Shown here: piece by piece, positions 1 to 58,100 of the stretch
Layout: each line of letters starts with the position of its first letter
Numbering within the stretch: the stretch's first letter is position 1
Virus record (IMG/VR): IMGVR_UViG_3300031920_000245
Span: 1 to 58,100 of that record
Length of the DNA: 58,100 bases
Source: a virus
Reading direction: 5' to 3' (one strand)
Made by a program: the position numbers and the translations under genes
Notes under the pieces: generated by a model
What the model was told of the DNA's origin: nothing
Database searches by the model: none
Seen by the model: the letters and a program-made list of their open reading frames with translations, nothing else

Positions 1-169
1 CTTCTTCTGCAAGGATTTCTTCGTTATTTTCAATAACCTCTTCGTTTATTTCTTCGGTAGGTGTTTCTTCAACAACATTTTCTACTGTTTCTTCAATTAT
101 TTCTTCTTTAGGTGCTGTTACTTTTTCAACTTTTTGTTGGTTAAGTACTGTTTTTTTCTTTCTACTCAT
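1..169 (-). CDS. Lys/Glu-rich hypothetical protein, 5' part only
   Basis: The start codon lies at 169-167 and the frame is open to the window edge, so only the first 56 residues are visible. They begin MSRKKKTVLNQQ, a basic head, and continue into a highly acidic stretch made almost only of E, V, T, I, N and P. Such low-complexity charged sequence is typical of phage scaffold or internal head proteins, but I do not recognise a family. A late-type motif GTATTTATA lies about 34 nt upstream on the coding strand, which fits a late virion role. The function is unknown. Confidence 0.75.
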   Translation of the reverse strand, partial: MSRKKKTVLNQQKVEKVTAPKEEIIEETVENVVEETPTEEINEEVIENNEEILAEE

Positions 170-202
170 AATTATATTTTTTTAAATATTTTAATTATTT
201 TT

Positions 203-211
203 TATAAATAC
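203..211 (-). promoter_or_regulatory. Late-type promoter motif GTATTTATA
   Basis: It reads AAGTATTTATAAAAA on the minus strand, about 34 nt before the start at 169. It belongs to the recurrent virion-gene motif of this window. Confidence 0.6.
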
Positions 212-222
212 TTATAAAATAA

Positions 223-256
223 AAAAACCACTACATATTAATATATAGTGGTTTTT
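223..256 (-). terminator. Rho-independent terminator after the tail sheath gene
   Basis: Inverted repeat AAAAACCACTA / TAGTGGTTTTT with a short AT loop, followed by T residues on the minus strand. It lies just after the sheath stop codon. Confidence 0.8.
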
Positions 257-275
257 ATTTTGATATATTTAACTA

Positions 276-3050
276 TTAACCTCCAGCTTCATCAAACGAT
301 GCACCTGATGGTGTTATTGTAAATGTAATTCCAATAAATTCAACTGATCTAGTTGGTTTTAAGGATATTTCACCAAATAATTCAAGTCTATCATGACTTT
401 CAGGTGTGTTATTACTATCATCCATTTTAATTCTAAATTCTTGTAAACCTCTTTCTCTTTTAATACTATCAAGTATAGGAGTTGTTTTTGCTAAGAATTG
501 GTCGATAGTTGCTTGATCATTTTGTTCGAATACTAATCTAATTGCTACGTTAGATATAAGAACTTTAGTTTGTAGTAAAAGTCTACGAACGTTAATTCTA
601 TCAAGAGCACTTTCACGAACTTGAAGTGTTTTTTGACCAAAGATAGCTGATCCAACATCTGCAAAGTCTGCAATTGGATTAATTCTACCTGCATAAAGTA
701 TATCACGAGCAGGTTCAGATAATTTATATTTAGATTTTCTTGCATCAGTTACACCACGTTGTAAACCAGCAGGTGCAAACCAAGGGAATGATACATTATC
801 AGTAAATGCAATTGCTTTTACTACCTCACCAGTTGGTGGAAGAAATATATTTACATTATTTTGTGTATCTTTTATTTGAATATAAGGGAAATATGTTGCA
901 CCATAACTAGTATCTAAACCAGCAGTGTCTAATAAGTCAGTAATATCTTCTGCAGCAATAACATCTTGTTTTGATTCACCAATTGTTAGTGGTATATCAA
1001 TGTCAGGAGAATCGATAATATATAAACTATCAGTTCTTTCATTTTCAAGCATTGTAATTGTGTTTTGAACTAAAATATTTTGTTCACTCCAATTAATACC
1101 CGGAGTTGCGAATATGTTAATAGTAACTTCTTCAGGGTTAGAATATGTATTGATTGCAGTAGTCCAAGCTTGGAAATCGTTTGTTGCTGGAACTTGTGGA
1201 TCAACACCATCAAACGCACCGTTTTGGCGATATAAATCACTATATGTGCGACTGTTTCTATTAACATCCCAACCATCAAATCCACCTGCTGGAGCAAATG
1301 TGAATTTTCTTGATTGTAGTTCAAAATATGTATCAGTTGGACTAACAACATCTCTTACTGTTTGGAATCTACCAGCACCAACTTCAAATTGACCAATTAA
1401 TTGGCTACCATCATAATATGTGCCTGTAGCTCCAGAATCCATATGAAAACCTTTTGATTTAGTAAAACCACTTGCATTATTAGCACCAGAAGTTTTCCAA
1501 CCATTATAGTTAAATAAATTTTGGTTAACACCTGTTCCAACAAGACCATCACCATTATAACCAAGTTCTGATAAACCTAAGAATGTTCTTGTAATTCTCT
1601 CATTCTCATCATATTCAGTTTTATAGTAGATTTTTGGTGCAACACCTGCAGTACTTGCATCTGTAATATTTGTTGCAAAACTATTTTGAATGAAACCTTC
1701 AAAACCAGCAGGGAATACATTGTTAGGTATTTCAGTATCTAATTCAAGCATGATATATTGACTTTGAAGATCATATTCACCATCTGTTGTACCAATTCTT
1801 TGTGCAACATAATTTGTTTGACCTTTCAACATAGAACATCTTGAAAATGTTTCTAAAACGGTTGTATTATCATCAGTATCGTAAAAATCACGAACAACAA
1901 CATCAAATTCAAAACTTTCGGGTTTAATATTAACAATAGAGATTTTAATTTCTTTATTTGCAGCATTACCGTCTGAAATTGAAACAAATTTAAATAATCT
2001 ATCAATTTTATTACCTCTTAATTGTGATACAACCCAAGGTGTTTCAGGTGTTTTGAATTTAGTATTATAATTTGTGAATATATCAGATGTTGCATCAATT
2101 AATGTTGTATTAATACCATAACCAATACTATCAGCATCTAATTTTTTAATTAAATCTGGATAAATTGCTTCAACCCAAATTTTAGTGTTTTTATCTTTTG
2201 CTTCTCTACCAATAACATTAGGAAGAAAACTACTTGAATTAGGGTCTAATGTAGCAGTATATGCTTCAGGTTCGTCTTCAGGATCAGCAGGTTTAGATGC
2301 AACTAATGTGAATTGAGCGAATAAATCACCAATTCCAATGTTTGTTGTATTACCTGTCATATTTAGATCACTTGCATCGAAAATAGTTTCAGATGGTAAA
2401 TTAACATCATCTATAACATAACCTCTACTTCTAACAATACCTAATACCATACCTTCATATTCACTATATGAAGTACCTGTAATTATTGTTGTTTTAACAT
2501 CTACAGTACCAGCACCTGTGCTTGCAGTATATGTTACTGCTGTGAATTCAATAAGATCACCAGCGAAATTAGTTGCATTTATTTTTGTTAATCCAGTAAA
2601 TGTACTACCAGTATCACCTGTTGCATATAGTGAAACACCTAAAAAAGTATTACCACTAAATGGTACACCACTTTGTGAACTTGATGTTGAACTACCTGTA
2701 GTGGATGGATCAACACCAGCATTCATTGTTATTGCCCACGATGTTCCTGCATCATATCCGGATAAACCTAAAACTCTGGTTACCCATAATTGATTAGATT
2801 CCTCTAAATATGCATTAGCGACATAAGGCATTTCATATTGTAATTTTCCGTTAGGGAATTTTTTAATATTTTGTTTTCCAAATCTTCTACTAAATTGTCC
2901 CGCATCTTCGACAAATACAGGTTCGAAAGCTGGACCTTTTTCAGTTTCACCAACTAAACCTAGAGTGGTTACTCCAACATTACGTGTTACGAAAGTTAAA
3001 TCTTGTTCTTTAAATTTTACGCCCGGAGAGGTAAATACGAATTCAGCCAT
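276..3050 (-). CDS. gp18: Contractile tail sheath protein (T4 gp18-like)
   Basis: The 924-residue product begins MAEFVFTSPGVKFKEQDLT, the usual N-terminus of myovirus sheath proteins, where the SPGV segment opens the sheath fold. The C-terminal part (RRLLLQTKVLIS..., then FRIKMDDSNNTPESHDRL and SVEFIGITFTIT) matches the conserved C-terminal sheath domain that polymerises around the tube. It is longer than T4 gp18 (about 660 residues). The extra length lies in the Ser/Thr/Gly-rich middle, probably surface insertions. The sheath contracts during infection and drives the tube through the envelope. A late motif lies 72 nt upstream and a terminator follows the stop, so it looks monocistronic. Confidence 0.93.
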   Translation of the reverse strand: MAEFVFTSPGVKFKEQDLTFVTRNVGVTTLGLVGETEKGPAFEPVFVEDAGQFSRRFGKQNIKKFPNGKLQYEMPYVANAYLEESNQLWVTRVLGLSGYDAGTSWAITMNAGVDPSTTGSSTSSSQSGVPFSGNTFLGVSLYATGDTGSTFTGLTKINATNFAGDLIEFTAVTYTASTGAGTVDVKTTIITGTSYSEYEGMVLGIVRSRGYVIDDVNLPSETIFDASDLNMTGNTTNIGIGDLFAQFTLVASKPADPEDEPEAYTATLDPNSSSFLPNVIGREAKDKNTKIWVEAIYPDLIKKLDADSIGYGINTTLIDATSDIFTNYNTKFKTPETPWVVSQLRGNKIDRLFKFVSISDGNAANKEIKISIVNIKPESFEFDVVVRDFYDTDDNTTVLETFSRCSMLKGQTNYVAQRIGTTDGEYDLQSQYIMLELDTEIPNNVFPAGFEGFIQNSFATNITDASTAGVAPKIYYKTEYDENERITRTFLGLSELGYNGDGLVGTGVNQNLFNYNGWKTSGANNASGFTKSKGFHMDSGATGTYYDGSQLIGQFEVGAGRFQTVRDVVSPTDTYFELQSRKFTFAPAGGFDGWDVNRNSRTYSDLYRQNGAFDGVDPQVPATNDFQAWTTAINTYSNPEEVTINIFATPGINWSEQNILVQNTITMLENERTDSLYIIDSPDIDIPLTIGESKQDVIAAEDITDLLDTAGLDTSYGATYFPYIQIKDTQNNVNIFLPPTGEVVKAIAFTDNVSFPWFAPAGLQRGVTDARKSKYKLSEPARDILYAGRINPIADFADVGSAIFGQKTLQVRESALDRINVRRLLLQTKVLISNVAIRLVFEQNDQATIDQFLAKTTPILDSIKRERGLQEFRIKMDDSNNTPESHDRLELFGEISLKPTRSVEFIGITFTITPSGASFDEAGG

Positions 3051-3121
3051 ATTAATATGTTATTAAGTTTTTATTATATTTATTATTATTTACAGTATGT
3101 ATAAGTAACATTACATTTTTC

Positions 3122-3130
3122 TATAAATAC
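3122..3130 (-). promoter_or_regulatory. Late-type promoter of the tail sheath gene
   Basis: AGTATTTATAG on the minus strand, about 72 nt before the sheath start. This is the longest leader among the late genes here. Confidence 0.55.
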
Positions 3131-3158
3131 TAATTAAATCTTCAAAATCATATAATTA

Positions 3159-3167
3159 GTATTTATT
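3159..3167 (+). promoter_or_regulatory. Late-type promoter of the 3188 gene
   Basis: AGTATTTATT lies about 20 nt before the ATG at 3188 and is divergent from the sheath promoter in the same intergenic gap. Confidence 0.55.
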
Positions 3168-3187
3168 TGTAGGTAAATATTGAATAT

Positions 3188-5287
3188 ATGAACAACACAC
3201 AAAGAATTAGATTAGATAGTGGTGTAACTGATACAGATAAACACTTATTTTTTAAATTAGAACAAGAAACAGATACTTTAGAATTGTTGTCATTAAAAAT
3301 TGATACTAAAGAAGCGTATGGTAGTTTTAATGCAGATTATGGGATGTTAATTGGACGTGTAACTGCAAATAATGGTGTCGGAATACCAAATGCTAAAGTG
3401 TCTATATTCATACCTCTTGATGAAGATGATGAAAATAATAGTGATATTGTTAGTATATACCCATATAAATCACCTCGTGATAAAAATGGAAACGTTAAAA
3501 GATATAATCTATTACCACGTGTTGCAAAAAGAAATCCAAACACGGGTGAAATTAAACCAAAACAACCATTTGGTTCATTACCAGTAAAAGAAGAATTTTT
3601 AGCAAATCCAACACATTTAGAGGTCTATAAGAAATATTATAAATATACAACAAAAACTAACGAATCTGGTGATTATATGATATTTGGTGTTCCTGTCGGT
3701 AATCAAACAACACATATGAGTGTTGATATCACAGATATCGGTGGTTTTTCAATGTCACCAGCATCAATGGTTCAAAATTTAGGATATTCACCTAATTTAT
3801 TTTCAGGTGATGGTACTAGAATTAAACCTGAAAATGATCTTGAGGACCTACCACATATTGAAACACAAGAAATTTCAGTAGAGGTAATACCTTTTTGGGG
3901 TGATACTGAAAATTTTGAGATCGGTATTACTCGTCAAGATTTTAGAATACGTGCACGATTAACTGAAACATTTATAATTTTCGGTTCAGCTTTTACTGAT
4001 GGTGATAGAGCGATGTGGGGTAATAAACCTATAGAAAAAGGACCAAGAGCATTATATCAAATTAGAGAAGGTTCTGCTGCTAATTTAGGAATGGTGACTA
4101 AAAGAATTGGTCAAATTAAAGAAAAAATATATTATTGGGATAGTGATATAACAGATAAACAAATAGATGATAAATTAGTAAATCCCATTGATGATATGAA
4201 AGTGTTAGACCCTTCACAATATACGACATATAAAAGAGATGGTGATTTTGTTTTCATTATTAATTGTAATAGAGATAAAAAAATAACAAATGAAGAAGGT
4301 AAGTTAGTAGATATTTCTAATGATGATCCAAATGGTTCGTTTACTAAATTTAGGGGGTTTATAACGTTAGAATATTCAATTGATGAAATTCCAATGAATT
4401 TTAGTAATTCGGCAAATTTAGTAGGTAGTGATGAAGTTGGTCTTAATCCAATAAGATATAAATTAAAAATACCTCAAAGTGCAAGTCCCGGTGATAATTT
4501 TGAGTATGCAGTTGATAATGAACCAATAAATACAGATGCATGGAGAAGACAGGATAAAATATTTAGTGGTGGTAGTTATTATAGTGTTGCAAAATTTCAT
4601 GGTTGTGTATATAATCAATCAGAAAATGATACAATTAATTGGCGATTTGGTCTAGGTTCTAAAGGTTTCAATAATACTGATTTAGTAAATTGGATACAAG
4701 TACCTAGAGGTTGGAATACTGGTATAATATTAACAGATGCAACAACTGATCCTGATGATGAAAATCGTGTTTTTGATTTTCCATCAAATGTTACAAATCT
4801 TATTGAACCAACTCGTCCTTGGAAATATTTTGGTGGAAATTGGTTAAATTTTTCAATTCATTTACCACAAGTAGCATACGCAGATGGTGATGGTTTATCC
4901 AATACTTTTAGAAGTTATCATTCTAATACTAATTTTACAAATAATCCATTTCGTACACACTTTTATGAGGATAATACTCAAGATATTGCTGCAGGTGAGA
5001 TAAACACTAAATGGTATGCTCGTTCTGATTTACATTTTACCGATTTTATTGAAGTACCCATTACAGATATTTTAAATATTTTTGATAAAACAGATAAAGG
5101 GTTTAAAACCGATGATATAGGGTTTAATTTAACAGGTAAATATAGAAATGGTGAGACTTTTTGTCCCATAAACGGTGGTCATTTACATGGTCACCCTACT
5201 ACATCAATTGATCCAGAATTTTATTTCTATCGTGGTTTTGATACCGCAGATTGTATTAGTTATCTTATATCATTAAATTTAGTGTAA
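3188..5287 (+). CDS. Putative tail/baseplate structural protein with N-terminal beta-sandwich-like segment
   Basis: This 699-residue protein has no family I can name. Residues about 50-75 (LIGRVTANNGVGIPNAKVSIFIP) resemble the start of a carboxypeptidase-regulatory or CNA-B-like beta sandwich. That fold is common in phage decoration, baseplate and fibre proteins, with the usual G-x-V ... G-x-P-x-A-x-V pattern. The rest is polar, with many aromatic and Asp/Asn residues and no membrane segment or signal peptide. It sits between the sheath gene and further structural genes and has a late promoter, so a baseplate or tail role is likely. It is a single transcription unit closed by a strong bidirectional terminator. 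Confidence 0.7.
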   Translation: MNNTQRIRLDSGVTDTDKHLFFKLEQETDTLELLSLKIDTKEAYGSFNADYGMLIGRVTANNGVGIPNAKVSIFIPLDEDDENNSDIVSIYPYKSPRDKNGNVKRYNLLPRVAKRNPNTGEIKPKQPFGSLPVKEEFLANPTHLEVYKKYYKYTTKTNESGDYMIFGVPVGNQTTHMSVDITDIGGFSMSPASMVQNLGYSPNLFSGDGTRIKPENDLEDLPHIETQEISVEVIPFWGDTENFEIGITRQDFRIRARLTETFIIFGSAFTDGDRAMWGNKPIEKGPRALYQIREGSAANLGMVTKRIGQIKEKIYYWDSDITDKQIDDKLVNPIDDMKVLDPSQYTTYKRDGDFVFIINCNRDKKITNEEGKLVDISNDDPNGSFTKFRGFITLEYSIDEIPMNFSNSANLVGSDEVGLNPIRYKLKIPQSASPGDNFEYAVDNEPINTDAWRRQDKIFSGGSYYSVAKFHGCVYNQSENDTINWRFGLGSKGFNNTDLVNWIQVPRGWNTGIILTDATTDPDDENRVFDFPSNVTNLIEPTRPWKYFGGNWLNFSIHLPQVAYADGDGLSNTFRSYHSNTNFTNNPFRTHFYEDNTQDIAAGEINTKWYARSDLHFTDFIEVPITDILNIFDKTDKGFKTDDIGFNLTGKYRNGETFCPINGGHLHGHPTTSIDPEFYFYRGFDTADCISYLISLNLV

Positions 5288-5291
5288 ATAA

Positions 5292-5317
5292 AAAACCCAT
5301 CACAAAGGATGGGTTTT
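5292..5317. terminator. Bidirectional terminator between convergent genes
   Basis: AAAACCCATC / GATGGGTTTT with a 6-nt loop. It has A-runs and T-runs on both sides, so it can serve the + gene ending at 5287 and the - gene ending at 5341. Confidence 0.85.
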
Positions 5318-5340
5318 AATATCTAATATATATTCTTTCT

Positions 5341-5841
5341 CTATTTTCTTTGAAGTGTGTATATCCCACCATCAGGGGTATTAATTTGACTTGTTTCAAG
5401 TAATTTTAATTTCAATATTGTATTATCAAAAAGTTCTGGTTCAAGTATTTCAAATATTCGAGAATCAATACTTAATATATAATCTTCAGAAATTTTATAC
5501 TCATATGTATTTCTTGTTAGATCATTACCGTAATCATCACAGAATGTTAAATGTCCAACAATTTCCCAATACATATTAGTTGAAACAAATTCAAGATCAA
5601 GAGTGATCATATCATAATCCACATTCAAAACCGGATCACAATCTGAATAGGTTTTACCTAAAAACTCAAGAGATACAAATTCCCATTCCCCTAAGAGGTC
5701 GTCAACTGTGATATACGCTTCTATTTGATCATCTATAATGATCTGGTCATCCGTGTTAACTTTAATGTCTTCTTTTTCACACGATGTGAAGATAAAAAAA
5801 AGTGCTGTAATGATTCCAAGTAATAAAAATAATTTTTTCAT
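5341..5841 (-). CDS. Surface-exposed lipoprotein, lipocalin-like
   Basis: The 166-residue product has a clear lipoprotein signal: MKKLF, a hydrophobic core, then F-T-S-C with the lipidated Cys at 21. The residues after Cys are E-K-E-D. This fits the Bacteroidota lipoprotein export signal (K followed by two acidic residues) that sends lipoproteins to the outer face of the outer membrane. The mature part (LLGEWEFVSLEF... LDLEFVSTNMYWEIVGHLTF) resembles lipocalin-like domains of Bacteroidota lipoproteins. It is isolated among structural genes and has a non-late promoter of the TGTAAC/CGTAT class. Infection-time expression on the cell surface suggests receptor masking or superinfection exclusion; that role is inference. 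Confidence 0.8.
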   Translation of the reverse strand: MKKLFLLLGIITALFFIFTSCEKEDIKVNTDDQIIIDDQIEAYITVDDLLGEWEFVSLEFLGKTYSDCDPVLNVDYDMITLDLEFVSTNMYWEIVGHLTFCDDYGNDLTRNTYEYKISEDYILSIDSRIFEILEPELFDNTILKLKLLETSQINTPDGGIYTLQRK

Positions 5842-5878
5842 GATTTTAAAATTTAGTTAAACAATGTTTTTATCTTAA

Positions 5879-5906
5879 TATACGATAAAAATCAATATAG
5901 GTTACA
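5879..5906 (-). promoter_or_regulatory. TGTAAC/CGTAT-class promoter of the lipoprotein gene
   Basis: On the minus strand TGTAAC is followed exactly 22 nt later (first base to first base) by CGTATA, about 38 nt before the ATG. The same spacing recurs at four other sites in the window. Confidence 0.55.
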
Positions 5907-5931
5907 CATATCTTAACATTTTTTTTATTGG

Positions 5932-5940
5932 GTATTTATA
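5932..5940 (+). promoter_or_regulatory. Late-type promoter abutting the 5947 start codon
   Basis: GTATTTATA ends only 6 nt before the ATG at 5947, so a transcript from it would have almost no 5' leader. Confidence 0.55.
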
Positions 5941-5946
5941 AATGAT

Positions 5947-7155
5947 ATGGATAAAAATCTTGAAATATTATTAGGTAGTGAAAAGAATGTAATTTCAACA
6001 ACTGTTGATACTTATGATCAAATTGCTTTAGATAAAAAAAGTGCTAATATCGTTCAATATGATATTAGTAATGTTCTTAGTGTTGCTGAAGTGTATGAAC
6101 AAGAAAGAGAAAACACTGAAATATATAGAATATATGGGGGGTTAGAATGGTTTTCAATGTTAAATGGTTTGAAAACTACCTATAAAGAATTAAATGATTT
6201 TTTTCTACCATATTTTGATGGATTTACATATAAAGACATGAATAGTTCAATTGACCTATATTTAGTACGACCTGCAGGTGTATATAAAGGTCTCTCTACA
6301 GATTCTCAATATTTTAGAAGAGATTTTGAAGTTATTGCAACACCAGATCAATTTGGATTACAAAATGCTGGATATTCAGAAAATTTATTTAATGATCAAA
6401 AACATATTTATACCTTAAACACAAATATTGATGTTACTAATTTTCGGGATTATTTTGGATATCCACCAACTGAATTATTCATATATGCTCAATATAATAG
6501 AGGTACAAATGGTAATGGTGATTCTGAAACAGTTAAGAATACCGATTGGTCCACTGTAACACAATCTGCATATACAAAAGCATTTAGTTCACGAAAATTA
6601 GGGATTGGTGATATTGTTGAGGGTGATAAAATTGAAGAATTTTATTTAGAATATAAATATGAACAAATTGAACAACAAATACACTATATTACTACACCAT
6701 ATATTGAATATATATTGAATCCTAATAGAGAATGGTGGGAAGTTTGGAAACCTAAATATATTGAAATAAAAAAACAATTAATGTGGAAATATAATCCATT
6801 TATTCCATTAAGACTAAGATATTTCAGTAATGAATTAAGCAGAGCAAACGAATCATCTACTGCATATGATCAAAAAGAAGGTATACCAAGTTATGCATCT
6901 AATGTCGATGATGGTAATTACGTTTGGAGAGAAATATTACAACAGGGTTATATTGATCCACTTAGTGGTGAAGGTGTTAATTATCCGTTTTTAAATGGTA
7001 ATAGGTATTTATTCACTACATCTATTTTAGATATTATTCCAGATTTAGATGATACAAACACTGCAGAAGTATTTAAAGATATAAATTTCGCACAACGAAC
7101 TGTACTAAATACAAGTCCAGATGGTGATATTAATGATATAGGAAAACCATGTTAA
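5947..7155 (+). CDS. Putative tail/baseplate structural protein
   Basis: A 402-residue protein of no family I recognise. It is rich in Tyr, Asp and Asn, has no signal peptide or membrane segment and shows no enzymatic motif. It ends with a Cys at the C-terminus. Its stop overlaps the start of the next gene by 7 nt, so the two are translationally coupled and probably work together. The late promoter and the position between other virion genes point to a tail or baseplate component. That is inference from context only. Confidence 0.6.
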   Translation: MDKNLEILLGSEKNVISTTVDTYDQIALDKKSANIVQYDISNVLSVAEVYEQERENTEIYRIYGGLEWFSMLNGLKTTYKELNDFFLPYFDGFTYKDMNSSIDLYLVRPAGVYKGLSTDSQYFRRDFEVIATPDQFGLQNAGYSENLFNDQKHIYTLNTNIDVTNFRDYFGYPPTELFIYAQYNRGTNGNGDSETVKNTDWSTVTQSAYTKAFSSRKLGIGDIVEGDKIEEFYLEYKYEQIEQQIHYITTPYIEYILNPNREWWEVWKPKYIEIKKQLMWKYNPFIPLRLRYFSNELSRANESSTAYDQKEGIPSYASNVDDGNYVWREILQQGYIDPLSGEGVNYPFLNGNRYLFTTSILDIIPDLDDTNTAEVFKDINFAQRTVLNTSPDGDINDIGKPC

Positions 7156-7922
7156 AAAAAGAAAAAATAATATTAACCGGGAAAGATTTAAATATTCAGT
7201 TCCCAATATCACAAAGCAATGACTTTCTTGGTTATCAACAAGAAATTGATGGTTATGTTGATGAACAAGTTAGATTAGCTGTTAATCCAACAACAGATAA
7301 AGAAGTTCGTAAATTTAAAAATTATAGTGAACAAATAATATTAAGATTTGAATTTTACTACAAACCAAGAAGATTATATACTAGTAATCTTCTTGGTTTG
7401 AAAGATGATTCATATAATAATAGTTTTTTTATTTTAGACGTATATGATACACCTAAAATAGGTGATCAAAAAAAAATATTCACAACCTATTTAACAATGT
7501 TAAATGGTGTTGGTGTAGAGTTTGATTATAGTGCCCAATATAATTTAATTAGTGGTAATGAATTTTATAATTTAAATGTACCGATTGATTATGTTTCTAA
7601 TAGTGACATCACACATGCTTATGGTAAATTTAGTTTTTATAACGCTAGTACGGGTAAATTAAATATATTTTATGATTCTAATAAAGAAGATCAATTAACA
7701 GAATCTTCAGATGGTATGTTTTTTGAAATATTTTTTTATAACGCCACTAAAGTATGGGCATTTACATCATCATACACACCAAATATAACAGCAAAAGAAC
7801 TAATTAATGCTGATGCTTATATTGAAAAAATGGATGATACTTTTGATAATTTCGATAATCTAGGGCAAGAATATCCTGCAGGTAATACATTAACAACAGG
7901 TGGAACATATACAACAACTTAA
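7149..7922 (+). CDS. Putative virion structural protein
   Basis: A 257-residue protein whose start overlaps the previous gene, forming a two-gene late operon. It is beta-rich in character, with alternating hydrophobic and polar residues, many aromatics and a Thr/Gly-rich tail. No catalytic motif, signal peptide or membrane span is visible. It meets the minus-strand gene at 7919 tail to tail with a 4-nt overlap and no terminator between. I do not recognise a family; a tail or baseplate role is inferred from its operon. Confidence 0.6.
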   Translation: MLKKEKIILTGKDLNIQFPISQSNDFLGYQQEIDGYVDEQVRLAVNPTTDKEVRKFKNYSEQIILRFEFYYKPRRLYTSNLLGLKDDSYNNSFFILDVYDTPKIGDQKKIFTTYLTMLNGVGVEFDYSAQYNLISGNEFYNLNVPIDYVSNSDITHAYGKFSFYNASTGKLNIFYDSNKEDQLTESSDGMFFEIFFYNATKVWAFTSSYTPNITAKELINADAYIEKMDDTFDNFDNLGQEYPAGNTLTTGGTYTTT

Positions 7923-8689
7923 CGTTGAACAGCAAAATAGGTAATTCTTGGTTTTCTAAGTGTTCTAGTAATTTCAAATTCTTTTTCGTCTAAAATATAA
8001 CCTTTAAGGGTTAAACTATATTTTGATACATAGAATCTATCACCATCAATATTTTCCATTGAATTAGCTTCATCCATTGATTCTAAATAAATAGGAAAAG
8101 GTGTACCGTTTATAAACACATAATCTTGTATAGATGCAAAGTTTTTTAATACTTGTTCATCATATACATTAACATCTTCACGAAATTTAGTGAATAAAGA
8201 CACTTCATATATCATATCAACATTGGTAGGTTCTGGCATTTTAGTTCTAAGGTAAACCACCTCACCATTATCTAAAATAGGAACATCAATATATCTAAAT
8301 TTACGTGCTTGTGGTATACGTGCTTTTTTACCAATTCTTGTTCCGGTTTTTTTATCTATTCTTCTAACTGTGATATATGGTGTTGGTATATTTTTATCAT
8401 CATCAGTAAATTTCCAAGTTTTTTCAAATTCACCCCAACGATCATTTTCAAGATAAAAAGCAGGTATTTTTTCACCGTCAATTTCAATTTCTAAATGTCC
8501 TTCATTAACGAAATCATAAATCGATTGATCTAAGTCCTCTAAATGAATACTTCTTGGTAAGTATTTAGTCTTCACATCGGTTTTATTCATTAATTCTTCA
8601 ATCCTATCCCAACCATATTTTAAATATTCAGTTCCTATTTTTGGTGGATTGACATTAATTTTATATTTCGCTTTTTTTGGTAATGACAT
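7919..8689 (-). CDS. Virion protein, possibly tail completion/sheath stabiliser (gp15-like)
   Basis: The 256-residue protein starts MSLPKKAKYKINVNPP. Its second half has the layout I associate with T4 gp15, which caps the tail and joins it to the head. A segment IYEVSLFTKFREDVNVYDEQVLKNF is followed by a 'placed beta-hairpin' region (FINGTPFPIYLE...) and a final strand region ending near KEFEITRT. The resemblance is in pattern rather than in a diagnostic motif, so the assignment is tentative. A late promoter about 17 nt upstream and the virion neighbourhood support a structural role. Confidence 0.5.
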   Translation of the reverse strand: MSLPKKAKYKINVNPPKIGTEYLKYGWDRIEELMNKTDVKTKYLPRSIHLEDLDQSIYDFVNEGHLEIEIDGEKIPAFYLENDRWGEFEKTWKFTDDDKNIPTPYITVRRIDKKTGTRIGKKARIPQARKFRYIDVPILDNGEVVYLRTKMPEPTNVDMIYEVSLFTKFREDVNVYDEQVLKNFASIQDYVFINGTPFPIYLESMDEANSMENIDGDRFYVSKYSLTLKGYILDEKEFEITRTLRKPRITYFAVQR

Positions 8690-8705
8690 ATATTTAACAC
8701 TTTTC

Positions 8706-8714
8706 TATAAATAC
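8706..8714 (-). promoter_or_regulatory. Late-type promoter of the 7919-8689 gene
   Basis: GAGTATTTATAG on the minus strand, 17 nt before the start codon. Confidence 0.6.
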
Positions 8715-8716
8715 TC

Positions 8717-8747
8717 TTTGATTTTAATTACATTAATGATATATTTG
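8717..8747 (+). promoter_or_regulatory. Host-type promoter TTTG-N19-TATATTTG
   Basis: TTTG at 8717-8720 and TATATTTG at 8740-8747 are separated by 19 nt, matching the Bacteroidota vegetative consensus (-33 TTTG, -7 TAnnTTTG). It precedes the + strand run of metabolic genes starting at 8768. Confidence 0.65.
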
Positions 8748-8767
8748 TTCTTTTAAAAAACATAAAT

Positions 8768-9400
8768 ATGTTATCTCAGAAAAAAATCTTTGAAGAAAAG
8801 GATGGTACTATTGGATATTTTGAAGCAATATTTAATTCAAGTAACGTACTTAAATCCACTTATTTCCCAAAAAACAATAAATTATACATCTCATTTAGTA
8901 GAGGTGGAACATATTCATATTGTAATATTGATCAAATAATATATGATGAATTTGAAACTTCTGAATCACAGGGCATCTATTTCAATGAAAATATAAAAAA
9001 AGCACCTGAAAAATATCCACCACATAAAGAATTTACATTATATCCTAGTGAGGTGAAAGATTTAAAAGAAGTTGTTGAGAAAACAAATAAAATTAATGAA
9101 GATCAAGAAATTAAACTCATTGATGAAGATCAGTATGTAAATCTTATCGCATTTCTTCAAAAAACATTGGAATTCTATTCGGATGAGAATAATTATGAAA
9201 AAAATAAAGATTCTAAATCTTTGATTGATGTAGATAAAGGAACACAAGCAAAATTTGCAATAAAACAAGCAGAAAATTTAATTAAATCCACCGCAGATGC
9301 TGAAACTGAATATGATAAGATAATTGAAGATGCTGAAAAGAATCTTAATGTTAGTCCAAGGGATGTTTTAAAGAACTTAGAGGGTCTTAAAGGTGGTTAA
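8768..9400 (+). CDS. KTSC-domain protein with acidic C-terminal helix
   Basis: Residues about 22-78 carry the KTSC domain pattern: SSNVLKSTYFP...KLYISFSRGGTYSYCNI, then Q-G-I-Y-F-N-E-N-I-K. These small domains occur in phage and bacterial proteins and are thought to bind RNA or nucleotides, but their biochemistry is not settled. The remaining 130 residues are charged and helix-prone (VKDLKEVVEKTNKINEDQE...), probably a coiled coil. It is the first gene after a host-type promoter, which suggests expression before the virion genes. Confidence 0.75.
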   Translation: MLSQKKIFEEKDGTIGYFEAIFNSSNVLKSTYFPKNNKLYISFSRGGTYSYCNIDQIIYDEFETSESQGIYFNENIKKAPEKYPPHKEFTLYPSEVKDLKEVVEKTNKINEDQEIKLIDEDQYVNLIAFLQKTLEFYSDENNYEKNKDSKSLIDVDKGTQAKFAIKQAENLIKSTADAETEYDKIIEDAEKNLNVSPRDVLKNLEGLKGG

Positions 9401-9495
9401 GTATATCAAGTCATTTATTACATAAAACGTCTTAAAATGGCTTTGAATTAGGTAAATAGAGCATAAATAAACAAATATATTAATAAGTATCAAAT

Positions 9496-9705
9496 ATGAG
9501 AGGAAGACAAGGAATTAATTCACGTAGAGATGGTGCATTAAAACAATTAAAAGAACAATTGGCTGGTGGTCAAAAACCTGAAAAAATTGGTGGTAAAACA
9601 ACAAACAATATGATTCCACACACAGATGGTGATAAAAAAAGAATCAATGGTGAAATAACTATATTGGAAAAGAAATCACAAAAAGGTGGTTCGATAGCCG
9701 GGTAA
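9496..9705 (+). CDS. Small basic hypothetical protein (69 aa)
   Basis: Starts MRGRQGINSRRDGALKQ and is rich in Gly, Lys, Arg and Gln, with no hydrophobic core. It looks like a nucleic-acid-associated or partly disordered peptide. It is separated from the KTSC gene by about 95 nt of AT-rich sequence with no clear terminator, and thyA follows after 17 nt, so it may be cotranscribed. I recognise no family. The even spacing and A-rich start context support it being real. Confidence 0.5.
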   Translation: MRGRQGINSRRDGALKQLKEQLAGGQKPEKIGGKTTNNMIPHTDGDKKRINGEITILEKKSQKGGSIAG

Positions 9706-9722
9706 ACACAAAACACACACAA

Positions 9723-10805
9723 ATGAAACAGTATTTAAACACACTACAAGAAATCCTAGATAAGGGGGTTGAGAAAGAAAGTGGTAGAGCAAACATGCCT
9801 AACACAATTGGTATATCTAAAGCAGATATTAAAATGGATTTATCTGAAGGTTTTCCACTATTAACAACGAAGAAAATGTTCTGGAAAGGAATTGTCCATG
9901 AATTACTTTGGTTTCTTCGTGGTGAGACCAATATTAAATATTTAGTAGATAATAAAGTTAACATCTGGAATGGTGATGCATATCGTTGGTATCTTAAATG
10001 GTGGGATGAATATGGACAATACGTTGGTGGGGAAGTTAGTAAATTCGAAACAATTGAAGACTTTATTCATGTAATTAAAGAAGAAGTAAGTCCGATTCAT
10101 CAGTATTTTGGTAAAGAGACTGGTCTTATGGAAACGTATGTTTATGGTGATCTTGGTAAGGTATATGGTTATCAATGGCGTAACCAAAATGGGGTGGATC
10201 AGGTTCAACAGGTCCTTGATGGTTTGAAAGATAATCCGTATTCTCGTTATCATATTATAGATGGTTGGAATAAAGCAGATTTTCCTGAAATGGCATTACC
10301 TCCTTGTCATCTTTTATATCAATTTATTGTTAGACCATTAAGTATTAAAGAAAGAATTGATTTATATAATCATGATCCTAAATATAAACAATTTAAGGTA
10401 GATCATGGTGATGGTAATAAATTTTTAGAAAAATACGATGAATGGGGTATCCCTAAATTCTATTTGGACCTAAACATGTATCAACGCAGTGTTGACACCG
10501 CACTTGGTGCTCCTTATAATTTAGCATCTATGTCAATATTATTAATGTTATTTGCTAAAGTAAATAATATGATTCCGGGTATTGCAAATTGGACTGGTGG
10601 TGATACACATTTATATATTAATCATATTGATAAAGCTAAAGAACAATTATTAAGAGAGCCTATGAAATTACCTGAATTAAATATTAATAAGGAATTGAAT
10701 AATCTCAATGATATTTGTGATTTAACACTAGATGATTTTGAATTAATAAATTATAATTCACATCCAAAAATTGATTTTGAATTATTTTCTGGATTAAAGA
10801 AATAA
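9723..10805 (+). CDS. thyA: Thymidylate synthase (ThyA family), enlarged
   Basis: The 360-residue enzyme methylates dUMP to dTMP, supplying thymidine for an AT-rich phage genome. The nucleophile is Cys195 in ALPPCHLLYQF. The substrate loop LGAPYNLAS keeps Asn266, the residue that favours dUMP; dCMP hydroxymethylases have Asp there. QRSVD and LRGETN motifs are also present. It is about 95 residues longer than E. coli ThyA, with insertions around residues 90-130 and 205-245. The reading frame is uninterrupted, so there is no intron, yet a GIY-YIG homing endonuclease gene follows within 60 nt. dUMP hydroxymethylation cannot be excluded from sequence alone. Confidence 0.92.
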   Translation: MKQYLNTLQEILDKGVEKESGRANMPNTIGISKADIKMDLSEGFPLLTTKKMFWKGIVHELLWFLRGETNIKYLVDNKVNIWNGDAYRWYLKWWDEYGQYVGGEVSKFETIEDFIHVIKEEVSPIHQYFGKETGLMETYVYGDLGKVYGYQWRNQNGVDQVQQVLDGLKDNPYSRYHIIDGWNKADFPEMALPPCHLLYQFIVRPLSIKERIDLYNHDPKYKQFKVDHGDGNKFLEKYDEWGIPKFYLDLNMYQRSVDTALGAPYNLASMSILLMLFAKVNNMIPGIANWTGGDTHLYINHIDKAKEQLLREPMKLPELNINKELNNLNDICDLTLDDFELINYNSHPKIDFELFSGLKK

Positions 10806-10840
10806 TGTTTAGGAATACCATTCAACTTTTTTTAATCATA

Positions 10841-10849
10841 GTATTTATA
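10841..10849 (+). promoter_or_regulatory. Late-type promoter of the GIY-YIG endonuclease
   Basis: AGTATTTATAA lies 14 nt before the ATG at 10863, giving the endonuclease its own late transcript inside an otherwise non-late run. Confidence 0.6.
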
Positions 10850-10862
10850 ATAAAGAAAAGAT

Positions 10863-11585
10863 ATGATTGGAATATATAGAATTAGAAATTTATTAAATAA
10901 TAAATGTTATTATGGATCAGCAAAAAATATTAAAATAAGATGGACAAAACATAAATCACAATTAAAACATAATAGACATGAAAATATAATATTACAAAGA
11001 GCATGGGATAAATATGGTAAGGACAATTTTATTTTTGAAATATGTGAAGAAATTGATTTATTATTAATCGAACAAAAATATTTGGATTTGAATCCTGAAT
11101 ATAATATTGGTATTCATGCGAGCGGTGGTGATAATTTATCAAAACATCCAAATAGAAATGAAATTATTAATAAAATAAAAACAACACTTAAAATAAAATG
11201 TGAAAAAATGAGTGAAGATGAAATAAAATTAAGATTTTCATATCCTAAAGAAAAAAATCCAAATTGGAAAGGTGGTGAATTATATAAATATTGTAAATGT
11301 GGTGTGAAAATTGCACCTAAAAGTATAACATGTCGTAAATGTGTACCAAGAGAAGGTGAGAATAATCCATTTTATAATATGAAACATACTGATGAAACGA
11401 AAAAAAAATCATCAGAAAAAATGTTAGGTAAATATAATGGTAGTCAAAACATCAAATTTACTATTGATAGTGTCGAATATTTTTCTCTCGGTGATGCATC
11501 AAATAAACTTAATATTCCAATAACAACAATTAGATGGAGATTAAAATCAAAAAATATTAAATTTATAAATTATCAATATATATAA
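10863..11585 (+). CDS. GIY-YIG homing endonuclease with zinc-finger and NUMOD-like DNA-binding modules
   Basis: The 240-residue protein opens with the GIY-YIG catalytic domain: GIYRIRN at 3-9 and YYGSA at 16-20, then W...H...AW-x-KYG and a Glu at about 73 in the LLLIEQKY helix. A C-x-C...C-x2-C zinc finger follows (CKCGVKIAP...CRKC), then a NUMOD3-like segment (NNPFYNMKHTDETKKKSSEKMLG) and a C-terminal helix-turn-helix resembling NUMOD1 (ASNKLNIPITTIRWRLK). Such free-standing enzymes cut cognate alleles lacking the element and spread by repair. Its position right after thyA recalls I-TevI in T4 td. Confidence 0.9.
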   Translation: MIGIYRIRNLLNNKCYYGSAKNIKIRWTKHKSQLKHNRHENIILQRAWDKYGKDNFIFEICEEIDLLLIEQKYLDLNPEYNIGIHASGGDNLSKHPNRNEIINKIKTTLKIKCEKMSEDEIKLRFSYPKEKNPNWKGGELYKYCKCGVKIAPKSITCRKCVPREGENNPFYNMKHTDETKKKSSEKMLGKYNGSQNIKFTIDSVEYFSLGDASNKLNIPITTIRWRLKSKNIKFINYQYI

Positions 11586-11594
11586 AATAAGTGA

Positions 11595-11855
11595 ATGGAT
11601 GTTTTTTACATAATAATTATATCAGTTTTGCTTGTGGTAGTTTTATTACTATCATTTGCACTTTTATTTTTTATTGAAAAAACACCATATATTTCGGATA
11701 AGGATAAAGAATTTATAAAATTCACTATTGAGATGTATATTGAATATGCCAAGGATTTAGATATATATTCAGAAAATCAACATGAGAAAATTGTAAAAAA
11801 GTTGAATGATATAAACAATAAATATTTTAAAAAGAATGGAAGAAAACATAAGTAG
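11595..11855 (+). CDS. Small single-pass membrane protein (86 aa)
   Basis: The N-terminus MDVFYIIIISVLLVVVLLLSF is one strong transmembrane helix with almost no preceding cytosolic residues. A helix-prone charged tail of about 60 residues follows and ends in a Lys/Arg cluster. It could be a membrane-anchored accessory protein, a small holin-like or an antiholin-like protein; nothing in the sequence decides. Its 3' end overlaps the next gene by 20 nt, indicating translational coupling. Confidence 0.65.
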   Translation: MDVFYIIIISVLLVVVLLLSFALLFFIEKTPYISDKDKEFIKFTIEMYIEYAKDLDIYSENQHEKIVKKLNDINNKYFKKNGRKHK

Positions 11856-12090
11856 AATTGTTGAATCGTATTCGGATGAAGAATTTTTAACCGCAGATGG
11901 GTTCGATAAAGCAATTATCGGTGTAAGTGGTGATAGAATCGTATATTCAAGAACAAAATGTATTAGGATATTAATGTTTCAAGATGAGTTGTCGGAAATT
12001 GATGCTATTGAACACTTCGATTATAATGTTTCCGGTGCGTATGTTGGTGATAAAACACCGATTTGGGTAGATGACACTATGTTTTATTAA
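11836..12090 (+). CDS. Conserved phage hypothetical protein (84 aa)
   Basis: The pattern EEFLTADGFDKAIIGV...RIVYSRTKCIRIL...AIEHFDYNVSGAYVGDKTPIWV is one I associate with a small protein common in large phages and of unknown function. It overlaps the preceding membrane protein gene and is followed after 4 nt by the next ORF, so it belongs to a tight operon. No catalytic residues or membrane segments are visible. The family recognition is from memory of the pattern only. Confidence 0.7.
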   Translation: MEENISRIVESYSDEEFLTADGFDKAIIGVSGDRIVYSRTKCIRILMFQDELSEIDAIEHFDYNVSGAYVGDKTPIWVDDTMFY

Positions 12091-12094
12091 AAAT

Positions 12095-12406
12095 ATGGAT
12101 TGGAAATTTTGTACATATAGTTATATAGCTAAAGATTGTCCAGAATATTTTGGTAGTGCAATATTAAACAGTAATTATGCTGATGTTAGATATAGTGAAG
12201 GACAATTATATCCTATTAAATGTTGGGATTTAGATTATTTATCGTTTTTTGATACATTAGATAGTGCTATTTTATTTATGATTGAAAAGTCAGATAAAGA
12301 CTTTCAAATAATAAAAGACCTTGCATTTGATGGGTGTTTTTCTGATGCACAGAATGTAGATTGGGATAAAATGAAAACAATATATGGGAAAAAGGATAGG
12401 CAGTAA
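12095..12406 (+). CDS. Hypothetical protein (103 aa)
   Basis: I chose the ATG at 12095 (MDWKFCTYSYIAKDCPEYF) because it lies 4 nt after the previous stop. The open frame upstream merely overlaps the preceding gene. The product is acidic and aromatic-rich, with no signal peptide, membrane span or known motif. The stop overlaps the next start by 23 nt. The function is unknown; it is part of the tightly packed run that contains an MmcB-like nuclease. Confidence 0.65.
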   Translation: MDWKFCTYSYIAKDCPEYFGSAILNSNYADVRYSEGQLYPIKCWDLDYLSFFDTLDSAILFMIEKSDKDFQIIKDLAFDGCFSDAQNVDWDKMKTIYGKKDRQ

Positions 12407-13064
12407 TAAAGTAAAGATAAAGAAATTTAATCATCGTGAATTATGTTTTAATCTTGCTGAAGCAAAAGGTACTCGATTTATTGAAGTTCCATTAGGTTCT
12501 GTTTATTTAAGTTATGGTAGTGTTGGACAAGCTGATGTTATCACCATAAAACCATCATACAATAAATTTAATTTAGATATTTACGAATGTAAAGTAACTC
12601 GTTCAGATTTTCTTCAAGATATTAAGTCCGGAAAATATAAAAGATATCTCGAACATTGTAATAGATTATATTTTGCAGCACCATCTGGAATAATAAAAAA
12701 AGAAGAACTTCCTGAAGGTGTTGGTTTAATCGTGAGAGGTGATAATGGGTGGTCAACAGTAAAATTAGCAAAAAAAAGAAACATTGAATTTAATAATGAA
12801 ATGTTATTGTCATTAGTTTTCTTTAATGGTAGGGTTTATAATAATAAGAGAATTAATTTAGGTTATGTTAATTATAGATGGGTAGATAAAGATAGATTAA
12901 AGGGATTAGGTAAACATGTGAAAGAATCTATATTGAATTATAATAATTTACTGTTGAAATTTAATAATCTATTAACCGAAGCAAGTAGAAAAATAACATT
13001 TAAATCTGAAAAAGAAAAAGAAGATTTCGAAGATAAATGGGATAGAACTAACTATATACGTTAA
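12384..13064 (+). CDS. MmcB-family-like DNA repair nuclease
   Basis: The 226-residue product has a PD-(D/E)xK-type core: GQADVITIK with Asp51, then IYECKVTRSDFLQDIKSGKY with Glu68 and Lys70, followed by KRYLEHCNRLYFAAP and GVGLIV. This matches the MmcB (DUF2384-independent, PF06319-type) proteins of bacteria and phages, linked to DNA repair. A basic helical tail of about 80 residues is added beyond the core. It sits in a non-late operon with small hypotheticals, consistent with a role in DNA processing during replication. The family call is from motif pattern. Confidence 0.7.
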   Translation: MGKRIGSNKVKIKKFNHRELCFNLAEAKGTRFIEVPLGSVYLSYGSVGQADVITIKPSYNKFNLDIYECKVTRSDFLQDIKSGKYKRYLEHCNRLYFAAPSGIIKKEELPEGVGLIVRGDNGWSTVKLAKKRNIEFNNEMLLSLVFFNGRVYNNKRINLGYVNYRWVDKDRLKGLGKHVKESILNYNNLLLKFNNLLTEASRKITFKSEKEKEDFEDKWDRTNYIR

Positions 13065-13074
13065 ATATAAAATT

Positions 13075-13299
13075 ATGGAAGATAATAGAAAGAAATTAAT
13101 ACAATTAAGAACTAAGCTTGAATTCTATAAAAAATTAAATACTAAGATTACAGAGATCATGGATGCAAAACTTGATTTAGAGGATTTCGAACAAGATGTG
13201 TTTAGTGAACTCCAAAAAACAGAATCTGAATTGGATGACTATAAGATGGAGATTGATTTACCTGACAGTGAATGGGATGAAGATGAAACTAAAGATTAA
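13075..13299 (+). CDS. Small acidic coiled-coil protein (74 aa)
   Basis: MEDNRKKLIQLRTKLEFYKKLN begins a heptad-like helix that continues to about residue 60, followed by an acidic tail. It starts 10 nt after the MmcB-like gene and ends 4 nt inside the convergent neck-protein gene, with no terminator between. No family is recognised. It could be a small DNA mimic or an assembly factor, but nothing distinguishes these. Confidence 0.6.
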   Translation: MEDNRKKLIQLRTKLEFYKKLNTKITEIMDAKLDLEDFEQDVFSELQKTESELDDYKMEIDLPDSEWDEDETKD

Positions 13300-13847
13300 T
13301 TCCCTTTTGTTTCCGATATAAAAGGCAGAACATCTTCTTTTACAGGTACAGCTACTATGCGTTTGAAGTACGGTTTAAAACCACCAATTGTTTTATCGGT
13401 AGTATCTGTAATAATATCAGCATTTTGAATTTCATAGTATCTATTATGATCACCACTCATATTATATTCGATATAATCACCACGAATCATATCAACTTTT
13501 TTCTCTTTTAATTCATCAAGATAAACACCAAATGAAAGATTTCCAGTATCTTGACGGGCAATACCACCGGGATTATCCCCATAATATTTTTGTTCTGATG
13601 GTAGGACATTAACCATTACATTTAATTTAACTGGTGAAAAGAATACTTTATCTTTTGCTTTTGATTGACCATATAATTTATGTGATTTAGTTTTAGTAAC
13701 ATTTACTTTATATAGTGTTACATGATCAACATGGTCAGTTTGTAAATAATCCCTTCCATATTCAACATCTAAATTAAATGAGTTTTCAGACATAAATAAT
13801 CCATATCTATCGTCTTCAAGGTCAATATGTTGTTTTTTCTTTGTCAT
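13296..13847 (-). CDS. gp14: Neck protein (T4 gp14-like)
   Basis: The start is the ATG at 13847 (MTKKKQHIDLEDDRYGLFM), just after the gp13-like stop. The product is 183 residues. The pattern LSFGVYLDELKEKKVDMIRGDYIEYN...YYEIQNADII...FKPYFKRIVAVPV is the layout of T4-type gp14: a soluble domain with the 'GDxI' turn and the closing strand pair. In T4, gp13 and gp14 form the collar that completes the filled head and lets the tail dock. The order gp13 then gp14, 2 nt apart, is as in T4. It is shorter than T4 gp14 (256 residues). Confidence 0.65.
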   Translation of the reverse strand: MTKKKQHIDLEDDRYGLFMSENSFNLDVEYGRDYLQTDHVDHVTLYKVNVTKTKSHKLYGQSKAKDKVFFSPVKLNVMVNVLPSEQKYYGDNPGGIARQDTGNLSFGVYLDELKEKKVDMIRGDYIEYNMSGDHNRYYEIQNADIITDTTDKTIGGFKPYFKRIVAVPVKEDVLPFISETKGN

Positions 13848-13848
13848 A

Positions 13849-14967
13849 TTATATTGCAATTATTGGGAACATTGGTGGTTGGAAACCACGCTCAATATTA
13901 ATGTTTTGGGCAATTTTTGCACGTTCTGTTGTAAGATTAACTTGAGTAAGTTTATCAAGTAATCCTGTAAGTTCTTTAGTTGTTAATTCTTTTAATTTTT
14001 CACCTTCATCTAATAGATGTCTATAATCCATAGTTAATTGCTTATCGGTTGCACCAATTTCACCACTAAAAAATCCTCGAATACCACCAAGAGTTATTTT
14101 ACTATCTGCAATAAGTAAATTACGTATTTGTTGACGAGCAACATCATTTAATTTTTCCCATTTTAAGGTCTTAACTGGTGGGTCTGAAGGTAATTTAACA
14201 ATATCATTATTTTCATCTAAACATTTATCACGTCCAACATTGTTAGTGTCGTAATACCAATACCAAACTTTTTTACCTGCATAATGTTTACCCCATTTAT
14301 TTGCGATTTCCCCTCTACCTCCCGGTATTGGATATAAATGTATTATTTTTTCACCTGTTTCAAGTCCGGTAATACGATAGGTCAACAGTGATTGAAGTAC
14401 ACGTTGTTTGGTCCTTCTATCTTGGGCAGTTAACAGTGTTGAATATGTTGGTTGTACATACATAGCTGGTCTACCAAGATATGACCATCCATGCATTCCC
14501 GGTGACCATGCATTTAATGAAAATGGGTCAACAAGTCCTTGATCAATAGATGGTGGTGTTTCCCAAAGTACTTCATTCACTTCTCTATTTGATGGAACAA
14601 CATAATGTTGTGTATGTGCTGATGTTACAATATAATCTCTTTTTAATTCCCAACCCGGTGCTGCAGGTGCATTTGTACCAGCACCAATTTGTTTAGAATA
14701 TGCATATGTAAATGATTCCATATACTGATTTGATTTGACAGTAAATGCAGATAAAAAATCACTATTATCAATATTAAGACCTTCTAAACTAATCCATTGT
14801 TGATGAATTAACCAATTATTTACAATAGCAGAATAATCTTCAATTGCCATTTCTAACAAAGAATCCATCATATCATCAGTAAGTTCAAACTTTCTTAATG
14901 GATAACCAAGTTTATGTTTAACATTTTTAATTAATTTATTTCTTTCAATTGTTGATATTAACGCCAT
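13849..14967 (-). CDS. gp13: Neck protein (T4 gp13-like)
   Basis: The start is the ATG at 14967 (MALISTIERNKLIKNV), because the late promoter at 14995-15003 lies inside the longer open frame. The 372-residue product ends with the region I recognise from gp13-type proteins. There an Ala/Asp-rich helix NLLIADSKITLGGIRGFFSG precedes the G-A-x-x-Q-L-T-M-D-Y turn and a helix EGEKLKELTTKELTGLLDKL. The first domain (YPLRKFELTDDMMDSLLEMAIEDYS) fits the gp13 helical opening. The protein should cap the packaged head before tail joining. Confidence 0.75.
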   Translation of the reverse strand: MALISTIERNKLIKNVKHKLGYPLRKFELTDDMMDSLLEMAIEDYSAIVNNWLIHQQWISLEGLNIDNSDFLSAFTVKSNQYMESFTYAYSKQIGAGTNAPAAPGWELKRDYIVTSAHTQHYVVPSNREVNEVLWETPPSIDQGLVDPFSLNAWSPGMHGWSYLGRPAMYVQPTYSTLLTAQDRRTKQRVLQSLLTYRITGLETGEKIIHLYPIPGGRGEIANKWGKHYAGKKVWYWYYDTNNVGRDKCLDENNDIVKLPSDPPVKTLKWEKLNDVARQQIRNLLIADSKITLGGIRGFFSGEIGATDKQLTMDYRHLLDEGEKLKELTTKELTGLLDKLTQVNLTTERAKIAQNINIERGFQPPMFPIIAI

Positions 14968-14982
14968 AATTGTATATATTTG
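14952..14982 (+). promoter_or_regulatory. Host-type promoter for the helicase operon
   Basis: TATATTTG at 14975-14982 with TTG 20 nt upstream lies within the start region of the opposing gp13-like gene. It points at the ATG at 15019. Confidence 0.45.
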
Positions 14983-14994
14983 TTTTCTATTTAT

Positions 14995-15003
14995 TATAAA
15001 TAC
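14995..15003 (-). promoter_or_regulatory. Late-type promoter of the neck operon
   Basis: AGTATTTATAA on the minus strand, 28 nt before the gp13-like start. It overlaps the leader of the divergent + strand operon. Confidence 0.6.
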
Positions 15004-15018
15004 TTTAATCACACTATT

Positions 15019-15486
15019 ATGTTAAAATTTGAATACGAAATTAAATTAAATGATGAAGGTAGACCATATATTGATTTACCACCAGATCATGATAACAATA
15101 TAGAAGATAAGTTTATGGGAATGGAACTTACTCGATATATTTTAACTGGTTTATATAACATGAAAAAAGAAGTTTATACTAAAAACGATCTTAAGCTCAT
15201 GGAATTAACTTTAGAATTTTTAGAAAAGGTATCTGATGAAATGGCATTAATATTAAAAGGTGCTATGGAAACAAGTGGTGAAATACAACTTACGTTTTAT
15301 AGAGAATTTGATATTCAAGTATCAAATATAAATAAACGTGATGATCTTAATTATGAGGGTATTATTTATGGAAATAAATTATTTAAAAGATGTACCGGAT
15401 TAAAAGTTATGGTTCAAGACACTATGAAAGTATATCAATTGGTTGATGGTATTGATAATAAACATTGGAAAGAAGTAAATAAATAA
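15019..15486 (+). CDS. Hypothetical protein (155 aa)
   Basis: I place the start at 15019 (MLKFEYEIKLNDEGRPYIDLP); the open frame begins earlier only through the promoter region. The protein is acidic, with a central helical part (KNDLKLMELTLEFLEKVSDEM) and no motif I can name. It lies 4 nt before the UvrD-like helicase gene, so it is probably cotranscribed and may be a helicase partner. That is inference from spacing alone. Confidence 0.6.
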   Translation: MLKFEYEIKLNDEGRPYIDLPPDHDNNIEDKFMGMELTRYILTGLYNMKKEVYTKNDLKLMELTLEFLEKVSDEMALILKGAMETSGEIQLTFYREFDIQVSNINKRDDLNYEGIIYGNKLFKRCTGLKVMVQDTMKVYQLVDGIDNKHWKEVNK

Positions 15487-15490
15487 TATT

Positions 15491-17005
15491 ATGGATTTTA
15501 AACCCACTGATGAACAATTAAAAATATTTAAGTTTCTAAGAAAAAGACCTGAAAATTTACTTATTGAAGCATATGCCGGGGCAGGTAAAACAACAACACT
15601 TATAGAAGCTGCAAAGTTATTACCACAGGATAAAAAAATCTTATTTTTAGCGTTTAATAAACATATTCAGCTTGAACTTAAAGAAAAGTTACCTGAACAT
15701 ATAAGATGTTATACATCACATGGTTTAGGATTAGCTGCAATTAAAAGAAAACATCCAACCTCTAAATTGGATGAATTTAAAATCGATAAGATCATAAAAA
15801 AATTATCTAAGAAATGGGATTTGATGAAAGAATTTGATGGTCGTTACGATAAAGTAATTAATTATCAAAACGATATGAAGAAACTTGCAAATCTATGTAG
15901 GTTATCATTAACTACTACAGATAAATATATACCATACCTAGCAGAAAGGTATGATGTTAGAATTTTTCCAAATAGAGATATTAAAAGAATTAAGAAAATA
16001 TTAGATATTTCAACTAAAGATAGACAAACTTTTGACTTTTGTGATATGGTTTATCTTCCGGCAATAGATAATTCTTTGTTTTTATTTCCACAAGATTATG
16101 TTATTGTTGACGAATGTCAAGATATAAATCGAGCACAACAAAGAATAATCGAAAAATCACTAAGAAAAGATAAAATAAGTAAAAAGGTAATTGGAAGATT
16201 AATTGCTATTGGTGATGGTTTTCAAAGTATTTATGGGTTTACCGGAATCATGGATAAAACTTTTGATTGGTTTAAAAAATATAATAATACTAAAACACTC
16301 CCATTATCATATTCATTTAGATGTGCTAAAAATATTATTGAACATGCAAATACTATAGTTCCCGGAATTAAAGCACTTTCTGATGCCCCGGATGGTGTTG
16401 TTCGAGATGGTGATGTTTTATTAGAAGCTAGAAGTGAGGATTTTATTTTATGTCGGACTGTGAAACCATTAATAAAGTTGTTTTTCCAATTTTTAGAGAT
16501 GGATCGTAAAGCAACAATTAAGGGGAGTGATATTGGACTTGATTTAATTAACATGATTGGTAAAATTAAAAGTATTGGTAAATTAAATGATCATTGGTCT
16601 AATGAAGTTATTAAATATAAGAATGATTTAAAAAAACAAGGAATATTAAATCATGCAGATGATAATGGTTATACTATATTAGCAGATAAAGTTGATACAC
16701 TTTTATTTCTTGCTGAGAAATCGGTATCTATTGATGAACTTAAAAAAAGAATTTCAACAATCTTTACTGAAGATGTTGAAGGTATTGTATTGAGTACTGT
16801 TCACAAGGCAAAAGGATTAGAAGCTGATAGGGTTTTTATTATAAGACCGGATAAATTACCTCTACCAAATAAAAAACCTTGGCAAGCAATGCAGGAACAA
16901 AATTTACATTATGTTGCAATTACAAGAGCAAAAACTGAATTAATATATGATAGAACTTGGTCAGATGAAACCATTGATGGTACTGATGATCTTGATTTAC
17001 TTTAA
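15491..17005 (+). CDS. UvrD/Rep-like superfamily 1A DNA helicase
   Basis: All SF1 motifs are visible in 504 residues. They are motif I GAGKTT at 30-35, motif Ia LAFNKHIQ, motif II VIVDECQD near 205, motif III IAIGDGFQSIYGFTG, motif IV LSYSFRC, motif V STVHKAKGLEADRVF and motif VI HYVAITRAKTEL. It is compact, lacking the large 1B/2B insertions of UvrD, as in Dda-type phage helicases. It would unwind DNA 3'-5' or clear proteins from forks during phage replication or recombination. It follows a small ORF by 4 nt and precedes another, under a host-type promoter. Confidence 0.88.
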   Translation: MDFKPTDEQLKIFKFLRKRPENLLIEAYAGAGKTTTLIEAAKLLPQDKKILFLAFNKHIQLELKEKLPEHIRCYTSHGLGLAAIKRKHPTSKLDEFKIDKIIKKLSKKWDLMKEFDGRYDKVINYQNDMKKLANLCRLSLTTTDKYIPYLAERYDVRIFPNRDIKRIKKILDISTKDRQTFDFCDMVYLPAIDNSLFLFPQDYVIVDECQDINRAQQRIIEKSLRKDKISKKVIGRLIAIGDGFQSIYGFTGIMDKTFDWFKKYNNTKTLPLSYSFRCAKNIIEHANTIVPGIKALSDAPDGVVRDGDVLLEARSEDFILCRTVKPLIKLFFQFLEMDRKATIKGSDIGLDLINMIGKIKSIGKLNDHWSNEVIKYKNDLKKQGILNHADDNGYTILADKVDTLLFLAEKSVSIDELKKRISTIFTEDVEGIVLSTVHKAKGLEADRVFIIRPDKLPLPNKKPWQAMQEQNLHYVAITRAKTELIYDRTWSDETIDGTDDLDLL

Positions 17006-17016
17006 ATATAAAAAAT

Positions 17017-17334
17017 ATGGTACATAAAATAAAAGAAATTGTCATTGATAAAAGTGATAAAAATACAAAACCAACAAAAAAAATTACAATTTATTTTAAT
17101 GTTGTTGAATATAAGTTGATTTTAATATCAAAAGCTAATATTAAACTTAATAGTGGGTCTGGTTGGAATGAAATATGTAAAAAAGAAATTTCATTATCAA
17201 AAGAAGTAATAAAAGACATTAAGTTTACTGATATTATCAATGAAATGATTAGTGAAACTAACAATAAAATTGAAACACTTGCGATAGTTTCAAATTTCTT
17301 TAAAGATATTGATTTTATGGGTGTTGAAAGTTAA
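17017..17334 (+). CDS. Hypothetical protein (105 aa)
   Basis: A Lys/Ile-rich small protein of mixed alpha/beta character starting MVHKIKEIVIDKSDKN. It begins 11 nt after the helicase stop and is the last gene of that operon. It meets the opposing gene at 17331 with a 4-nt overlap of ends. No domain, signal or membrane segment is evident. The only clue to its role is its position next to the helicase. Confidence 0.6.
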   Translation: MVHKIKEIVIDKSDKNTKPTKKITIYFNVVEYKLILISKANIKLNSGSGWNEICKKEISLSKEVIKDIKFTDIINEMISETNNKIETLAIVSNFFKDIDFMGVES

Positions 17335-17753
17335 TCAATAGCAACAAGTGAATTATCATCAGTAGATTTATTTTCTGACACATCATTATTACCAATAGAA
17401 CCACCACTATTAGGTAGGTTTTCTATTGATTTATTTAAATCAAAAAATCTATCATTTGTTGCACTTATTGCATTTGTGTTTAATCCAATTGCTTTACTGT
17501 TACCATCTATTGCTTTATTAACATCTTCAAATTCACCAGCTATATATGATTTTTGTTCAACATATAATGTTTTTTGAAATTCTTCTGATTTATTTAATCT
17601 TGGATTAATTGCAAGATAATAAAAACCAATAAAAATACTTAATATTGAACCAATTGTCCCTAAAAAGGTTTTAAGTGTAAATACAACTGGTGTATTTGCG
17701 TTTAAGTTAATTTGTGGGGTTGGTTTAATATTTCTTTGATTGTTATTTTCCAT
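17331..17753 (-). CDS. Single-pass membrane protein with helical periplasmic tail (140 aa)
   Basis: An N-terminal Asn/Pro-rich head is followed by one transmembrane segment at about 27-48 (FTLKTFLGTIGSILSIFIGFYY). A long polar tail with repeated N-A/S-x units (NKAIDGNSKAIGLNTNAISATNDR) follows and may form a coiled coil. The tail resembles host or phage proteins with holin- or spanin-like topology, but no diagnostic residues are present. It follows the exported protein gene at 17757 by 3 nt and shares its late promoter. Confidence 0.6.
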   Translation of the reverse strand: MENNNQRNIKPTPQINLNANTPVVFTLKTFLGTIGSILSIFIGFYYLAINPRLNKSEEFQKTLYVEQKSYIAGEFEDVNKAIDGNSKAIGLNTNAISATNDRFFDLNKSIENLPNSGGSIGNNDVSENKSTDDNSLVAID

Positions 17754-17756
17754 GTT

Positions 17757-18191
17757 TTAATTATTTATTCTAGTTTCATATATTGATTTTTCCCAAGTAA
17801 TATCGTATTCAACACCATCTTTTGTATATGTTTCATACCAATAAACCATTGTTGGTTCAACATTAATTGAAAGCATAAAACCATCTGGGAATTGATTTTT
17901 AGTTATTTCAATGGTATTAATAAATATTTTTGTGTTATATAACCATGTACTTGTTTTTTTTCCATTATAATATGATTTACTTTCTAATATTAATTCATAT
18001 CTATAATAATAATTACCATCTTCATCAATAAACGTTTCAAGTGTGGTATATGCTTTAACACCAACTATGTTATTATTTTCATTAGATATTTCAACAACCC
18101 CAAAATCGTTATATTGTGATTTTGATTGTGATTGACTAAATATATTTAATGTCAATAATGTTAAAATGATTAATGAAAATATTTTTTTCAT
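17757..18191 (-). CDS. Secreted protein with Sec signal peptide (144 aa)
   Basis: MKKIFSLIILTLLTLNIFSQSQ is a clear signal peptide with likely cleavage after the Ser-Gln near residue 20, without a lipobox Cys. The mature part is about 120 residues, beta-rich with many Tyr and Thr, and of no known family. It is the first gene of a two-gene late operon with a membrane protein. Late, exported products of tailed phages often act in lysis or in altering the envelope; here that is only a suggestion. Confidence 0.65.
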   Translation of the reverse strand: MKKIFSLIILTLLTLNIFSQSQSKSQYNDFGVVEISNENNNIVGVKAYTTLETFIDEDGNYYYRYELILESKSYYNGKKTSTWLYNTKIFINTIEITKNQFPDGFMLSINVEPTMVYWYETYTKDGVEYDITWEKSIYETRINN

Positions 18192-18211
18192 AAAATGATA
18201 TTTACATTTCC

Positions 18212-18220
18212 TATAAATAC
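18212..18220 (-). promoter_or_regulatory. Late-type promoter of the 17757-18191 operon
   Basis: AAGTATTTATAGG on the minus strand, 21 nt before the start codon and close behind the capsid-gene terminator. Confidence 0.6.
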
Positions 18221-18242
18221 TTTTTAATAAAAAAAAAGATAA

Positions 18243-18273
18243 AAAAAAGAGGGTAAAACTTACCCTCTTTTTT
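18243..18273 (-). terminator. Terminator after the major capsid gene
   Basis: GAGGGTAA / TTACCCTC with a 3-nt loop, flanked by A-runs and T-runs. It closes the scaffold-capsid transcript. Confidence 0.85.
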
Positions 18274-18290
18274 ATTTATGTTTTAATTGA

Positions 18291-19964
18291 TTATCTTAAT
18301 TCACCAATTCCAAATGTTTGTAGACCATCACAATAAATTCTACCGTAATATCTGTTCAATACCATTTTCTTAGCATAACGAGTCATGATACCACGAACCG
18401 GAGTGAAATCGAATGGATTGTACATTACAGGTGTTAATTGCATTGGTACGTAAGGAGCGTAAATGTAACCAGTTTCAAGGATTGAATTACCTTTATGACC
18501 AATAAGAACTGTGTTAGCAGGAGCATATGGATCACGGTATACTTGGTAACGACCAGAAAGTGTACCAATTTTTTCAATACCCATGTTATATTTATCTTGT
18601 TCTGGACCAGCATTAGATACGTGGAAGTATTCTAAGTCATCACATACAGCACTTACTTCCGGAGAAACAACAATCCAAGATGCACCACCACGAAGAGTAG
18701 ACTTATGAATTTGAGCAGAAATCTGATTGATTTTAGTAATCAATGTTTGATTCCAATCTTTTTGTGTTCCGTAATAAGATGTACTTTGTTTACGAAGACC
18801 ATTATAATCCCAACGAAGAGTCCAAGCAGCACCTCTTCTAAGATCACGAAGAATTTCACGATCAATTTCAGCAGCCATTTGCTCAGAAAGTAAAGCAGTA
18901 AGTTCCGCTTCAGCATCGATGTTGTGGAATGCACTAACATCTTGAGCAAGTTCAGGTGTCCATTGTGCTCTCATTTTACGAGATTCAACTGATACAGTAA
19001 CATCATCAAGTGTGAAAGTTACTTCAGCCATTCTTGAATCTTCTTCAAGATCAGAGTAAACTCTGTAAGCATATGTAAAAGTTGCAACACTTGAACTAGC
19101 TGATAACGCTTGATATCCATCAGCACCAGCATAAGTAATGTCAGCATAAATTTCGATAACACCAGTTTCTTTGTTCACAATAGCTTGACCATACTTTTGA
19201 ACTCTTACGTTGAATGGTAATGTATTACCAGCAGCGATTGATTCATCAGTATAAGGAGAAGGAGCAGTGAAATCTACATCAGATATAATTCTCAATGATG
19301 CTAAGAAACTTTCAGTATCAATAGGTACACCAGCAGGACCAATTAATTTACCTTGAAAATCTACAGTGAAACCACTAAGACTAAGTAAAATTTGTTTGTC
19401 ACCTACTGCCCAAGGAGTATGTGTAGTACCACCTGTAACAACAGTAATGTTTCCTTTTGAACGATCAAATAATGAAGTACCTTCTTCATTATACTCACTT
19501 GCATAGAATGCATCATATAATGAACGATCTTCAAATTGTGTTCTTCCTGAAGGAGCTAATTCTGCAGCATTTGAATATGCACCATCCGGAGAAGTGTTAT
19601 TGTATTGGTTAGGAGATAACTCAACTCTTTCACTTGCTTTTGGATTGATGTAATATAATTTACCGATAGGTAAATTTAAAGCTTGTACAGATACGATATC
19701 GTTTGCTAACAATTTAGCAAATACTCTACGAATAACCGGAAATGCAACTGTTTCGAATTGACCACTATTAGCTGAATCCGTAGATTCGTTAATCATTTGT
19801 GATAATTGATTTTCGAATAATTGTGCACAGTTTTCTCTTACGTTACCGTCCAAACCTTCTAACAAACCGATTTTGTCCCATCTGTTTGTGATAATTTCTC
19901 TTTGTTCACGAAGTTGTTTAAGACCAATGTTACCAACTACGCCTGAATCTATTAAATATCCCAT
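18291..19964 (-). CDS. gp23: Major capsid protein (T4 gp23-like)
   Basis: The 557-residue HK97-fold shell protein lies directly after protease and scaffold genes, in T4 order. Its N-terminus aligns with T4 gp23: a W-x(4)-LLEG segment at about 29-37, then LFENQ at 49-53. The next L/I-x-E site is I-N-E at residues 58-60, before STDSANSG. T4 gp23 is cut at residue 65 by gp21, so cleavage after Glu60 is predicted. Later segments QFETVAFPVIRRVFAKLLANDIVSVQ and the C-terminal NPFDFTPVRGIMTRYAKKMV are typical. There is no late motif in the 23-nt gap upstream, so it is transcribed with the scaffold gene or from a promoter inside it. Confidence 0.93.
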   Translation of the reverse strand: MGYLIDSGVVGNIGLKQLREQREIITNRWDKIGLLEGLDGNVRENCAQLFENQLSQMINESTDSANSGQFETVAFPVIRRVFAKLLANDIVSVQALNLPIGKLYYINPKASERVELSPNQYNNTSPDGAYSNAAELAPSGRTQFEDRSLYDAFYASEYNEEGTSLFDRSKGNITVVTGGTTHTPWAVGDKQILLSLSGFTVDFQGKLIGPAGVPIDTESFLASLRIISDVDFTAPSPYTDESIAAGNTLPFNVRVQKYGQAIVNKETGVIEIYADITYAGADGYQALSASSSVATFTYAYRVYSDLEEDSRMAEVTFTLDDVTVSVESRKMRAQWTPELAQDVSAFHNIDAEAELTALLSEQMAAEIDREILRDLRRGAAWTLRWDYNGLRKQSTSYYGTQKDWNQTLITKINQISAQIHKSTLRGGASWIVVSPEVSAVCDDLEYFHVSNAGPEQDKYNMGIEKIGTLSGRYQVYRDPYAPANTVLIGHKGNSILETGYIYAPYVPMQLTPVMYNPFDFTPVRGIMTRYAKKMVLNRYYGRIYCDGLQTFGIGELR

Positions 19965-19987
19965 TTTATTTTGTTTTTTATGTTTTA

Positions 19988-21505
19988 TTAAATTATTTTT
20001 TTCTTATCATTTTTTTCAAGGTATTCTACTAAACCCCTGATTTTTTGAACGTGTTCGTTGTTTTCATACGCAGTATTTTCAATAACTTCGTCCAAATTTT
20101 GTTTTGAAGATGGTTGTACTGAATCACTATTTACTTTATCTTCTACAGTTTCATTTATTGTTTTAGAACCTTTTTTCATTTCAGTTAATAAACCATTATA
20201 TTTTGATTTAGAATCTGAGATTGATTTTGCTTCTTTTAACACATTTACGATCTTTATTTTATCTTCTTGTGTTAATGCGAAGTTTTCATTCATTAATAAA
20301 TTATTTGCATAAGCTAAATTTGTGTTAAATACAGCCATTTCTTGTAATTGTGTACGGAATTTTTCAAGTGCACCTTTATAACCTTCCATGATTTTGGTTA
20401 CGGTTTCTTGGTACTTTTTAGATTCATTGATCTTCTTTGTTAATTTTTTACTTTCAGCAATTAATGAAGCTTGTTTTTTATTTTCTTCACCTTCATTTTG
20501 TGGATTGTTGACACTACCGTAACGTTTGTGTCTTTGAGGTGCAAAATCTTTACCCGGTAAATGATCACCAGCAACTTGTTTACTTGAACTATGAGCCATG
20601 CCCGATGCTTCAGTAACTTCTTGCTCTCCCATTACAGAATCGATATCTTCATCAGATATAACATCTTCTTCATCAATCATCTGTGTAGTTGGACCACCTT
20701 TTTCACGACCTTTGTAATTTTGCTTTCCACCTTGATTTTTTTGTTCATCAACTTCCTCTTCATCAATCATTTGTGTTGTTGGACCACCTTTTTCACGTCC
20801 AGTGTAATTTTGTTTACCACCTTGATTTTTTTGTTCTTCAATGTGGGCAAATTCTTCTTGCATTTTATCAATTTCAGATAACGTTTCAGTTAATTTGTTT
20901 TTTAAAGATGCAAGATTAGTGAAAGGATCACTAACTGGTTGTTGTTTTGCTTGTTGCTCCATTTCATTTAATGTTTCTTCAATTTCATTAACTACGCTAA
21001 GTTCAGCATTGTCGTCAGCACAATCAATTTCCTTTTCAGTAGCATTAGGGTCAAGGTCTGTTATATCAAAATCTTTTTCATCATCCTCTTGGAGGTTTGA
21101 AATTGGCTTATCATCAGATTTCGTGATTGTATCTTTAAAAGTATCACCTTTTTCAGTTTCACCTTTACCTTGATTAGGTGTATCACCTTCAACATCAGCA
21201 GTAAAGCTTTTTTCACGTTCTTCTTTTATAACCTCTTTTTTTTGTTTATTTTTTTTCATAACAGATTTTTTATTATTATTATCAGATTCATCTAAAACAT
21301 TAGATTCTTTTTCATCATCGATTTTTTTATATGATTCTTTTTCTGATTTAGTATTATTATTTGTTTCTTCTTTTAAGATTTCTTGAAATTTATCTGGAAA
21401 CTTCTCAGCTAATTTTTTCTGAGCATTAACTTCAGCAGCTTCAGTGATTGCCTTATGATCAATTAAAGCATCCTGTATTATCGATTTTTTATTATCTTTA
21501 CCCAT
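19988..21505 (-). CDS. gp22: Prohead scaffolding core protein (T4 gp22-like by position)
   Basis: This 505-residue protein is extremely rich in Glu, Lys, Gln and Asp and is helix-prone. It lies between the prohead protease and the capsid gene, as gp22 does in T4. Low-complexity acidic segments (about 40-200) and a terminal helical region (IAESKKLTKKINESKKYQETVTKIMEGY) suit an assembly core that is degraded after shell assembly. L/I-x-E sites occur, such as AITE near residue 22. It is nearly twice the length of T4 gp22 and contains a 30-residue segment repeated in tandem. The assignment rests on composition and gene order. Confidence 0.75.
   Translation of the reverse strand: MGKDNKKSIIQDALIDHKAITEAAEVNAQKKLAEKFPDKFQEILKEETNNNTKSEKESYKKIDDEKESNVLDESDNNNKKSVMKKNKQKKEVIKEEREKSFTADVEGDTPNQGKGETEKGDTFKDTITKSDDKPISNLQEDDEKDFDITDLDPNATEKEIDCADDNAELSVVNEIEETLNEMEQQAKQQPVSDPFTNLASLKNKLTETLSEIDKMQEEFAHIEEQKNQGGKQNYTGREKGGPTTQMIDEEEVDEQKNQGGKQNYKGREKGGPTTQMIDEEDVISDEDIDSVMGEQEVTEASGMAHSSSKQVAGDHLPGKDFAPQRHKRYGSVNNPQNEGEENKKQASLIAESKKLTKKINESKKYQETVTKIMEGYKGALEKFRTQLQEMAVFNTNLAYANNLLMNENFALTQEDKIKIVNVLKEAKSISDSKSKYNGLLTEMKKGSKTINETVEDKVNSDSVQPSSKQNLDEVIENTAYENNEHVQKIRGLVEYLEKNDKKKII
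20667..20846 (-). repeat. 90-bp tandem repeat (two copies) inside the scaffold gene
   Basis: Two adjacent 90-bp units (20667-20756 and 20757-20846) encode near-identical 30-residue blocks built around EQKNQGGKQNY-x-GREKGG and PTTQMIDEE. The few differences are mostly synonymous or conservative, so the duplication is under protein-level constraint or fairly recent. Confidence 0.85.
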
Positions 21506-21540
21506 ATTAATTCAAAACTTAATTAGTTATGTAATTTTTA

Positions 21541-21549
21541 TATAAATAC
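21541..21549 (-). promoter_or_regulatory. Late-type promoter of the scaffold-capsid operon
   Basis: GTATTTATATAAAAA on the minus strand, 36 nt before the scaffold start. Confidence 0.6.
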
Positions 21550-21635
21550 ATAATACTTAAGAAAAAGTACGTTTTTTGATTAAAATCAATAAAAATTGGA
21601 TTTTTTAATAGAAATTTATTGTTTTTTTCCAAAAA

Positions 21636-22346
21636 TTAGTTAAGTAAGAATCTATCAAGTGCACCATTTATTTTAGTGCTTTCTTCTTTTAAATAGATAC
21701 CATTTTTCTTAATATAATTTTCAGTCACTTCAGATTCTATATTTTTTACACCGGGAAATAAATTAGCACCGGGTGTACTTGGTGTAACAACAAGGTCAAA
21801 ACCAATCAATTCAAAATCACCCTGTACAATATTTTCACCACGTAATTCTTTAAGTGTACCAACACCACGAGATGAAATACCTAAAGTAATTCCATTTTGT
21901 AGATATAATAAAATTTTATCACCAATAACAGAACAAATTCCCATCTCTAAATATCCTCTGGTAACGATTAATTTTATCTGACCATATAATATGTTTTCTT
22001 TATCACCTTTACCCCACCACATTTTTGTGATTAGGTGAGAAATGTTATGTAATGATATTATACTACTATCGGGATGATCTGCTTCAGAAACAGAAGAGTG
22101 TGTTTGGATTAATTTTTCGTATTCAATTACTTGTGGAACTAAAACATCTTCTGGGTATATTCTACCGTTCTTATTTTTAACACCCCATTTTTGAAGAATA
22201 CAATTTATAAGTATAGGTTCATTGGGTTTTATTTCAATACTTTCATTAATTAGTAGATTTTTATTTAAGTCGGGACTAACATGACCAGCATCACGTTCTA
22301 TTAATATACCAAAACCAGTATCACCTTTTTCTAATATCTTACTCAT
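21636..22346 (-). CDS. gp21: Prohead maturation protease (T4 gp21-like)
   Basis: The 236-residue serine protease of the herpesvirus-assemblin-like fold shows the family motifs. NGRIYPEDVL is at about 60-69, the catalytic His is at 91 in SEADHP, and the nucleophilic Ser is in GISSRGVG at 157-163. The following FELIGFDLVVTPSTPGANL strand is also typical. It cleaves scaffold, capsid and internal proteins after L/I-x-Glu during head maturation. The gene stands first in the protease-scaffold-capsid series with its own late promoter. The L-x-E ends of several N-terminal segments in this window are likely substrates. Confidence 0.92.
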   Translation of the reverse strand: MSKILEKGDTGFGILIERDAGHVSPDLNKNLLINESIEIKPNEPILINCILQKWGVKNKNGRIYPEDVLVPQVIEYEKLIQTHSSVSEADHPDSSIISLHNISHLITKMWWGKGDKENILYGQIKLIVTRGYLEMGICSVIGDKILLYLQNGITLGISSRGVGTLKELRGENIVQGDFELIGFDLVVTPSTPGANLFPGVKNIESEVTENYIKKNGIYLKEESTKINGALDRFLLN

Positions 22347-22359
22347 GCTTATATTTTTA

Positions 22360-22368
22360 TATAAATAG
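22360..22368 (-). promoter_or_regulatory. Late-type promoter of the prohead protease gene
   Basis: CTATTTATATAAAAA on the minus strand, 14 nt before the start. It has C in place of the usual first G. Confidence 0.5.
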
Positions 22369-22465
22369 TTATCAAGTCTTATTTATTAACAATTTTATTC
22401 ATTTAAATATAAATAGTCTTGTTATTCTAAGTAGTATGTGTTATTTTTATGTTTTTATTTATAAA

Positions 22466-22474
22466 CTATTTATA
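22466..22474 (+). promoter_or_regulatory. Late-type promoter of the hub-like gene
   Basis: CTATTTATA, 14 nt before the ATG at 22489. A second similar TATTTATA lies about 10 nt further upstream. Confidence 0.5.
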
Positions 22475-22488
22475 TTTAAATCAGTATA

Positions 22489-25400
22489 ATGGCAGAAAAA
22501 GATCAAGGTAATGTACAACAAGGTAATGTACAGCTTATAGACCCACAAAATTACGATGATAACACACAATTTAGTCCGTTGGTTAATGGTATTAATCAAT
22601 ACCAAGATATGTATATTAGTGCAGAATTAACTGCAATTAAAAGAGGGAGAACTATATTATCCACTAACCTTGTTGGTAATATTACCACATATGATGATGC
22701 ATCATTAACTGGAGATAGATTAATTAGTTTTTTAGGTGAAAATCAAGACCCTGATAGTCCAAATTATGGTAAGTTCACAACAAATTGGTATGATGGTAAT
22801 ACATCTGATCCTACAAAACAATTTGAAGGTTTTGGTATTTCAAGTATTAATGTTACAGTAGATTCGTCATATATACCACAAATAAGTGTTCAATTTATTG
22901 ATACAAGAGGTTTAGCGTTTTTTAATAGGGGAAATTCACCATATAGAATACTTTTTGATTTTCCACCACCATTATTTTATTTGAAAATTAAAGGATATTT
23001 TGGAAAAGGAACAACATATCAAATGCATTTAGTGAATTATTCAACTGAATTTAGAGCAGAAACTGGTAATTATCACATAGATGCAAAATTTGTTGCAATT
23101 ACATATGCACCATTAACAGATGTTCTTTTTAGATATATAGTACAAAATGGATTGATTTCTGATCAAAATTTTTCAGTATCACCAGACAATGAACCACCAA
23201 TTAATACAATGGATTTAGTATTTAAAATGGATAGAATTTTTGATGAAAGTTTCAATAAACAAGTAAAGGCAGATTCAGATAGTAAAGATTATGAAGAAGC
23301 TAGTAAAAATGTAAATCTATACAGTGACATTATGAGTGGTATTGCTAACATTAGCAATAATCCAATACTTGCCGATGCTGGTGATCCTATAGTTTTCACA
23401 TATAACACACAAACAGGTAGTAAATTGGAGGGGGAGTTATCTGTTTTAGGATCATTAAATGATTATAATAGAATAATTAAAACACTAGAACAACAAGGTT
23501 CACCTGATAATATGCAACCCAATTTATTTATTGGTTTTAAAGTCGGAAGCCAACAAATAAATGATGTTGTAGGTCCTATCGTACCTATTGTACCTGATGA
23601 TACTAATGTTGTTGGTTCTGGTGTTCTTGCTATTGCAGATGATGATACTAGTTTTATTGATGATCTTATTGCTACATCTTTAAGTTTTCTAGATGATGAA
23701 CATTTATTTGATAGTGAAATTAAAAAATTTAATAATGTATTAAATAGATATCGAATAGAATATTTATTAAGTCGTAAAGATGAAATTTCCGGTACTGATA
23801 TTTCCGGTACTGATGTAGGTGAATCGCAAAAAATTACTGAAATTAAAGAATCATCAAAAGATGATCCAACAAACAGAACGATCTATGCTGGTATTAATAT
23901 AACTAAATATTATCTTAAATTAAATAAAGAAAGAACAACGGAGTCAAAAAATAAAACAACTTCAATGGAGAAGTTAAATGTCAAGATAAATCAATTAATT
24001 AAAGATAAACTTGGCATGACACCAACAATATATAATATTTTTAAAATTCTTTTAGATGATGTTGATAAATTTTTCAGTAAATTAAGAAAAGTTTCGCAGG
24101 ATTCAGAAGAACACCATGAAATATATAAAGACCAAATTATAAACGATTCAAATTATGTAGACAATAATGAGAAAATATATCCATTTCCATTAATAATAGA
24201 AAATGAAGAAGGTCCATGTGGTGGAAAAAGACAAACAAAAACAGCACCAATAGAAATAAGTAAAAGGTTGGAAAAACCGTTTCCTGAGTTAGAATATGTT
24301 CAAGAATTCATTGATTCATTTGTAAAATACAACAGAATACTAGAACAGATTAATTTACGTAATAAAACTGATGAACACGGTGACGATTTATGGATGCCAT
24401 TTACACCTGTAGATAGTAGTTTTAGTGGTTCACCATTAGTTAGTCCATATGCTGGTAATGATTTTAATAAAAAAGGGGTTCGTACACGTGTTTTTGATAC
24501 GTTCTTAAAGAGATTCTATGTTTTATCTCAAAATGCTTTATTTTTTAGTTTCTCTAAAGAAAGTCTTGATAGTTGGAAAAATGGTAGTGGTGATGTATTA
24601 TATGAAGACTATAAAACAAGTAGTGATTATCTTAAATTATATGCTAAAGCAGAATCATATAATTTAGTTAATTCTTTATCAAATCCCGATGTTTTGGGTC
24701 TATTTAAATCATTTAGTGAAGAAAACAATAAAACCGATAAACTAGCAAATGGATTTTATGCTTTTTTAGATGAAAATTTATCTGATTTATATAGTAAACC
24801 ATCAGTAAGTTATTTAATTTCAGGTTCTAAAGAATTATATAAGAATAAATATTTTAATGATGAGTATGAAGGTGTTGCGTTCGCAAGTAATGATGATATT
24901 GAATTTAAAGAAGGTAATCCAGAAGGTGTTTTTGATAAATTTGTTGAAAAGTCTAAAGTAAGGTGGGGTGAGAGATTTTGGCAGTTTGAAGAGCAAACAA
25001 ATGAATCACGGTTTAAATTCACCAAAGAGAATTTAATTTATCTCCCGGATACAATAACTGAAGATGGTATTTTTACAGGTTCTAAAAATAAAACACAAAA
25101 AACTAAATTTATTGGAAATAGAAGAAATTTTATAAAAAAAAATGATAAAAATGATATTTATTTTATTCAAACAGTGGGTTTCTTAAAAGAGAACCCTGCA
25201 TACACTTCAAAACCTATTACTGCTATAAATAATCTCATATCAAAAATAGTTAACGGAATTAATCCCATACCATACCCCGCTATTATTAATGATTTAAATA
25301 CACAAGGTAATCAATATTTCTTTAATGAAAAAATTTCATATAAAAGAGCAAACAATATGAAAGTAAAAAATTATCAAAGTATTCCAGATTTATGGATTTG

Positions 25401-27351
25401 GTTTTTATCTGCATATGGTACTGAATTAAATAATGGTTTATTAAATGGTTTTAGTGAATGGAGTTCAGAACATAAAAAACTTGTTGCATTATTATATCTT
25501 TCAAATTTTGGATATACATTAAGTGCGTTTAATTATTATCCATATTCATTAAATCGTGATTATTTTTCAGGACCTGCATTGGTTGAATTACCTAAATTTG
25601 TAAAATTATATATGGGTGCTTTAGTTGGTGTTGAAAAAGGTGGTGATGGTTTTTGGGAATTAATTTATGATTTTTTCACTAAAGATAGTTTTACTGTTGG
25701 AGATGTAACATTAGAAGGTACACCTGATAGACCACAACCGGGAAAAGAAATTCAAAATGGTGGTGTATTAATTTTTTCAGATATTAGCGATATTAATACA
25801 CATCTATCTGAAAAAGATAAAGATGTTTTTAAAAGTGAATTTGATCATTTTCTTGCCAGTGATACCTTTAAAGAATTCGCTAAAGATGTTTCTGCATTAA
25901 TAGTGAAAATTGATGAATTAGAACCACTTTGTGATGCATCTGATGATCTCCGGGATAAAAAAGTGATTAAATGTAAATATGATAAATATGAAAAAGTATT
26001 AAATGTTGATAATCCGATCATAGAATTTTTAATGGATAGAGAAGTTATGGTGGTATTTAATGAAATCACATTCAGATTTTTAAGTGAAAATGATATACCA
26101 AAAACATATATACCATTAAAAAGCATTGTTGAACACACATCTGTTAGAGATAAAAATTATACAGATAATGTTGATTTATTTTTTAGTGAATTTTTTAATC
26201 AAGTTTCTAATATTATTGATGATAGAAAAAAAGAAATTGATGATAAAGAAGATGAATTAAAAAATTTAACTGGCGATAAAGATATTATGAATCAAACATA
26301 TTATTCTTTTAAAAACATTTATGATAAATGGTTAGCAGGTACAAATAAAACAGATACAGGATATCCATATAAAAACGATCCAAAGGGTGCTTTAATTGAT
26401 CAATTTGCATTTGTTAATCGAGCAATGAAACCCATAGGCAATACTATAATAGATGCAAGACAATTAAAAGATATGTTAGATAATCCAGAGGTTTCAATAT
26501 TTTCATTAATATCCAACATATTATCAACAAACGGTTTTGAGTTTTTCCCATTACAAAATTTTATGAGTTATACTAATGATGATTGGCTTAATTCATTTAA
26601 AATGTCAACAGGACCAGTTGAAAAACAATTTCCTGTTTTTGTTTGTATGTTCATTGGTGGTACTTCAAGTTATGCTTCTGGTATTGGTGAATTCAGTGAT
26701 TATGAAGATGATGGTATTATTGAATTAGATGGTTCGAATCTTCCTGATTTTGATTCAGGTGATTGTAAACCAAATCCAGCAGATGATGGACAAGATTATG
26801 AGGATAATAGACTATATAATCAAGTAAAAGCATTCAAAGTTAGATATGGTGAACAAAATCAAACAATGTTTCATGGTATTGATGTTAATAGTACTGAATT
26901 TACAGAAACGAATGAAGCAATACAGATTTTATCTAGATTAGCTGGTGATAACAGACAAGCAACACCTAAAGGTCAAAATTTATATAATATTTATGAAAAT
27001 AGGGCATACGGTGCTACAGTAACTGGATATGGAAATGTTATGATCCAACCAACACAATATTTTCAATTAGAAAATGTACCAATATATAATGGTGCTTATA
27101 TTATTTTAAGTGTTGAACATAATATAGAACCTAATAAAATGATAACAAAATTTTCCGGAACTAAAATATTAAAATATCCAATACCTAGAGTATTAAATCC
27201 TGCAAGTATTGTTGGCTTTGATGGTGGTAGTAGTGATGAAACAAACATATCAATAGATTCAGGTGTTGGGGTTGTTATTGGTAGTGGAAGTACTGATGAT
27301 AATCCAACAAATGCAAAATATAATTCAATGTATGATTTAGAAATAACATAA
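22489..27351 (+). CDS. Giant baseplate hub-like protein (1620 aa)
   Basis: The N-terminal 230 residues (QDMYISAELTAIKRGRTIL...SSINVTVDSSYIPQISVQFIDTRG...FYLKIKGYFGKG) form a beta-rich domain that I associate with hub proteins of large myoviruses. The C-terminal 250 residues (VKAFKVRYGEQNQTMFHGIDVN..., YENRAYGATVTGYGNVMIQPTQYFQLENVPIYNGAYIILSVEHNIEPN) resemble the hub barrel of contractile tails, where a protein grips the tube base. About 1100 residues of mixed sequence lie between. It begins a late operon and the wall hydrolase gene starts 3 nt after it, matching the usual pairing of hub and tail lysozyme. Confidence 0.72.
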   Translation: MAEKDQGNVQQGNVQLIDPQNYDDNTQFSPLVNGINQYQDMYISAELTAIKRGRTILSTNLVGNITTYDDASLTGDRLISFLGENQDPDSPNYGKFTTNWYDGNTSDPTKQFEGFGISSINVTVDSSYIPQISVQFIDTRGLAFFNRGNSPYRILFDFPPPLFYLKIKGYFGKGTTYQMHLVNYSTEFRAETGNYHIDAKFVAITYAPLTDVLFRYIVQNGLISDQNFSVSPDNEPPINTMDLVFKMDRIFDESFNKQVKADSDSKDYEEASKNVNLYSDIMSGIANISNNPILADAGDPIVFTYNTQTGSKLEGELSVLGSLNDYNRIIKTLEQQGSPDNMQPNLFIGFKVGSQQINDVVGPIVPIVPDDTNVVGSGVLAIADDDTSFIDDLIATSLSFLDDEHLFDSEIKKFNNVLNRYRIEYLLSRKDEISGTDISGTDVGESQKITEIKESSKDDPTNRTIYAGINITKYYLKLNKERTTESKNKTTSMEKLNVKINQLIKDKLGMTPTIYNIFKILLDDVDKFFSKLRKVSQDSEEHHEIYKDQIINDSNYVDNNEKIYPFPLIIENEEGPCGGKRQTKTAPIEISKRLEKPFPELEYVQEFIDSFVKYNRILEQINLRNKTDEHGDDLWMPFTPVDSSFSGSPLVSPYAGNDFNKKGVRTRVFDTFLKRFYVLSQNALFFSFSKESLDSWKNGSGDVLYEDYKTSSDYLKLYAKAESYNLVNSLSNPDVLGLFKSFSEENNKTDKLANGFYAFLDENLSDLYSKPSVSYLISGSKELYKNKYFNDEYEGVAFASNDDIEFKEGNPEGVFDKFVEKSKVRWGERFWQFEEQTNESRFKFTKENLIYLPDTITEDGIFTGSKNKTQKTKFIGNRRNFIKKNDKNDIYFIQTVGFLKENPAYTSKPITAINNLISKIVNGINPIPYPAIINDLNTQGNQYFFNEKISYKRANNMKVKNYQSIPDLWIWFLSAYGTELNNGLLNGFSEWSSEHKKLVALLYLSNFGYTLSAFNYYPYSLNRDYFSGPALVELPKFVKLYMGALVGVEKGGDGFWELIYDFFTKDSFTVGDVTLEGTPDRPQPGKEIQNGGVLIFSDISDINTHLSEKDKDVFKSEFDHFLASDTFKEFAKDVSALIVKIDELEPLCDASDDLRDKKVIKCKYDKYEKVLNVDNPIIEFLMDREVMVVFNEITFRFLSENDIPKTYIPLKSIVEHTSVRDKNYTDNVDLFFSEFFNQVSNIIDDRKKEIDDKEDELKNLTGDKDIMNQTYYSFKNIYDKWLAGTNKTDTGYPYKNDPKGALIDQFAFVNRAMKPIGNTIIDARQLKDMLDNPEVSIFSLISNILSTNGFEFFPLQNFMSYTNDDWLNSFKMSTGPVEKQFPVFVCMFIGGTSSYASGIGEFSDYEDDGIIELDGSNLPDFDSGDCKPNPADDGQDYEDNRLYNQVKAFKVRYGEQNQTMFHGIDVNSTEFTETNEAIQILSRLAGDNRQATPKGQNLYNIYENRAYGATVTGYGNVMIQPTQYFQLENVPIYNGAYIILSVEHNIEPNKMITKFSGTKILKYPIPRVLNPASIVGFDGGSSDETNISIDSGVGVVIGSGSTDDNPTNAKYNSMYDLEIT

Positions 27352-27353
27352 AA

Positions 27354-28808
27354 ATGGCAAGAAAAAATACACGTTTAACTTCAAAAGCACTTGAATTTAT
27401 CACATACGTTTGTATTGGTAATAATAAAAAAAATAGTGGTAACGATCCCAATAATAATAACCTATTAAAGGGTAATAATAAAATATTACAATACAGTAAT
27501 AAAGTAGATAAAACTTGGGTAGCTAATATTGTAGATGCTGATGGTAACTCAATTAAGAAAAATGAAGATTTACCACCATTATTAGTTTATTTATTTTCTT
27601 ATTTTGCAAATCGATATAATATAGACCCAAATATATTAGCTGCACAGTGTTATGTATTAACTAAGTATAGAATGTGGTATTACGACTCATATAATTCAGG
27701 TGTTAATTTGTTTTCAATGCCAAATGTCTATAAATATATTATTTCAAATTCATCAAGTATATCACCTAAAATGACAGAAGAAGAAATTTCAACAATTACT
27801 GCAGGTTTAACAAATCCAGATGTTAAATCTTCTTATAATGTTGTAAATGGTGGTGCTGTAATGACATTAAATCGTCCAATTCTACATCAAAACATGATAG
27901 ATAATCCAGCTATAATGATTAAAGCACAAGCAAGATATTTAAAATATTTAGCGGATAATCAAAGCAGTAAATTAGCAAGTACAACGTTATTTAGTTACAG
28001 TGCTGGTGAACAATATGCTGAAACTACATATACAAGATCAATTGAAAAAGCAAATAATTTATTAGCCGATAAATTAGTCACTAAAGCCACTGATATTGTT
28101 TTAAGAACATTTGGTGTTTTAGGTGATAAAGATAATGATGCACTACCTAAAAATCCTAAATATAAACCAAAAGGATATTATTTCGGGTATGAGGAACATG
28201 TAAGACTAAAAGAAAAGTTTGATTCATTTAGTGCAAATGCTGTAGAATCAAAACGTTATGATAATCCTTCAATTAATCGAACAAACGATACTGAATATTC
28301 AACGGAAGAATATATTTTAAAGTTTCGTACTGATGCTGTTGAAGAAATGGTAGAACATAGGGTTTTAGCAAGTATTACACTAGCACAAGGTATTGTAGAA
28401 TCTGGAAATGGTAATAGTTTTTTAGCGAGAACTGGTAATAATCATTTTGGTATTAAGTGCCATAGTACGTGGGTAACACCTTCCGGTGATAAAAAACCGG
28501 GTATTTATTTTGAAGACGGTAGAGCAGATGTTGCGGGGAAAGGAAATCTTTCTTGTTTTAGAAAATATGCAAATGTACGTGAATCATATTGGGATCATTC
28601 AATGTTTTTAATTAAAAATGGTAGATATAAAAAACTATTTACTTTAAAATTAACTGATTATAAGGGATGGGCAATTGAATTACAAAGAGCTGGATATGCT
28701 GCTGCTAGTCACTATGCTAATGCATTAATTAATACAATTAGAACATATGAACTTTATAAATATGATGAGCAGGGGATTAAAATATTAAAGGATAAAGGTA
28801 AAATTTAA
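27354..28808 (+). CDS. Tail-associated cell-wall hydrolase (GH73 glucosaminidase) with degenerate transglycosylase-like domain
   Basis: Residues about 335-475 are a FlgJ/GH73-type N-acetylglucosaminidase: VLASITLAQGIVESGNG with the catalytic Glu at 349, then GNNHFGIKCH and YANVRESYWDHSMFL, then GYAAASHYANALINTI. The N-terminal part (about 80-225) has the frame of a lytic transglycosylase: YNIDPNILAAQ ... AQARYLKYLAD ... LFSYSAGEQYAETTY. However, the catalytic Glu expected after AAQ is absent (CYVLTKY). It would cut peptidoglycan locally as the tail penetrates. It lies 3 nt after the hub-like gene and overlaps the opposing gene's end by 4 nt. Confidence 0.85.
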   Translation: MARKNTRLTSKALEFITYVCIGNNKKNSGNDPNNNNLLKGNNKILQYSNKVDKTWVANIVDADGNSIKKNEDLPPLLVYLFSYFANRYNIDPNILAAQCYVLTKYRMWYYDSYNSGVNLFSMPNVYKYIISNSSSISPKMTEEEISTITAGLTNPDVKSSYNVVNGGAVMTLNRPILHQNMIDNPAIMIKAQARYLKYLADNQSSKLASTTLFSYSAGEQYAETTYTRSIEKANNLLADKLVTKATDIVLRTFGVLGDKDNDALPKNPKYKPKGYYFGYEEHVRLKEKFDSFSANAVESKRYDNPSINRTNDTEYSTEEYILKFRTDAVEEMVEHRVLASITLAQGIVESGNGNSFLARTGNNHFGIKCHSTWVTPSGDKKPGIYFEDGRADVAGKGNLSCFRKYANVRESYWDHSMFLIKNGRYKKLFTLKLTDYKGWAIELQRAGYAAASHYANALINTIRTYELYKYDEQGIKILKDKGKI

Positions 28809-29587
28809 ATTAATCCTTTATTTAATTCATGGAGATTAATAATATTAGCATTTGTTGAATCATCATTATCACAAACCATTTCATTTATTTTACTAATGGT
28901 TGTTTCTAATTTATCACTATTATTTTCTTCGTTTAATTTCTTTATATATTCCAAATTTTCTTTTTTGTAGGTTTCGAAAATTTGTTGTTTTTCTTCAGAT
29001 GTTGAGGATACTAATTTTTTAAATAATTCACTATCACCTTCATCCATTTGATTATACCTTTCATTGAATTTATCAATGGCAATTTCAATTACTTGTTCAT
29101 TTACATATTCAATATCTTTATAGGTTTCAGTGTATTTTGGTTCTTTTACGTAATCCAAAACATATGTAAATGCTTCGTGAATGTTATCGACATTAACATC
29201 TTGATTATTTGAAAGCATTTCTTCAACTAATATTGAGATCGAATTGAATAATTTTGTTTTTTCTTCATTAAGTGTAGGTATGTCTTCATCTGTGATAAAT
29301 TTATTAAGTTTATCGTGTTCAGTTTTCACTTCATTTAACGTAAAAACTTCAAATAATTTAATGTTTTTATCGATGTATCGAGAAGCAAGCATATCATTAT
29401 CAATGAATTTTTTATCAATGTTATTGAATACTTTATTTTCTAATTGTAGTATTTTAGATTCTTTAATTATATTACTTACTTCAGAGATTCGTTCTTTAGT
29501 TTCTGTAAGTAACATACCTTTGAAATATGCTTCTTTTAATTGCTTTGAAACAATTAAATTAATTATACCTATATTCACTCTTTCCAT
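28805..29587 (-). CDS. Helical hypothetical virion or core protein (260 aa)
   Basis: A Glu/Lys/Asn-rich, almost wholly helical protein (MERVNIGIINLIVSKQLKEAYF...), with long stretches of heptad-like leucine and isoleucine. No signal peptide, membrane segment or catalytic motif is seen. It lies directly downstream of the portal gene but has its own late promoter at 29606. Composition and neighbourhood suggest a head-core or portal-associated assembly factor; no homology supports this. Confidence 0.55.
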   Translation of the reverse strand: MERVNIGIINLIVSKQLKEAYFKGMLLTETKERISEVSNIIKESKILQLENKVFNNIDKKFIDNDMLASRYIDKNIKLFEVFTLNEVKTEHDKLNKFITDEDIPTLNEEKTKLFNSISILVEEMLSNNQDVNVDNIHEAFTYVLDYVKEPKYTETYKDIEYVNEQVIEIAIDKFNERYNQMDEGDSELFKKLVSSTSEEKQQIFETYKKENLEYIKKLNEENNSDKLETTISKINEMVCDNDDSTNANIINLHELNKGLI

Positions 29588-29605
29588 TTGATATATATAA
29601 TTTAC

Positions 29606-29614
29606 TATAAATAC
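29606..29614 (-). promoter_or_regulatory. Late-type promoter of the 28805-29587 gene
   Basis: TAGTATTTATAG on the minus strand, 19 nt before the start codon. Confidence 0.6.
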
Positions 29615-29637
29615 TATAAAATATAATAAAGATGTTG

Positions 29638-31716
29638 TTAATCTTTATTTTCTTTATCTTTAATTTCACTATCTAAATTTATATCTTCTAGGTTAATATC
29701 ATCATTATCTACAGCTTCATCTATTTTAGGTTTTTTTACCTTCTTTGATTCAACAATTAATTCATCAATTTCACTAACCATTTCTTCTGCTTTGTTATTT
29801 AAATCATTGTTTTGATTTTCAGTTTCTTTAAGTATTTCTTTTTTAGTTTGAATGGTTTCTTGTTCACTATTTTCATTACTTACCAATTCATTAACTAATT
29901 TATTATAATCATTAAGATTATCATCGTAAGTATCTTTTGTCATGTAAACAATTCTTTTATTTCTTCTTTCTGATATTGTTGTTTTTTTCTCATCTTTACC
30001 GTCTTCATTTTTTCTTTCAGTAATTACAGTTTTTACATTGCTTACACTTTCTGGTTGTATTGGTGGTAGATCAGCAGGTGTTTGGTTTGGTAATCCCGGT
30101 ATAGGTGCAGGACCTGTCGGTGCACCCATGTCACCACCCGGCATACCTTCTTCAGGTGGAATTTCTTGTTCAGTAGTACCAGTATCATTAATCATAAGTT
30201 CAGGTTCACCATATCTTTTATCAATATCTGCAAAAACCCCCGATTTCTTGATAATTACTGGAGCATCTGCAAGTTCTTGCATAATAACTTTCTCCATTTT
30301 TTGTTGTTTCAAGTCTTCAATGATTTCTTTATCACTCATATTAAATATTGTACGTTTTGCATTAGTATGTGACATTGCTGCCATACCATTTTCACCACGA
30401 GTTAATTCAGTATATGTTGTTGCTCTTTCACGATTTAATTCCGCTTTAAGTAAATCTTGTTGTGTTGATGGGTTTGTAAGTGTTAATGTGAAATTAGATA
30501 AATCCTCTTGAGTATAACCCAATAAATAAAGATGGACCATAGCCATTTTATTAAGTTCTTGAATTATTGATTGTTGGATTCTATTTATTTTTTTTGCAAA
30601 TCTAATATCATACTGTGCCATGTTTTTACCACCACCAGCAGCATCTTGAAAAGATAAAAATGGCTTTGGAACACCAAGACCAGTAAATAAATTATCTCTT
30701 AAATATTCAATATCTTGTATTTGATCTAAATTAGTTGCACCGGGAAGTGTTTCAATTCCGGTTTCTACATTTGCATTTCTAACTGGAAGGAAATAATCTT
30801 CATCATTACCTAAAATATTAAAACGATAATCAATACTACCACTATTACCATTGACTTCGGGTAATCTTTTAAATTTGGTAGCTACTTTATACATATATTC
30901 CTCAATATCTTCTTCATCGATATTACCAACATCAATTTTAAAGACTTTCTTTTCACCTGCACGAATTAATCTATATGTTAACATAGCATCTTCTGCCATA
31001 ACTAACTGACGAAAAACTCTACGTATTTTATTTAATATTGATGAACCATATGGTAGATATTTATCATCACCTAATAATCTAAAATGAGCAACTTCAAAAA
31101 TATTAAATTCGTCACCTGTCATTCTTTCTTTGAATTTGACAGTTGGTTTACCTTTTTGTATTCTTTCAAATCGTTCTACTTCATAATTTACCATTTGTTT
31201 TACGTGGGTAATACCTTTTTTTCTTTCACCATATAATAGAACGAAATTATCACCGTATTTTACAACATTTCTAGTCCAGAATGGTAAATTAACATTAACA
31301 TTAATAATATCATAGAAAAATTCTTCTAATAAAAATTTAATTCTTTCTTTATTGGAATAAATATTTAACATTTTACCGTTTGGTCCAATTGTGGTTGCCT
31401 CTTCCATAAATAAATCTAATGCGGATGAAATAATTGGATAATATTCCATACCTTCATAATCTATGTAAGCTGGAAGACGAGCAGCTTCATATTGTAGTGC
31501 TTTTTGAAATCCCCTATCTGTGGTTCTGAAGAATTTATTTTGAAGTGCATTCTTCTGTTCAATTTCTAATCCTTTTCTATGTATTTCTTCAGGTGAGTTA
31601 CCTTTTATAATGATCTTTGTTGTGTCTTGTACTTGTTGAGGTGCAAAACCAAAACCATCAAAATTAAAAAACCCATTCAGGTTTTGATATATTGTACCTT
31701 TTTTATTTTCTGCCAT
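29638..31716 (-). CDS. gp20: Portal protein (T4 gp20-like)
   Basis: The 692-residue product shows portal hallmarks. The YPIISSALDLFMEEATT wing region is near 95-110 and the stem-crown part VKYGDNFVLLYGER near 150. IPYGSSIL-type sequence (LPYGSSILNKIRRVFRQLVMAEDAMLTYRL) is followed by R-A-x-E-K-x-V-F-K-I-D-V-G. It forms the dodecameric ring at one head vertex through which DNA enters and leaves. A C-terminal extension of about 150 residues is Pro/Gly-rich, then very acidic and Lys-rich. The gene stands between terminase and a helical virion protein, each with its own late promoter. Confidence 0.93.
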   Translation of the reverse strand: MAENKKGTIYQNLNGFFNFDGFGFAPQQVQDTTKIIIKGNSPEEIHRKGLEIEQKNALQNKFFRTTDRGFQKALQYEAARLPAYIDYEGMEYYPIISSALDLFMEEATTIGPNGKMLNIYSNKERIKFLLEEFFYDIINVNVNLPFWTRNVVKYGDNFVLLYGERKKGITHVKQMVNYEVERFERIQKGKPTVKFKERMTGDEFNIFEVAHFRLLGDDKYLPYGSSILNKIRRVFRQLVMAEDAMLTYRLIRAGEKKVFKIDVGNIDEEDIEEYMYKVATKFKRLPEVNGNSGSIDYRFNILGNDEDYFLPVRNANVETGIETLPGATNLDQIQDIEYLRDNLFTGLGVPKPFLSFQDAAGGGKNMAQYDIRFAKKINRIQQSIIQELNKMAMVHLYLLGYTQEDLSNFTLTLTNPSTQQDLLKAELNRERATTYTELTRGENGMAAMSHTNAKRTIFNMSDKEIIEDLKQQKMEKVIMQELADAPVIIKKSGVFADIDKRYGEPELMINDTGTTEQEIPPEEGMPGGDMGAPTGPAPIPGLPNQTPADLPPIQPESVSNVKTVITERKNEDGKDEKKTTISERRNKRIVYMTKDTYDDNLNDYNKLVNELVSNENSEQETIQTKKEILKETENQNNDLNNKAEEMVSEIDELIVESKKVKKPKIDEAVDNDDINLEDINLDSEIKDKENKD

Positions 31717-31739
31717 TTTTATAAAATTTTATATTTTTT

Positions 31740-31748
31740 TATAAATAC
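31740..31748 (-). promoter_or_regulatory. Late-type promoter of the portal gene
   Basis: TAGTATTTATAAAAAAA on the minus strand, 24 nt before the start. Confidence 0.6.
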
Positions 31749-31814
31749 TACGAATTTCCAGAAAATTCGTTTTTATTCCGGATAATATGCTTTTTTAATA
31801 AATACCTGATAATT

Positions 31815-33857
31815 TTAATTTAAATCCTTAAATAACCATGCATTAGATGAGTAATTTCTTAAGTCGGAATTTGAGGTACGTGTGGGTGGTAATTTTTTCT
31901 CATTTCCCTTATCATATTTCTTAGCTAATTCCTTTAATTTTTCCGGGTCATTGATATTAATCATTGCATCCAACATTTTTTTTGTTGCACCTTTATTTTG
32001 TCTAAACTTTGCCATATCAAAGTTTAAAACATACAAACCAGTTGCAAGAGACATGATACTATCATCATGGAATGAACGTTTATGATCTGCAACTCGATTA
32101 CCCGGTACAGTAATAAATGTTTTTAATTCATTTAATAATCTTAATGAATGAATAACCACATCTTCCATGTGAACTGCCCTTTGCATTTCAAGTAAAACAG
32201 ATGGTCTGTTTTGACCAATAAAAAATCCGGGAATAAGATCAACAGGAATTATATTTCCATCGGGTGTTGTTTTTTGACCTTTTTTAATATATCCATGTAA
32301 ACGATCTCTTGATGGTTTATGTGAAACTTCTGCATAGTGTATGTTATTTTCACCGTCTTCATCATTATAACCTATGTCAATCAATTTTTCTATTGTTTGG
32401 ACACCATATCCACCAGTAATATCGACAACAGCATACGCATTGTTATATCGCTTTCCAAATTGGTATGCAACTTCTCCAAGTTGTTGTGGTGTTAGTTTAC
32501 CATAATATTCTGCGACTTGTTCTACTTTTGTTTTCCTAACTTTAATCTTTTTAGATTCACCACCTCTTTTAATGACCTGTTCTTCAATAATGTGTCTTAT
32601 TTTAAGAATATTAATTGTTGAGAAGTCATCACCATGTCCCGGAGATGCATCTATTGGCATTATATATTCTTCACCTTGTTTATAATCTTCCCATATCCAG
32701 AAATTCATATCAACATATTCTTGACGTATTGGATTTTTTATTTCAAATTCTTCAATTCTTTTTAAATAATCTTCAGCAATAAAGTTATCACCTGAACCAA
32801 GAAAAGAACATAAAATTTCTTGTGCAATTTTACGCATATCACCGTTTGCACCTTTAATTTCATCTTCAAACCATTCTGAAGTAGCTTCCCAACCATCATC
32901 TTTAAGTTTTGCTCTGTGTGGTCTATCCCAACCCTCATCCTTCATTCGGATTTCATTTTCCTTGTTTTTGTTTTTTAACCATTCAAGACCTACATTATAT
33001 CGTGGGTCATTATACCACCAAAGTTCAACTGCTTTAAACGGGTGATTCGGATCACGTCTTGCTGCATCAAATGTTTTATAGAATACTGGGTCTAATCCTG
33101 ATGGTGTTGATACAAATATTGCACGTCCACCTGTTTGTAATGTTGGTTTTGCTGAAGTCCAGAATTTATCACTGTTTTCTGTCCAAGCAGTTTCATCCCA
33201 AAATAATAAGGTTGGTGTGTATCCACGAAGTCCTTTTGATGAGAATGCACTTAATTGACAACCATTGTCATATCTTTTAAGTTTTTGAGTATCTTTACTA
33301 TCTGGTTGAGGTACTAACCAATCTGGGCAGTTAATAATGAATTCAACAACATCATTCATTAACTCATCACGAGCAGTTTCCAGTTTATCAGCCACAATAG
33401 CAACACTTCTATTATTTTTAAAACATATATACCATGATATATATGCACATGTGGTTGTTGAAATACCAGCTTGACGATATTTATTAGCAACAACAAATCT
33501 TTCAGCCAAAAATGTATCAATTAAATCTTTTTGATCTGGAAATAATTTAAATGGTACTATTTGACCACCTTCACCTTGTGTTTGGTCAAAGATTGTTAAG
33601 TAAGTTTCGATAAAGTAAATTGGGTCGGAAGCACATTTGACAATTTCGGATTCCTGTTCTTCGTAATTTAAATCACTTGCTTTTTTTACATCACCATTAA
33701 TTGTAATAATAATGGCTTCTGGTTTTTTACCTTCTTTTCTTAATTGAGACTCTAATTTTCGCCTTTCTTCCTTAATTTTTTCAAGCGATTGTTGAGGAAT
33801 TATATCAGGTATGTGTTCCGGTGATTTATCTTCGTGTTTTTTATCGTCAATACTCAT
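31815..33857 (-). CDS. gp17: Terminase large subunit (T4 gp17-like)
   Basis: The 680-residue packaging motor has an N-terminal ATPase and a C-terminal RNase H-like nuclease. Walker A reads KYRQAGIST at about 126-134, Walker B with the catalytic acid reads LLFWDE at 217-222, and the coupling motif is VSTPSG. Nuclease acidic residues are Asp403 (MPIDASPGHGDD), Asp479 (AVVDITGGYG) and Asp598-599 (FHDDSIMSLATGL). It translocates DNA into proheads through the portal and cuts the concatemer. A long charged N-terminal extension of about 70 residues precedes the ATPase. The portal gene follows after about 100 nt. Confidence 0.94.
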   Translation of the reverse strand: MSIDDKKHEDKSPEHIPDIIPQQSLEKIKEERRKLESQLRKEGKKPEAIIITINGDVKKASDLNYEEQESEIVKCASDPIYFIETYLTIFDQTQGEGGQIVPFKLFPDQKDLIDTFLAERFVVANKYRQAGISTTTCAYISWYICFKNNRSVAIVADKLETARDELMNDVVEFIINCPDWLVPQPDSKDTQKLKRYDNGCQLSAFSSKGLRGYTPTLLFWDETAWTENSDKFWTSAKPTLQTGGRAIFVSTPSGLDPVFYKTFDAARRDPNHPFKAVELWWYNDPRYNVGLEWLKNKNKENEIRMKDEGWDRPHRAKLKDDGWEATSEWFEDEIKGANGDMRKIAQEILCSFLGSGDNFIAEDYLKRIEEFEIKNPIRQEYVDMNFWIWEDYKQGEEYIMPIDASPGHGDDFSTINILKIRHIIEEQVIKRGGESKKIKVRKTKVEQVAEYYGKLTPQQLGEVAYQFGKRYNNAYAVVDITGGYGVQTIEKLIDIGYNDEDGENNIHYAEVSHKPSRDRLHGYIKKGQKTTPDGNIIPVDLIPGFFIGQNRPSVLLEMQRAVHMEDVVIHSLRLLNELKTFITVPGNRVADHKRSFHDDSIMSLATGLYVLNFDMAKFRQNKGATKKMLDAMININDPEKLKELAKKYDKGNEKKLPPTRTSNSDLRNYSSNAWLFKDLN

Positions 33858-33877
33858 GATTTACTATAAATTTTTAT

Positions 33878-33886
33878 AATAAATAC
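33878..33886 (-). promoter_or_regulatory. Late-type promoter of the terminase gene
   Basis: TGTATTTATTA on the minus strand, 21 nt before the start. It has T instead of A at the ninth base. Confidence 0.5.
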
Positions 33887-33901
33887 AGAGGGTATTGGTT
33901 A

Positions 33902-34408
33902 TTATTCAGATTTGTTGTTTTCTTCTTCTAGTTTTATTGATGATGTTTCAACGAATTCTTTATCTTTAAGTATAATTTTTCTTTCATATAATAAATCTTT
34001 CACTTGTTCAAAAGACATACCATAATGAAAAACTAACATAGTCACATCTTCAGTTTCTTCTTCGAAGATTTGTTCATATTGATTAAAACCATTTTCTTCA
34101 ATATCTTCACGATCTGTCTCATATGCAAGTGCATGAATATTATAATAACCATGCATATATTCACGATCAGTGGCTTCATGTAGACAAAATAAATCAAATG
34201 CTTTGGTCTTTAATGTAAAAATACCATCCACATATTTTTCAGTTGGTGGTTCACAATTATCAATAGCAGGTGATAAATGCCAACACCAATCTTCAAATTC
34301 ACCATTATATTTATCGTGAGAGAATATAAATTCGAATTGTCCTTCATTTCGAGAGTTGTATCCAATTTTTAAGACATAAATAAGTTGTAAATTTTCTTCA
34401 CTTTTCAT
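33902..34408 (-). CDS. Acidic hypothetical protein (168 aa)
   Basis: A soluble, very acidic protein (EDWCWHLSPAIDNCEPP..., ETDREDIEENGFNQYEQIFEEETED) with many aromatic residues and no known motif. It has its own late promoter 11 nt before the ATG and ends just ahead of the terminase promoter. The C-terminus is a Glu/Lys-rich tail. Late expression and the spot next to terminase would suit a small packaging or virion factor, but no family supports that. Confidence 0.6.
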   Translation of the reverse strand: MKSEENLQLIYVLKIGYNSRNEGQFEFIFSHDKYNGEFEDWCWHLSPAIDNCEPPTEKYVDGIFTLKTKAFDLFCLHEATDREYMHGYYNIHALAYETDREDIEENGFNQYEQIFEEETEDVTMLVFHYGMSFEQVKDLLYERKIILKDKEFVETSSIKLEEENNKSE

Positions 34409-34418
34409 ATGTTTTTAG

Positions 34419-34427
34419 CATAAATAC
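34419..34427 (-). promoter_or_regulatory. Late-type promoter of the 33902-34408 gene
   Basis: AGTATTTATGC on the minus strand, 11 nt before the start. Confidence 0.5.
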
Positions 34428-34429
34428 TG

Positions 34430-34813
34430 TTATCTTACAATACCAAACATATTTTCCATATACTTATTTAGTATATTTACTGTCATGGTATAATCTCTTG
34501 CTGTTTTTGTAAATCTATTTTTAAGAGATTGTGATAAATATAAGAAAAATAAAGATAATAATCCAGAGATTATTGAGAATATTATAAATTTAGTTGAAAT
34601 TAAAGTAATTAATATAATTAAGAACATAAATGACAATCTAAAACAGATAAATTGTTTACTAAATATAACGTGTAAATCTTTTTCAGTTTCTTCAATATAT
34701 AGTTCTCTATATTCAGAATCACGGTTTTCAGAAGCTAATGCATCTAATTCTATTGTTCTTTTTTTGTCTCTGAACAATTTAAGTGTTTTATATGTTCTGA
34801 AGAAATTATTCAT
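34430..34813 (-). CDS. Two-span membrane protein (127 aa), paralogue of its neighbour
   Basis: A soluble head of about 55 residues is followed by two adjacent transmembrane helices (FRLSFMFLIILITLIS and FIIFSIISGLLSLFFLYL) and a basic tail. The product shares its plan with the upstream gene: E-Y-R-x-L/M-x-I...E-x-x-L-H-x-x-F-S-x-K/R before the membrane pair, and a final MFGIVR versus IYGLNL. The two genes are 1 nt apart and evidently arose by tandem duplication. The function is unknown. A two-span hairpin could suit inner-membrane remodelling or a pinholin-type role, neither shown. Confidence 0.65.
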   Translation of the reverse strand: MNNFFRTYKTLKLFRDKKRTIELDALASENRDSEYRELYIEETEKDLHVIFSKQFICFRLSFMFLIILITLISTKFIIFSIISGLLSLFFLYLSQSLKNRFTKTARDYTMTVNILNKYMENMFGIVR

Positions 34814-34814
34814 A

Positions 34815-35219
34815 TTATAGTGTTAAATTTAATCCGTATATTTTATTTATTTCGTTATTTGCTGTACATATATAAAGAATATACGTATTTGATAATTTAA
34901 TTTCTTTAAATTTATTTTTTAAATGTAAAATAAACAATAATATTGTAAAAAAAACACCAAGAATTAATAATATAGGTGAATTAACCACTAATGATAGAAA
35001 AACTAACGATATTAATGTCAACCATTTAAATAAATATTTTCTTGAAAATGTTGTGTGTAATTCATCTTCAAGTGATGTAATTAACATTCTTCTATATTCA
35101 AGCCAATTACATGTATTGATATCATCTGTTTGAACTTCATTAAATAAATTGTTTTCGGTTTTTTCTGTACCACCAATGTAGGTTCTAAACAATTTAATAT
35201 GTTGATATCTTCTTTCCAT
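34815..35219 (-). CDS. Two-span membrane protein (134 aa), first of a paralogous pair
   Basis: A head of about 60 residues (MERRYQHIKLFRTYIGG...LEYRRMLITSLEDELHTTFSRKYLFK) precedes two transmembrane helices (WLTLISLVFLSLVV and PILLILGVFFTILLFIL) and a short tail. It is paralogous to the following gene. Unlike most genes around it, it has no late motif. Instead a TGTAAC/CGTAT-class promoter lies so close that its second box is 8 nt from the ATG. The pair may therefore be expressed earlier than the neighbouring virion genes. Confidence 0.65.
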   Translation of the reverse strand: MERRYQHIKLFRTYIGGTEKTENNLFNEVQTDDINTCNWLEYRRMLITSLEDELHTTFSRKYLFKWLTLISLVFLSLVVNSPILLILGVFFTILLFILHLKNKFKEIKLSNTYILYICTANNEINKIYGLNLTL

Positions 35220-35226
35220 ATATAAT

Positions 35227-35254
35227 TATACGATAAAAAACGATAAATGTTACA
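35227..35254 (-). promoter_or_regulatory. TGTAAC/CGTAT-class promoter of the membrane-protein pair
   Basis: On the minus strand TGTAAC (35254-35249) is followed 22 nt later by CGTATA (35232-35227), only 8 nt before the ATG at 35219. A start site at the usual distance would give a leaderless mRNA. Confidence 0.5.
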
Positions 35255-35267
35255 TATTCACATAAAA

Positions 35268-35301
35268 AAAACCCGGTAATGTTAATACAAGACCGGGTTT
35301 T
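35268..35301 (-). terminator. Terminator after the acidic head-core protein gene
   Basis: AAAACCCGGT / ACCGGGTTTT with a 14-nt loop and flanking T-runs, 30 nt after the stop codon at 35330. Confidence 0.8.
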
Positions 35302-35329
35302 ATATATGTTTTATTGTTTATGTTGGTAA

Positions 35330-37921
35330 TTATACTTGAATTTCTTCACCCATACCACCATAACCAGTTTGACCTTGTGTACCACCACTTTTAAATTGAC
35401 TTGCACCTTTAAAAGGTTGTTTAGTGAACACAACACTATTTCCACCCGGTATTAATGAACCAATACCTCCGTTTTGTTCTAGTTGTTTAATTGCGTTAAA
35501 CATGTCATCTGGAGTTACATTTGGTAGTACTCTATTTACCATCTTACCTTTAGGTCCTGTTTTATCATTTAGAGTACTACTAAATACTTTAGTAAATACT
35601 TGTGTTAATTTAGGATCATTAGGGTTTTGTATTGATTTAGTTAGATCAAGTTTTTGATTTGGTTGTAATCCAATTGTAGCACCAGCAACTGCTCTACCTA
35701 CTTTTTTACCGAAATTTTTCAATCCCTCAAAACCAGCTTCATCAACAACTGATTCAAGTAATGAAATTTGTTCATCAATCATTTTATCTAATGATTTAAT
35801 CTTATCTGATTTTTTATCTTCAGTTAACATTGGTTTTTTAAAACCGAATTTTTCTTCAAGTCGATTTTTGATATATTTTCTGAATTTAACCTCAGATTCA
35901 TTCATTGTAATATCAACAGTACCTTGTTGTGCATTTACATTAACATCGATTGATTTAGAATCAGTACCTTCTGGACTTATAGAATTAAGTCCCATATTCT
36001 CAAACCCCGGAGTAATATCAATTGCATTAGTATCGTCTGTTATATCACCTGAGACTTCTGTATCATCAGTATAATTATTATCTTCCATGTTTGGTTGAAC
36101 TTCTACAGATGCTGGATCATTACCATCATCAGTAACTTCTCTCATAAGTCCTTTTATACCTTTTTTCTCAATACGACCTGCCATTGCACCACTTAGATTA
36201 TCAATAGCACTTCCGATACCTTCTTTAGTTAAGTTACCAAGTGCATCTCCAACACCTCGACCAACACCTTTACCAATTTCTTGACCACCTTTACTATCTA
36301 AAGCACCGCCAATTGCACCAATAATAGCTGGTGCTACTTCATTTAAGTCTTCTTCACTTATGTTAAATCTTTCTTTAAGTACACCAGCAACAAGAGGTGT
36401 CATTTCTTGAATTTGTTCTTCTGATAGTTTACCCATCAATTTTTGTATGGGATTTTTACCCATTCCTAAAAAACCTTCTTCAACTTCTTCTTCATTAACT
36501 TTATCTTTACCACCTATGGTTGTTGGGTTAATTTCCCACCAAAACATACTTTTTATCTTTGATTTTTTTCCGTCATTATCTTCAACTTCATTAAGATTAG
36601 CGAATGGTTTCATTGCTTCACCTATTCCAGCGTGACCAAATTCTTCTTCAAGAGAAGTTTCGATAGCTTCTGATGTGAAATTTGCCATACCAGCATAATC
36701 ATTTTCAGATAGTTCTTTATCCATTGCATAACCACTCATAAGATTCGCCATTTCATCAACACCACATTCCATAATAGATTCTGAATTATATCCTCTTTTA
36801 CTTACATATTCAGCGAAACCACATTCATCACATTGTTGTTCAGCCATTTCAGTTTCTTTACTAACATCAAGTGAGTCAATTTCTTCATCCGGAACAATTT
36901 TAAGAATCTTATTAGCCATTTCTTTTCTATCTTCAATTTCAATTTCTTTAATTTTATCTTGAAATGCTGTTAAATATGAATTAATAAATCCTTTAGTTTC
37001 TGTAGGTGTCATTTCTGACTTTCTTACTTTATTAGTTACTTTACCAACTAATTGTTCAATTTCTTTATTCTCATCTGAAAGTTCATCCATACCAATATTA
37101 AGGTCTTCATCTCCTTCAATACCATCATCTCCTTCAATACCGTCAACAGGTGCTTCAATACCATCAACACCACCTTCAATACCATCAACAGGTGCTTCAG
37201 AATCGGTTGCATCAACATTAATATCATCTATATTAATTTCATCTTCAGGAGTGGGGGTTTCTTCTTTTGGAAGATCAACACTATCAACATCTAATTCAAT
37301 GTCATCTTCTTTTTCTTTTTCAGTGGCAGCATCTAAATCGGCAGTTGCTTTTTCTGCTTTTTCAATTTCTTCACCAGCATCTTCAGAAACATCTTCATTC
37401 ACATCTTCCTTATCATCAGAGTTTTCTTCTTTTTTATCTTCAGCTTTATCTTCTTTCTTATCTTTAGCTTTGTCTACTTTCTTATCTTTAGATTTTTTGT
37501 CTTTTTTCTCGTCAGACTTTTCATCTTTTTTCGCTTCATTAATTTGTTGTTTTTCAACAACAGTTTCAGCGATAACTGGTTTTTCACCAAATGCTTCAGA
37601 GATAGTTAATAAAAACATATTACGTTTTTTTGATGCTTTCGCTAACGATTCAAATTGATATTCTTTGATGTTACTTTCTCCACCAATATATGCAAAATCT
37701 TCAACCAAAGGATTTTTTTGGCTATTTGATTTTTTGATATAATAATTATGATTTTCTTTAACGATACCATATGCTACCTTATCTGCACCTCTTTCGAAAT
37801 TAATTAGTTCACCTAAAGAATGACCTTTAGTTTCATTTAATTTTTTCTTATCTTTAGGAACTAAAGCTAATTCCTGTAATCTATTGAAGTAGATTTCTTC
37901 AGTTGAATATTTTTTTCCCAT
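35330..37921 (-). CDS. Large acidic putative internal head/core protein with L-x-E N-terminal tag
   Basis: The 863-residue protein opens MGKKYSTEEIYFNRLQELAL and reaches L-N-E at residues 28-30. That is a helix followed by an L-x-E protease site, like three other proteins here. A conserved-looking block follows (KGHSLGELINFERGADKVAYGIVKENHNYYIKKS). About 150 residues made almost only of K, E and D come next, then acidic repeats containing PVDGIEG. Later parts are Gly-rich (GAIGGALDSKGGQEIGKGVGRGVG) and helical. There are no membrane segments or catalytic motifs. Late expression, composition and the tag point to a component packed in or around the prohead core. Confidence 0.65.
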   Translation of the reverse strand: MGKKYSTEEIYFNRLQELALVPKDKKKLNETKGHSLGELINFERGADKVAYGIVKENHNYYIKKSNSQKNPLVEDFAYIGGESNIKEYQFESLAKASKKRNMFLLTISEAFGEKPVIAETVVEKQQINEAKKDEKSDEKKDKKSKDKKVDKAKDKKEDKAEDKKEENSDDKEDVNEDVSEDAGEEIEKAEKATADLDAATEKEKEDDIELDVDSVDLPKEETPTPEDEINIDDINVDATDSEAPVDGIEGGVDGIEAPVDGIEGDDGIEGDEDLNIGMDELSDENKEIEQLVGKVTNKVRKSEMTPTETKGFINSYLTAFQDKIKEIEIEDRKEMANKILKIVPDEEIDSLDVSKETEMAEQQCDECGFAEYVSKRGYNSESIMECGVDEMANLMSGYAMDKELSENDYAGMANFTSEAIETSLEEEFGHAGIGEAMKPFANLNEVEDNDGKKSKIKSMFWWEINPTTIGGKDKVNEEEVEEGFLGMGKNPIQKLMGKLSEEQIQEMTPLVAGVLKERFNISEEDLNEVAPAIIGAIGGALDSKGGQEIGKGVGRGVGDALGNLTKEGIGSAIDNLSGAMAGRIEKKGIKGLMREVTDDGNDPASVEVQPNMEDNNYTDDTEVSGDITDDTNAIDITPGFENMGLNSISPEGTDSKSIDVNVNAQQGTVDITMNESEVKFRKYIKNRLEEKFGFKKPMLTEDKKSDKIKSLDKMIDEQISLLESVVDEAGFEGLKNFGKKVGRAVAGATIGLQPNQKLDLTKSIQNPNDPKLTQVFTKVFSSTLNDKTGPKGKMVNRVLPNVTPDDMFNAIKQLEQNGGIGSLIPGGNSVVFTKQPFKGASQFKSGGTQGQTGYGGMGEEIQV

Positions 37922-37971
37922 TATATTTAAAAATTTTAAAATTTTATTATTAATGTATGGTTACATTTTTT

Positions 37972-37980
37972 TATAAATAC
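37972..37980 (-). promoter_or_regulatory. Late-type promoter of the 35330-37921 gene
   Basis: GAGTATTTATAAAAAAA on the minus strand, about 51 nt before the start. Confidence 0.6.
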
Positions 37981-38008
37981 TCTTTCACCATTAAAAATCA
38001 TAAAAAAC

Positions 38009-38254
38009 TTATATAATTTCCTTATCTTCTTTGATTAAATTATGATCTTCGAGTAATTTAATTACTTTAGGTGTTAGTTGTTTATTATTCTTATATTTTT
38101 CAATTATTCGTTTGTTTGCTTTATCTAAAGAAATATTTTCTTTTAATAATTTAGAGTTAGCATACATTTCTTCCAATATCGAATCAAAAACTTTATTAGC
38201 TTTTTTTCTTTCAATATATTCAAGTAGTTGTTCTTTTCTAACTATAAGTCTCAT
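38009..38254 (-). CDS. Small helical hypothetical protein (81 aa)
   Basis: MRLIVRKEQLLEYIERKKANKV begins a fully helical, Lys/Glu/Leu-rich product with no signal, membrane span or motif. An L-K-E tripeptide at about 37-39 would suit the prohead protease, but the N-terminus does not match the tag seen in neighbours. The gene starts 6 nt after the nucleotidyltransferase-fold gene and is the last of a three-gene late operon (39539 to 38009). Confidence 0.55.
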   Translation of the reverse strand: MRLIVRKEQLLEYIERKKANKVFDSILEEMYANSKLLKENISLDKANKRIIEKYKNNKQLTPKVIKLLEDHNLIKEDKEII

Positions 38255-38260
38255 TTAAAT

Positions 38261-39070
38261 TTATTTATTTTCGTCTAAACTTAATTCTTTAGTTAATCTT
38301 TCTTTTTTTAGATCGACTAATTTTTGTAGATACCCACTGTTTCTCAAAATTTTAAATGCTAAATTTTCGCTTGAAAATTCTCCGGTACTATCTAAACCAC
38401 TTTGTCTCATTTTCTTAATTCTATCCTTAACAAGATTATATTTATTAAAGAACACATCAGAATCTGATATCGTTTCAAGTTCATCAATAACATTCATAAA
38501 GTCAGCAGCTTTTAATTGTATATTTCCCGTATCAATATTTACAATTTTTTTTGTTGGTTTATTAATCCACTCATCATGCATTAATGAATACGTACCAGAA
38601 GAATGATGTGGTTCACTTGCATCTTGAAAATACATTTCAACATCATGACCTTTAACTTGAATAGGTAATTTACTACCCCATAAATTTTTATTTAATCTAA
38701 AATATTTACCAACAAAATCTTTATCTTCTGAAATCTGATCAAAATCAAGAACAATATGTACATCTAAATCAGAAATATCATTATAATTATAGTTCGCCAT
38801 ACTCCCGGTAAGAATAACATCTTTAAATTTAATATTTTCCATATCAGAAAATTCAATAAATTTTTTTGCATTCATTAATAATGTTTCACGAACTTCTTCA
38901 TTTAATTTATCTTCACTATCCCAAATAGCTGGATTAAGATCATCGTGATATTGAATTGATGAAACGTCAATACCTTCAGGTTCAATAACTTCATTAATGA
39001 TATCAATAACATCATTTTCTGTCCAATATTTATTTGACCAACTTCTTGGTTTTTTATTTTCTTTATCCAT
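38261..39070 (-). CDS. Nucleotidyltransferase-fold protein (269 aa)
   Basis: The core motif of the DNA polymerase-beta-like nucleotidyltransferase superfamily is clear: VILTGS at 85-90, followed by DISDLDVHIVLDF with Asp101 and Asp103 as metal ligands. A further acidic residue on a later strand (GHDVEMYFQD) completes the triad, then an H-H-S-S-G-T-Y-S-L segment. The substrate cannot be told; tRNA, proteins or small molecules are all used by this fold. The gene is the middle one of a late operon, 4 nt from both neighbours, which is unusual for an enzyme and might indicate a packaged protein. Confidence 0.78.
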   Translation of the reverse strand: MDKENKKPRSWSNKYWTENDVIDIINEVIEPEGIDVSSIQYHDDLNPAIWDSEDKLNEEVRETLLMNAKKFIEFSDMENIKFKDVILTGSMANYNYNDISDLDVHIVLDFDQISEDKDFVGKYFRLNKNLWGSKLPIQVKGHDVEMYFQDASEPHHSSGTYSLMHDEWINKPTKKIVNIDTGNIQLKAADFMNVIDELETISDSDVFFNKYNLVKDRIKKMRQSGLDSTGEFSSENLAFKILRNSGYLQKLVDLKKERLTKELSLDENK

Positions 39071-39074
39071 AAAA

Positions 39075-39539
39075 TTATTTTTTATTCTCAGATAAATCTG
39101 GCATTGTTTCAGGCATTTTATCTGTATGTAGTTTATTAATAATTATATCGATTTTATCGATAATATCATAATGATCATTGTCATATAAAAAATCCAGTTT
39201 ACCTTTCATTAAATCAATTTTTCTTTTATGATCCGGTGAATCGTCTTCATTTACTGTACTCATTGTAGGTGTAACACTTTGTTTAGGTACTCTTTTAATT
39301 AATAGTCTATACAAGCTATCAATTACTTCGAAATCTTCTTCGGTATTTAAAAGGTTATCTAATTTTTGTTTTATTTGATCAACTTGAGCAATGTATTTAT
39401 CTTTATTAACTTCCGGAATAGCTTCATTTTGTAGTTGTATTTCTTCTGATTCATTTAATTGAGGTTTAGAATATGATGGATTTACTTTACCCATCATTTC
39501 ATGTAATAACTCCCTTGAGGATTTTTTTTCTTTTTCCAT
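39075..39539 (-). CDS. Putative head-packaged protein with capsid-targeting-like N-terminus (154 aa)
   Basis: The first 30 residues, MEKEKKSSRELLHEMMGKVN then PSYSKPQLNE, match the N-termini of the proteins at 45350 and 46050: a K-rich start, an (E)LL-x-E-R/M-M helix, a V-N-P turn and an L-x-E end. T4 internal head proteins carry such a short capsid-targeting helix, and gp21 removes it after L/I-x-E. The rest is helical and acidic, with two similar blocks (VDQIKQKLDNLLNTEEDFEVIDSLYRLLIKR and LMKGKLDFLYDNDHYDIIDKIDIIINKL) that look like an internal duplication. It leads a late operon. Confidence 0.6.
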   Translation of the reverse strand: MEKEKKSSRELLHEMMGKVNPSYSKPQLNESEEIQLQNEAIPEVNKDKYIAQVDQIKQKLDNLLNTEEDFEVIDSLYRLLIKRVPKQSVTPTMSTVNEDDSPDHKRKIDLMKGKLDFLYDNDHYDIIDKIDIIINKLHTDKMPETMPDLSENKK

Positions 39540-39555
39540 GATTAAATATGTTTTT

Positions 39556-39564
39556 TATAAATAC
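39556..39564 (-). promoter_or_regulatory. Late-type promoter of the 39539-38009 operon
   Basis: TTAGTATTTATAAAAAA on the minus strand, 17 nt before the start. Confidence 0.6.
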
Positions 39565-39615
39565 TAACTAAAGTCACCTTTAATAAATATTTGTCGTTCA
39601 TTAATAAAACTTTTT

Positions 39616-39624
39616 TATAAATAC
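39616..39624 (-). promoter_or_regulatory. Second upstream late-type motif
   Basis: TGTATTTATAAAAAAG on the minus strand, 77 nt before the start at 39539. It is a tandem copy of the motif used by the same operon. Confidence 0.4.
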
Positions 39625-39649
39625 ATTTATTATTAATTAAAGAGTTATA

Positions 39650-39658
39650 GTATTTATG
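39650..39658 (+). promoter_or_regulatory. Late-type promoter of the 39676 gene
   Basis: TAGTATTTATGA, 17 nt before the ATG at 39676. Confidence 0.55.
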
Positions 39659-39675
39659 ATAAATTATTAAACCAA

Positions 39676-41787
39676 ATGAATTTAGAATGCTTAAATGATA
39701 TAATTACCGATAGTTTAGCAATTCACATTGATTTAACAGATATCGATTCTTGGAATTTAAATAGTGGTTTAACTTCAGTTAGTTTAACTAAATGGGGTGG
39801 TGCTATTTCAGATAATTTAAATTTAATTGATTACGGTCTAACTGCATTTGATGTAGGTAGGATTGATAAAATGTGGAGTGGTATGACTTTAACACCAAAA
39901 GATACTTTATTTAAAATGTATCGAATTGGTTTCAATAATGTTGCGAATCCAACTACCGAGGAATATTCGGGAGTTACAGTTAACACAAAATATTTACCAA
40001 TGACTGGTATAACCAGTGGTGCATCTGGAAATTATTTTGAATTAGCTGGTGGTTATTTACAGGGATTTTTTAAATTAGATGGATATAATTATACACTATT
40101 ACCATCAAGATTTAATAATGGTATTACAATTGAAAATATTGTTTATCTATACCCGGACTCACAAGGGATTTTTTATTTAATGGGTGCGAGGGCAGAAGAT
40201 AAATATAATCCACATTTTTCTGGTGAGACTGTTACCGGGGGAACTTCTGAAAACATTAATGTTACAGATGGTGTTGTTACAAGTGAAGATAATTATTTAG
40301 ATGATATTGTTTCAGAAGAAAAATTAAATAAATCATTCATCTTTTATGAAGATTTAAGATCAACAGTTCATCAAGAAAACAATCCTAGTGCAAATACAAC
40401 AAATAATGTAATTGCTTTTGAGATTACTCAGGATAAAAAATTAGCATATAAATATATAGATGGTAATGGTATTATACAAACAAATAAATCTGTGAAATCA
40501 ATAGACCCATCAACAGGTTGGACCATAATTTCAATTGTTTTTGAACCAGATGAAGTTATTGAAGACCCGGATGTGTTAGATTGTTATCCACAAAGAAAAG
40601 GTAAATTTGTTTTTTATGTAAATGGTAGAGCACTGTGGACAATAAATGATTTTCCTGAATTCTTTTTTAAAGCATTTATGAACGATAAAGAAAAACAAAT
40701 TGGTGTGCCTTATTCAATTAATTGGGGTGGTGGATCGTTTGGTTTAAAATATTCATGGCATTACGATAAACAAAAATACTATATATATAATGAGAATGAT
40801 ACTCAATATATATTAGATAACTTTAATGTAGAAAGTACACCATTTCCGGGTATTTGTGATCCGTATGAACCGGGAACAATATTAGATGGTTTATCTTTAA
40901 GTGCTGACACAACATCGTTCCATGATGTTGATGATTGTGATCCTACAATTATAACCCCAATTACTGTAATGAGAATTGAGTACACTGGTGGAACAGGATT
41001 AAGTGGACAAACTGGTACATCAGCAAATACATATTTTATTAAATTTACACAACCTATTTCAGTTTTATCTAATAGAGATTATAATATTAATTTATCATTA
41101 TATAATAATGGTTTCTTTAATCAAGTAGACCAAAGTGGGTTTATAGTTGATAATCGTGTAATGATTTATCCAATGGGAACTACTGATATAGATATTGTTA
41201 ATGAAACTGATTACATTTATCCAATTACTAAAGAGAAATTATTAGATTTACCTAATGTTGAATTAAAACCATTTCCAGATAGAGATGAATATCAATACAT
41301 AGCTTTAGATGGTGTGTCTTATTATGGTGATACTGGTTTACCTGTATATACCGACCCTAGATATTTTGAATATTATGGTCTTGATCCTGTTACTGGTGAA
41401 ATTATTGATTCTGGTAGAATTGTTACAGGTAGTAATGAATGGATACCAATGAAATCTACAATTAGAATAGCTGAGAATAGTGGTCAACAATTTATTGAAA
41501 TAGGTATTTTAATACAAACATCATATAAATTTAATTTAAATAGACCATTATTTATTCAACCATTTACATACACAGGTTCTGATATACTGGTACAAGATGA
41601 AAGAAAAAACAATCTTCAAATACAACAAAATTTTGATTCGACATTTATTGGTGGAATTCAAAAGTTAAGAGTTTACGATAGAGGATTAAGTAGTACCGAA
41701 ATATTACATAACGCTAAAATGGAAGCACTGAAAAATCCAAATTTAGGTCTGAATATTTCTAAAGGGGGTAGAATAATACATAGATAA
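39676..41787 (+). CDS. Large virion protein with concanavalin/LamG-like lectin features (703 aa)
   Basis: The product has the beta-rich, Gly/Asp/Asn-rich look of tail fibre or adhesin proteins. A segment FVFYVNGRALWTINDFPEFF and the C-terminal FIGGIQKLRVYDRGLSSTEILHNAKM are the typical inner strand and closing strand of LamG/concanavalin-like lectin domains, where IxxLRVYDRALS-type sequence ends the sandwich. No signal peptide or catalytic site is seen. Late expression supports a virion role, perhaps receptor binding or decoration. Its last base is shared with the start codon of the next gene. Confidence 0.68.
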   Translation: MNLECLNDIITDSLAIHIDLTDIDSWNLNSGLTSVSLTKWGGAISDNLNLIDYGLTAFDVGRIDKMWSGMTLTPKDTLFKMYRIGFNNVANPTTEEYSGVTVNTKYLPMTGITSGASGNYFELAGGYLQGFFKLDGYNYTLLPSRFNNGITIENIVYLYPDSQGIFYLMGARAEDKYNPHFSGETVTGGTSENINVTDGVVTSEDNYLDDIVSEEKLNKSFIFYEDLRSTVHQENNPSANTTNNVIAFEITQDKKLAYKYIDGNGIIQTNKSVKSIDPSTGWTIISIVFEPDEVIEDPDVLDCYPQRKGKFVFYVNGRALWTINDFPEFFFKAFMNDKEKQIGVPYSINWGGGSFGLKYSWHYDKQKYYIYNENDTQYILDNFNVESTPFPGICDPYEPGTILDGLSLSADTTSFHDVDDCDPTIITPITVMRIEYTGGTGLSGQTGTSANTYFIKFTQPISVLSNRDYNINLSLYNNGFFNQVDQSGFIVDNRVMIYPMGTTDIDIVNETDYIYPITKEKLLDLPNVELKPFPDRDEYQYIALDGVSYYGDTGLPVYTDPRYFEYYGLDPVTGEIIDSGRIVTGSNEWIPMKSTIRIAENSGQQFIEIGILIQTSYKFNLNRPLFIQPFTYTGSDILVQDERKNNLQIQQNFDSTFIGGIQKLRVYDRGLSSTEILHNAKMEALKNPNLGLNISKGGRIIHR

Positions 41788-42026
41788 TGGGAGGTAGAGT
41801 AACAGCACTTAAATTAGGGGAAATATATAATGGCTGGAAGAATCTTGCCGTTAAAAGTCCTGAAGTAGAAGAAATTGCAAAAAAAAGAGCAATCATTTGT
41901 GCTTGTTGTTCTAAATTAAAAAACAATAATCAATGTGATGTTTGTGGTTGTTATGTACCAGCAAAAGTAAGAAGTTTAAAATCCAGTTGTCCAATAAAGA
42001 AATGGGATATGGTTATTGTTGGTTAA
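41787..42026 (+). CDS. Small zinc-ribbon-like protein (79 aa)
   Basis: Cysteines at 38, 40/41, 50, 53, 55 and 68 form C-x-C-C...C-x2-C-G-C...C-P-x-x-K-W, the pattern of a small zinc-binding protein found in several tailed phages. It starts on the last base of the lectin-like gene and overlaps the opposite gene's end by 14 nt. The N-terminal half is a basic helix. It may be a chaperone or assembly partner of the lectin-like protein, which is inferred from the coupling only. Confidence 0.65.
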   Translation: MGGRVTALKLGEIYNGWKNLAVKSPEVEEIAKKRAIICACCSKLKNNNQCDVCGCYVPAKVRSLKSSCPIKKWDMVIVG

Positions 42027-42651
42027 ATGTATTATATTGTGGTTTTCTATCTTTAACCTTCATATTTACATTACTTTCAAGAATACTTTCACAATATGCT
42101 CTTATAAATAATTCTCTTGTTTTTTCTGATGCTTGTCCTAGTTCAGGAAAAGGTATTTCTTGACCATCTGGGGTATATAATCTAACTTCAATATCAGACC
42201 AATTAACACCATTCATCCACATATCACCTTCTGGTGGTTGTGTATAACCATCACCGGGATCAGAATAACCATCCATATATATTTTTAATGGTTGACCACT
42301 AAAATCAACATTAAATGGAATTGGGGTAATTGGATCATCATCATTTGAAGGATTTTGACCATTAACATTTGAAGGATTATGATATTGATAAATTACACTA
42401 ATAAAATATTGGAACTCTATATTATCTTGATTTTCATCATAGTCAGGTTCTGTAATATGAGCTTCAGGTGTGTTATTAATATTTATCTTTTCTCTCATGT
42501 TTGTAATTGAGTCGATTATAAAACTTCTTTGGAAATTTCTCTGACTTAATAATTCCACACCCTCTGTTTCTTTTATTAACGATTCATTACTTAAAAAATC
42601 GAATTGTACAATTTCCTCATTAATAATTCTATATACGTCTTTTAATTTCAT
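42013..42651 (-). CDS. Hypothetical late protein (212 aa)
   Basis: I use the ATG at 42651 (MKLKDVYRIINEEIVQFDFL), because the longer frame needs a TTG start next to the promoter. The first 60 residues are helical. The middle is Asn/Asp/Pro-rich and the end again helical with VKDRKPQYNTF. The N-terminus resembles phage proteins that begin 'MKLKDxYRIIxEE', but I cannot name a family. It is monocistronic, with a late promoter, so a virion or assembly role is likely. Confidence 0.6.
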   Translation of the reverse strand: MKLKDVYRIINEEIVQFDFLSNESLIKETEGVELLSQRNFQRSFIIDSITNMREKININNTPEAHITEPDYDENQDNIEFQYFISVIYQYHNPSNVNGQNPSNDDDPITPIPFNVDFSGQPLKIYMDGYSDPGDGYTQPPEGDMWMNGVNWSDIEVRLYTPDGQEIPFPELGQASEKTRELFIRAYCESILESNVNMKVKDRKPQYNTFNQQ

Positions 42652-42666
42652 AAAACTCAAATTTCC

Positions 42667-42675
42667 TATAAATAC
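42667..42675 (-). promoter_or_regulatory. Late-type promoter of the 42013-42651 gene
   Basis: AAGTATTTATAGG on the minus strand, 16 nt before the start. A matching + strand motif lies about 50 nt away, pointing in the opposite direction. Confidence 0.6.
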
Positions 42676-42719
42676 TTGATATTTTACATTAATTTCTAAA
42701 TATATTTTATTTTTTGTAA

Positions 42720-42728
42720 GTATTTATA
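42720..42728 (+). promoter_or_regulatory. Late-type promoter with no gene downstream
   Basis: AAGTATTTATAGG on the + strand. Nothing codable follows; a terminator ends about 85 nt later. Confidence 0.5.
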
Positions 42729-42734
42729 GGAAAT

Positions 42735-42815
42735 AAATAAACACATTTGCCAGTTAGTGGTTAAGTTAATAATAACATTAAAATGCATTCAAAAATAATT
42801 GGATGCATTTTTTTT
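42735..42815 (+). ncRNA. Candidate late small RNA
   Basis: The sequence between the late motif at 42720-42728 and the strong terminator at 42781-42815 has no credible ORF; the longest frame from an ATG is 13 codons, inside the terminator. The unit has the size and borders of a phage small RNA. No family is recognised and transcription is inferred. Confidence 0.35.
42781..42815 (+). terminator. Terminator AAATGCAT / ATGCATTT
   Basis: A ten-base-pair stem with a 10-nt AT loop, followed by a T-run. It lies between a late motif and the first tRNA-cluster leader. Confidence 0.8.
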
Positions 42816-42824
42816 ATGAAATAA

Positions 42825-42864
42825 TTTGTTTTTAATGTAACCTTTTATATCTTTGCAACGTATT
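42825..42864 (+). promoter_or_regulatory. Promoter of the first tRNA-cluster leader
   Basis: TTTG (42825-42828), 19 nt, then TATCTTTG (42848-42855) fit the Bacteroidota consensus. It overlaps a TGTAAC (42836) / CGTATT (42859) pair spaced 23 nt. Confidence 0.55.
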
Positions 42865-42912
42865 TAGTAATAAAGAAACAATTTATGTTTAAAGATATTA
42901 GAATTTAGAACA

Positions 42913-42969
42913 ATGAAAAGAATAATTAACATACAACCGCAACCGCAACATCAACCAATATTTGGTTAG
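42913..42969 (+). CDS. Leader peptide, Gln/Pro-rich (18 aa)
   Basis: MKRIINIQPQPQHQPIFG is encoded between the promoter and an attenuator-like terminator. Four Gln and three Pro codons are packed into eight positions, as in amino-acid-sensing leader peptides. The stop codon directly abuts TTGAACGGG, which can pair with the 5' arm of the terminator. The first tRNAs downstream are Pro(UGG), Pro(UGG), His and Gln(UUG), the same amino acids as in the peptide, which strengthens the idea of sensing. Translation and control are inferred. Confidence 0.45.
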   Translation: MKRIINIQPQPQHQPIFG

Positions 42970-43053
42970 TTGAACGGGAATGTTATGTGTTAAATATATA
43001 TTAACTTAAAATAAAACAGGACCTCCGTTCAATAAAATGAACGGGGGTTTTTT
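42970..43053 (+). promoter_or_regulatory. Attenuator-like terminator/antiterminator
   Basis: The terminator pairs CCTCCGTTCA (43022-43031) with TGAACGGGGG (43038-43047) and is followed by six T. The upstream copy TTGAACGG (42970-42977) can instead pair with CCGTTCAA (43025-43032), which would prevent the terminator. Confidence 0.5.
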
Positions 43054-43083
43054 ATTTAATAACAATTAAACAATTTAGAAAAA

Positions 43084-43218
43084 ATGGGAATTCCGAGAAA
43101 CAAAGAACAAAATTTAAAAAGACTAAAAAACCGATTGAAAAAATTTGATGGCAATAACCAAAAAATGGCTGACAAAATAAAAGTTAAAATCAAAATGGTT
43201 GAAAGTCAAAAAGGTTAA
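43084..43218 (+). CDS. Small basic hypothetical protein (44 aa)
   Basis: MGIPRNKEQNLKRLKNRLKKFDG... is a Lys/Asn/Arg-rich amphipathic helix with no known family. It lies between the attenuator and the first tRNA, so it is on the tRNA transcript. A-rich start context (AAAAATGGG) supports translation. Its size and charge would suit RNA or DNA binding, unproven. Confidence 0.5.
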   Translation: MGIPRNKEQNLKRLKNRLKKFDGNNQKMADKIKVKIKMVESQKG

Positions 43219-43226
43219 GTAAAGAT

Positions 43227-43303
43227 CGAGTAGTTGGGGAGTCAGGTCACCCCGCCACATTTGGGATGTGGAGAACTCGCAGGTTCGAATCCTGCCTACT
43301 CGA
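43227..43303 (+). tRNA. tRNA-Pro(UGG)
   Basis: Complete cloverleaf: acceptor CGAGTAG/CTACTCG, anticodon stem CCACA/TGTGG with loop TTTGGGA, T-arm GCAGG-TTCGAAT-CCTGC, discriminator A. No encoded CCA. Confidence 0.9.
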
Positions 43304-43311
43304 CTAAATAT

Positions 43312-43386
43312 ATGGGTGTTCCGCAGATGGATATACGGACATGTTTTGGGGACATGTGTTCGTGGGTTCGAATCCCACTACCCATA
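43312..43386 (+). tRNA. tRNA, anticodon UGG (second Pro)
   Basis: Acceptor ATGGGTG/TACCCAT, anticodon stem CATGT/ACATG with loop TTTGGGG, T-arm GTGGG-TTCGAAT-CCCAC. The body differs widely from the first Pro tRNA although the anticodon reads the same. A one-base shift of the anticodon stem is possible. Confidence 0.75.
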
Positions 43387-43400
43387 CAATAATTAGTTAC

Positions 43401-43477
43401 CCTGCTTGTTCCGTGTGGGGTTATAAAAATACATTAATTAACGGAACTCATGATGGAGTCCTTGCCAAGAAAGTAGG
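43401..43477 (+). other. Structured tRNA-sized element without a T-loop
   Basis: CCTGCTT (43401-43407) pairs with AAGTAGG (43471-43477), enclosing GTTCCGT/ACGGAAC and a small CTC/GAG hairpin. It is 77 nt long and placed within the tRNA array, but no TTCRA loop or anticodon arm can be drawn. It could be an eroded tRNA or another small RNA. Confidence 0.35.
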
Positions 43478-43512
43478 ATAAAGATGTTATAATGTTGACT
43501 AATTATATATAT

Positions 43513-43584
43513 GGTGTTTGAAGCATTAATGTGATGTGCATGACTGTGGATCATGAGAAGACGGTTCAATACCGTCCTTACACC
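43513..43584 (+). tRNA. tRNA-His(GUG)
   Basis: Anticodon stem CATGA/TCATG with loop CTGTGGA. Extra G at -1 opposite discriminator C, the mark of tRNA-His. T-arm GACGG-TTCAATA-CCGTC. Two mismatches lie in the acceptor stem (positions 5-6). Confidence 0.85.
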
Positions 43585-43600
43585 CAAAATTTTTAAAGTT

Positions 43601-43747
43601 ATGGGAAAAATTAGAGTTGGAAATAAAGAAAATGCTATTCTAAACCGTGAATGGGGTGGACATGTGAAAAGTTGGTGTAAAAAATACACAGCTAAAACAC
43701 GTAGAAATCTTAATCAACGAATTATAAGAGAAGCAATGTTTGATTAA
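43601..43747 (+). CDS. Small basic protein (48 aa)
   Basis: MGKIRVGNKENAILNREWGGHVKSWCKKYTAKTRRNL... starts at the ATG right after tRNA-His; the longer frame would run through the tRNA. It is basic, with two Trp and a Cys, and no family is recognised. It ends 7 nt before tRNA-Gln, so it shares the tRNA transcript. Confidence 0.55.
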   Translation: MGKIRVGNKENAILNREWGGHVKSWCKKYTAKTRRNLNQRIIREAMFD

Positions 43748-43754
43748 ATTATAT

Positions 43755-43825
43755 TGACCTATGGTGTAATGGTAGCACAGGTGATTTTGGTTCACCCGGT
43801 CAAGGTTCGAATCCTTGTAGGTCAG
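43755..43825 (+). tRNA. tRNA-Gln(UUG)
   Basis: Acceptor TGACCTA/TAGGTCA, anticodon stem GGTGA/TCACC with loop TTTTGGT, T-arm CAAGG-TTCGAAT-CCTTG, discriminator G as usual for Gln. Confidence 0.9.
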
Positions 43826-43865
43826 CAATTTTTTTATTTCATATGTTTTTATTACCTTTACCCCT

Positions 43866-44249
43866 ATGAGAAAATACAATTTATTCCTCGATGATTTTAG
43901 ATCATTAGCTGATGCACATTCATATACATTTGAAATGCTTTATGCTACAAAAAAATGGGAAATAGTTCGTTCCTATGATGAATTCGTTAAATATATTGAA
44001 GAGAATGGTCTACCTGAAATGATTTCCTTCGACCACGATCTCGCTGACGAACATTATGATTACCAAAAAGAGATTAATTACGATCAAGTAGAAAAAACAG
44101 GATACCATTGTGCTAAATGGTTAATTAATTATTGTCTTGATAATAAATTAGATGTTCCGGATAAAATATTAATTCATTCAGCAAATACTGTTGGTTCTCT
44201 AAATATAAAATCATTATTTGACACTTATTGGAAAGTTTACGGTAAATAA
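43866..44249 (+). CDS. Receiver-like cyclic-phosphate-processing domain protein (cREC_REC type, 127 aa)
   Basis: YNLFLDDFR at 4-12, ISFDHDLADEHYD at about 53-65, KTGYHCAKWLI at 78-88 and ILIHSANTVGSLNI at 101-114 match the small receiver-like domain described as a cyclic-phosphate-processing receiver: LDD-x-R, SFDHDL and HSxNxxGxxNI. These are predicted from genome context to act on cyclic phosphates, for example at RNA ends. In a tRNA array a role in tRNA end repair is attractive but untested. It directly follows tRNA-Gln. Confidence 0.72.
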   Translation: MRKYNLFLDDFRSLADAHSYTFEMLYATKKWEIVRSYDEFVKYIEENGLPEMISFDHDLADEHYDYQKEINYDQVEKTGYHCAKWLINYCLDNKLDVPDKILIHSANTVGSLNIKSLFDTYWKVYGK

Positions 44250-44260
44250 AACATAAAATT

Positions 44261-44512
44261 ATGATACCAGATTACGAAGAAGAACATAGAATAGATCAAG
44301 CTAATAAAGCATATGAATTGTTTGAAAGATTTTTAGAATCACATGACGGTAAAAGAATATTCCCTGAACATAAGGAATTACTTGATTATTTTTTATTGAA
44401 AGAATTACATATTGACGAATTAAAAGAAAAAATTCACCAATATGAAAGTTTCTTTAATACCTTAAAAGGTTTTTTACCTCGTGATTTTTCGATTCATGAT
44501 AAATTAAGTTAA
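44261..44512 (+). CDS. Helical hypothetical protein (83 aa)
   Basis: MIPDYEEEHRIDQANKAYELFERFLE starts 11 nt after the receiver-like gene and is wholly helical and charged (HIDELKEKIHQYESFFNTLKGFL), suggesting a coiled coil. There is no known motif. It ends 1 nt before the end of the opposing gene at 44513. It could partner the preceding protein. Confidence 0.55.
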   Translation: MIPDYEEEHRIDQANKAYELFERFLESHDGKRIFPEHKELLDYFLLKELHIDELKEKIHQYESFFNTLKGFLPRDFSIHDKLS

Positions 44513-45265
44513 TTACCTCCTACCCCCTGAATAAGTTCTACTTCCGGTACTTCTTGTTGTTGTCGAACTTCTACCACTACCATTGTTGGACCTACTTGAG
44601 ATCGATGGTCTACTTGTTGTATTTCTATATATATTTGTCGGTCTTGTTGTACTTGTTGAAGTACGTGAATAAGTACTTGGGCGTGTACTACTATTTGTGG
44701 TAGTTCTATTATAATTAGAAGGTCTTGTTGACGTTCTTGTATTGTTATATACTGGTTTCATTGATGTTGTTCTTGAATATGTTGGTCCTGAAGTTCGTGA
44801 ATAAGTACTTGGACGTGTAGTTGATCTTGATGTATACGTATTATCATGGTTAGAAGTATACGTATTGTGATGAGAATAACGATTTCCTTGATTATATTTA
44901 TAATATGGTCCGTAATGATACGATATGGAACGATAATGATACGGATTATAATGACAATAGTAATTTCTTGGATAATGATAGCTATAATGATATGGTCTAT
45001 AACGATAATATGAATAATAATTTGATGGATATACGTAGCCAAAACTTACAATATAACGAACTTTTGGCTGACTATAGGATTCGTTATTATAATAATTATT
45101 AGTCACATAAGTATTATTTACAGCATCATTTACTGTATCATTTACAACCTCACTTACAGCATCATTTTCTTTATGTAATCTATATTTTTCGTAATTAGAT
45201 AATTCTTGTGCAAACATTTGTGTCACGAATATAATCCCGGTTAATATTAAATATAATTTTTTCAT
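44513..45265 (-). CDS. Secreted Tyr/His-rich low-complexity protein (250 aa)
   Basis: MKKLYLILTGIIFVTQMFAQ is a signal peptide without a lipobox. The mature protein has three parts: a polar segment with repeated V-N-D-T/A units (about 35-55), a Tyr/His/Pro-rich segment of about 75 residues (YSYYRYRPYHYSYHYP and similar), and a C-terminal 110 residues of repeated S/T-R-P-S-x-Y-S/N-R-T units. No enzyme motif is visible. It has a late promoter. The basic, aromatic, disordered tail could bind polysaccharide or the cell surface, as an exported late factor; the function is unknown. Confidence 0.7.
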   Translation of the reverse strand: MKKLYLILTGIIFVTQMFAQELSNYEKYRLHKENDAVSEVVNDTVNDAVNNTYVTNNYYNNESYSQPKVRYIVSFGYVYPSNYYSYYRYRPYHYSYHYPRNYYCHYNPYHYRSISYHYGPYYKYNQGNRYSHHNTYTSNHDNTYTSRSTTRPSTYSRTSGPTYSRTTSMKPVYNNTRTSTRPSNYNRTTTNSSTRPSTYSRTSTSTTRPTNIYRNTTSRPSISSRSNNGSGRSSTTTRSTGSRTYSGGRR

Positions 45266-45282
45266 AGTAGTTTTGTTTTTAA

Positions 45283-45291
45283 TATAAATAC
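45283..45291 (-). promoter_or_regulatory. Late-type promoter of the Tyr/His-rich protein gene
   Basis: TGTATTTATATTAAA on the minus strand, 18 nt before the start. Confidence 0.6.
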
Positions 45292-45324
45292 AATTATCAT
45301 ACCAAGTCTTTAATTAAAAATTAT

Positions 45325-45333
45325 GTATTTATA
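45325..45333 (+). promoter_or_regulatory. Late-type promoter of the 45350 gene
   Basis: TGTATTTATATAAAA, 17 nt before the ATG at 45350. It lies inside the longer open frame, which fixes the start. Confidence 0.6.
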
Positions 45334-45349
45334 TAAAATATTGGTTATT

Positions 45350-46009
45350 ATGAAAAAACAAACAGATAAGGAATTATTATTCGAAAGAATGCATAAAGTT
45401 AGTGGTATGCCACTAAATGAAAATTTTAAACAAGCTGAAGAATTCACACCACATGGTACATACACTGTTTCAAATAGTGGTGGATATGAAATAATGTTAA
45501 ACGATTCTGGTGATGGTGCAAAGGTTCGTGATGCATATGATTCAGATAATCCAAAAACCTCAGATTGGTTAGAAATAGAACATGTTACTGGTGAAGATGG
45601 TGAATTAGAACCTGTTATCGACCCTAATGGATATAATATTCCATTGAATCAGGTGATGAGAGTTAATGAAGATGATGATAAAGTTACTGCTGCTGATGAT
45701 AGTGAACCTGAAGAAACCGAAGCATGGCAAGGTGGAATCTCAGTGGATGAAGATGATATAAATGAAGATAGTTCTAGTGAAACACCAATTCATAAATGGG
45801 TAATGTTTGCATTTAATTATCCTCATGGTTTTATTGAAGAAGTTTGGGCAGATGCTGGTGAATCAACAATAAATCATTTATCATCTAAATTTTCATCTTT
45901 ATACAATAGGGTTGGTTCAAGTTCAGTTATAAATAAATTTTATACTGAATTAGATGCTGGTAATCAAGCAAAATTAGAGAATTGGGTTATGGAAAACTAT
46001 CAAGGATAA
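45350..46009 (+). CDS. Putative head-packaged protein with capsid-targeting-like N-terminus (219 aa)
   Basis: The start is the ATG at 45350, because the upstream frame contains the late promoter. The N-terminus MKKQTDKELLFERMHKVSGM then PLNE (residues 1-24) is the same helix-plus-L-x-E design as in the proteins at 46050 and 39075. After Glu24 comes an acidic body with a short beta-like segment (HGTYTVSNSGGYEIMLNDSGDGAKV) and a C-terminal helical part (WVMFAFNYPHGFIEEVWADAGES...). No enzyme motif is clear. If cut by gp21, about 195 residues would be left inside the head. Confidence 0.62.
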   Translation: MKKQTDKELLFERMHKVSGMPLNENFKQAEEFTPHGTYTVSNSGGYEIMLNDSGDGAKVRDAYDSDNPKTSDWLEIEHVTGEDGELEPVIDPNGYNIPLNQVMRVNEDDDKVTAADDSEPEETEAWQGGISVDEDDINEDSSSETPIHKWVMFAFNYPHGFIEEVWADAGESTINHLSSKFSSLYNRVGSSSVINKFYTELDAGNQAKLENWVMENYQG

Positions 46010-46010
46010 A

Positions 46011-46039
46011 AAATAATTCACTTTTTTTGTAACATTTAA
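46011..46039 (+). repeat. 29-bp direct repeat, copy 1
   Basis: It is identical to 46536-46564 and contains TTCACTTTTTTTGTAAC. It directly follows the stop of the first tagged gene; the second copy follows the stop of the second. This copy holds TGTAAC but no CGTAT box. Confidence 0.85.
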
Positions 46040-46049
46040 AATAAAAAAT

Positions 46050-46535
46050 ATGAAAAAGAAAACAGATAAAGAACTTCTTTTTGAAAGAATGGAAATAGTT
46101 AATCCTGACTTTAATAAACCCGAATTAGCTGAAGTATCTGATAAAAACATTCCAATTAATATGTATAGAAAATTATATTTATTGGCGAAAGATACTACTG
46201 GTGAATTATTAAAAGAATTTGAGACATTATTAAATTTTCTATTTAATGGACAAACACCACCACATATTATAACATCACTTTCAATATCTAATTCTCCAGA
46301 TGAATTCATGCGTAATGTGGCTAGTTTTGAGGGATTAAACGAGAATGATATATTAGAAGAATTGGAAGAAGATATTGGTGGTACAAAAGATGCTGAATAT
46401 AGAAGAACCATTCAATTATTTGAAGAAATATATAAAAATAAAGGTCTTTATTATGCTTTAGCTTTACTCTATGATAGTCAATATGATAGAGAAGATATTA
46501 AGAATATGATGGAACTTATTTATCCAAAAAAATAA
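46050..46535 (+). CDS. Putative head-packaged protein with capsid-targeting-like N-terminus (161 aa)
   Basis: MKKKTDKELLFERMEIVNPD then FNKPELAE (residues 1-28) nearly repeats the start of the preceding protein; after Glu28 the two are unrelated. The body is helical and acidic (LKEFETLLNFLFNGQTPPHI..., EGLNENDILEELEEDIGG), ending in YDREDIKNMMELIYPKK. It follows the 45350 gene by 40 nt, and both are followed by the same 29-bp repeat. The shared head with different bodies argues for a targeting or processing signal rather than common enzymatic function. Confidence 0.62.
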   Translation: MKKKTDKELLFERMEIVNPDFNKPELAEVSDKNIPINMYRKLYLLAKDTTGELLKEFETLLNFLFNGQTPPHIITSLSISNSPDEFMRNVASFEGLNENDILEELEEDIGGTKDAEYRRTIQLFEEIYKNKGLYYALALLYDSQYDREDIKNMMELIYPKK

Positions 46536-46564
46536 AAATAATTCACTTTTTTTGTAACATTTAA
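46536..46564 (+). repeat. 29-bp direct repeat, copy 2
   Basis: An identical copy of 46011-46039. Here it supplies the TTTG/TGTAAC part of the second tRNA-cluster promoter. Confidence 0.85.
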
Positions 46565-46584
46565 TATTTATATACGTATATTTG
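46551..46584 (+). promoter_or_regulatory. Promoter of the second tRNA-cluster leader
   Basis: TTTGTAAC (46551-46558) followed by CGTATATTTG (46575-46584). TGTAAC to CGTATA is 22 nt, and the second box is a perfect TAnnTTTG. Confidence 0.65.
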
Positions 46585-46623
46585 CATAGAAGATTGTATT
46601 TATAAAAAATAAAACACGATAAA

Positions 46624-46734
46624 ATGAAAAATTTAATGGACATAATGTTAATTTCTGCACTCGTTGCCTTATTATGGGCAGATAACGATGTGGATGAACT
46701 ATGTTCAGTCGGGTTTAATAAATTAAGATGTTAA
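46624..46734 (+). CDS. Leader ORF, hydrophobic (36 aa)
   Basis: MKNLMDIMLISALVALLWADN then DVDELCSVGFNKLRC. It has a membrane-spanning-like first half. The codons for S-V-G-F near its end contain AGTCGGGTTT (46707-46716), a copy of the 3' arm of the terminator that follows 40 nt later. A ribosome at that point would hide this copy. It could be a genuine small membrane peptide, a control element, or both. Confidence 0.45.
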   Translation: MKNLMDIMLISALVALLWADNDVDELCSVGFNKLRC

Positions 46735-46790
46735 CTAAGCTAACTTTTTAAATAGAAAAACCCGACTTGAGTAATTAAGTCGGGTTTTTT
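46707..46790 (+). promoter_or_regulatory. Attenuator-like terminator/antiterminator
   Basis: The terminator is AAAAACCCGACTT (46756-46768) with AAGTCGGGTTTTTT (46777-46790). The upstream AGTCGGGTTT (46707-46716) can pair with AAACCCGACT (46758-46767) and block it. A GTTCTTTGACGTATTGGG sequence resembling rRNA-leader boxA follows at about 46808. Confidence 0.5.
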
Positions 46791-46886
46791 GTTTTATATA
46801 AGTAATTGTTCTTTGACGTATTGGGAAATTAAAATGGTGTTCAAGTTATCTGGATAATCCAGATGGGTTGAATATTAAACATAATT

Positions 46887-46932
46887 AAGGGTTATTATAT
46901 CGAATAATTTTCGTAAATTCGAACCCTTAATA
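46887..46932 (+). other. Hairpin preceding tRNA-Asp
   Basis: TTAAGGGTT / AACCCTTAA encloses CGAAT/ATTCG. It ends 1 nt before the tRNA acceptor and is probably a processing or spacer structure. Another hairpin, ATCTGGA/TCCAGAT, lies at about 46848-46865. Confidence 0.45.
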
Positions 46933-46933
46933 T

Positions 46934-47010
46934 GGTCTACGGGGCTGCTAGGTGTGGCTGCCGGACTGTCACTCCGGAGATTCAGATGGGTTCGAACCCC
47001 ATGTAGACCG
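46934..47010 (+). tRNA. tRNA-Asp(GUC), first copy
   Basis: Acceptor GGTCTAC/GTAGACC, anticodon stem CCGGA/TCCGG with loop CTGTCAC, T-arm ATGGG-TTCGAAC-CCCAT, discriminator G. Confidence 0.9.
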
Positions 47011-47028
47011 CTTTTTTACATATTGACA

Positions 47029-47037
47029 GTATTTATA
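47029..47037 (+). promoter_or_regulatory. Late-type promoter of the HNH endonuclease
   Basis: CAGTATTTATATT, 16 nt before the ATG at 47053. It gives the homing endonuclease its own late transcript inside the tRNA array. Confidence 0.6.
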
Positions 47038-47052
47038 TTAAATATAAATTTT

Positions 47053-47754
47053 ATGAAAAGTAAAAGATATGAAAAAGAATTTTTTAGTCAAATAGTTAAA
47101 CATTCACATAATCTAACAGACATTGCTGAAAAATTAAATTTAAAACCACATTGTGGTAATAGAGATACAATAAAAAAATATATTAACATATATAGATTAG
47201 ATACATCACATTTTAGAGTAAGATATGAATTAAGAATAAAAAGGAAAATCCCATTATCTGAAATAATGATAAGTGGATCAACATATTCAACAACTAATTT
47301 AAAAGAAAGATTATATGATGAGGGTTTAAAAGAAAGAGAATGTGAGAAATGTGGACAAGGGGAAATATGGTATGGTGATAATATGTCTTTAATTCTTGAC
47401 CATATTAATGGGGATAGTAGTGATCATAGGTTTGAAAATCTTCGTATATTATGTCCAAATTGTAATGCAACATTACCAACACATGGTGGTAAAAATAAAA
47501 GAAATAAAAAATATTATTATTATAATGATTCTAATCAATATTGCAATTGTGGTAATAAAAAAAATAATAAAGCAGAATTGTGTAAAAAATGTAATGATAT
47601 TAATATTAGAAAAGTAAAGAGACCTACATATAATCAATTAATTAAAGAAATTAAAGAAACATCGTATTGTGCTGTAGGTAGAAAATATAATGTTAGTGAT
47701 AATACAATAAGAAAATGGATAAAGTTTTATGAAAATAATAATACACCCTCGTAG
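47053..47754 (+). CDS. HNH homing endonuclease (233 aa)
   Basis: The start is the ATG at 47053; the longer frame runs through tRNA-Asp. A helix-turn-helix-like head (NLTDIAEKLNL...RDTIKKYINIY) is followed by the HNH core: zinc pair C97-x2-C100, the catalytic LILDHINGDSSDHRFENLRILCPNCNAT with D116-H117 and N128, and zinc pair C134-x2-C137. A second Cys cluster (YCNCGNKKNNKAELCKKC) and a C-terminal HTH (AVGRKYNVSDNTIRKWIKFY) should bind DNA. The last codons run into the next tRNA-Asp: the stop TAG supplies that tRNA's bases 8-10. Confidence 0.88.
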   Translation: MKSKRYEKEFFSQIVKHSHNLTDIAEKLNLKPHCGNRDTIKKYINIYRLDTSHFRVRYELRIKRKIPLSEIMISGSTYSTTNLKERLYDEGLKERECEKCGQGEIWYGDNMSLILDHINGDSSDHRFENLRILCPNCNATLPTHGGKNKRNKKYYYYNDSNQYCNCGNKKNNKAELCKKCNDINIRKVKRPTYNQLIKEIKETSYCAVGRKYNVSDNTIRKWIKFYENNNTPS

Positions 47755-47818
47755 TTCAGTCGGTTAGAATATAAGCCTGTCACGCTTAAGGTCGCCCGTT
47801 CGAGTCGGGTCGGGGGTG
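47745..47818 (+). tRNA. tRNA-Asp(GUC), second copy
   Basis: Acceptor ACCCTCG/CGGGGGT, anticodon stem TAAGC/GCTTA with loop CTGTCAC, T-arm GCCCG-TTCGAGT-CGGGT, discriminator G. It is divergent from the first Asp tRNA, and its 5' end overlaps the HNH gene by 10 nt. Confidence 0.88.
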
Positions 47819-47827
47819 CAGACAAAT

Positions 47828-47900
47828 ACTCCTATAACTCAGTTGGTAGAGTGCTTGTGTTACATACAAGATGTCATCGGTTCAAGTCCGGTTGGGAGTA
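47828..47900 (+). tRNA. tRNA-Val(UAC), first copy
   Basis: Acceptor ACTCCTA/TGGGAGT, anticodon stem CTTGT/ACAAG with loop GTTACAT, T-arm ATCGG-TTCAAGT-CCGGT, discriminator A. Confidence 0.88.
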
Positions 47901-47940
47901 CAATTCGATTTTTCCAGACACGTCTGGAATATTCAAAAAT

Positions 47941-48012
47941 GCTGCGTTAGTGAAGTGGTTATCACGTCAGACTTTCAATCTGGAGTCGGGAGTTCAATTC
48001 TCCTACGCAGTA
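47941..48012 (+). tRNA. tRNA-Glu(UUC), first copy
   Basis: Acceptor GCTGCGT/ACGCAGT, anticodon stem TCAGA/TCTGG with loop CTTTCAA, T-arm GGGAG-TTCAATT-CTCCT, discriminator A. Confidence 0.85.
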
Positions 48013-48109
48013 CAAATTTTTTATTGGTACAAAATTAACAAAAGAGTTAGTATTTAATATAAATGATAAAAAAAGATGTTTTTATTGGTATAAAACTAAC
48101 AAATTATAT

Positions 48110-48181
48110 GGCGCATTCTTCTAACGGCTAGGAAATCGGGTTTTCATCCCGGCAATGGGGGTTCGATTCCCCCATGCGTTA
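48110..48181 (+). tRNA. tRNA-Glu(UUC), second copy
   Basis: Acceptor GGCGCAT/ATGCGTT (two G-U pairs), anticodon stem TCGGG/CCCGG with loop TTTTCAT, T-arm GGGGG-TTCGATT-CCCCC. Its 3' end overlaps the stop codon of the opposing gene. Confidence 0.85.
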
Positions 48182-48631
48182 CAATGTTTCTTCTTCTTTC
48201 TTACCATGATCACCCATATAAGAAAGATGGAAGAAACAACTATAAAGTGTCCACATAAACAATAAATTAAGTATCATTTCCATAGGATTTGCGATTATTA
48301 ATCTCCAAGATACTTCAAGTGAGAACATTGGTAAGCTAAGAAAACATAATATCCAAATTGTTTTAAATGTGTGCCATAAATCTGTCGTAAAGACCAAAAC
48401 TGATTTAAATATTGGGGTTAATATTTTTTTAAATATTTCAGGTATGTTTTTATCATCTAAAAAATATTTATTTTTATGACTTACTGCGGGATTTGCCCAT
48501 TGTTGGAATTTTTCGTTTTTAATTCTAGACCAGTATGTTTTTTTATATTTATGTCTAATTTTATCAGACATTCCATTAAAAAAACCACCGATAGCAATTA
48601 AAATATATGGTGTTAAAATATAAAGTATCAT
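48179..48631 (-). CDS. Membrane protein (150 aa)
   Basis: An N-terminal transmembrane helix (MILYILTPYILIAIGGFF) is followed by a basic cytosolic part. Two more hydrophobic spans come near 88-110 and 115-138 (FKTIWILCFLSLPMF, PMEMILNLLFMWTLY). The C-terminus is HGKKEEETL. No family is recognised. It has a late promoter 6 nt before the start and runs against the tRNA array, ending inside tRNA-Glu. Confidence 0.6.
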   Translation of the reverse strand: MILYILTPYILIAIGGFFNGMSDKIRHKYKKTYWSRIKNEKFQQWANPAVSHKNKYFLDDKNIPEIFKKILTPIFKSVLVFTTDLWHTFKTIWILCFLSLPMFSLEVSWRLIIANPMEMILNLLFMWTLYSCFFHLSYMGDHGKKEEETL

Positions 48632-48636
48632 TTAAA

Positions 48637-48645
48637 CATAAATAC
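48637..48645 (-). promoter_or_regulatory. Late-type promoter of the 48179-48631 gene
   Basis: TAGTATTTATG on the minus strand, ending 6 nt before the start. Confidence 0.5.
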
Positions 48646-48677
48646 TATTTATTTAATACAAATAAAATATATTTGAT

Positions 48678-48926
48678 ATGGATTTAGAAAATAAAATTGA
48701 AAAATTAGAACAGGAAAATGATGATCTTAAAGATCAATTATTTGAATTACAAACAAATTTAAAATATTCTCGTGAAAATGATTTACGTGATTTTCTTAGA
48801 ACATTATACAGGGAAATTAATGAAGAAATTGAAGATGATGAAAGTAAATTATCAAAAGAAGATATATTAAAGAATATGAAAAAATATATTTCTGTTTTTT
48901 CTGAAAAATATAATCTACCACTATAA
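48678..48926 (+). CDS. Small coiled-coil protein (82 aa)
   Basis: MDLENKIEKLEQENDDLKDQ opens a strong heptad coiled coil of about 30 residues, then an acidic helical part ending KYISVFSEKYNLPL. No family is recognised. It lies 8 nt ahead of tRNA-Val and is likely on the same transcript as the tRNAs. A short DNA- or protein-binding regulator is possible but not shown. Confidence 0.6.
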   Translation: MDLENKIEKLEQENDDLKDQLFELQTNLKYSRENDLRDFLRTLYREINEEIEDDESKLSKEDILKNMKKYISVFSEKYNLPL

Positions 48927-48934
48927 TTTAATAT

Positions 48935-49009
48935 TGTCGCATAGCTCAGTAGGTTCAGAGCACTTGGTTTACACCCAAGGGGTCGTGGGTTCGAATCCCT
49001 CTGCGATAA
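48935..49009 (+). tRNA. tRNA-Val(UAC), second copy
   Basis: Acceptor TGTCGCA/TGCGATA, anticodon stem CTTGG/CCAAG with loop TTTACAC, T-arm GTGGG-TTCGAAT-CCCTC. It is clearly different from the first Val tRNA. Confidence 0.87.
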
Positions 49010-49074
49010 CCACATTTATCGGTAAATATATCGATAAACTACATTTATCGGGTTTAGAGTCGATAAATTATTTA

Positions 49075-49098
49075 AAGTGGTCAAATATAACCACTTTA
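49075..49098 (+). other. Hairpin between tRNA-Val and tRNA-Leu
   Basis: AAAGTGGT / ACCACTTT around an 8-nt loop, without a T-run. It is a likely spacer or processing structure. Confidence 0.4.
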
Positions 49099-49103
49099 AA
49101 CAC

Positions 49104-49185
49104 CCCCTTGTGGTGGAATTGGTAGACACGCATGATTTAGGATCATGTGCCGTAAGGCATGAGAGTTCGAGTCTCTCCAAGGGGA
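49104..49185 (+). tRNA. tRNA-Leu(UAG)
   Basis: Acceptor CCCCTTG/CAAGGGG, anticodon stem CATGA/TCATG with loop TTTAGGA, long variable arm, T-arm GAGAG-TTCGAGT-CTCTC, discriminator A. Confidence 0.9.
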
Positions 49186-49259
49186 CAAGCTTAATCGGGG
49201 TAACGATAGTAAGTTCCCGACACTTAGAGGTGAAATTATAGTTTACCATAAGCACGTAT

Positions 49260-49334
49260 GGGGCAGTAGCATAGTCTGGCTAATGCGTTTGTTTTGCAAG
49301 CAAAAGATCGCTGGTTCAAATCCAGTCTGTTCCA
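49260..49334 (+). tRNA. tRNA-Ala(UGC), first copy
   Basis: Acceptor GGGGCAG/CTGTTCC, anticodon stem TTTGT/GCAAA with loop TTTGCAA, T-arm GCTGG-TTCAAAT-CCAGT. The bacterial G3-U70 pair is kept. Confidence 0.85.
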
Positions 49335-49383
49335 CAAGTAGAAATAGGTTTTCGTGCGGTTTTCCTCAAATAAACCAAACTAT

Positions 49384-49465
49384 GGGAACGTGGTGGAATT
49401 GGTATACACGATAGTTTAAGGAGCTATTACTTTACAGTGTGAGGGTTCGAGTCCCTCCGTTCTCA
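49384..49465 (+). tRNA. tRNA-Leu with anticodon AAG
   Basis: Acceptor GGGAACG/CGTTCTC, anticodon stem ATAGT/GCTAT with loop TTAAGGA giving AAG, long variable arm, T-arm GAGGG-TTCGAGT-CCCTC. Other stem registers do not pair. A at position 34 is rare in bacterial tRNAs apart from Arg(ACG). Confidence 0.78.
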
Positions 49466-49472
49466 CAAATTT

Positions 49473-49528
49473 ACATCAGTTAGGTCTAATCTTTCTATTA
49501 TTAATGGTAAATTAGACTAAACTGATGT
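49473..49528 (+). other. Long hairpin between two Leu tRNAs
   Basis: ACATCAGTT/AACTGATGT stacked on GTCTAAT/ATTAGAC, with about 18 nt of loop and no T-run. It is a strong structure, perhaps guiding tRNA processing. Confidence 0.5.
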
Positions 49529-49541
49529 AATTAGATTAAAT

Positions 49542-49626
49542 GGCGATGTGGTGGAATTGGTAGACACGCTGGACTTAAAATCCAGTGAGCATTACGCTCG
49601 TGGGGGTTCAAATCCCCCCATCGCTA
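49542..49626 (+). tRNA. tRNA-Leu(UAA)
   Basis: Acceptor GGCGATG/CATCGCT, anticodon stem CTGGA/TCCAG with loop CTTAAAA, long variable arm, T-arm GGGGG-TTCAAAT-CCCCC. Confidence 0.9.
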
Positions 49627-49631
49627 CAAAT

Positions 49632-49705
49632 GGGGCATTAGCTCAGATGGCTAGAGCACCTCCCTTGCACGGAGGGGGTCGTGGGTTCGAGTCCCACATG
49701 TTCCA
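49632..49705 (+). tRNA. tRNA-Ala(UGC), second copy
   Basis: Acceptor GGGGCAT/ATGTTCC, anticodon stem CCTCC/GGAGG with loop CTTGCAC, T-arm GTGGG-TTCGAGT-CCCAC, discriminator A. Confidence 0.88.
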
Positions 49706-49814
49706 CAAAATGAGTTGCACCTTGAATATTCATTAATTATTAGAGGACGATTAGGTTTGATATCAACTGAAAGATCGTTAATAATATTCTATTAAGGTTT
49801 GATCACTTTAATGG

Positions 49815-49893
49815 GTATGAATGTGATAATAGGATGGCGACCCTGTTTGAAAAGAACAGGATGTATAGGGTTCGATACCCTTGTGATTCACAA
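49815..49893 (+). pseudogene. Degenerate tRNA-like sequence (Phe-like anticodon region)
   Basis: A T-arm (TAGGG-TTCGATA-CCCTT, one mismatch) and an anticodon-like hairpin CCTGT/ACAGG with a 9-nt loop TTGAAAAGA are present. The acceptor pairs at only four or five positions. GAA would read Phe, but the loop is two bases too long. It is probably an eroded tRNA. Confidence 0.4.
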
Positions 49894-49916
49894 AATTGTT
49901 TTTGGTAATATTCATC

Positions 49917-49925
49917 TATTTATAA
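49917..49925 (+). promoter_or_regulatory. Late-type promoter of the 49940 gene
   Basis: CTATTTATAATAAAA, 14 nt before the ATG at 49940. Confidence 0.45.
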
Positions 49926-49939
49926 TAAAATACAATATT

Positions 49940-50419
49940 ATGATAGATCAAATAGACCAATATGTTTTCTTTTTTATAATGCAAGCAGTTTTCATATCAT
50001 ACGTGTTTTTCATTATGATTAAGTATGGAGTACAAAAATCAATTTCAGAAAGTTATTACGCATTACCACCTAAATTAAGACCATTATTTACTTTTTTCTG
50101 TTGGGGTTTTGCTTTCCCTGCAATTATTGTCGGAGATTCAGTATTAATGTTTTTTGCTGGTTCTGGTATTGCTTTTGTTGGTGCTGCATGTAATATGCAT
50201 GAAGAATTTGTGAGGAAAGTACATGTAACTGCAGCAATAATAGGAATAACATGTGCTCATTTGGCAATTATATTTAATTACGATATGTGGTGGCTTACTG
50301 CAGGATTTGTAATTATATCAATTCCAATAATAATATTTAATAAAAAAACATATATTTGGTGGATTGAATTATTATCTTTCATTTCAATAAGCGTTGCGTT
50401 AGGTACATCAATTTTCTAA
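49940..50419 (+). CDS. Multi-span membrane protein (159 aa)
   Basis: The start is the ATG at 49940; the longer frame passes through the tRNA-like sequence. About five hydrophobic spans are visible: YVFFFIMQAVFISYVFFIMI, LFTFFCWGFAFPAIIV, DSVLMFFAGSGIAFVGAACN, VTAAIIGITCAHLAIIF, then WWLTAGFVIISIPIIIF and a last one. The conserved-looking motif NMHEEFVRKVHVTAAIIGI lies between spans 3 and 4. No family is recognised. It ends 5 nt before tRNA-Trp. Confidence 0.65.
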   Translation: MIDQIDQYVFFFIMQAVFISYVFFIMIKYGVQKSISESYYALPPKLRPLFTFFCWGFAFPAIIVGDSVLMFFAGSGIAFVGAACNMHEEFVRKVHVTAAIIGITCAHLAIIFNYDMWWLTAGFVIISIPIIIFNKKTYIWWIELLSFISISVALGTSIF

Positions 50420-50424
50420 TACTT

Positions 50425-50498
50425 ACGTCCGTAGTTCAATTAGGTAGAATGCTGGTCTCCAAAACCAGAGGTTGGGGGTTCGATTCCCTCCGGGCGTG
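50425..50498 (+). tRNA. tRNA-Trp(CCA)
   Basis: Acceptor ACGTCCG/CGGGCGT, anticodon stem CTGGT/ACCAG with loop CTCCAAA, T-arm GGGGG-TTCGATT-CCCTC, discriminator G as required for Trp. Confidence 0.92.
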
Positions 50499-50520
50499 CT
50501 AATATTTATTCAATAATTTA

Positions 50521-50760
50521 ATGGTAATGAAACACGAATTAAAAGAAATTGTGAAAGGAACTGTGGCAAAATTAGAGCATGTTTGTAATGGTAAAGCTGA
50601 TTATAGAATCAATGTTAATGATACTATTTATCAACTTGAAATTAACATTATGGAAAAGGAATGGGAAAATATATACATACTTCCGGAATATAAATCGATA
50701 ACATTAATGCGTTGGATCAGAAAAGGGATTGAGAATGGTAATCTTATTCAATTAAATTAA
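50521..50760 (+). CDS. Small hypothetical protein (79 aa)
   Basis: MVMKHELKEIVKGTVAKLEHVCNGKADYRI...WENIYILPEYKSITLMRWIRKGIENGNLIQLN. A second ATG two codons in is equally possible. It is alpha/beta in character and one Cys is present. The sequence looks like small conserved proteins of unknown function in T4-type phages, but I cannot name one. It follows tRNA-Trp and ends just before a TGTAAC-class promoter. Confidence 0.6.
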   Translation: MVMKHELKEIVKGTVAKLEHVCNGKADYRINVNDTIYQLEINIMEKEWENIYILPEYKSITLMRWIRKGIENGNLIQLN

Positions 50761-50764
50761 TTTT

Positions 50765-50808
50765 TTTGTAACATTTCTTGATATTCTCCGTATATATAAT
50801 TAAATTTG
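50765..50808 (+). promoter_or_regulatory. TGTAAC/CGTAT-class promoter of the 50816 gene
   Basis: TTTGTAAC (50765-50772), then CGTATA (50789-50794); TGTAAC to CGTATA is 22 nt. A TAAATTTG box lies at 50801-50808, close to the ATG. Confidence 0.5.
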
Positions 50809-50815
50809 ACAACTT

Positions 50816-51544
50816 ATGTTGATACTTGGAAAAAATAGAGATTATTATGATGGTGTTGTCGGTACAATGGGTATTGATAAAACTATTGTTTATAATCGTC
50901 ATACTGTTGAAAATGATGACTGTAAAAAATTTCCAAAAGAATTTAAATGTAAATTACATTATAGTGATGATGAATCAAAATTTATTGATCTTTGTTCTTA
51001 TGGTATTGACAGTGATAAAACTAAAAAATATAAAGAAGTTGATGTTTTTTTTATTGGTTTTTGTGGTAAAATATATATCGGTTGGAAATTTTATTATTTA
51101 ATTGGTAATGGTATTCACGAAAAAATGAAATATGATATTGTTTATGATATTGATGTAGCAAAGAAATACATTAAAGATAATAGATGGGGTAGTGGTAATC
51201 TTAATGATATTCTGAATCATATTAAAAATTATAATCCTATTGAATTATTTAGAGAAAATAATACACCTATTTTTATTTATGATAGTCATATAGATAGAAT
51301 AGATTTAGATAAATATTATGGTAGTAACAATCAAAGATTTATTATTAATCCGGTGTTAAAAGAATATAAATTTTATAAGGTTTTTGATACATTTAGTGCC
51401 TTTCAAGAAATTCAAATGTTTATCTCCGGTGTGTTGGGATCTAATGAAAAAGATATTATTGAAGTGGAAGATAAATATAAAATTGCACAACATGGTTTTA
51501 ATAAATGGTCCTTTAGAAGAGAACCATCAAAGAAAAAGAAATAA
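50816..51544 (+). CDS. Conserved phage hypothetical protein (242 aa)
   Basis: It starts MLILGKNRDYYDGVVGTMGIDKTIVYNR and ends with the block EIQMFISGVLGSNEKDIIEVEDKYKIAQHGFNKWSFRREPSKKKK. I associate this start and end with a widespread hypothetical protein of large phages: 'YYD' at the start, then 'IxMFxGGVL...DKxxxxxKGFDxxSFRKxPxKK'. The middle is alpha/beta with a CGKxYxGW segment. The function is unknown. It has its own TGTAAC-class promoter, so expression before the virion genes is likely. Confidence 0.75.
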   Translation: MLILGKNRDYYDGVVGTMGIDKTIVYNRHTVENDDCKKFPKEFKCKLHYSDDESKFIDLCSYGIDSDKTKKYKEVDVFFIGFCGKIYIGWKFYYLIGNGIHEKMKYDIVYDIDVAKKYIKDNRWGSGNLNDILNHIKNYNPIELFRENNTPIFIYDSHIDRIDLDKYYGSNNQRFIINPVLKEYKFYKVFDTFSAFQEIQMFISGVLGSNEKDIIEVEDKYKIAQHGFNKWSFRREPSKKKK

Positions 51545-51587
51545 ATGCTGCGAATAATGAGGTTAATCGTTGCACATTTTACGGCAA

Positions 51588-51875
51588 ATGAGAAATTATA
51601 CTAATTTATTAATAATTCCCGCAAAATTTGCGAAGAATAGTGATGATAATCAACGCATAATTAATTGTGTGATCGGTAAAACCCCTGATGGTGTGCCAAT
51701 TACACAATTAAGAAAATTTGAGAAATATTGTACAGAAGGTATTGAAAATCCGACCTATTTATTAATAGGCATCATAAGTGGTCAGGGTTTTACACGAGTA
51801 ACATTTACCGATGCCAAAGAGTTTGAAAAATTGTTCATTGAAAAATGGGGTTGTCTGGATTTGACAGCAACGTAG
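51588..51875 (+). CDS. Hypothetical protein (95 aa) overlapping the tmRNA
   Basis: I use the ATG at 51588 (MRNYTNLLIIPAKFAKNSDD). The product (CVIGKTPDGVPITQLRKFEKYCTEGIENPTYLLIGII...) is soluble, with no known domain. Its last ten codons lie within the first 29 nt of the tmRNA, so either the coding sequence has drifted over the RNA 5' end or the overlap is fixed. It starts 43 nt after the previous gene. Confidence 0.5.
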   Translation: MRNYTNLLIIPAKFAKNSDDNQRIINCVIGKTPDGVPITQLRKFEKYCTEGIENPTYLLIGIISGQGFTRVTFTDAKEFEKLFIEKWGCLDLTAT

Positions 51876-52215
51876 AATGGTAAGTAAGCAAGTGGTAGTT
51901 GTAGAATCTACTTTAAAAAAGTTACAAAACTATAAATGCAGAAGACTTAATGTCTATTCCAACATTTCTTAACAGAAGTGTACCAGCAGTTGCAAGTGAA
52001 GCTGAACTAGCAATGGCTGCGTAAGGAAACAGCAAAAAAACAGCGAAAAACTTGTAATCAAGTAAGGTTTGAGATACCTTTAAATAATCACTCTGGTTAA
52101 TTATTCGACTATAACGAATAGATATTTTGGATGATTAGAAAATCATATCCTAAACTTGTAGAAAACTTATTAGTCACTTGTTTGGACGTGGGTTCGACTC
52201 CCACCAACTCCACCA
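51847..52215 (+). ncRNA. ssrA: tmRNA (ssrA) with encoded CCA
   Basis: The tRNA-like domain closes with GGGGTTG (51847-51853) against CAACTCC (52205-52211), then A-CCA. The 5' part continues TCTGGATTTGACAGC, the tmRNA signature, and the T-arm is GTGGG-TTCGACT-CCCAC. The resume codon is GCA at 51938, after the typical ACTATAAAT context. The tag then reads AEDLMSIPTFLNRSV...SEAELAMAA and stops at 52022-52024, 28 residues in all. tmRNA rescues stalled ribosomes and tags the product for proteolysis. The tag is unusually long, but the AMAA end suits Bacteroidota. Confidence 0.9.
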
Positions 52216-52218
52216 AGG

Positions 52219-52360
52219 TAATTGTGGGGTCTTAATAAGACTTAAAGATAGTTTGCAAACGTAGGTAGTTAGAGTTCATGATGATAGCTATCAAATGATG
52301 TGTTGGCATGGGAGTTCGACTCTTCCACACGTTGCTTTAAGTTAAAGACCCTACACATTA
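52219..52360 (+). ncRNA. Structured RNA with T-arm-like hairpin directly after the tmRNA
   Basis: A long, nearly continuous helix is formed by TAATTGTGGGGTCTT (52219-52233) with AAGACCCTACACATTA (52345-52360). It continues as ACTTAAAG/CTTTAAGT and CAA-CGT/ACGTTG. Inside lies a perfect-looking T-arm, GGGAG-TTCGACT-CTTCC (52310-52326), and a palindromic hairpin TGATAGCTATCA. It has no normal anticodon arm and no ORF. It begins 4 nt after the tmRNA CCA. The identity is unknown. Confidence 0.5.
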
Positions 52361-52399
52361 CTGATAAAAAATAAGAAAGATTGAAAGACATTTGGAGAT

Positions 52400-52705
52400 A
52401 TGAAAAAATTAGTTAGAGATAGAATTCCAGAAATTATCGAAAAAAAAGAAGGTAAATCACCAGATTATTATATTGCTAAATCTGAAGAGTATGAAGGAAG
52501 ATTATATGATAAATTAGGTGAAGAAACTATTGAATTTATCAATGAACCTTGTGCTGAAGAACTTGCTGATATTTTAGAAGTGGTTGGTGCACTTGCTAAA
52601 TTTCATGGTATTGGTCTTGAGGATATTAAAATAGCTAAGAACAAAAAATTCAGAGAAAGAGGTGGTTTTAATGAACGTTTAGTATTAAATATGCCTGAAA
52701 AATAA
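52400..52705 (+). CDS. MazG-like nucleotide pyrophosphohydrolase (101 aa)
   Basis: KKLVRDRIPEIIEKKEGKSPDYYIA, then EEYEGRLYDKLGEETIEFI and EELADILEVVGALAKFHG, form the all-alpha NTP pyrophosphatase pattern: E-E-x2-E in one helix and E-x2-D in the next bind magnesium. It ends with the usual K-x2-R-G-G-F-x-E-R. Such enzymes hydrolyse (d)NTPs and may lower aberrant nucleotides or ppGpp during infection. It follows the structured RNA by 40 nt; no promoter is obvious. Confidence 0.82.
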   Translation: MKKLVRDRIPEIIEKKEGKSPDYYIAKSEEYEGRLYDKLGEETIEFINEPCAEELADILEVVGALAKFHGIGLEDIKIAKNKKFRERGGFNERLVLNMPEK

Positions 52706-52747
52706 CATAATTTAAATTATGCCCCCATGAAAGCATATTTATATTAA

Positions 52748-52879
52748 ATGAATAGAAAACCATTACATATTAAACCTTCCCGGAAAAAACCAACTGAATA
52801 TTGTTGTGGTAAGAGAGTTAAAGTTGGTGATCGTGGTAGAAAAAAACCAAACATAACAAGAAGAATAAAAAAAAGATAA
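52748..52879 (+). CDS. Very basic small protein (43 aa)
   Basis: MNRKPLHIKPSRKKPTEYCC then GKRVKVGDRGRKKPNITRRIKKR. Nearly half the residues are Lys or Arg and there is a Cys-Cys pair. An ATATTTATATT sequence lies just upstream. It could bind RNA or DNA, or be a short-lived peptide. It lies 32 nt ahead of tRNA-Leu(CAA). The family is unknown. Confidence 0.5.
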   Translation: MNRKPLHIKPSRKKPTEYCCGKRVKVGDRGRKKPNITRRIKKR

Positions 52880-52911
52880 CTCCCATGAATGTTTTTCTTG
52901 GAATTTAATTT

Positions 52912-52993
52912 GCCTCAATGATGGAACTGGTAGACATGCAGGTTTCAAAAACCTGTGCTTCCGAGCTTGTGGGTTCAAATCCCACTTGAGGTA
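52912..52993 (+). tRNA. tRNA-Leu(CAA)
   Basis: Acceptor GCCTCAA/TTGAGGT, anticodon stem CAGGT/ACCTG with loop TTCAAAA, long variable arm, T-arm GTGGG-TTCAAAT-CCCAC. Confidence 0.88.
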
Positions 52994-53012
52994 CTATTTA
53001 TAAATAAATAAC

Positions 53013-53192
53013 ATGAATATTTTAGAATTAACATTAATCACTATTTTTATTATGGTAGTTGGATTATATCTAATTATTGAATTAATTGATTCTTTTTTCC
53101 GAATCAGATCATATTTTAAAAGGTCACCTTTTTCAGAATATGATCAGAAAATTGGATTAAGTTATAATCCTAAAACTAAAAAATTAACATAA
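53013..53192 (+). CDS. Small single-pass membrane protein (59 aa)
   Basis: MNILELTLITIFIMVVGLYL then IIELIDSFFRIRSYFKRSPF. The first 25 residues are one transmembrane helix, followed by a basic, polar tail ending KTKKLT. It is too short to assign. It lies 19 nt after tRNA-Leu(CAA). Confidence 0.5.
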   Translation: MNILELTLITIFIMVVGLYLIIELIDSFFRIRSYFKRSPFSEYDQKIGLSYNPKTKKLT

Positions 53193-53222
53193 TTATGAAA
53201 AACTCAAAAGAAAGGTCATCAG

Positions 53223-53248
53223 TCTTCTAATACTAAAATGTTAGAAGA
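53223..53248 (+). promoter_or_regulatory. Hairpin abutting the 53251 start codon
   Basis: TCTTCTAA / TTAGAAGA with a 10-nt loop ends 2 nt before the ATG. It would hide the start region and could gate translation. Confidence 0.35.
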
Positions 53249-53250
53249 TT

Positions 53251-53541
53251 ATGAGAAGAATTAAAGAAACTGTAGACAATACCTCAAATAGGGGTGAGTT
53301 TAATCGAGCATACAAACGGTATCTCGAAAGTAAAGGAAAAATTCGTTGTTCGTACTGTGGTTATAATCGTGGTGAAAACGATAATAGAAAATGGTATGGT
53401 AGTAACATGAGGGATGGTATTAGTTATCCTAATTGGAAATTAGCCACTAAAAACAGTAAACAATGGATGGATAAAAACCTCGAAATAACAAATAAAATTA
53501 TTCGAGGTGTAGAACATACCACTATCAAATTTAAACGATAG
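53251..53541 (+). CDS. Small protein with a C-x2-C motif (96 aa)
   Basis: MRRIKETVDNTSNRGEFNRAY leads to IRCSYCGYNRGENDNRKWYG and ISYPNWKLATKNSKQWMDK. The pattern C-x2-C-x-Y-x-R-G-E-N...YPNWKL-x-S/T-K-N-x-K-Q-W-M is one I recall from small phage proteins of unknown function. It may be a half zinc-finger that dimerises. Its stop lies inside a terminator hairpin, so the gene ends its transcript. Confidence 0.6.
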   Translation: MRRIKETVDNTSNRGEFNRAYKRYLESKGKIRCSYCGYNRGENDNRKWYGSNMRDGISYPNWKLATKNSKQWMDKNLEITNKIIRGVEHTTIKFKR

Positions 53542-53549
53542 TGGTTTTA
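53518..53549 (+). terminator. Terminator overlapping a stop codon
   Basis: ACCACTATC / GATAGTGGT with a 10-nt loop, then TTTTAT. The 3' arm contains the TAG of the gene ending at 53541. Confidence 0.65.
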
Positions 53550-53552
53550 TCT

Positions 53553-53626
53553 TGCGGGGTAGCTTAGTCGGTTAAAGCGTTGGAGTCATATCCCAAAGAC
53601 CGAGGGTTCGAATCCCTCTCCCGCAA
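53553..53626 (+). tRNA. tRNA with anticodon CAU (Met or Ile2)
   Basis: Acceptor TGCGGGG/TCCCGCA, anticodon stem TTGGA/CCCAA (one A-C mismatch) with loop GTCATAT, T-arm GAGGG-TTCGAAT-CCCTC. Elongator Met or lysidine-modified Ile cannot be decided by eye. The acceptor does not look like an initiator. Confidence 0.82.
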
Positions 53627-53642
53627 CAAATTTCCCAATACG

Positions 53643-53673
53643 TTTTTTATATATAAATTTATTCATATATTTG
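53643..53673 (+). promoter_or_regulatory. Host-type promoter of the AAA ATPase gene
   Basis: TATATTTG at 53666-53673 with a T-rich -33 region 19 nt upstream, 21 nt before the ATG at 53695. Confidence 0.5.
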
Positions 53674-53694
53674 TCTAATAAAAACACAAATAAT

Positions 53695-54240
53695 ATGGAA
53701 GAATTAAAAACACCACTTGTAATTAATTTATTTGCTGGTCCGAGCACTGGTAAAAGTACATCTGCAGCACAAATTTTCTCTGAATTAAAATGGATGGGAA
53801 TTAATTGTGAGATGGTTACAGAATTTGCAAAAGATAAAGTATGGGAAGAATCATTTAAGGTCTTAGATGATCAGGTTTACATTTTCGGTAAACAAGTACA
53901 TAGAATGCGTAGACTTGTTGGTAAGGTTGATATAATTATTACTGATTCACCGATCTTAAATTCATTGGTTTATGATGAATCTGGAAATGATAATTTTCAT
54001 AATTTAATTTTGGATGTTTTTAATGAATTTAATAACTTAAACTTCTTTCTTAGAAGAACAAAAAAATTCCAACAAGCTGGAAGAGTCCAAAATGAAGAGA
54101 AATCAAAGTTGTTAGATAATAAAGTTTGGAATATGTTATGTGATAATAAAATACCTTGTGATCCGGTTGATGCAAGTAAAGAGAATATAATAAAAGAGGT
54201 TTTACCTATAATTAATAGAGTATATTCAGCAAATAAATAA
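53695..54240 (+). CDS. P-loop ATPase/kinase-like protein (181 aa)
   Basis: I start at 53695 (MEELKTPLVINLFAGPSTGK), since the TTG at 53671 is part of the promoter. Walker A is GPSTGKST at 15-22, and the second acidic motif is VDIIITDSPILNSL with Asp-Ser-Pro. The rest (FLRRTKKFQQAGRVQNEEKSKLLD) resembles a kinase lid with two Arg. The family resembles AAA_28/NadR-like phage ATPases, which may phosphorylate nucleosides or cofactors. It sits alone between tRNA groups with a host-type promoter. Confidence 0.75.
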   Translation: MEELKTPLVINLFAGPSTGKSTSAAQIFSELKWMGINCEMVTEFAKDKVWEESFKVLDDQVYIFGKQVHRMRRLVGKVDIIITDSPILNSLVYDESGNDNFHNLILDVFNEFNNLNFFLRRTKKFQQAGRVQNEEKSKLLDNKVWNMLCDNKIPCDPVDASKENIIKEVLPIINRVYSANK

Positions 54241-54256
54241 AATAATTCGGAAATAA

Positions 54257-54299
54257 TGTAACCTTTGTTTGGTTTATTCGTATTTATAGTATAGATTTG
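54257..54299 (+). promoter_or_regulatory. Promoter of the third tRNA-cluster leader
   Basis: TGTAAC (54257-54262) is followed 22 nt later by CGTATT (54279-54284), with TAGATTTG at 54292-54299 and TTTG 20 nt before that. A late-type GTATTTATA overlaps at 54280-54288, so the site may be used in more than one phase. Confidence 0.55.
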
Positions 54300-54322
54300 T
54301 AAAGTTAAATTTAAAAAAGAAA

Positions 54323-54409
54323 ATGATGTCAAGAATTAACACATATTATTTCAAGAAATCTTATAAGAAGTATCTTATAGGAATCGGGAATCGTATGATT
54401 AGTTCATAA
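54323..54409 (+). CDS. Leader ORF, basic/aromatic (28 aa)
   Basis: MMSRINTYYFKKSYKKYLIG then IGNRMISS. Five Tyr and six Lys codons are present, and the tRNAs downstream include two Lys(UUU) and two Tyr(GUA). GAATCGGG (54381-54388) within the ORF can pair with the 5' arm of the terminator at 54446. The layout is the same as in the leaders at 42913 and 46624. Confidence 0.45.
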   Translation: MMSRINTYYFKKSYKKYLIGIGNRMISS

Positions 54410-54475
54410 AAAATAAATTAACTAAAACTAATATATGTTTAAAAACCCGATTCTTAATAGAGTCGGGTTTTTTGT
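54381..54475 (+). promoter_or_regulatory. Attenuator-like terminator/antiterminator
   Basis: The terminator is AACCCGATTCT / AGAGTCGGGTT around TAAT, with a T-run to 54473. The upstream GAATCGGG (54381-54388) can pair with CCCGATTC (54446-54453). AAGTTCTTTGAATAT, similar to a boxA element, follows at about 54483. Confidence 0.5.
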
Positions 54476-54502
54476 TGTATAAAAGTTCTTTGAATATATA
54501 AT

Positions 54503-54575
54503 GATCTCGTAGCTCAGTTGGTAGAGCACCTGCCTTTTAAGCAGGGAGTCGTGGGTTCGATCCCCACTGGGGTCA
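54503..54575 (+). tRNA. tRNA-Lys(UUU), first copy
   Basis: Acceptor GATCTCG/TGGGGTC, anticodon stem CCTGC/GCAGG with loop CTTTTAA, T-arm GTGGG-TTCGATC-CCCAC, discriminator A. Confidence 0.9.
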
Positions 54576-54638
54576 CAGAAAAGAGGAATGATAGAGTCCA
54601 CACTACCTCTTCCTATATATGGGGATGTGGACACCAAT

Positions 54639-54710
54639 GGTTTCGTAGCTGAGTTGGTTTAGCACCGCCCTTTTAAGGCGGGGACGTGGGTTCGACCCCC
54701 ACCGGGATCA
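54639..54710 (+). tRNA. tRNA-Lys(UUU), second copy
   Basis: Acceptor GGTTTCG/CGGGATC (three G-U pairs), anticodon stem CCGCC/GGCGG with loop CTTTTAA, T-arm GTGGG-TTCGACC-CCCAC. Confidence 0.88.
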
Positions 54711-54723
54711 CTATTAAATATAT

Positions 54724-54816
54724 CACATAATGGTGAAAAGGAATACACTATCCAAGACATGGGGAGAGGGATGCTGGCAACACCATTCCATACGGGTTCG
54801 AGTCCCGTTTATGTGA
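54724..54816 (+). tRNA. Ser-like tRNA with aberrant anticodon arm
   Basis: Perfect acceptor CACATAA/TTATGTG, good T-arm ACGGG-TTCGAGT-CCCGT, D-stem GTG/CAC and a long variable arm GGGATG/CATTCC. The anticodon region ATCCAAGACATGGGG gives only a short stem with a five-base loop, or a seven-base loop lacking U33. The anticodon is therefore undetermined. Confidence 0.55.
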
Positions 54817-54830
54817 CAAAAATTAATATT

Positions 54831-54995
54831 ATGAGTAGAGAAGAATTATTAGCATTTTTACGTGAAAATCTAACCATTGAAGTATCATTAGATGATGAAT
54901 ATGAAGGTGATGGTAGATATGCAACAAGTAATGTGACATTAAGATTATGTGATGAAGAAATTTCATCATCATATGATTCAGTAAAGATAGATTAA
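54831..54995 (+). CDS. Small acidic protein (54 aa)
   Basis: MSREELLAFLRENLTIEVSL then DDEYEGDGRYATSNVTLRLCDEEISSSYDSVKID. I start at 54831; the longer frame crosses the tRNA-like gene. The beta-rich segment V-T-L-R-L-C-D-E-E-I-S resembles a small protein seen in several phages, of unknown role. It lies between the Ser-like tRNA and tRNA-Tyr, 3 nt from the latter. Confidence 0.6.
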   Translation: MSREELLAFLRENLTIEVSLDDEYEGDGRYATSNVTLRLCDEEISSSYDSVKID

Positions 54996-54998
54996 ATT

Positions 54999-55081
54999 GG
55001 ATAGGTGGTCGAGTGGTTAATGGCAGCAGACTGTAACTCTGCCCTCTTAGGAGTTCGGGGGTTCGAATCCCTCCCTGTCCA
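54999..55081 (+). tRNA. tRNA-Tyr(GUA), first copy
   Basis: Acceptor GGATAGG/CCTGTCC, anticodon stem GCAGA/TCTGC with loop CTGTAAC, long variable arm, T-arm GGGGG-TTCGAAT-CCCTC, discriminator A. Confidence 0.92.
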
Positions 55082-55082
55082 C

Positions 55083-55150
55083 AATATTGTCAGTTGGGGA
55101 GTCTTAGTGACTTTATGCCACCTCCTATCGGGGTGGACTCTGGCAATATT
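55083..55150 (+). other. Structured spacer between two Tyr tRNAs
   Basis: AATATTG/CAATATT encloses GGAGTC/GACTCT and CCACC/GGTGG in one nested rod. It is 68 nt, with no T-loop, anticodon or ORF. Confidence 0.4.
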
Positions 55151-55154
55151 AATT

Positions 55155-55234
55155 GGGTACGTTGAGCAATTGGTGGCTCGCCTGACTGTAGATCAGGTCT
55201 TAACAGCTTGGGGGTTCGAATCCCTCCGTGCCCA
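55155..55234 (+). tRNA. tRNA-Tyr(GUA), second copy
   Basis: Acceptor GGGTACG/CGTGCCC, anticodon stem CCTGA/TCAGG with loop CTGTAGA, long variable arm, T-arm GGGGG-TTCGAAT-CCCTC. Confidence 0.88.
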
Positions 55235-55279
55235 CTTTTTATTTTTCTAATTAATTTAGATATTATATATTATTTTTTA

Positions 55280-55287
55280 TATATTTG
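55280..55287 (+). promoter_or_regulatory. Host-type -7 element of the glycan cassette
   Basis: TATATTTG, 19 nt before the ATG at 55307. The -33 region is only TTTA. Confidence 0.4.
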
Positions 55288-55306
55288 TATGAATTAATTA
55301 TTCCAC

Positions 55307-56176
55307 ATGAAAAAATATTCGTTTAGTGAGGTTGATTGTTTAACAACAACACAATATATAATGGCATCTTGGAAATATTCAGGTGCTAATTTTTGTAGGG
55401 ATTTAATTAAAGAAAATTTTCCGGAGTGTTTTAATTGGGGACTGTGGGGTAAAACACATTCAATATTATCAATAGAAGCGTATAAAACAGTAAGTAATAA
55501 AAATATTAAAATTTTTCTTATTCTTGCTGACCCAAGAGATGTGTCTGCACATATAGGATATCACGAAAATGGCTGGAATTGCGATAAAAAAGATTATTCT
55601 GATTATGCATATAATCATCGGGATAGTTTAGTTTTTTTAAATGAAAACATGTATAAAATTAATGAATTATTATCATATTACATATCCAAATTTAAAGATA
55701 GTTGTTTAGTTTTAAGGTATGAAGATGCATATTATAATCCTGATATTTTTTTAAATAAGGTGGGTAAGTTTTTAAATTTAAAACCACTTAATATCAATGA
55801 CATTAATAAATATCGTCAAGATATTAACAGAAATATTGGTGTTTTTCCATATTATTATAGTTCAGAAACAAATGAACAACATTATAAACAATATCAGAAT
55901 TTTTATGTTAAATGGGGATACGGTAAACAGGGTTTTTTTTACAGTGATTTCGATAATGAAACAAAACACAATAAATTTCTAAAAGATAAAGGTTGGGAAT
56001 ATTTAAATTATGAACCATATATAGATAATGGTTTAAAATACAGTATTAAAGATTCTAAATATATTGAATTTTTAAATAGAAATAAAGTGTATTCAATGGT
56101 AATCCCAATTAATTATAGGAATGGTGCACTTAATAATCATATTGAAGATCGAATAAAAAAATTAAGAAATGAATAA
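55307..56176 (+). CDS. Sulfotransferase-family protein (289 aa)
   Basis: The PAPS-binding signature is visible. WKYSGANFCRDLIKENFP (about 22-39) stands at the 5'-phosphosulfate loop, IFLILADPRDVSAHIGY (about 68-84) at the 3'-phosphate motif, and CLVLRYEDAYYNPDIFLNKVGKFL is the typical later helix. It would transfer sulfate from PAPS to a glycan or other acceptor. The 5' loop is degenerate compared with the PKSGTT consensus. Its stop overlaps the glycosyltransferase start by 8 nt, so the two work together, probably on a cell-surface or virion glycan. Confidence 0.78.
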   Translation: MKKYSFSEVDCLTTTQYIMASWKYSGANFCRDLIKENFPECFNWGLWGKTHSILSIEAYKTVSNKNIKIFLILADPRDVSAHIGYHENGWNCDKKDYSDYAYNHRDSLVFLNENMYKINELLSYYISKFKDSCLVLRYEDAYYNPDIFLNKVGKFLNLKPLNINDINKYRQDINRNIGVFPYYYSSETNEQHYKQYQNFYVKWGYGKQGFFYSDFDNETKHNKFLKDKGWEYLNYEPYIDNGLKYSIKDSKYIEFLNRNKVYSMVIPINYRNGALNNHIEDRIKKLRNE

Positions 56177-57029
56177 AAATGTAATATCGTTTTGTTGTCA
56201 TGCGAAAAATAGATTACAACACGTTAAACTAACTTTAGAATTTAATTTAGAAATTTTATCAAAGTATAATAATGTTGAATTAATATTATCAGATTTTGAT
56301 TCGAATGATGGTCTTTTTGAATGGATAAAAACAAATGAAAATCTGAAAAAACATTTAAACTCCGGTTTATTAAAATATTTTAAAATAAATAATGAACCAT
56401 ATTTTAAAATGGCATCATCAAAAAATTTATCCCATAGATTAGCAACCGGAGATTATTTAATTAATTTAGATTCTGATAATTTTTTATGTGAAGAGTACAT
56501 TGATAAAGTAAAAGAAATTATAAACATTAATTTACATACGCTTATACATAAAAAAGAAACAGCAACAGCACTTTATGGTAGGGTAGGTTTATCAAATAAA
56601 ATGTTTAATGATGTTGTTGGTTATGATGAAATATATCAACATTGGGGTTGTGAAGATAATGATTTGTTACATAGAGTTAGAAACTATAAAGATATTTCAG
56701 AATATGATATTGATATATATCATATTGATCCTGAAATTATGGGGTCATTCATAGAACATAGTAATTGTTTAAGAATATCGAATTATAACGTTGACGATTT
56801 AAACCCTGAAGCTTTAATAAAGGGTACGTATGATATGTTTGTACATGGTATTGATGATGAAGGTAAGGTGTATTATAAAACGGATAAATATCCTATATTT
56901 AAAATAAATAATCAAGATTATTTTGAGGATACATTATCATCTGACAGATATAAATCAAGAAAACCATTTAATATATTTAATGTTTATACATTAAATTTAG
57001 ATTTGATTTTTTTTAAGAAATTGAATTAA
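56169..57029 (+). CDS. GT-A glycosyltransferase (galactosyltransferase-like, 286 aa)
   Basis: An N-terminal nucleotide-binding strand (VISFCCHAKNRLQHVKLTLE) is followed by the DxD-type metal site INLDSDNF at about 98-104. The acceptor motif YQHWGCEDNDLLHRV follows at 156-170, with W-G-x-E-D-D/N as in the C-terminal domain of beta-galactosyltransferases. It transfers a sugar from UDP- or GDP-sugar to an acceptor. It is coupled to the sulfotransferase gene upstream, and the radical SAM gene follows after 2 nt. Confidence 0.85.
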   Translation: MNKNVISFCCHAKNRLQHVKLTLEFNLEILSKYNNVELILSDFDSNDGLFEWIKTNENLKKHLNSGLLKYFKINNEPYFKMASSKNLSHRLATGDYLINLDSDNFLCEEYIDKVKEIININLHTLIHKKETATALYGRVGLSNKMFNDVVGYDEIYQHWGCEDNDLLHRVRNYKDISEYDIDIYHIDPEIMGSFIEHSNCLRISNYNVDDLNPEALIKGTYDMFVHGIDDEGKVYYKTDKYPIFKINNQDYFEDTLSSDRYKSRKPFNIFNVYTLNLDLIFFKKLN

Positions 57030-57031
57030 TT

Positions 57032-58100
57032 ATGAAAAAAATTTTATTTATTACATTTAATTTAAATCCTTACAATCAGTTTAGTATTAATCACGCTATC
57101 CCTATTTTTTCTGCAATAATTGATAGAAATAAATGGGATGTTAATTTTATAACAGTAAGAGAAGATAATAATTCCGATGATTTATTAAATGATATAAATA
57201 AAATTGATCCAGATGTTATTGGTTATTCTTGTACTTATTTTGATTTAAAAAACATTAATGAATTAAGCTTTCAATTAAAAAAATATTTTCAAATTGCTGG
57301 TGGAATTGGACCAACAACCACTCCGGATTTATTTTTAAATAAAACAAATTTAGATGGTGTTGTTGTTGGGGATGGTGAAATACCTTTAATTCAATTATTG
57401 GATGCAATTTATGAAGTTAAATCATTTAATGATATTGACGGTTTTTATTGGAAAGAAAAAACAATAAAAAATAAATTACCCAAACTAATTAAATTAAATA
57501 ATTACCCAATCCCGGATTATTCCATATATATAAATGACAATGTTTTTAATTCTTTTTCTGAATTTCCTGTTGTTATTAGTAGAGGTTGTCCATTTATGTG
57601 TAATCATTGTGCCACACCAACAATGAAAAAAATATTAGGTTTAGGATCGTTTAGAACATATTCACCAACAAAAACTATTGAAATTTTAATTCATATTTTG
57701 TTTAATTTCCCAAACACAAAAAAAATCATTTTTCAAGACGATGTTTTAATTATGAATAAAAAATGGTTTAAAGAATTTTCAACAATATATAAAGAAAAGA
57801 TAAATTTACCATATGTAGCACAAGCACGACCAAGAATGATATCTATTGAGATTTGTGAACAATTAAAAAACAGTGGTTGTGAATTAATACAAATTGGTGT
57901 GGAATCCGGAAGTGAAAGAATTAGAAAAGAAATTTTAAATCGAGATGAAACAAATAAAGATATTTTAGAAAAAATAAATTTAATAAAAAAAACAGACATT
58001 AAAATCCATATATATACTATGATTGGTTTACCTACCGAAACCAAAAAAGAAATGAAAGAAACATTTAAATTAATTAAAAAAATAAAACCAAATGATGGGT
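57032..58100 (+). CDS. B12-binding radical SAM protein, 3' end beyond window
   Basis: The frame opens at the ATG at 57032 (MKKILFITFNLNPYNQFSIN) and stays open to the edge, 356 codons. The first part has a cobalamin-binding Rossmann look: D-V-I-G-Y-S-C-T-Y-F, then AGGIGPTTTPDLFL, then DGVVVGDGE. The radical SAM cluster motif is RGCPFMCNHCATP (C-x3-C-x2-C). Segments FQDDVLIMNKKWF, IGVESGSERIRKEIL and YTMIGLPTETKKE follow as in the family. It may methylate or rearrange a glycan or lipid with its neighbours. The substrate is unknown. Confidence 0.85.
   Translation, partial: MKKILFITFNLNPYNQFSINHAIPIFSAIIDRNKWDVNFITVREDNNSDDLLNDINKIDPDVIGYSCTYFDLKNINELSFQLKKYFQIAGGIGPTTTPDLFLNKTNLDGVVVGDGEIPLIQLLDAIYEVKSFNDIDGFYWKEKTIKNKLPKLIKLNNYPIPDYSIYINDNVFNSFSEFPVVISRGCPFMCNHCATPTMKKILGLGSFRTYSPTKTIEILIHILFNFPNTKKIIFQDDVLIMNKKWFKEFSTIYKEKINLPYVAQARPRMISIEICEQLKNSGCELIQIGVESGSERIRKEILNRDETNKDILEKINLIKKTDIKIHIYTMIGLPTETKKEMKETFKLIKKIKPNDG

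Follow-up and report, generated by a model that had tools for sequence, protein, structure and literature searches.

We identified a short N-terminal tag shared by otherwise unrelated proteins within a single clade of uncultured, T4-like jumbo phages, and we consider it likely to be a removable, clade-wide capsid targeting sequence that loads proteins into the head for injection. Packaging, cleavage and injection are inferred, and no virion proteomics is available for this clade. Comparison of the sequences establishes the tag family itself, its N-terminal place, its terminal site and the match of this site to those of the prohead protease and capsid protein, the diversity of the tagged bodies, the enrichment of late-promoter-like motifs, and the depletion of the protease motif in the bodies.

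The window and its phage clade

The window, meaning the whole stretch of DNA analysed here, is a 58,100-base IMG/VR fragment of a T4-like myovirus. Its T4-like head module includes Gp23, Peptidase_S77, Portal_T4 and a T4-type terminase, each above the Pfam cut-off. At least 80 other viral contigs encode a capsid protein 69-85% identical to that of the window, and because many of these contigs are 246-365 kb long, the window is assigned to a clade of jumbo phages. There is no close isolate for the capsid protein; the nearest include Rhodothermus phage RM378 (28% identity) and Flavobacterium phage immuto (42%, C-terminal part only). More relatives of the capsid protein come from metagenome bins labelled Bacteroidota or Bacteroidales, which makes Bacteroidota the likely host of the clade. 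Ribosomal protein bS21, sought as a possible tie to the Bacteroidota jumbo phages already described as encoding it (PMC9723584), was not found in 13 records.

Several other features of the window were observed in passing. A cluster of 22 tRNA genes (43227-55235) contains a phage tmRNA (51847-52215) with the predicted tag peptide AEDLMSIPTFLNRSVPAVASEAELAMAA. An adjacent gene pair at 55307-57029 has, by eye only, the look of a sulfotransferase and a glycosyltransferase. Also by eye, signal-peptide-like N-termini are present at 5341-5841, 17757-18191 and 44513-45265, in or near the structural region, and these proteins are predicted to be secreted or lipoprotein-like.

A family of tagged proteins

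The tag was first seen on further genes by reading two complete-size relatives of the window. An HMM of the tag, iterated over eight 320-365 kb records plus the window, recovers 46 tagged genes, all with E <1e-6, and the next match has an E-value of 0.019. The consensus is M-K-x(2-8)-K-x-R-L-F-E-x-M-x-K-V-x(3-9)-(L/I)-x-E. Across the 319 loci covered, the family comprises 152 distinct proteins from the one clade, with records of up to 365 kb, and the bodies behind the tag fall into 43 clusters, 26 of which are singletons. Large records carry two to eleven tagged genes scattered across the genome. The tag is strictly N-terminal: of the 157 matches at E<=1e-4, 156 coincide with an ATG start, and no internal match was found. 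Records were fetched and read 20 kb at a time, and a few genes that span two pieces were therefore missed or cut.

A degenerate DNA pattern for the core KQRLFEVM matched 68 stretches in IMG/VR. The tag was absent from the four nearest records outside the clade, with the positive control found in 9/9 clade records. The 26-residue consensus had no match in 50,697 phage records, although so short a query is insensitive.

Leaders in the window

A preliminary description of the window had proposed that four of its proteins share an N-terminal leader of this kind, cleaved after Glu24, Glu28, Glu30 and Glu30, and are packaged in the head and injected with the DNA. All four N-termini and glutamate positions proved correct on re-reading. 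An HMM built without any sequences from the window was compared with its 429 frames and found three of the leaders, with the next matches at E-values of about 0.3-0.9 (Table 1). These are the leaders of the neighbouring genes at 45350 and 46050, which do have unrelated bodies as had been claimed, and that of the 154-residue protein. Reversed or shuffled frames of all the genomes reach at best 0.33 against the full tag HMM. Given these two results, the likeness of the leaders is not due to chance.

Table 1. Features of the window discussed in the text
Feature	Position	Strand	Remarks
Late-promoter-like motif GTATTTAT	45325..45332	+	25 bases upstream of the 45350 start codon
Late-promoter-like motif GTATTTAT	39557..39564	-	25 bases upstream of the 39539 start
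Putative capsid-targeting tag MKKQTDKELLFERMHKVSGMPLNE	45350..45421	+	Predicted cut after Glu24; leave-window-out HMM E 5.7e-7, family HMM
Putative capsid-targeting tag MKKKTDKELLFERMEIVNPDFNKPELAE	46050..46133	+	Predicted cut after Glu28; leave-window-out HMM E 5e-5
Putative capsid-targeting tag MEKEKKSSRELLHEMMGKVNPSYSKPQLNE	39450..39539	-	Predicted cut after Glu30; leave-window-out HMM E 5e-6
Possible divergent tag-like leader of 863-residue protein	37832..37921	-	hhalign E 4.6e-5 to 0.004; relatives e.g. MKNHTSKDAFYERLRTLAEVNKISIKES
Tagged protein, putative cargo, 219 residues	45350..46009	+	AF2 model of low confidence
Tagged protein, putative cargo, 161 residues, orphan body	46050..46535	+	No relative in viral contigs by whole-protein scan; no Pfam match to the body
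Tagged protein, 154 residues, cluster 0	39075..39539	-	Most frequent tagged cluster, 37 members
gp21-like prohead protease	21636..22346	-	Peptidase_S77 E 7.4e-16; phrog_207
Gp23-type major capsid protein	18291..19964	-	Pfam Gp23 3.9e-74; predicted cut after INE, residue 60
Predicted scaffold (gp22 position)	19988..21505	-	Between protease and capsid genes; (L/I)-x-E 2.99x expectation
Predicted small core protein	28805..29587	-	Adjoins portal gene; (L/I)-x-E 1.94x expectation
863-residue predicted prohead core/internal protein	35330..37921	-	(L/I)-x-E 1.72x expectation; in 31/37 related records

The fourth leader, that of the 863-residue protein, is at most a divergent member. It was missed by the HMM built without the window. 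Alignment of the orthologous N-termini with the tags by hhalign gave E-values of 4.6e-5 with a trimmed alignment and 0.004 with another, where other head proteins mostly gave 0.008-0.7 and an 81-residue protein gave 0.0042. Its N-terminus may resemble the tag, but this evidence is only suggestive. An (L/I)-x-E is kept at residues 28-30 in 30 of 40 orthologues. Since the whole protein is enriched in this motif (Table 1), we infer that it is likely to be mainly a prohead core protein. Two genes lie between it and the 154-residue tagged gene, and likewise in the two relatives that were read. One (38261-39070) matches phrog_36119 (6e-51) and is nucleotidyltransferase-like by eye only; the other (38009-38254) encodes the 81-residue protein, with (L/I)-x-E at residues 37-39 in 27/27 sequences.

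The shared N-termini could in principle stem from genes duplicated recently, or from a common regulatory element in the DNA, and two of the tagged genes in the window are adjacent. However, the leaders at 45350 and 46050 are identical in 13 of 14 residues, while five of these 13 residues use different synonymous codons (AAG GAA TTA TTA TTC versus AAA GAA CTT CTT TTT), and hence the likeness is kept at the level of protein and not of DNA. The same holds in the relatives, where synonymous sites of tag pairs within a genome have diverged far (pS 0.60, pN 0.28, 118 pairs) and the residues are kept. With bodies unrelated and tags scattered over the genome, this explanation is all but excluded.

Whole-protein scans of viral contigs for relatives of the 45350 and 46050 proteins found none. 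These scans were empty because the bodies turn over quickly, and the tag had to serve as the query. Parts of the 45350 protein do recur: its first body domain shares 77% identity with a stretch inside a relative's 863-residue-type protein, and its C-terminal domain is common to another tagged protein (L252:11057-11704). AF2 models of the 45350 and 46050 proteins have mean pLDDT values of 52 and 41, respectively, and are uninformative; both place a helix over roughly residues 6-17 of the tag.

The terminal (L/I)-x-E matches the sites of head proteins

The T4 protease gp21 cleaves behind L/I-x-E, and the capsid targeting sequences that it removes are short leaders at the N-terminus (PMC9026906, PMC7411985). 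The tag ends in the same motif. Of 138 tags, 107 have an (L/I)-x-E in the stretch 10-22 residues past the helix; only 14 have the next commonest residue in place of the glutamate, and a control stretch farther on has glutamate in 19. The middle position is not fixed (N, K, T, S, D, Q or A), with LNE (79) followed by LKE (9), LTE (9), INE (8), IKE (4), LSE (3), LDE (2) and others. In the tagged metallopeptidases described below, the NE is invariant even though the linker of one member is up to 13 residues longer.

The gp21-like protease claimed in the preliminary description is confirmed (Table 1). It carries an (L/I)-x-E near its own N-terminus, at residues 33-35, and 60 of 63 orthologues keep this site, again with no fixed middle residue. 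The INE at residues 58-60 of the capsid protein is kept in 73 of 74. Both the tag and the capsid N-terminus contain LFE...INE; kinship between them was considered and is unsupported (hhalign E 0.05).

Two properties of the tag fit less well. The P1' residue after the terminal site is often acidic or Asn (E, D or N), unlike the Glu-Ala bond cited as an example of a gp21 cut in T4 (PMC9026906), and this counts against the capsid-targeting reading. In addition, 15 of 152 tags are without an [LIMV]-x-E anywhere in residues 18-45, including those of the clearest enzymes, a P-loop kinase and an ADP-ribosyltransferase. A T4 leader with Asp at position 10 blocks processing and still allows targeting (PMC9026906). 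Because targeting and processing are thus separable in T4, the site-less tags may be packaged uncut; it is also possible that they are cut at the L-F-E of the helix, or that the tag has another role in these proteins. This L-F-E is a second candidate site, lying inside the helix. Its middle residue is nearly fixed and the residue that follows is usually large, which looks more like a constraint on the helix; cleavage there was set aside but is not excluded.

Alternatively, the helix might target the tail, the neck, the replication compartment or a membrane, with (L/I)-x-E forming part of the signal rather than a protease site. The tags without a terminal site are in favor of this, as are several tagged genes located between tail or neck genes. 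However, the end of the tag matches the protease and capsid sites and persists despite changes in linker length, and the bodies avoid precisely that motif. We regard this alternative as very unlikely.

Tagged bodies avoid the protease motif

Cargo that survives in the head should avoid the motif of the protease, whereas core proteins that are chopped should be rich in it. In the bodies of 31 tagged clusters, [LI].E has an observed-to-expected ratio of 0.77, with the expectation taken from their own composition. Length-matched untagged ORFs have a ratio of 1.23 (sd 0.14), and the fraction at or below 0.77 is 0.0015. Eight motifs were covered by the test; the tagged bodies show no depletion of [LI].D, [LI].K, E.[LI] or [LI]..E. 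Thus the bodies avoid exactly the protease motif, as expected if cargo survives the protease, which gives indirect support for packaging.

The bodies of cluster 0 are an exception and keep normal numbers of (L/I)-x-E. This bears on a second alternative, in which the tag marks scaffold-like proteins of the prohead core that are chopped and expelled rather than injected. Cluster 0 is acidic, and its genes adjoin the core-like 863-residue gene in relatives; its members, including the 154-residue protein of the window, are possibly core proteins rather than cargo. In contrast, most other bodies are depleted in the site, compared to about three times expectation in the scaffold, and enzymes are among these bodies. 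As an account of the tag in general, this alternative is unlikely.

Late-promoter-like motifs

It had also been claimed that all four genes of the window have or follow late promoters, and this holds at the level of the motif. The 45350 gene, the 154-residue gene and the 863-residue gene each have their own GTATTTAT upstream. The 46050 gene has none and follows the first tagged gene after 40 bases, in the same direction. Across the clade, GTATTTAT is located 22-27 bases upstream of many tagged starts and also of head genes. It stands within 90 bases of the start in 15 of 42 tagged genes, as opposed to 494 of 3592 untagged ones (p 3e-4). Only about a third of tagged genes are near a late motif, and many are in operons.

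A strong motif, GTATTTATA, is situated about 25 bases before the start codons of most head and tail genes in the window. The T4 late promoter has a core of the TATAAATA type; GTATTTATA is the reverse complement of such a core, and therefore has the opposite sense to T4. A separate AATAATTCACTTTTTTTGTAACATTTAA stretch lies 3' of each of the two adjacent tagged genes (46003-46040 and 46530-46565), with TTTGTAACATTTAA found in the window only at 46026 and 46551. This stretch could be terminator-like or a second type of promoter.

Tagged bodies include predicted enzymes

Tagged bodies above Pfam cut-offs are AAA_33 (a P-loop kinase), Cupin_2, ART-PolyVal (an ADP-ribosyltransferase), GP88, DUF3293 and DUF5661. 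A family of about 150 residues with an invariant HExxH, the metallopeptidases, is tagged in eight records, and its gene adjoins that of a second tagged protein of 324-793 residues. Neither the ADP-ribosyltransferase nor the metallopeptidase had a match in PDB searches, and PADLOC gave one weak match (capP, 7e-5) among 44 tagged proteins. ADP-ribosyltransferase and zincin domains recur in proteins predicted to be injected (PMC5512222). T4 Alt is an ADP-ribosyltransferase and is injected.

The tag appears to be exchangeable. The P-loop kinase is found both tagged and untagged in relatives. The syntenic gene upstream of the metallopeptidase carries a different leader in most genomes, e.g. MEAEKKSNLFEEHLRKIKYNYDYKINES. 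However, in one relative (L304) the same gene has the standard tag, followed by a C-terminal domain that shares 55% identity along 110 residues; two kinds of leader, each with an (I/L/V)-N-E end, thus substitute for one another. This second conserved leader family, e.g. MKDIKKDKLFEEQLRKIKYRYDYKINES, ends in (I/V)-N-E and was observed on the gene before the tagged metallopeptidase at L188:5165-6235, L149:14334-15041 and L174:4318-5070 and in orthologues.

Proposed function

The capsid-targeting reading is supported by a leader shared at the protein level, its (L/I)-x-E end, the matching protease and capsid sites, the late-promoter-like motifs, the effector-like cargo in relatives and the depleted bodies. 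In the proposed mechanism, tagged proteins would be made late in infection alongside the head proteins. The conserved helix K-x-R-L-F-E-x-M-x-K is inferred to bind the prohead core and would carry the protein into the prohead, where the gp21-like protease would cut after the terminal (L/I)-x-E and free the body. The freed body would then be retained in the head with the DNA and enter the next host cell. Those predictions of the preliminary description that sequence could test are all met for three of the four proteins, and packaging with injection is supported to that extent for these three; their location in the head, their cleavage and their injection remain inferences.

A bolder reading, which we favor by a narrow margin, is that the tag is a modular code for loading effectors. 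The leader would be exchangeable and have two parts, a core-binding helix and a protease site, placed on at least 43 types of body; the injected set, with an ADP-ribosyltransferase, metallopeptidases, a kinase and a cupin among its members, could be read from sequence alone, and the second, (I/V)-N-E type of leader could replace it at the same gene.

Virion proteomics is the usual way to learn which proteins a phage injects, and it cannot be applied to uncultured phages. If the capsid-targeting reading is correct, the tag provides a catalogue of candidate injected effectors for a jumbo-phage clade that is widespread, as judged from the capsid relatives. Most tagged proteins are of unknown kind and would thus be candidates for counter-defence or host takeover. 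The tag would also be a ready N-terminal means to load reporters into such heads.

Comparison with known systems

In phage P1, the N-terminal 30 residues of DarB suffice for entry of a reporter into the capsid (PMC9024508). That signal belongs to one large protein, P1 seemingly has no separate scaffold, and no family of tagged cargo has been described. In SPN3US and phiKZ, a Gp21-related protease removes N-terminal propeptides after Glu, and ejection proteins are present in the head (PMC10052503, PMC7411985). However, the SPN3US motif is A-x-E, the propeptides of these phages are mostly long (111-254 residues), and no common short tag has been described there. The polyvalent proteins of phages and plasmids are similarly predicted to be injected and contain ADP-ribosyltransferase and zincin-like metallopeptidase domains (PMC5512222), but are large multidomain chains, whereas the tagged proteins are mostly single-domain with a removable leader. 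The polyvalent criterion of several disparate domains per chain is not met, as most tagged bodies have 90-300 residues and at most one recognised domain.

The closest likeness is to the T4 capsid targeting sequence of IPI, IPII, IPIII and Alt together with gp21. In both, one short N-terminal leader ending in L/I-x-E is found on otherwise unrelated proteins, and as in T4 the genome encodes a gp21-type protease and a Gp23-type capsid protein bearing the same site. The internal cargo of T4 likewise includes an ADP-ribosyltransferase (PMC9026906, PMC12373910). The clade tag differs in having its own sequence of about 22-32 residues, compared to about 10 in T4, in its use up to 11 times per genome, in the absence of the site from some tags, and in a cargo that includes HExxH metallopeptidases, a kinase and a cupin. 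Thus, the T4 kind of capsid targeting is already known, and what is new is a tag with a sequence of its own and an unusually broad set of tagged bodies; if our reading is correct, T4's strategy has been extended to many enzymes.
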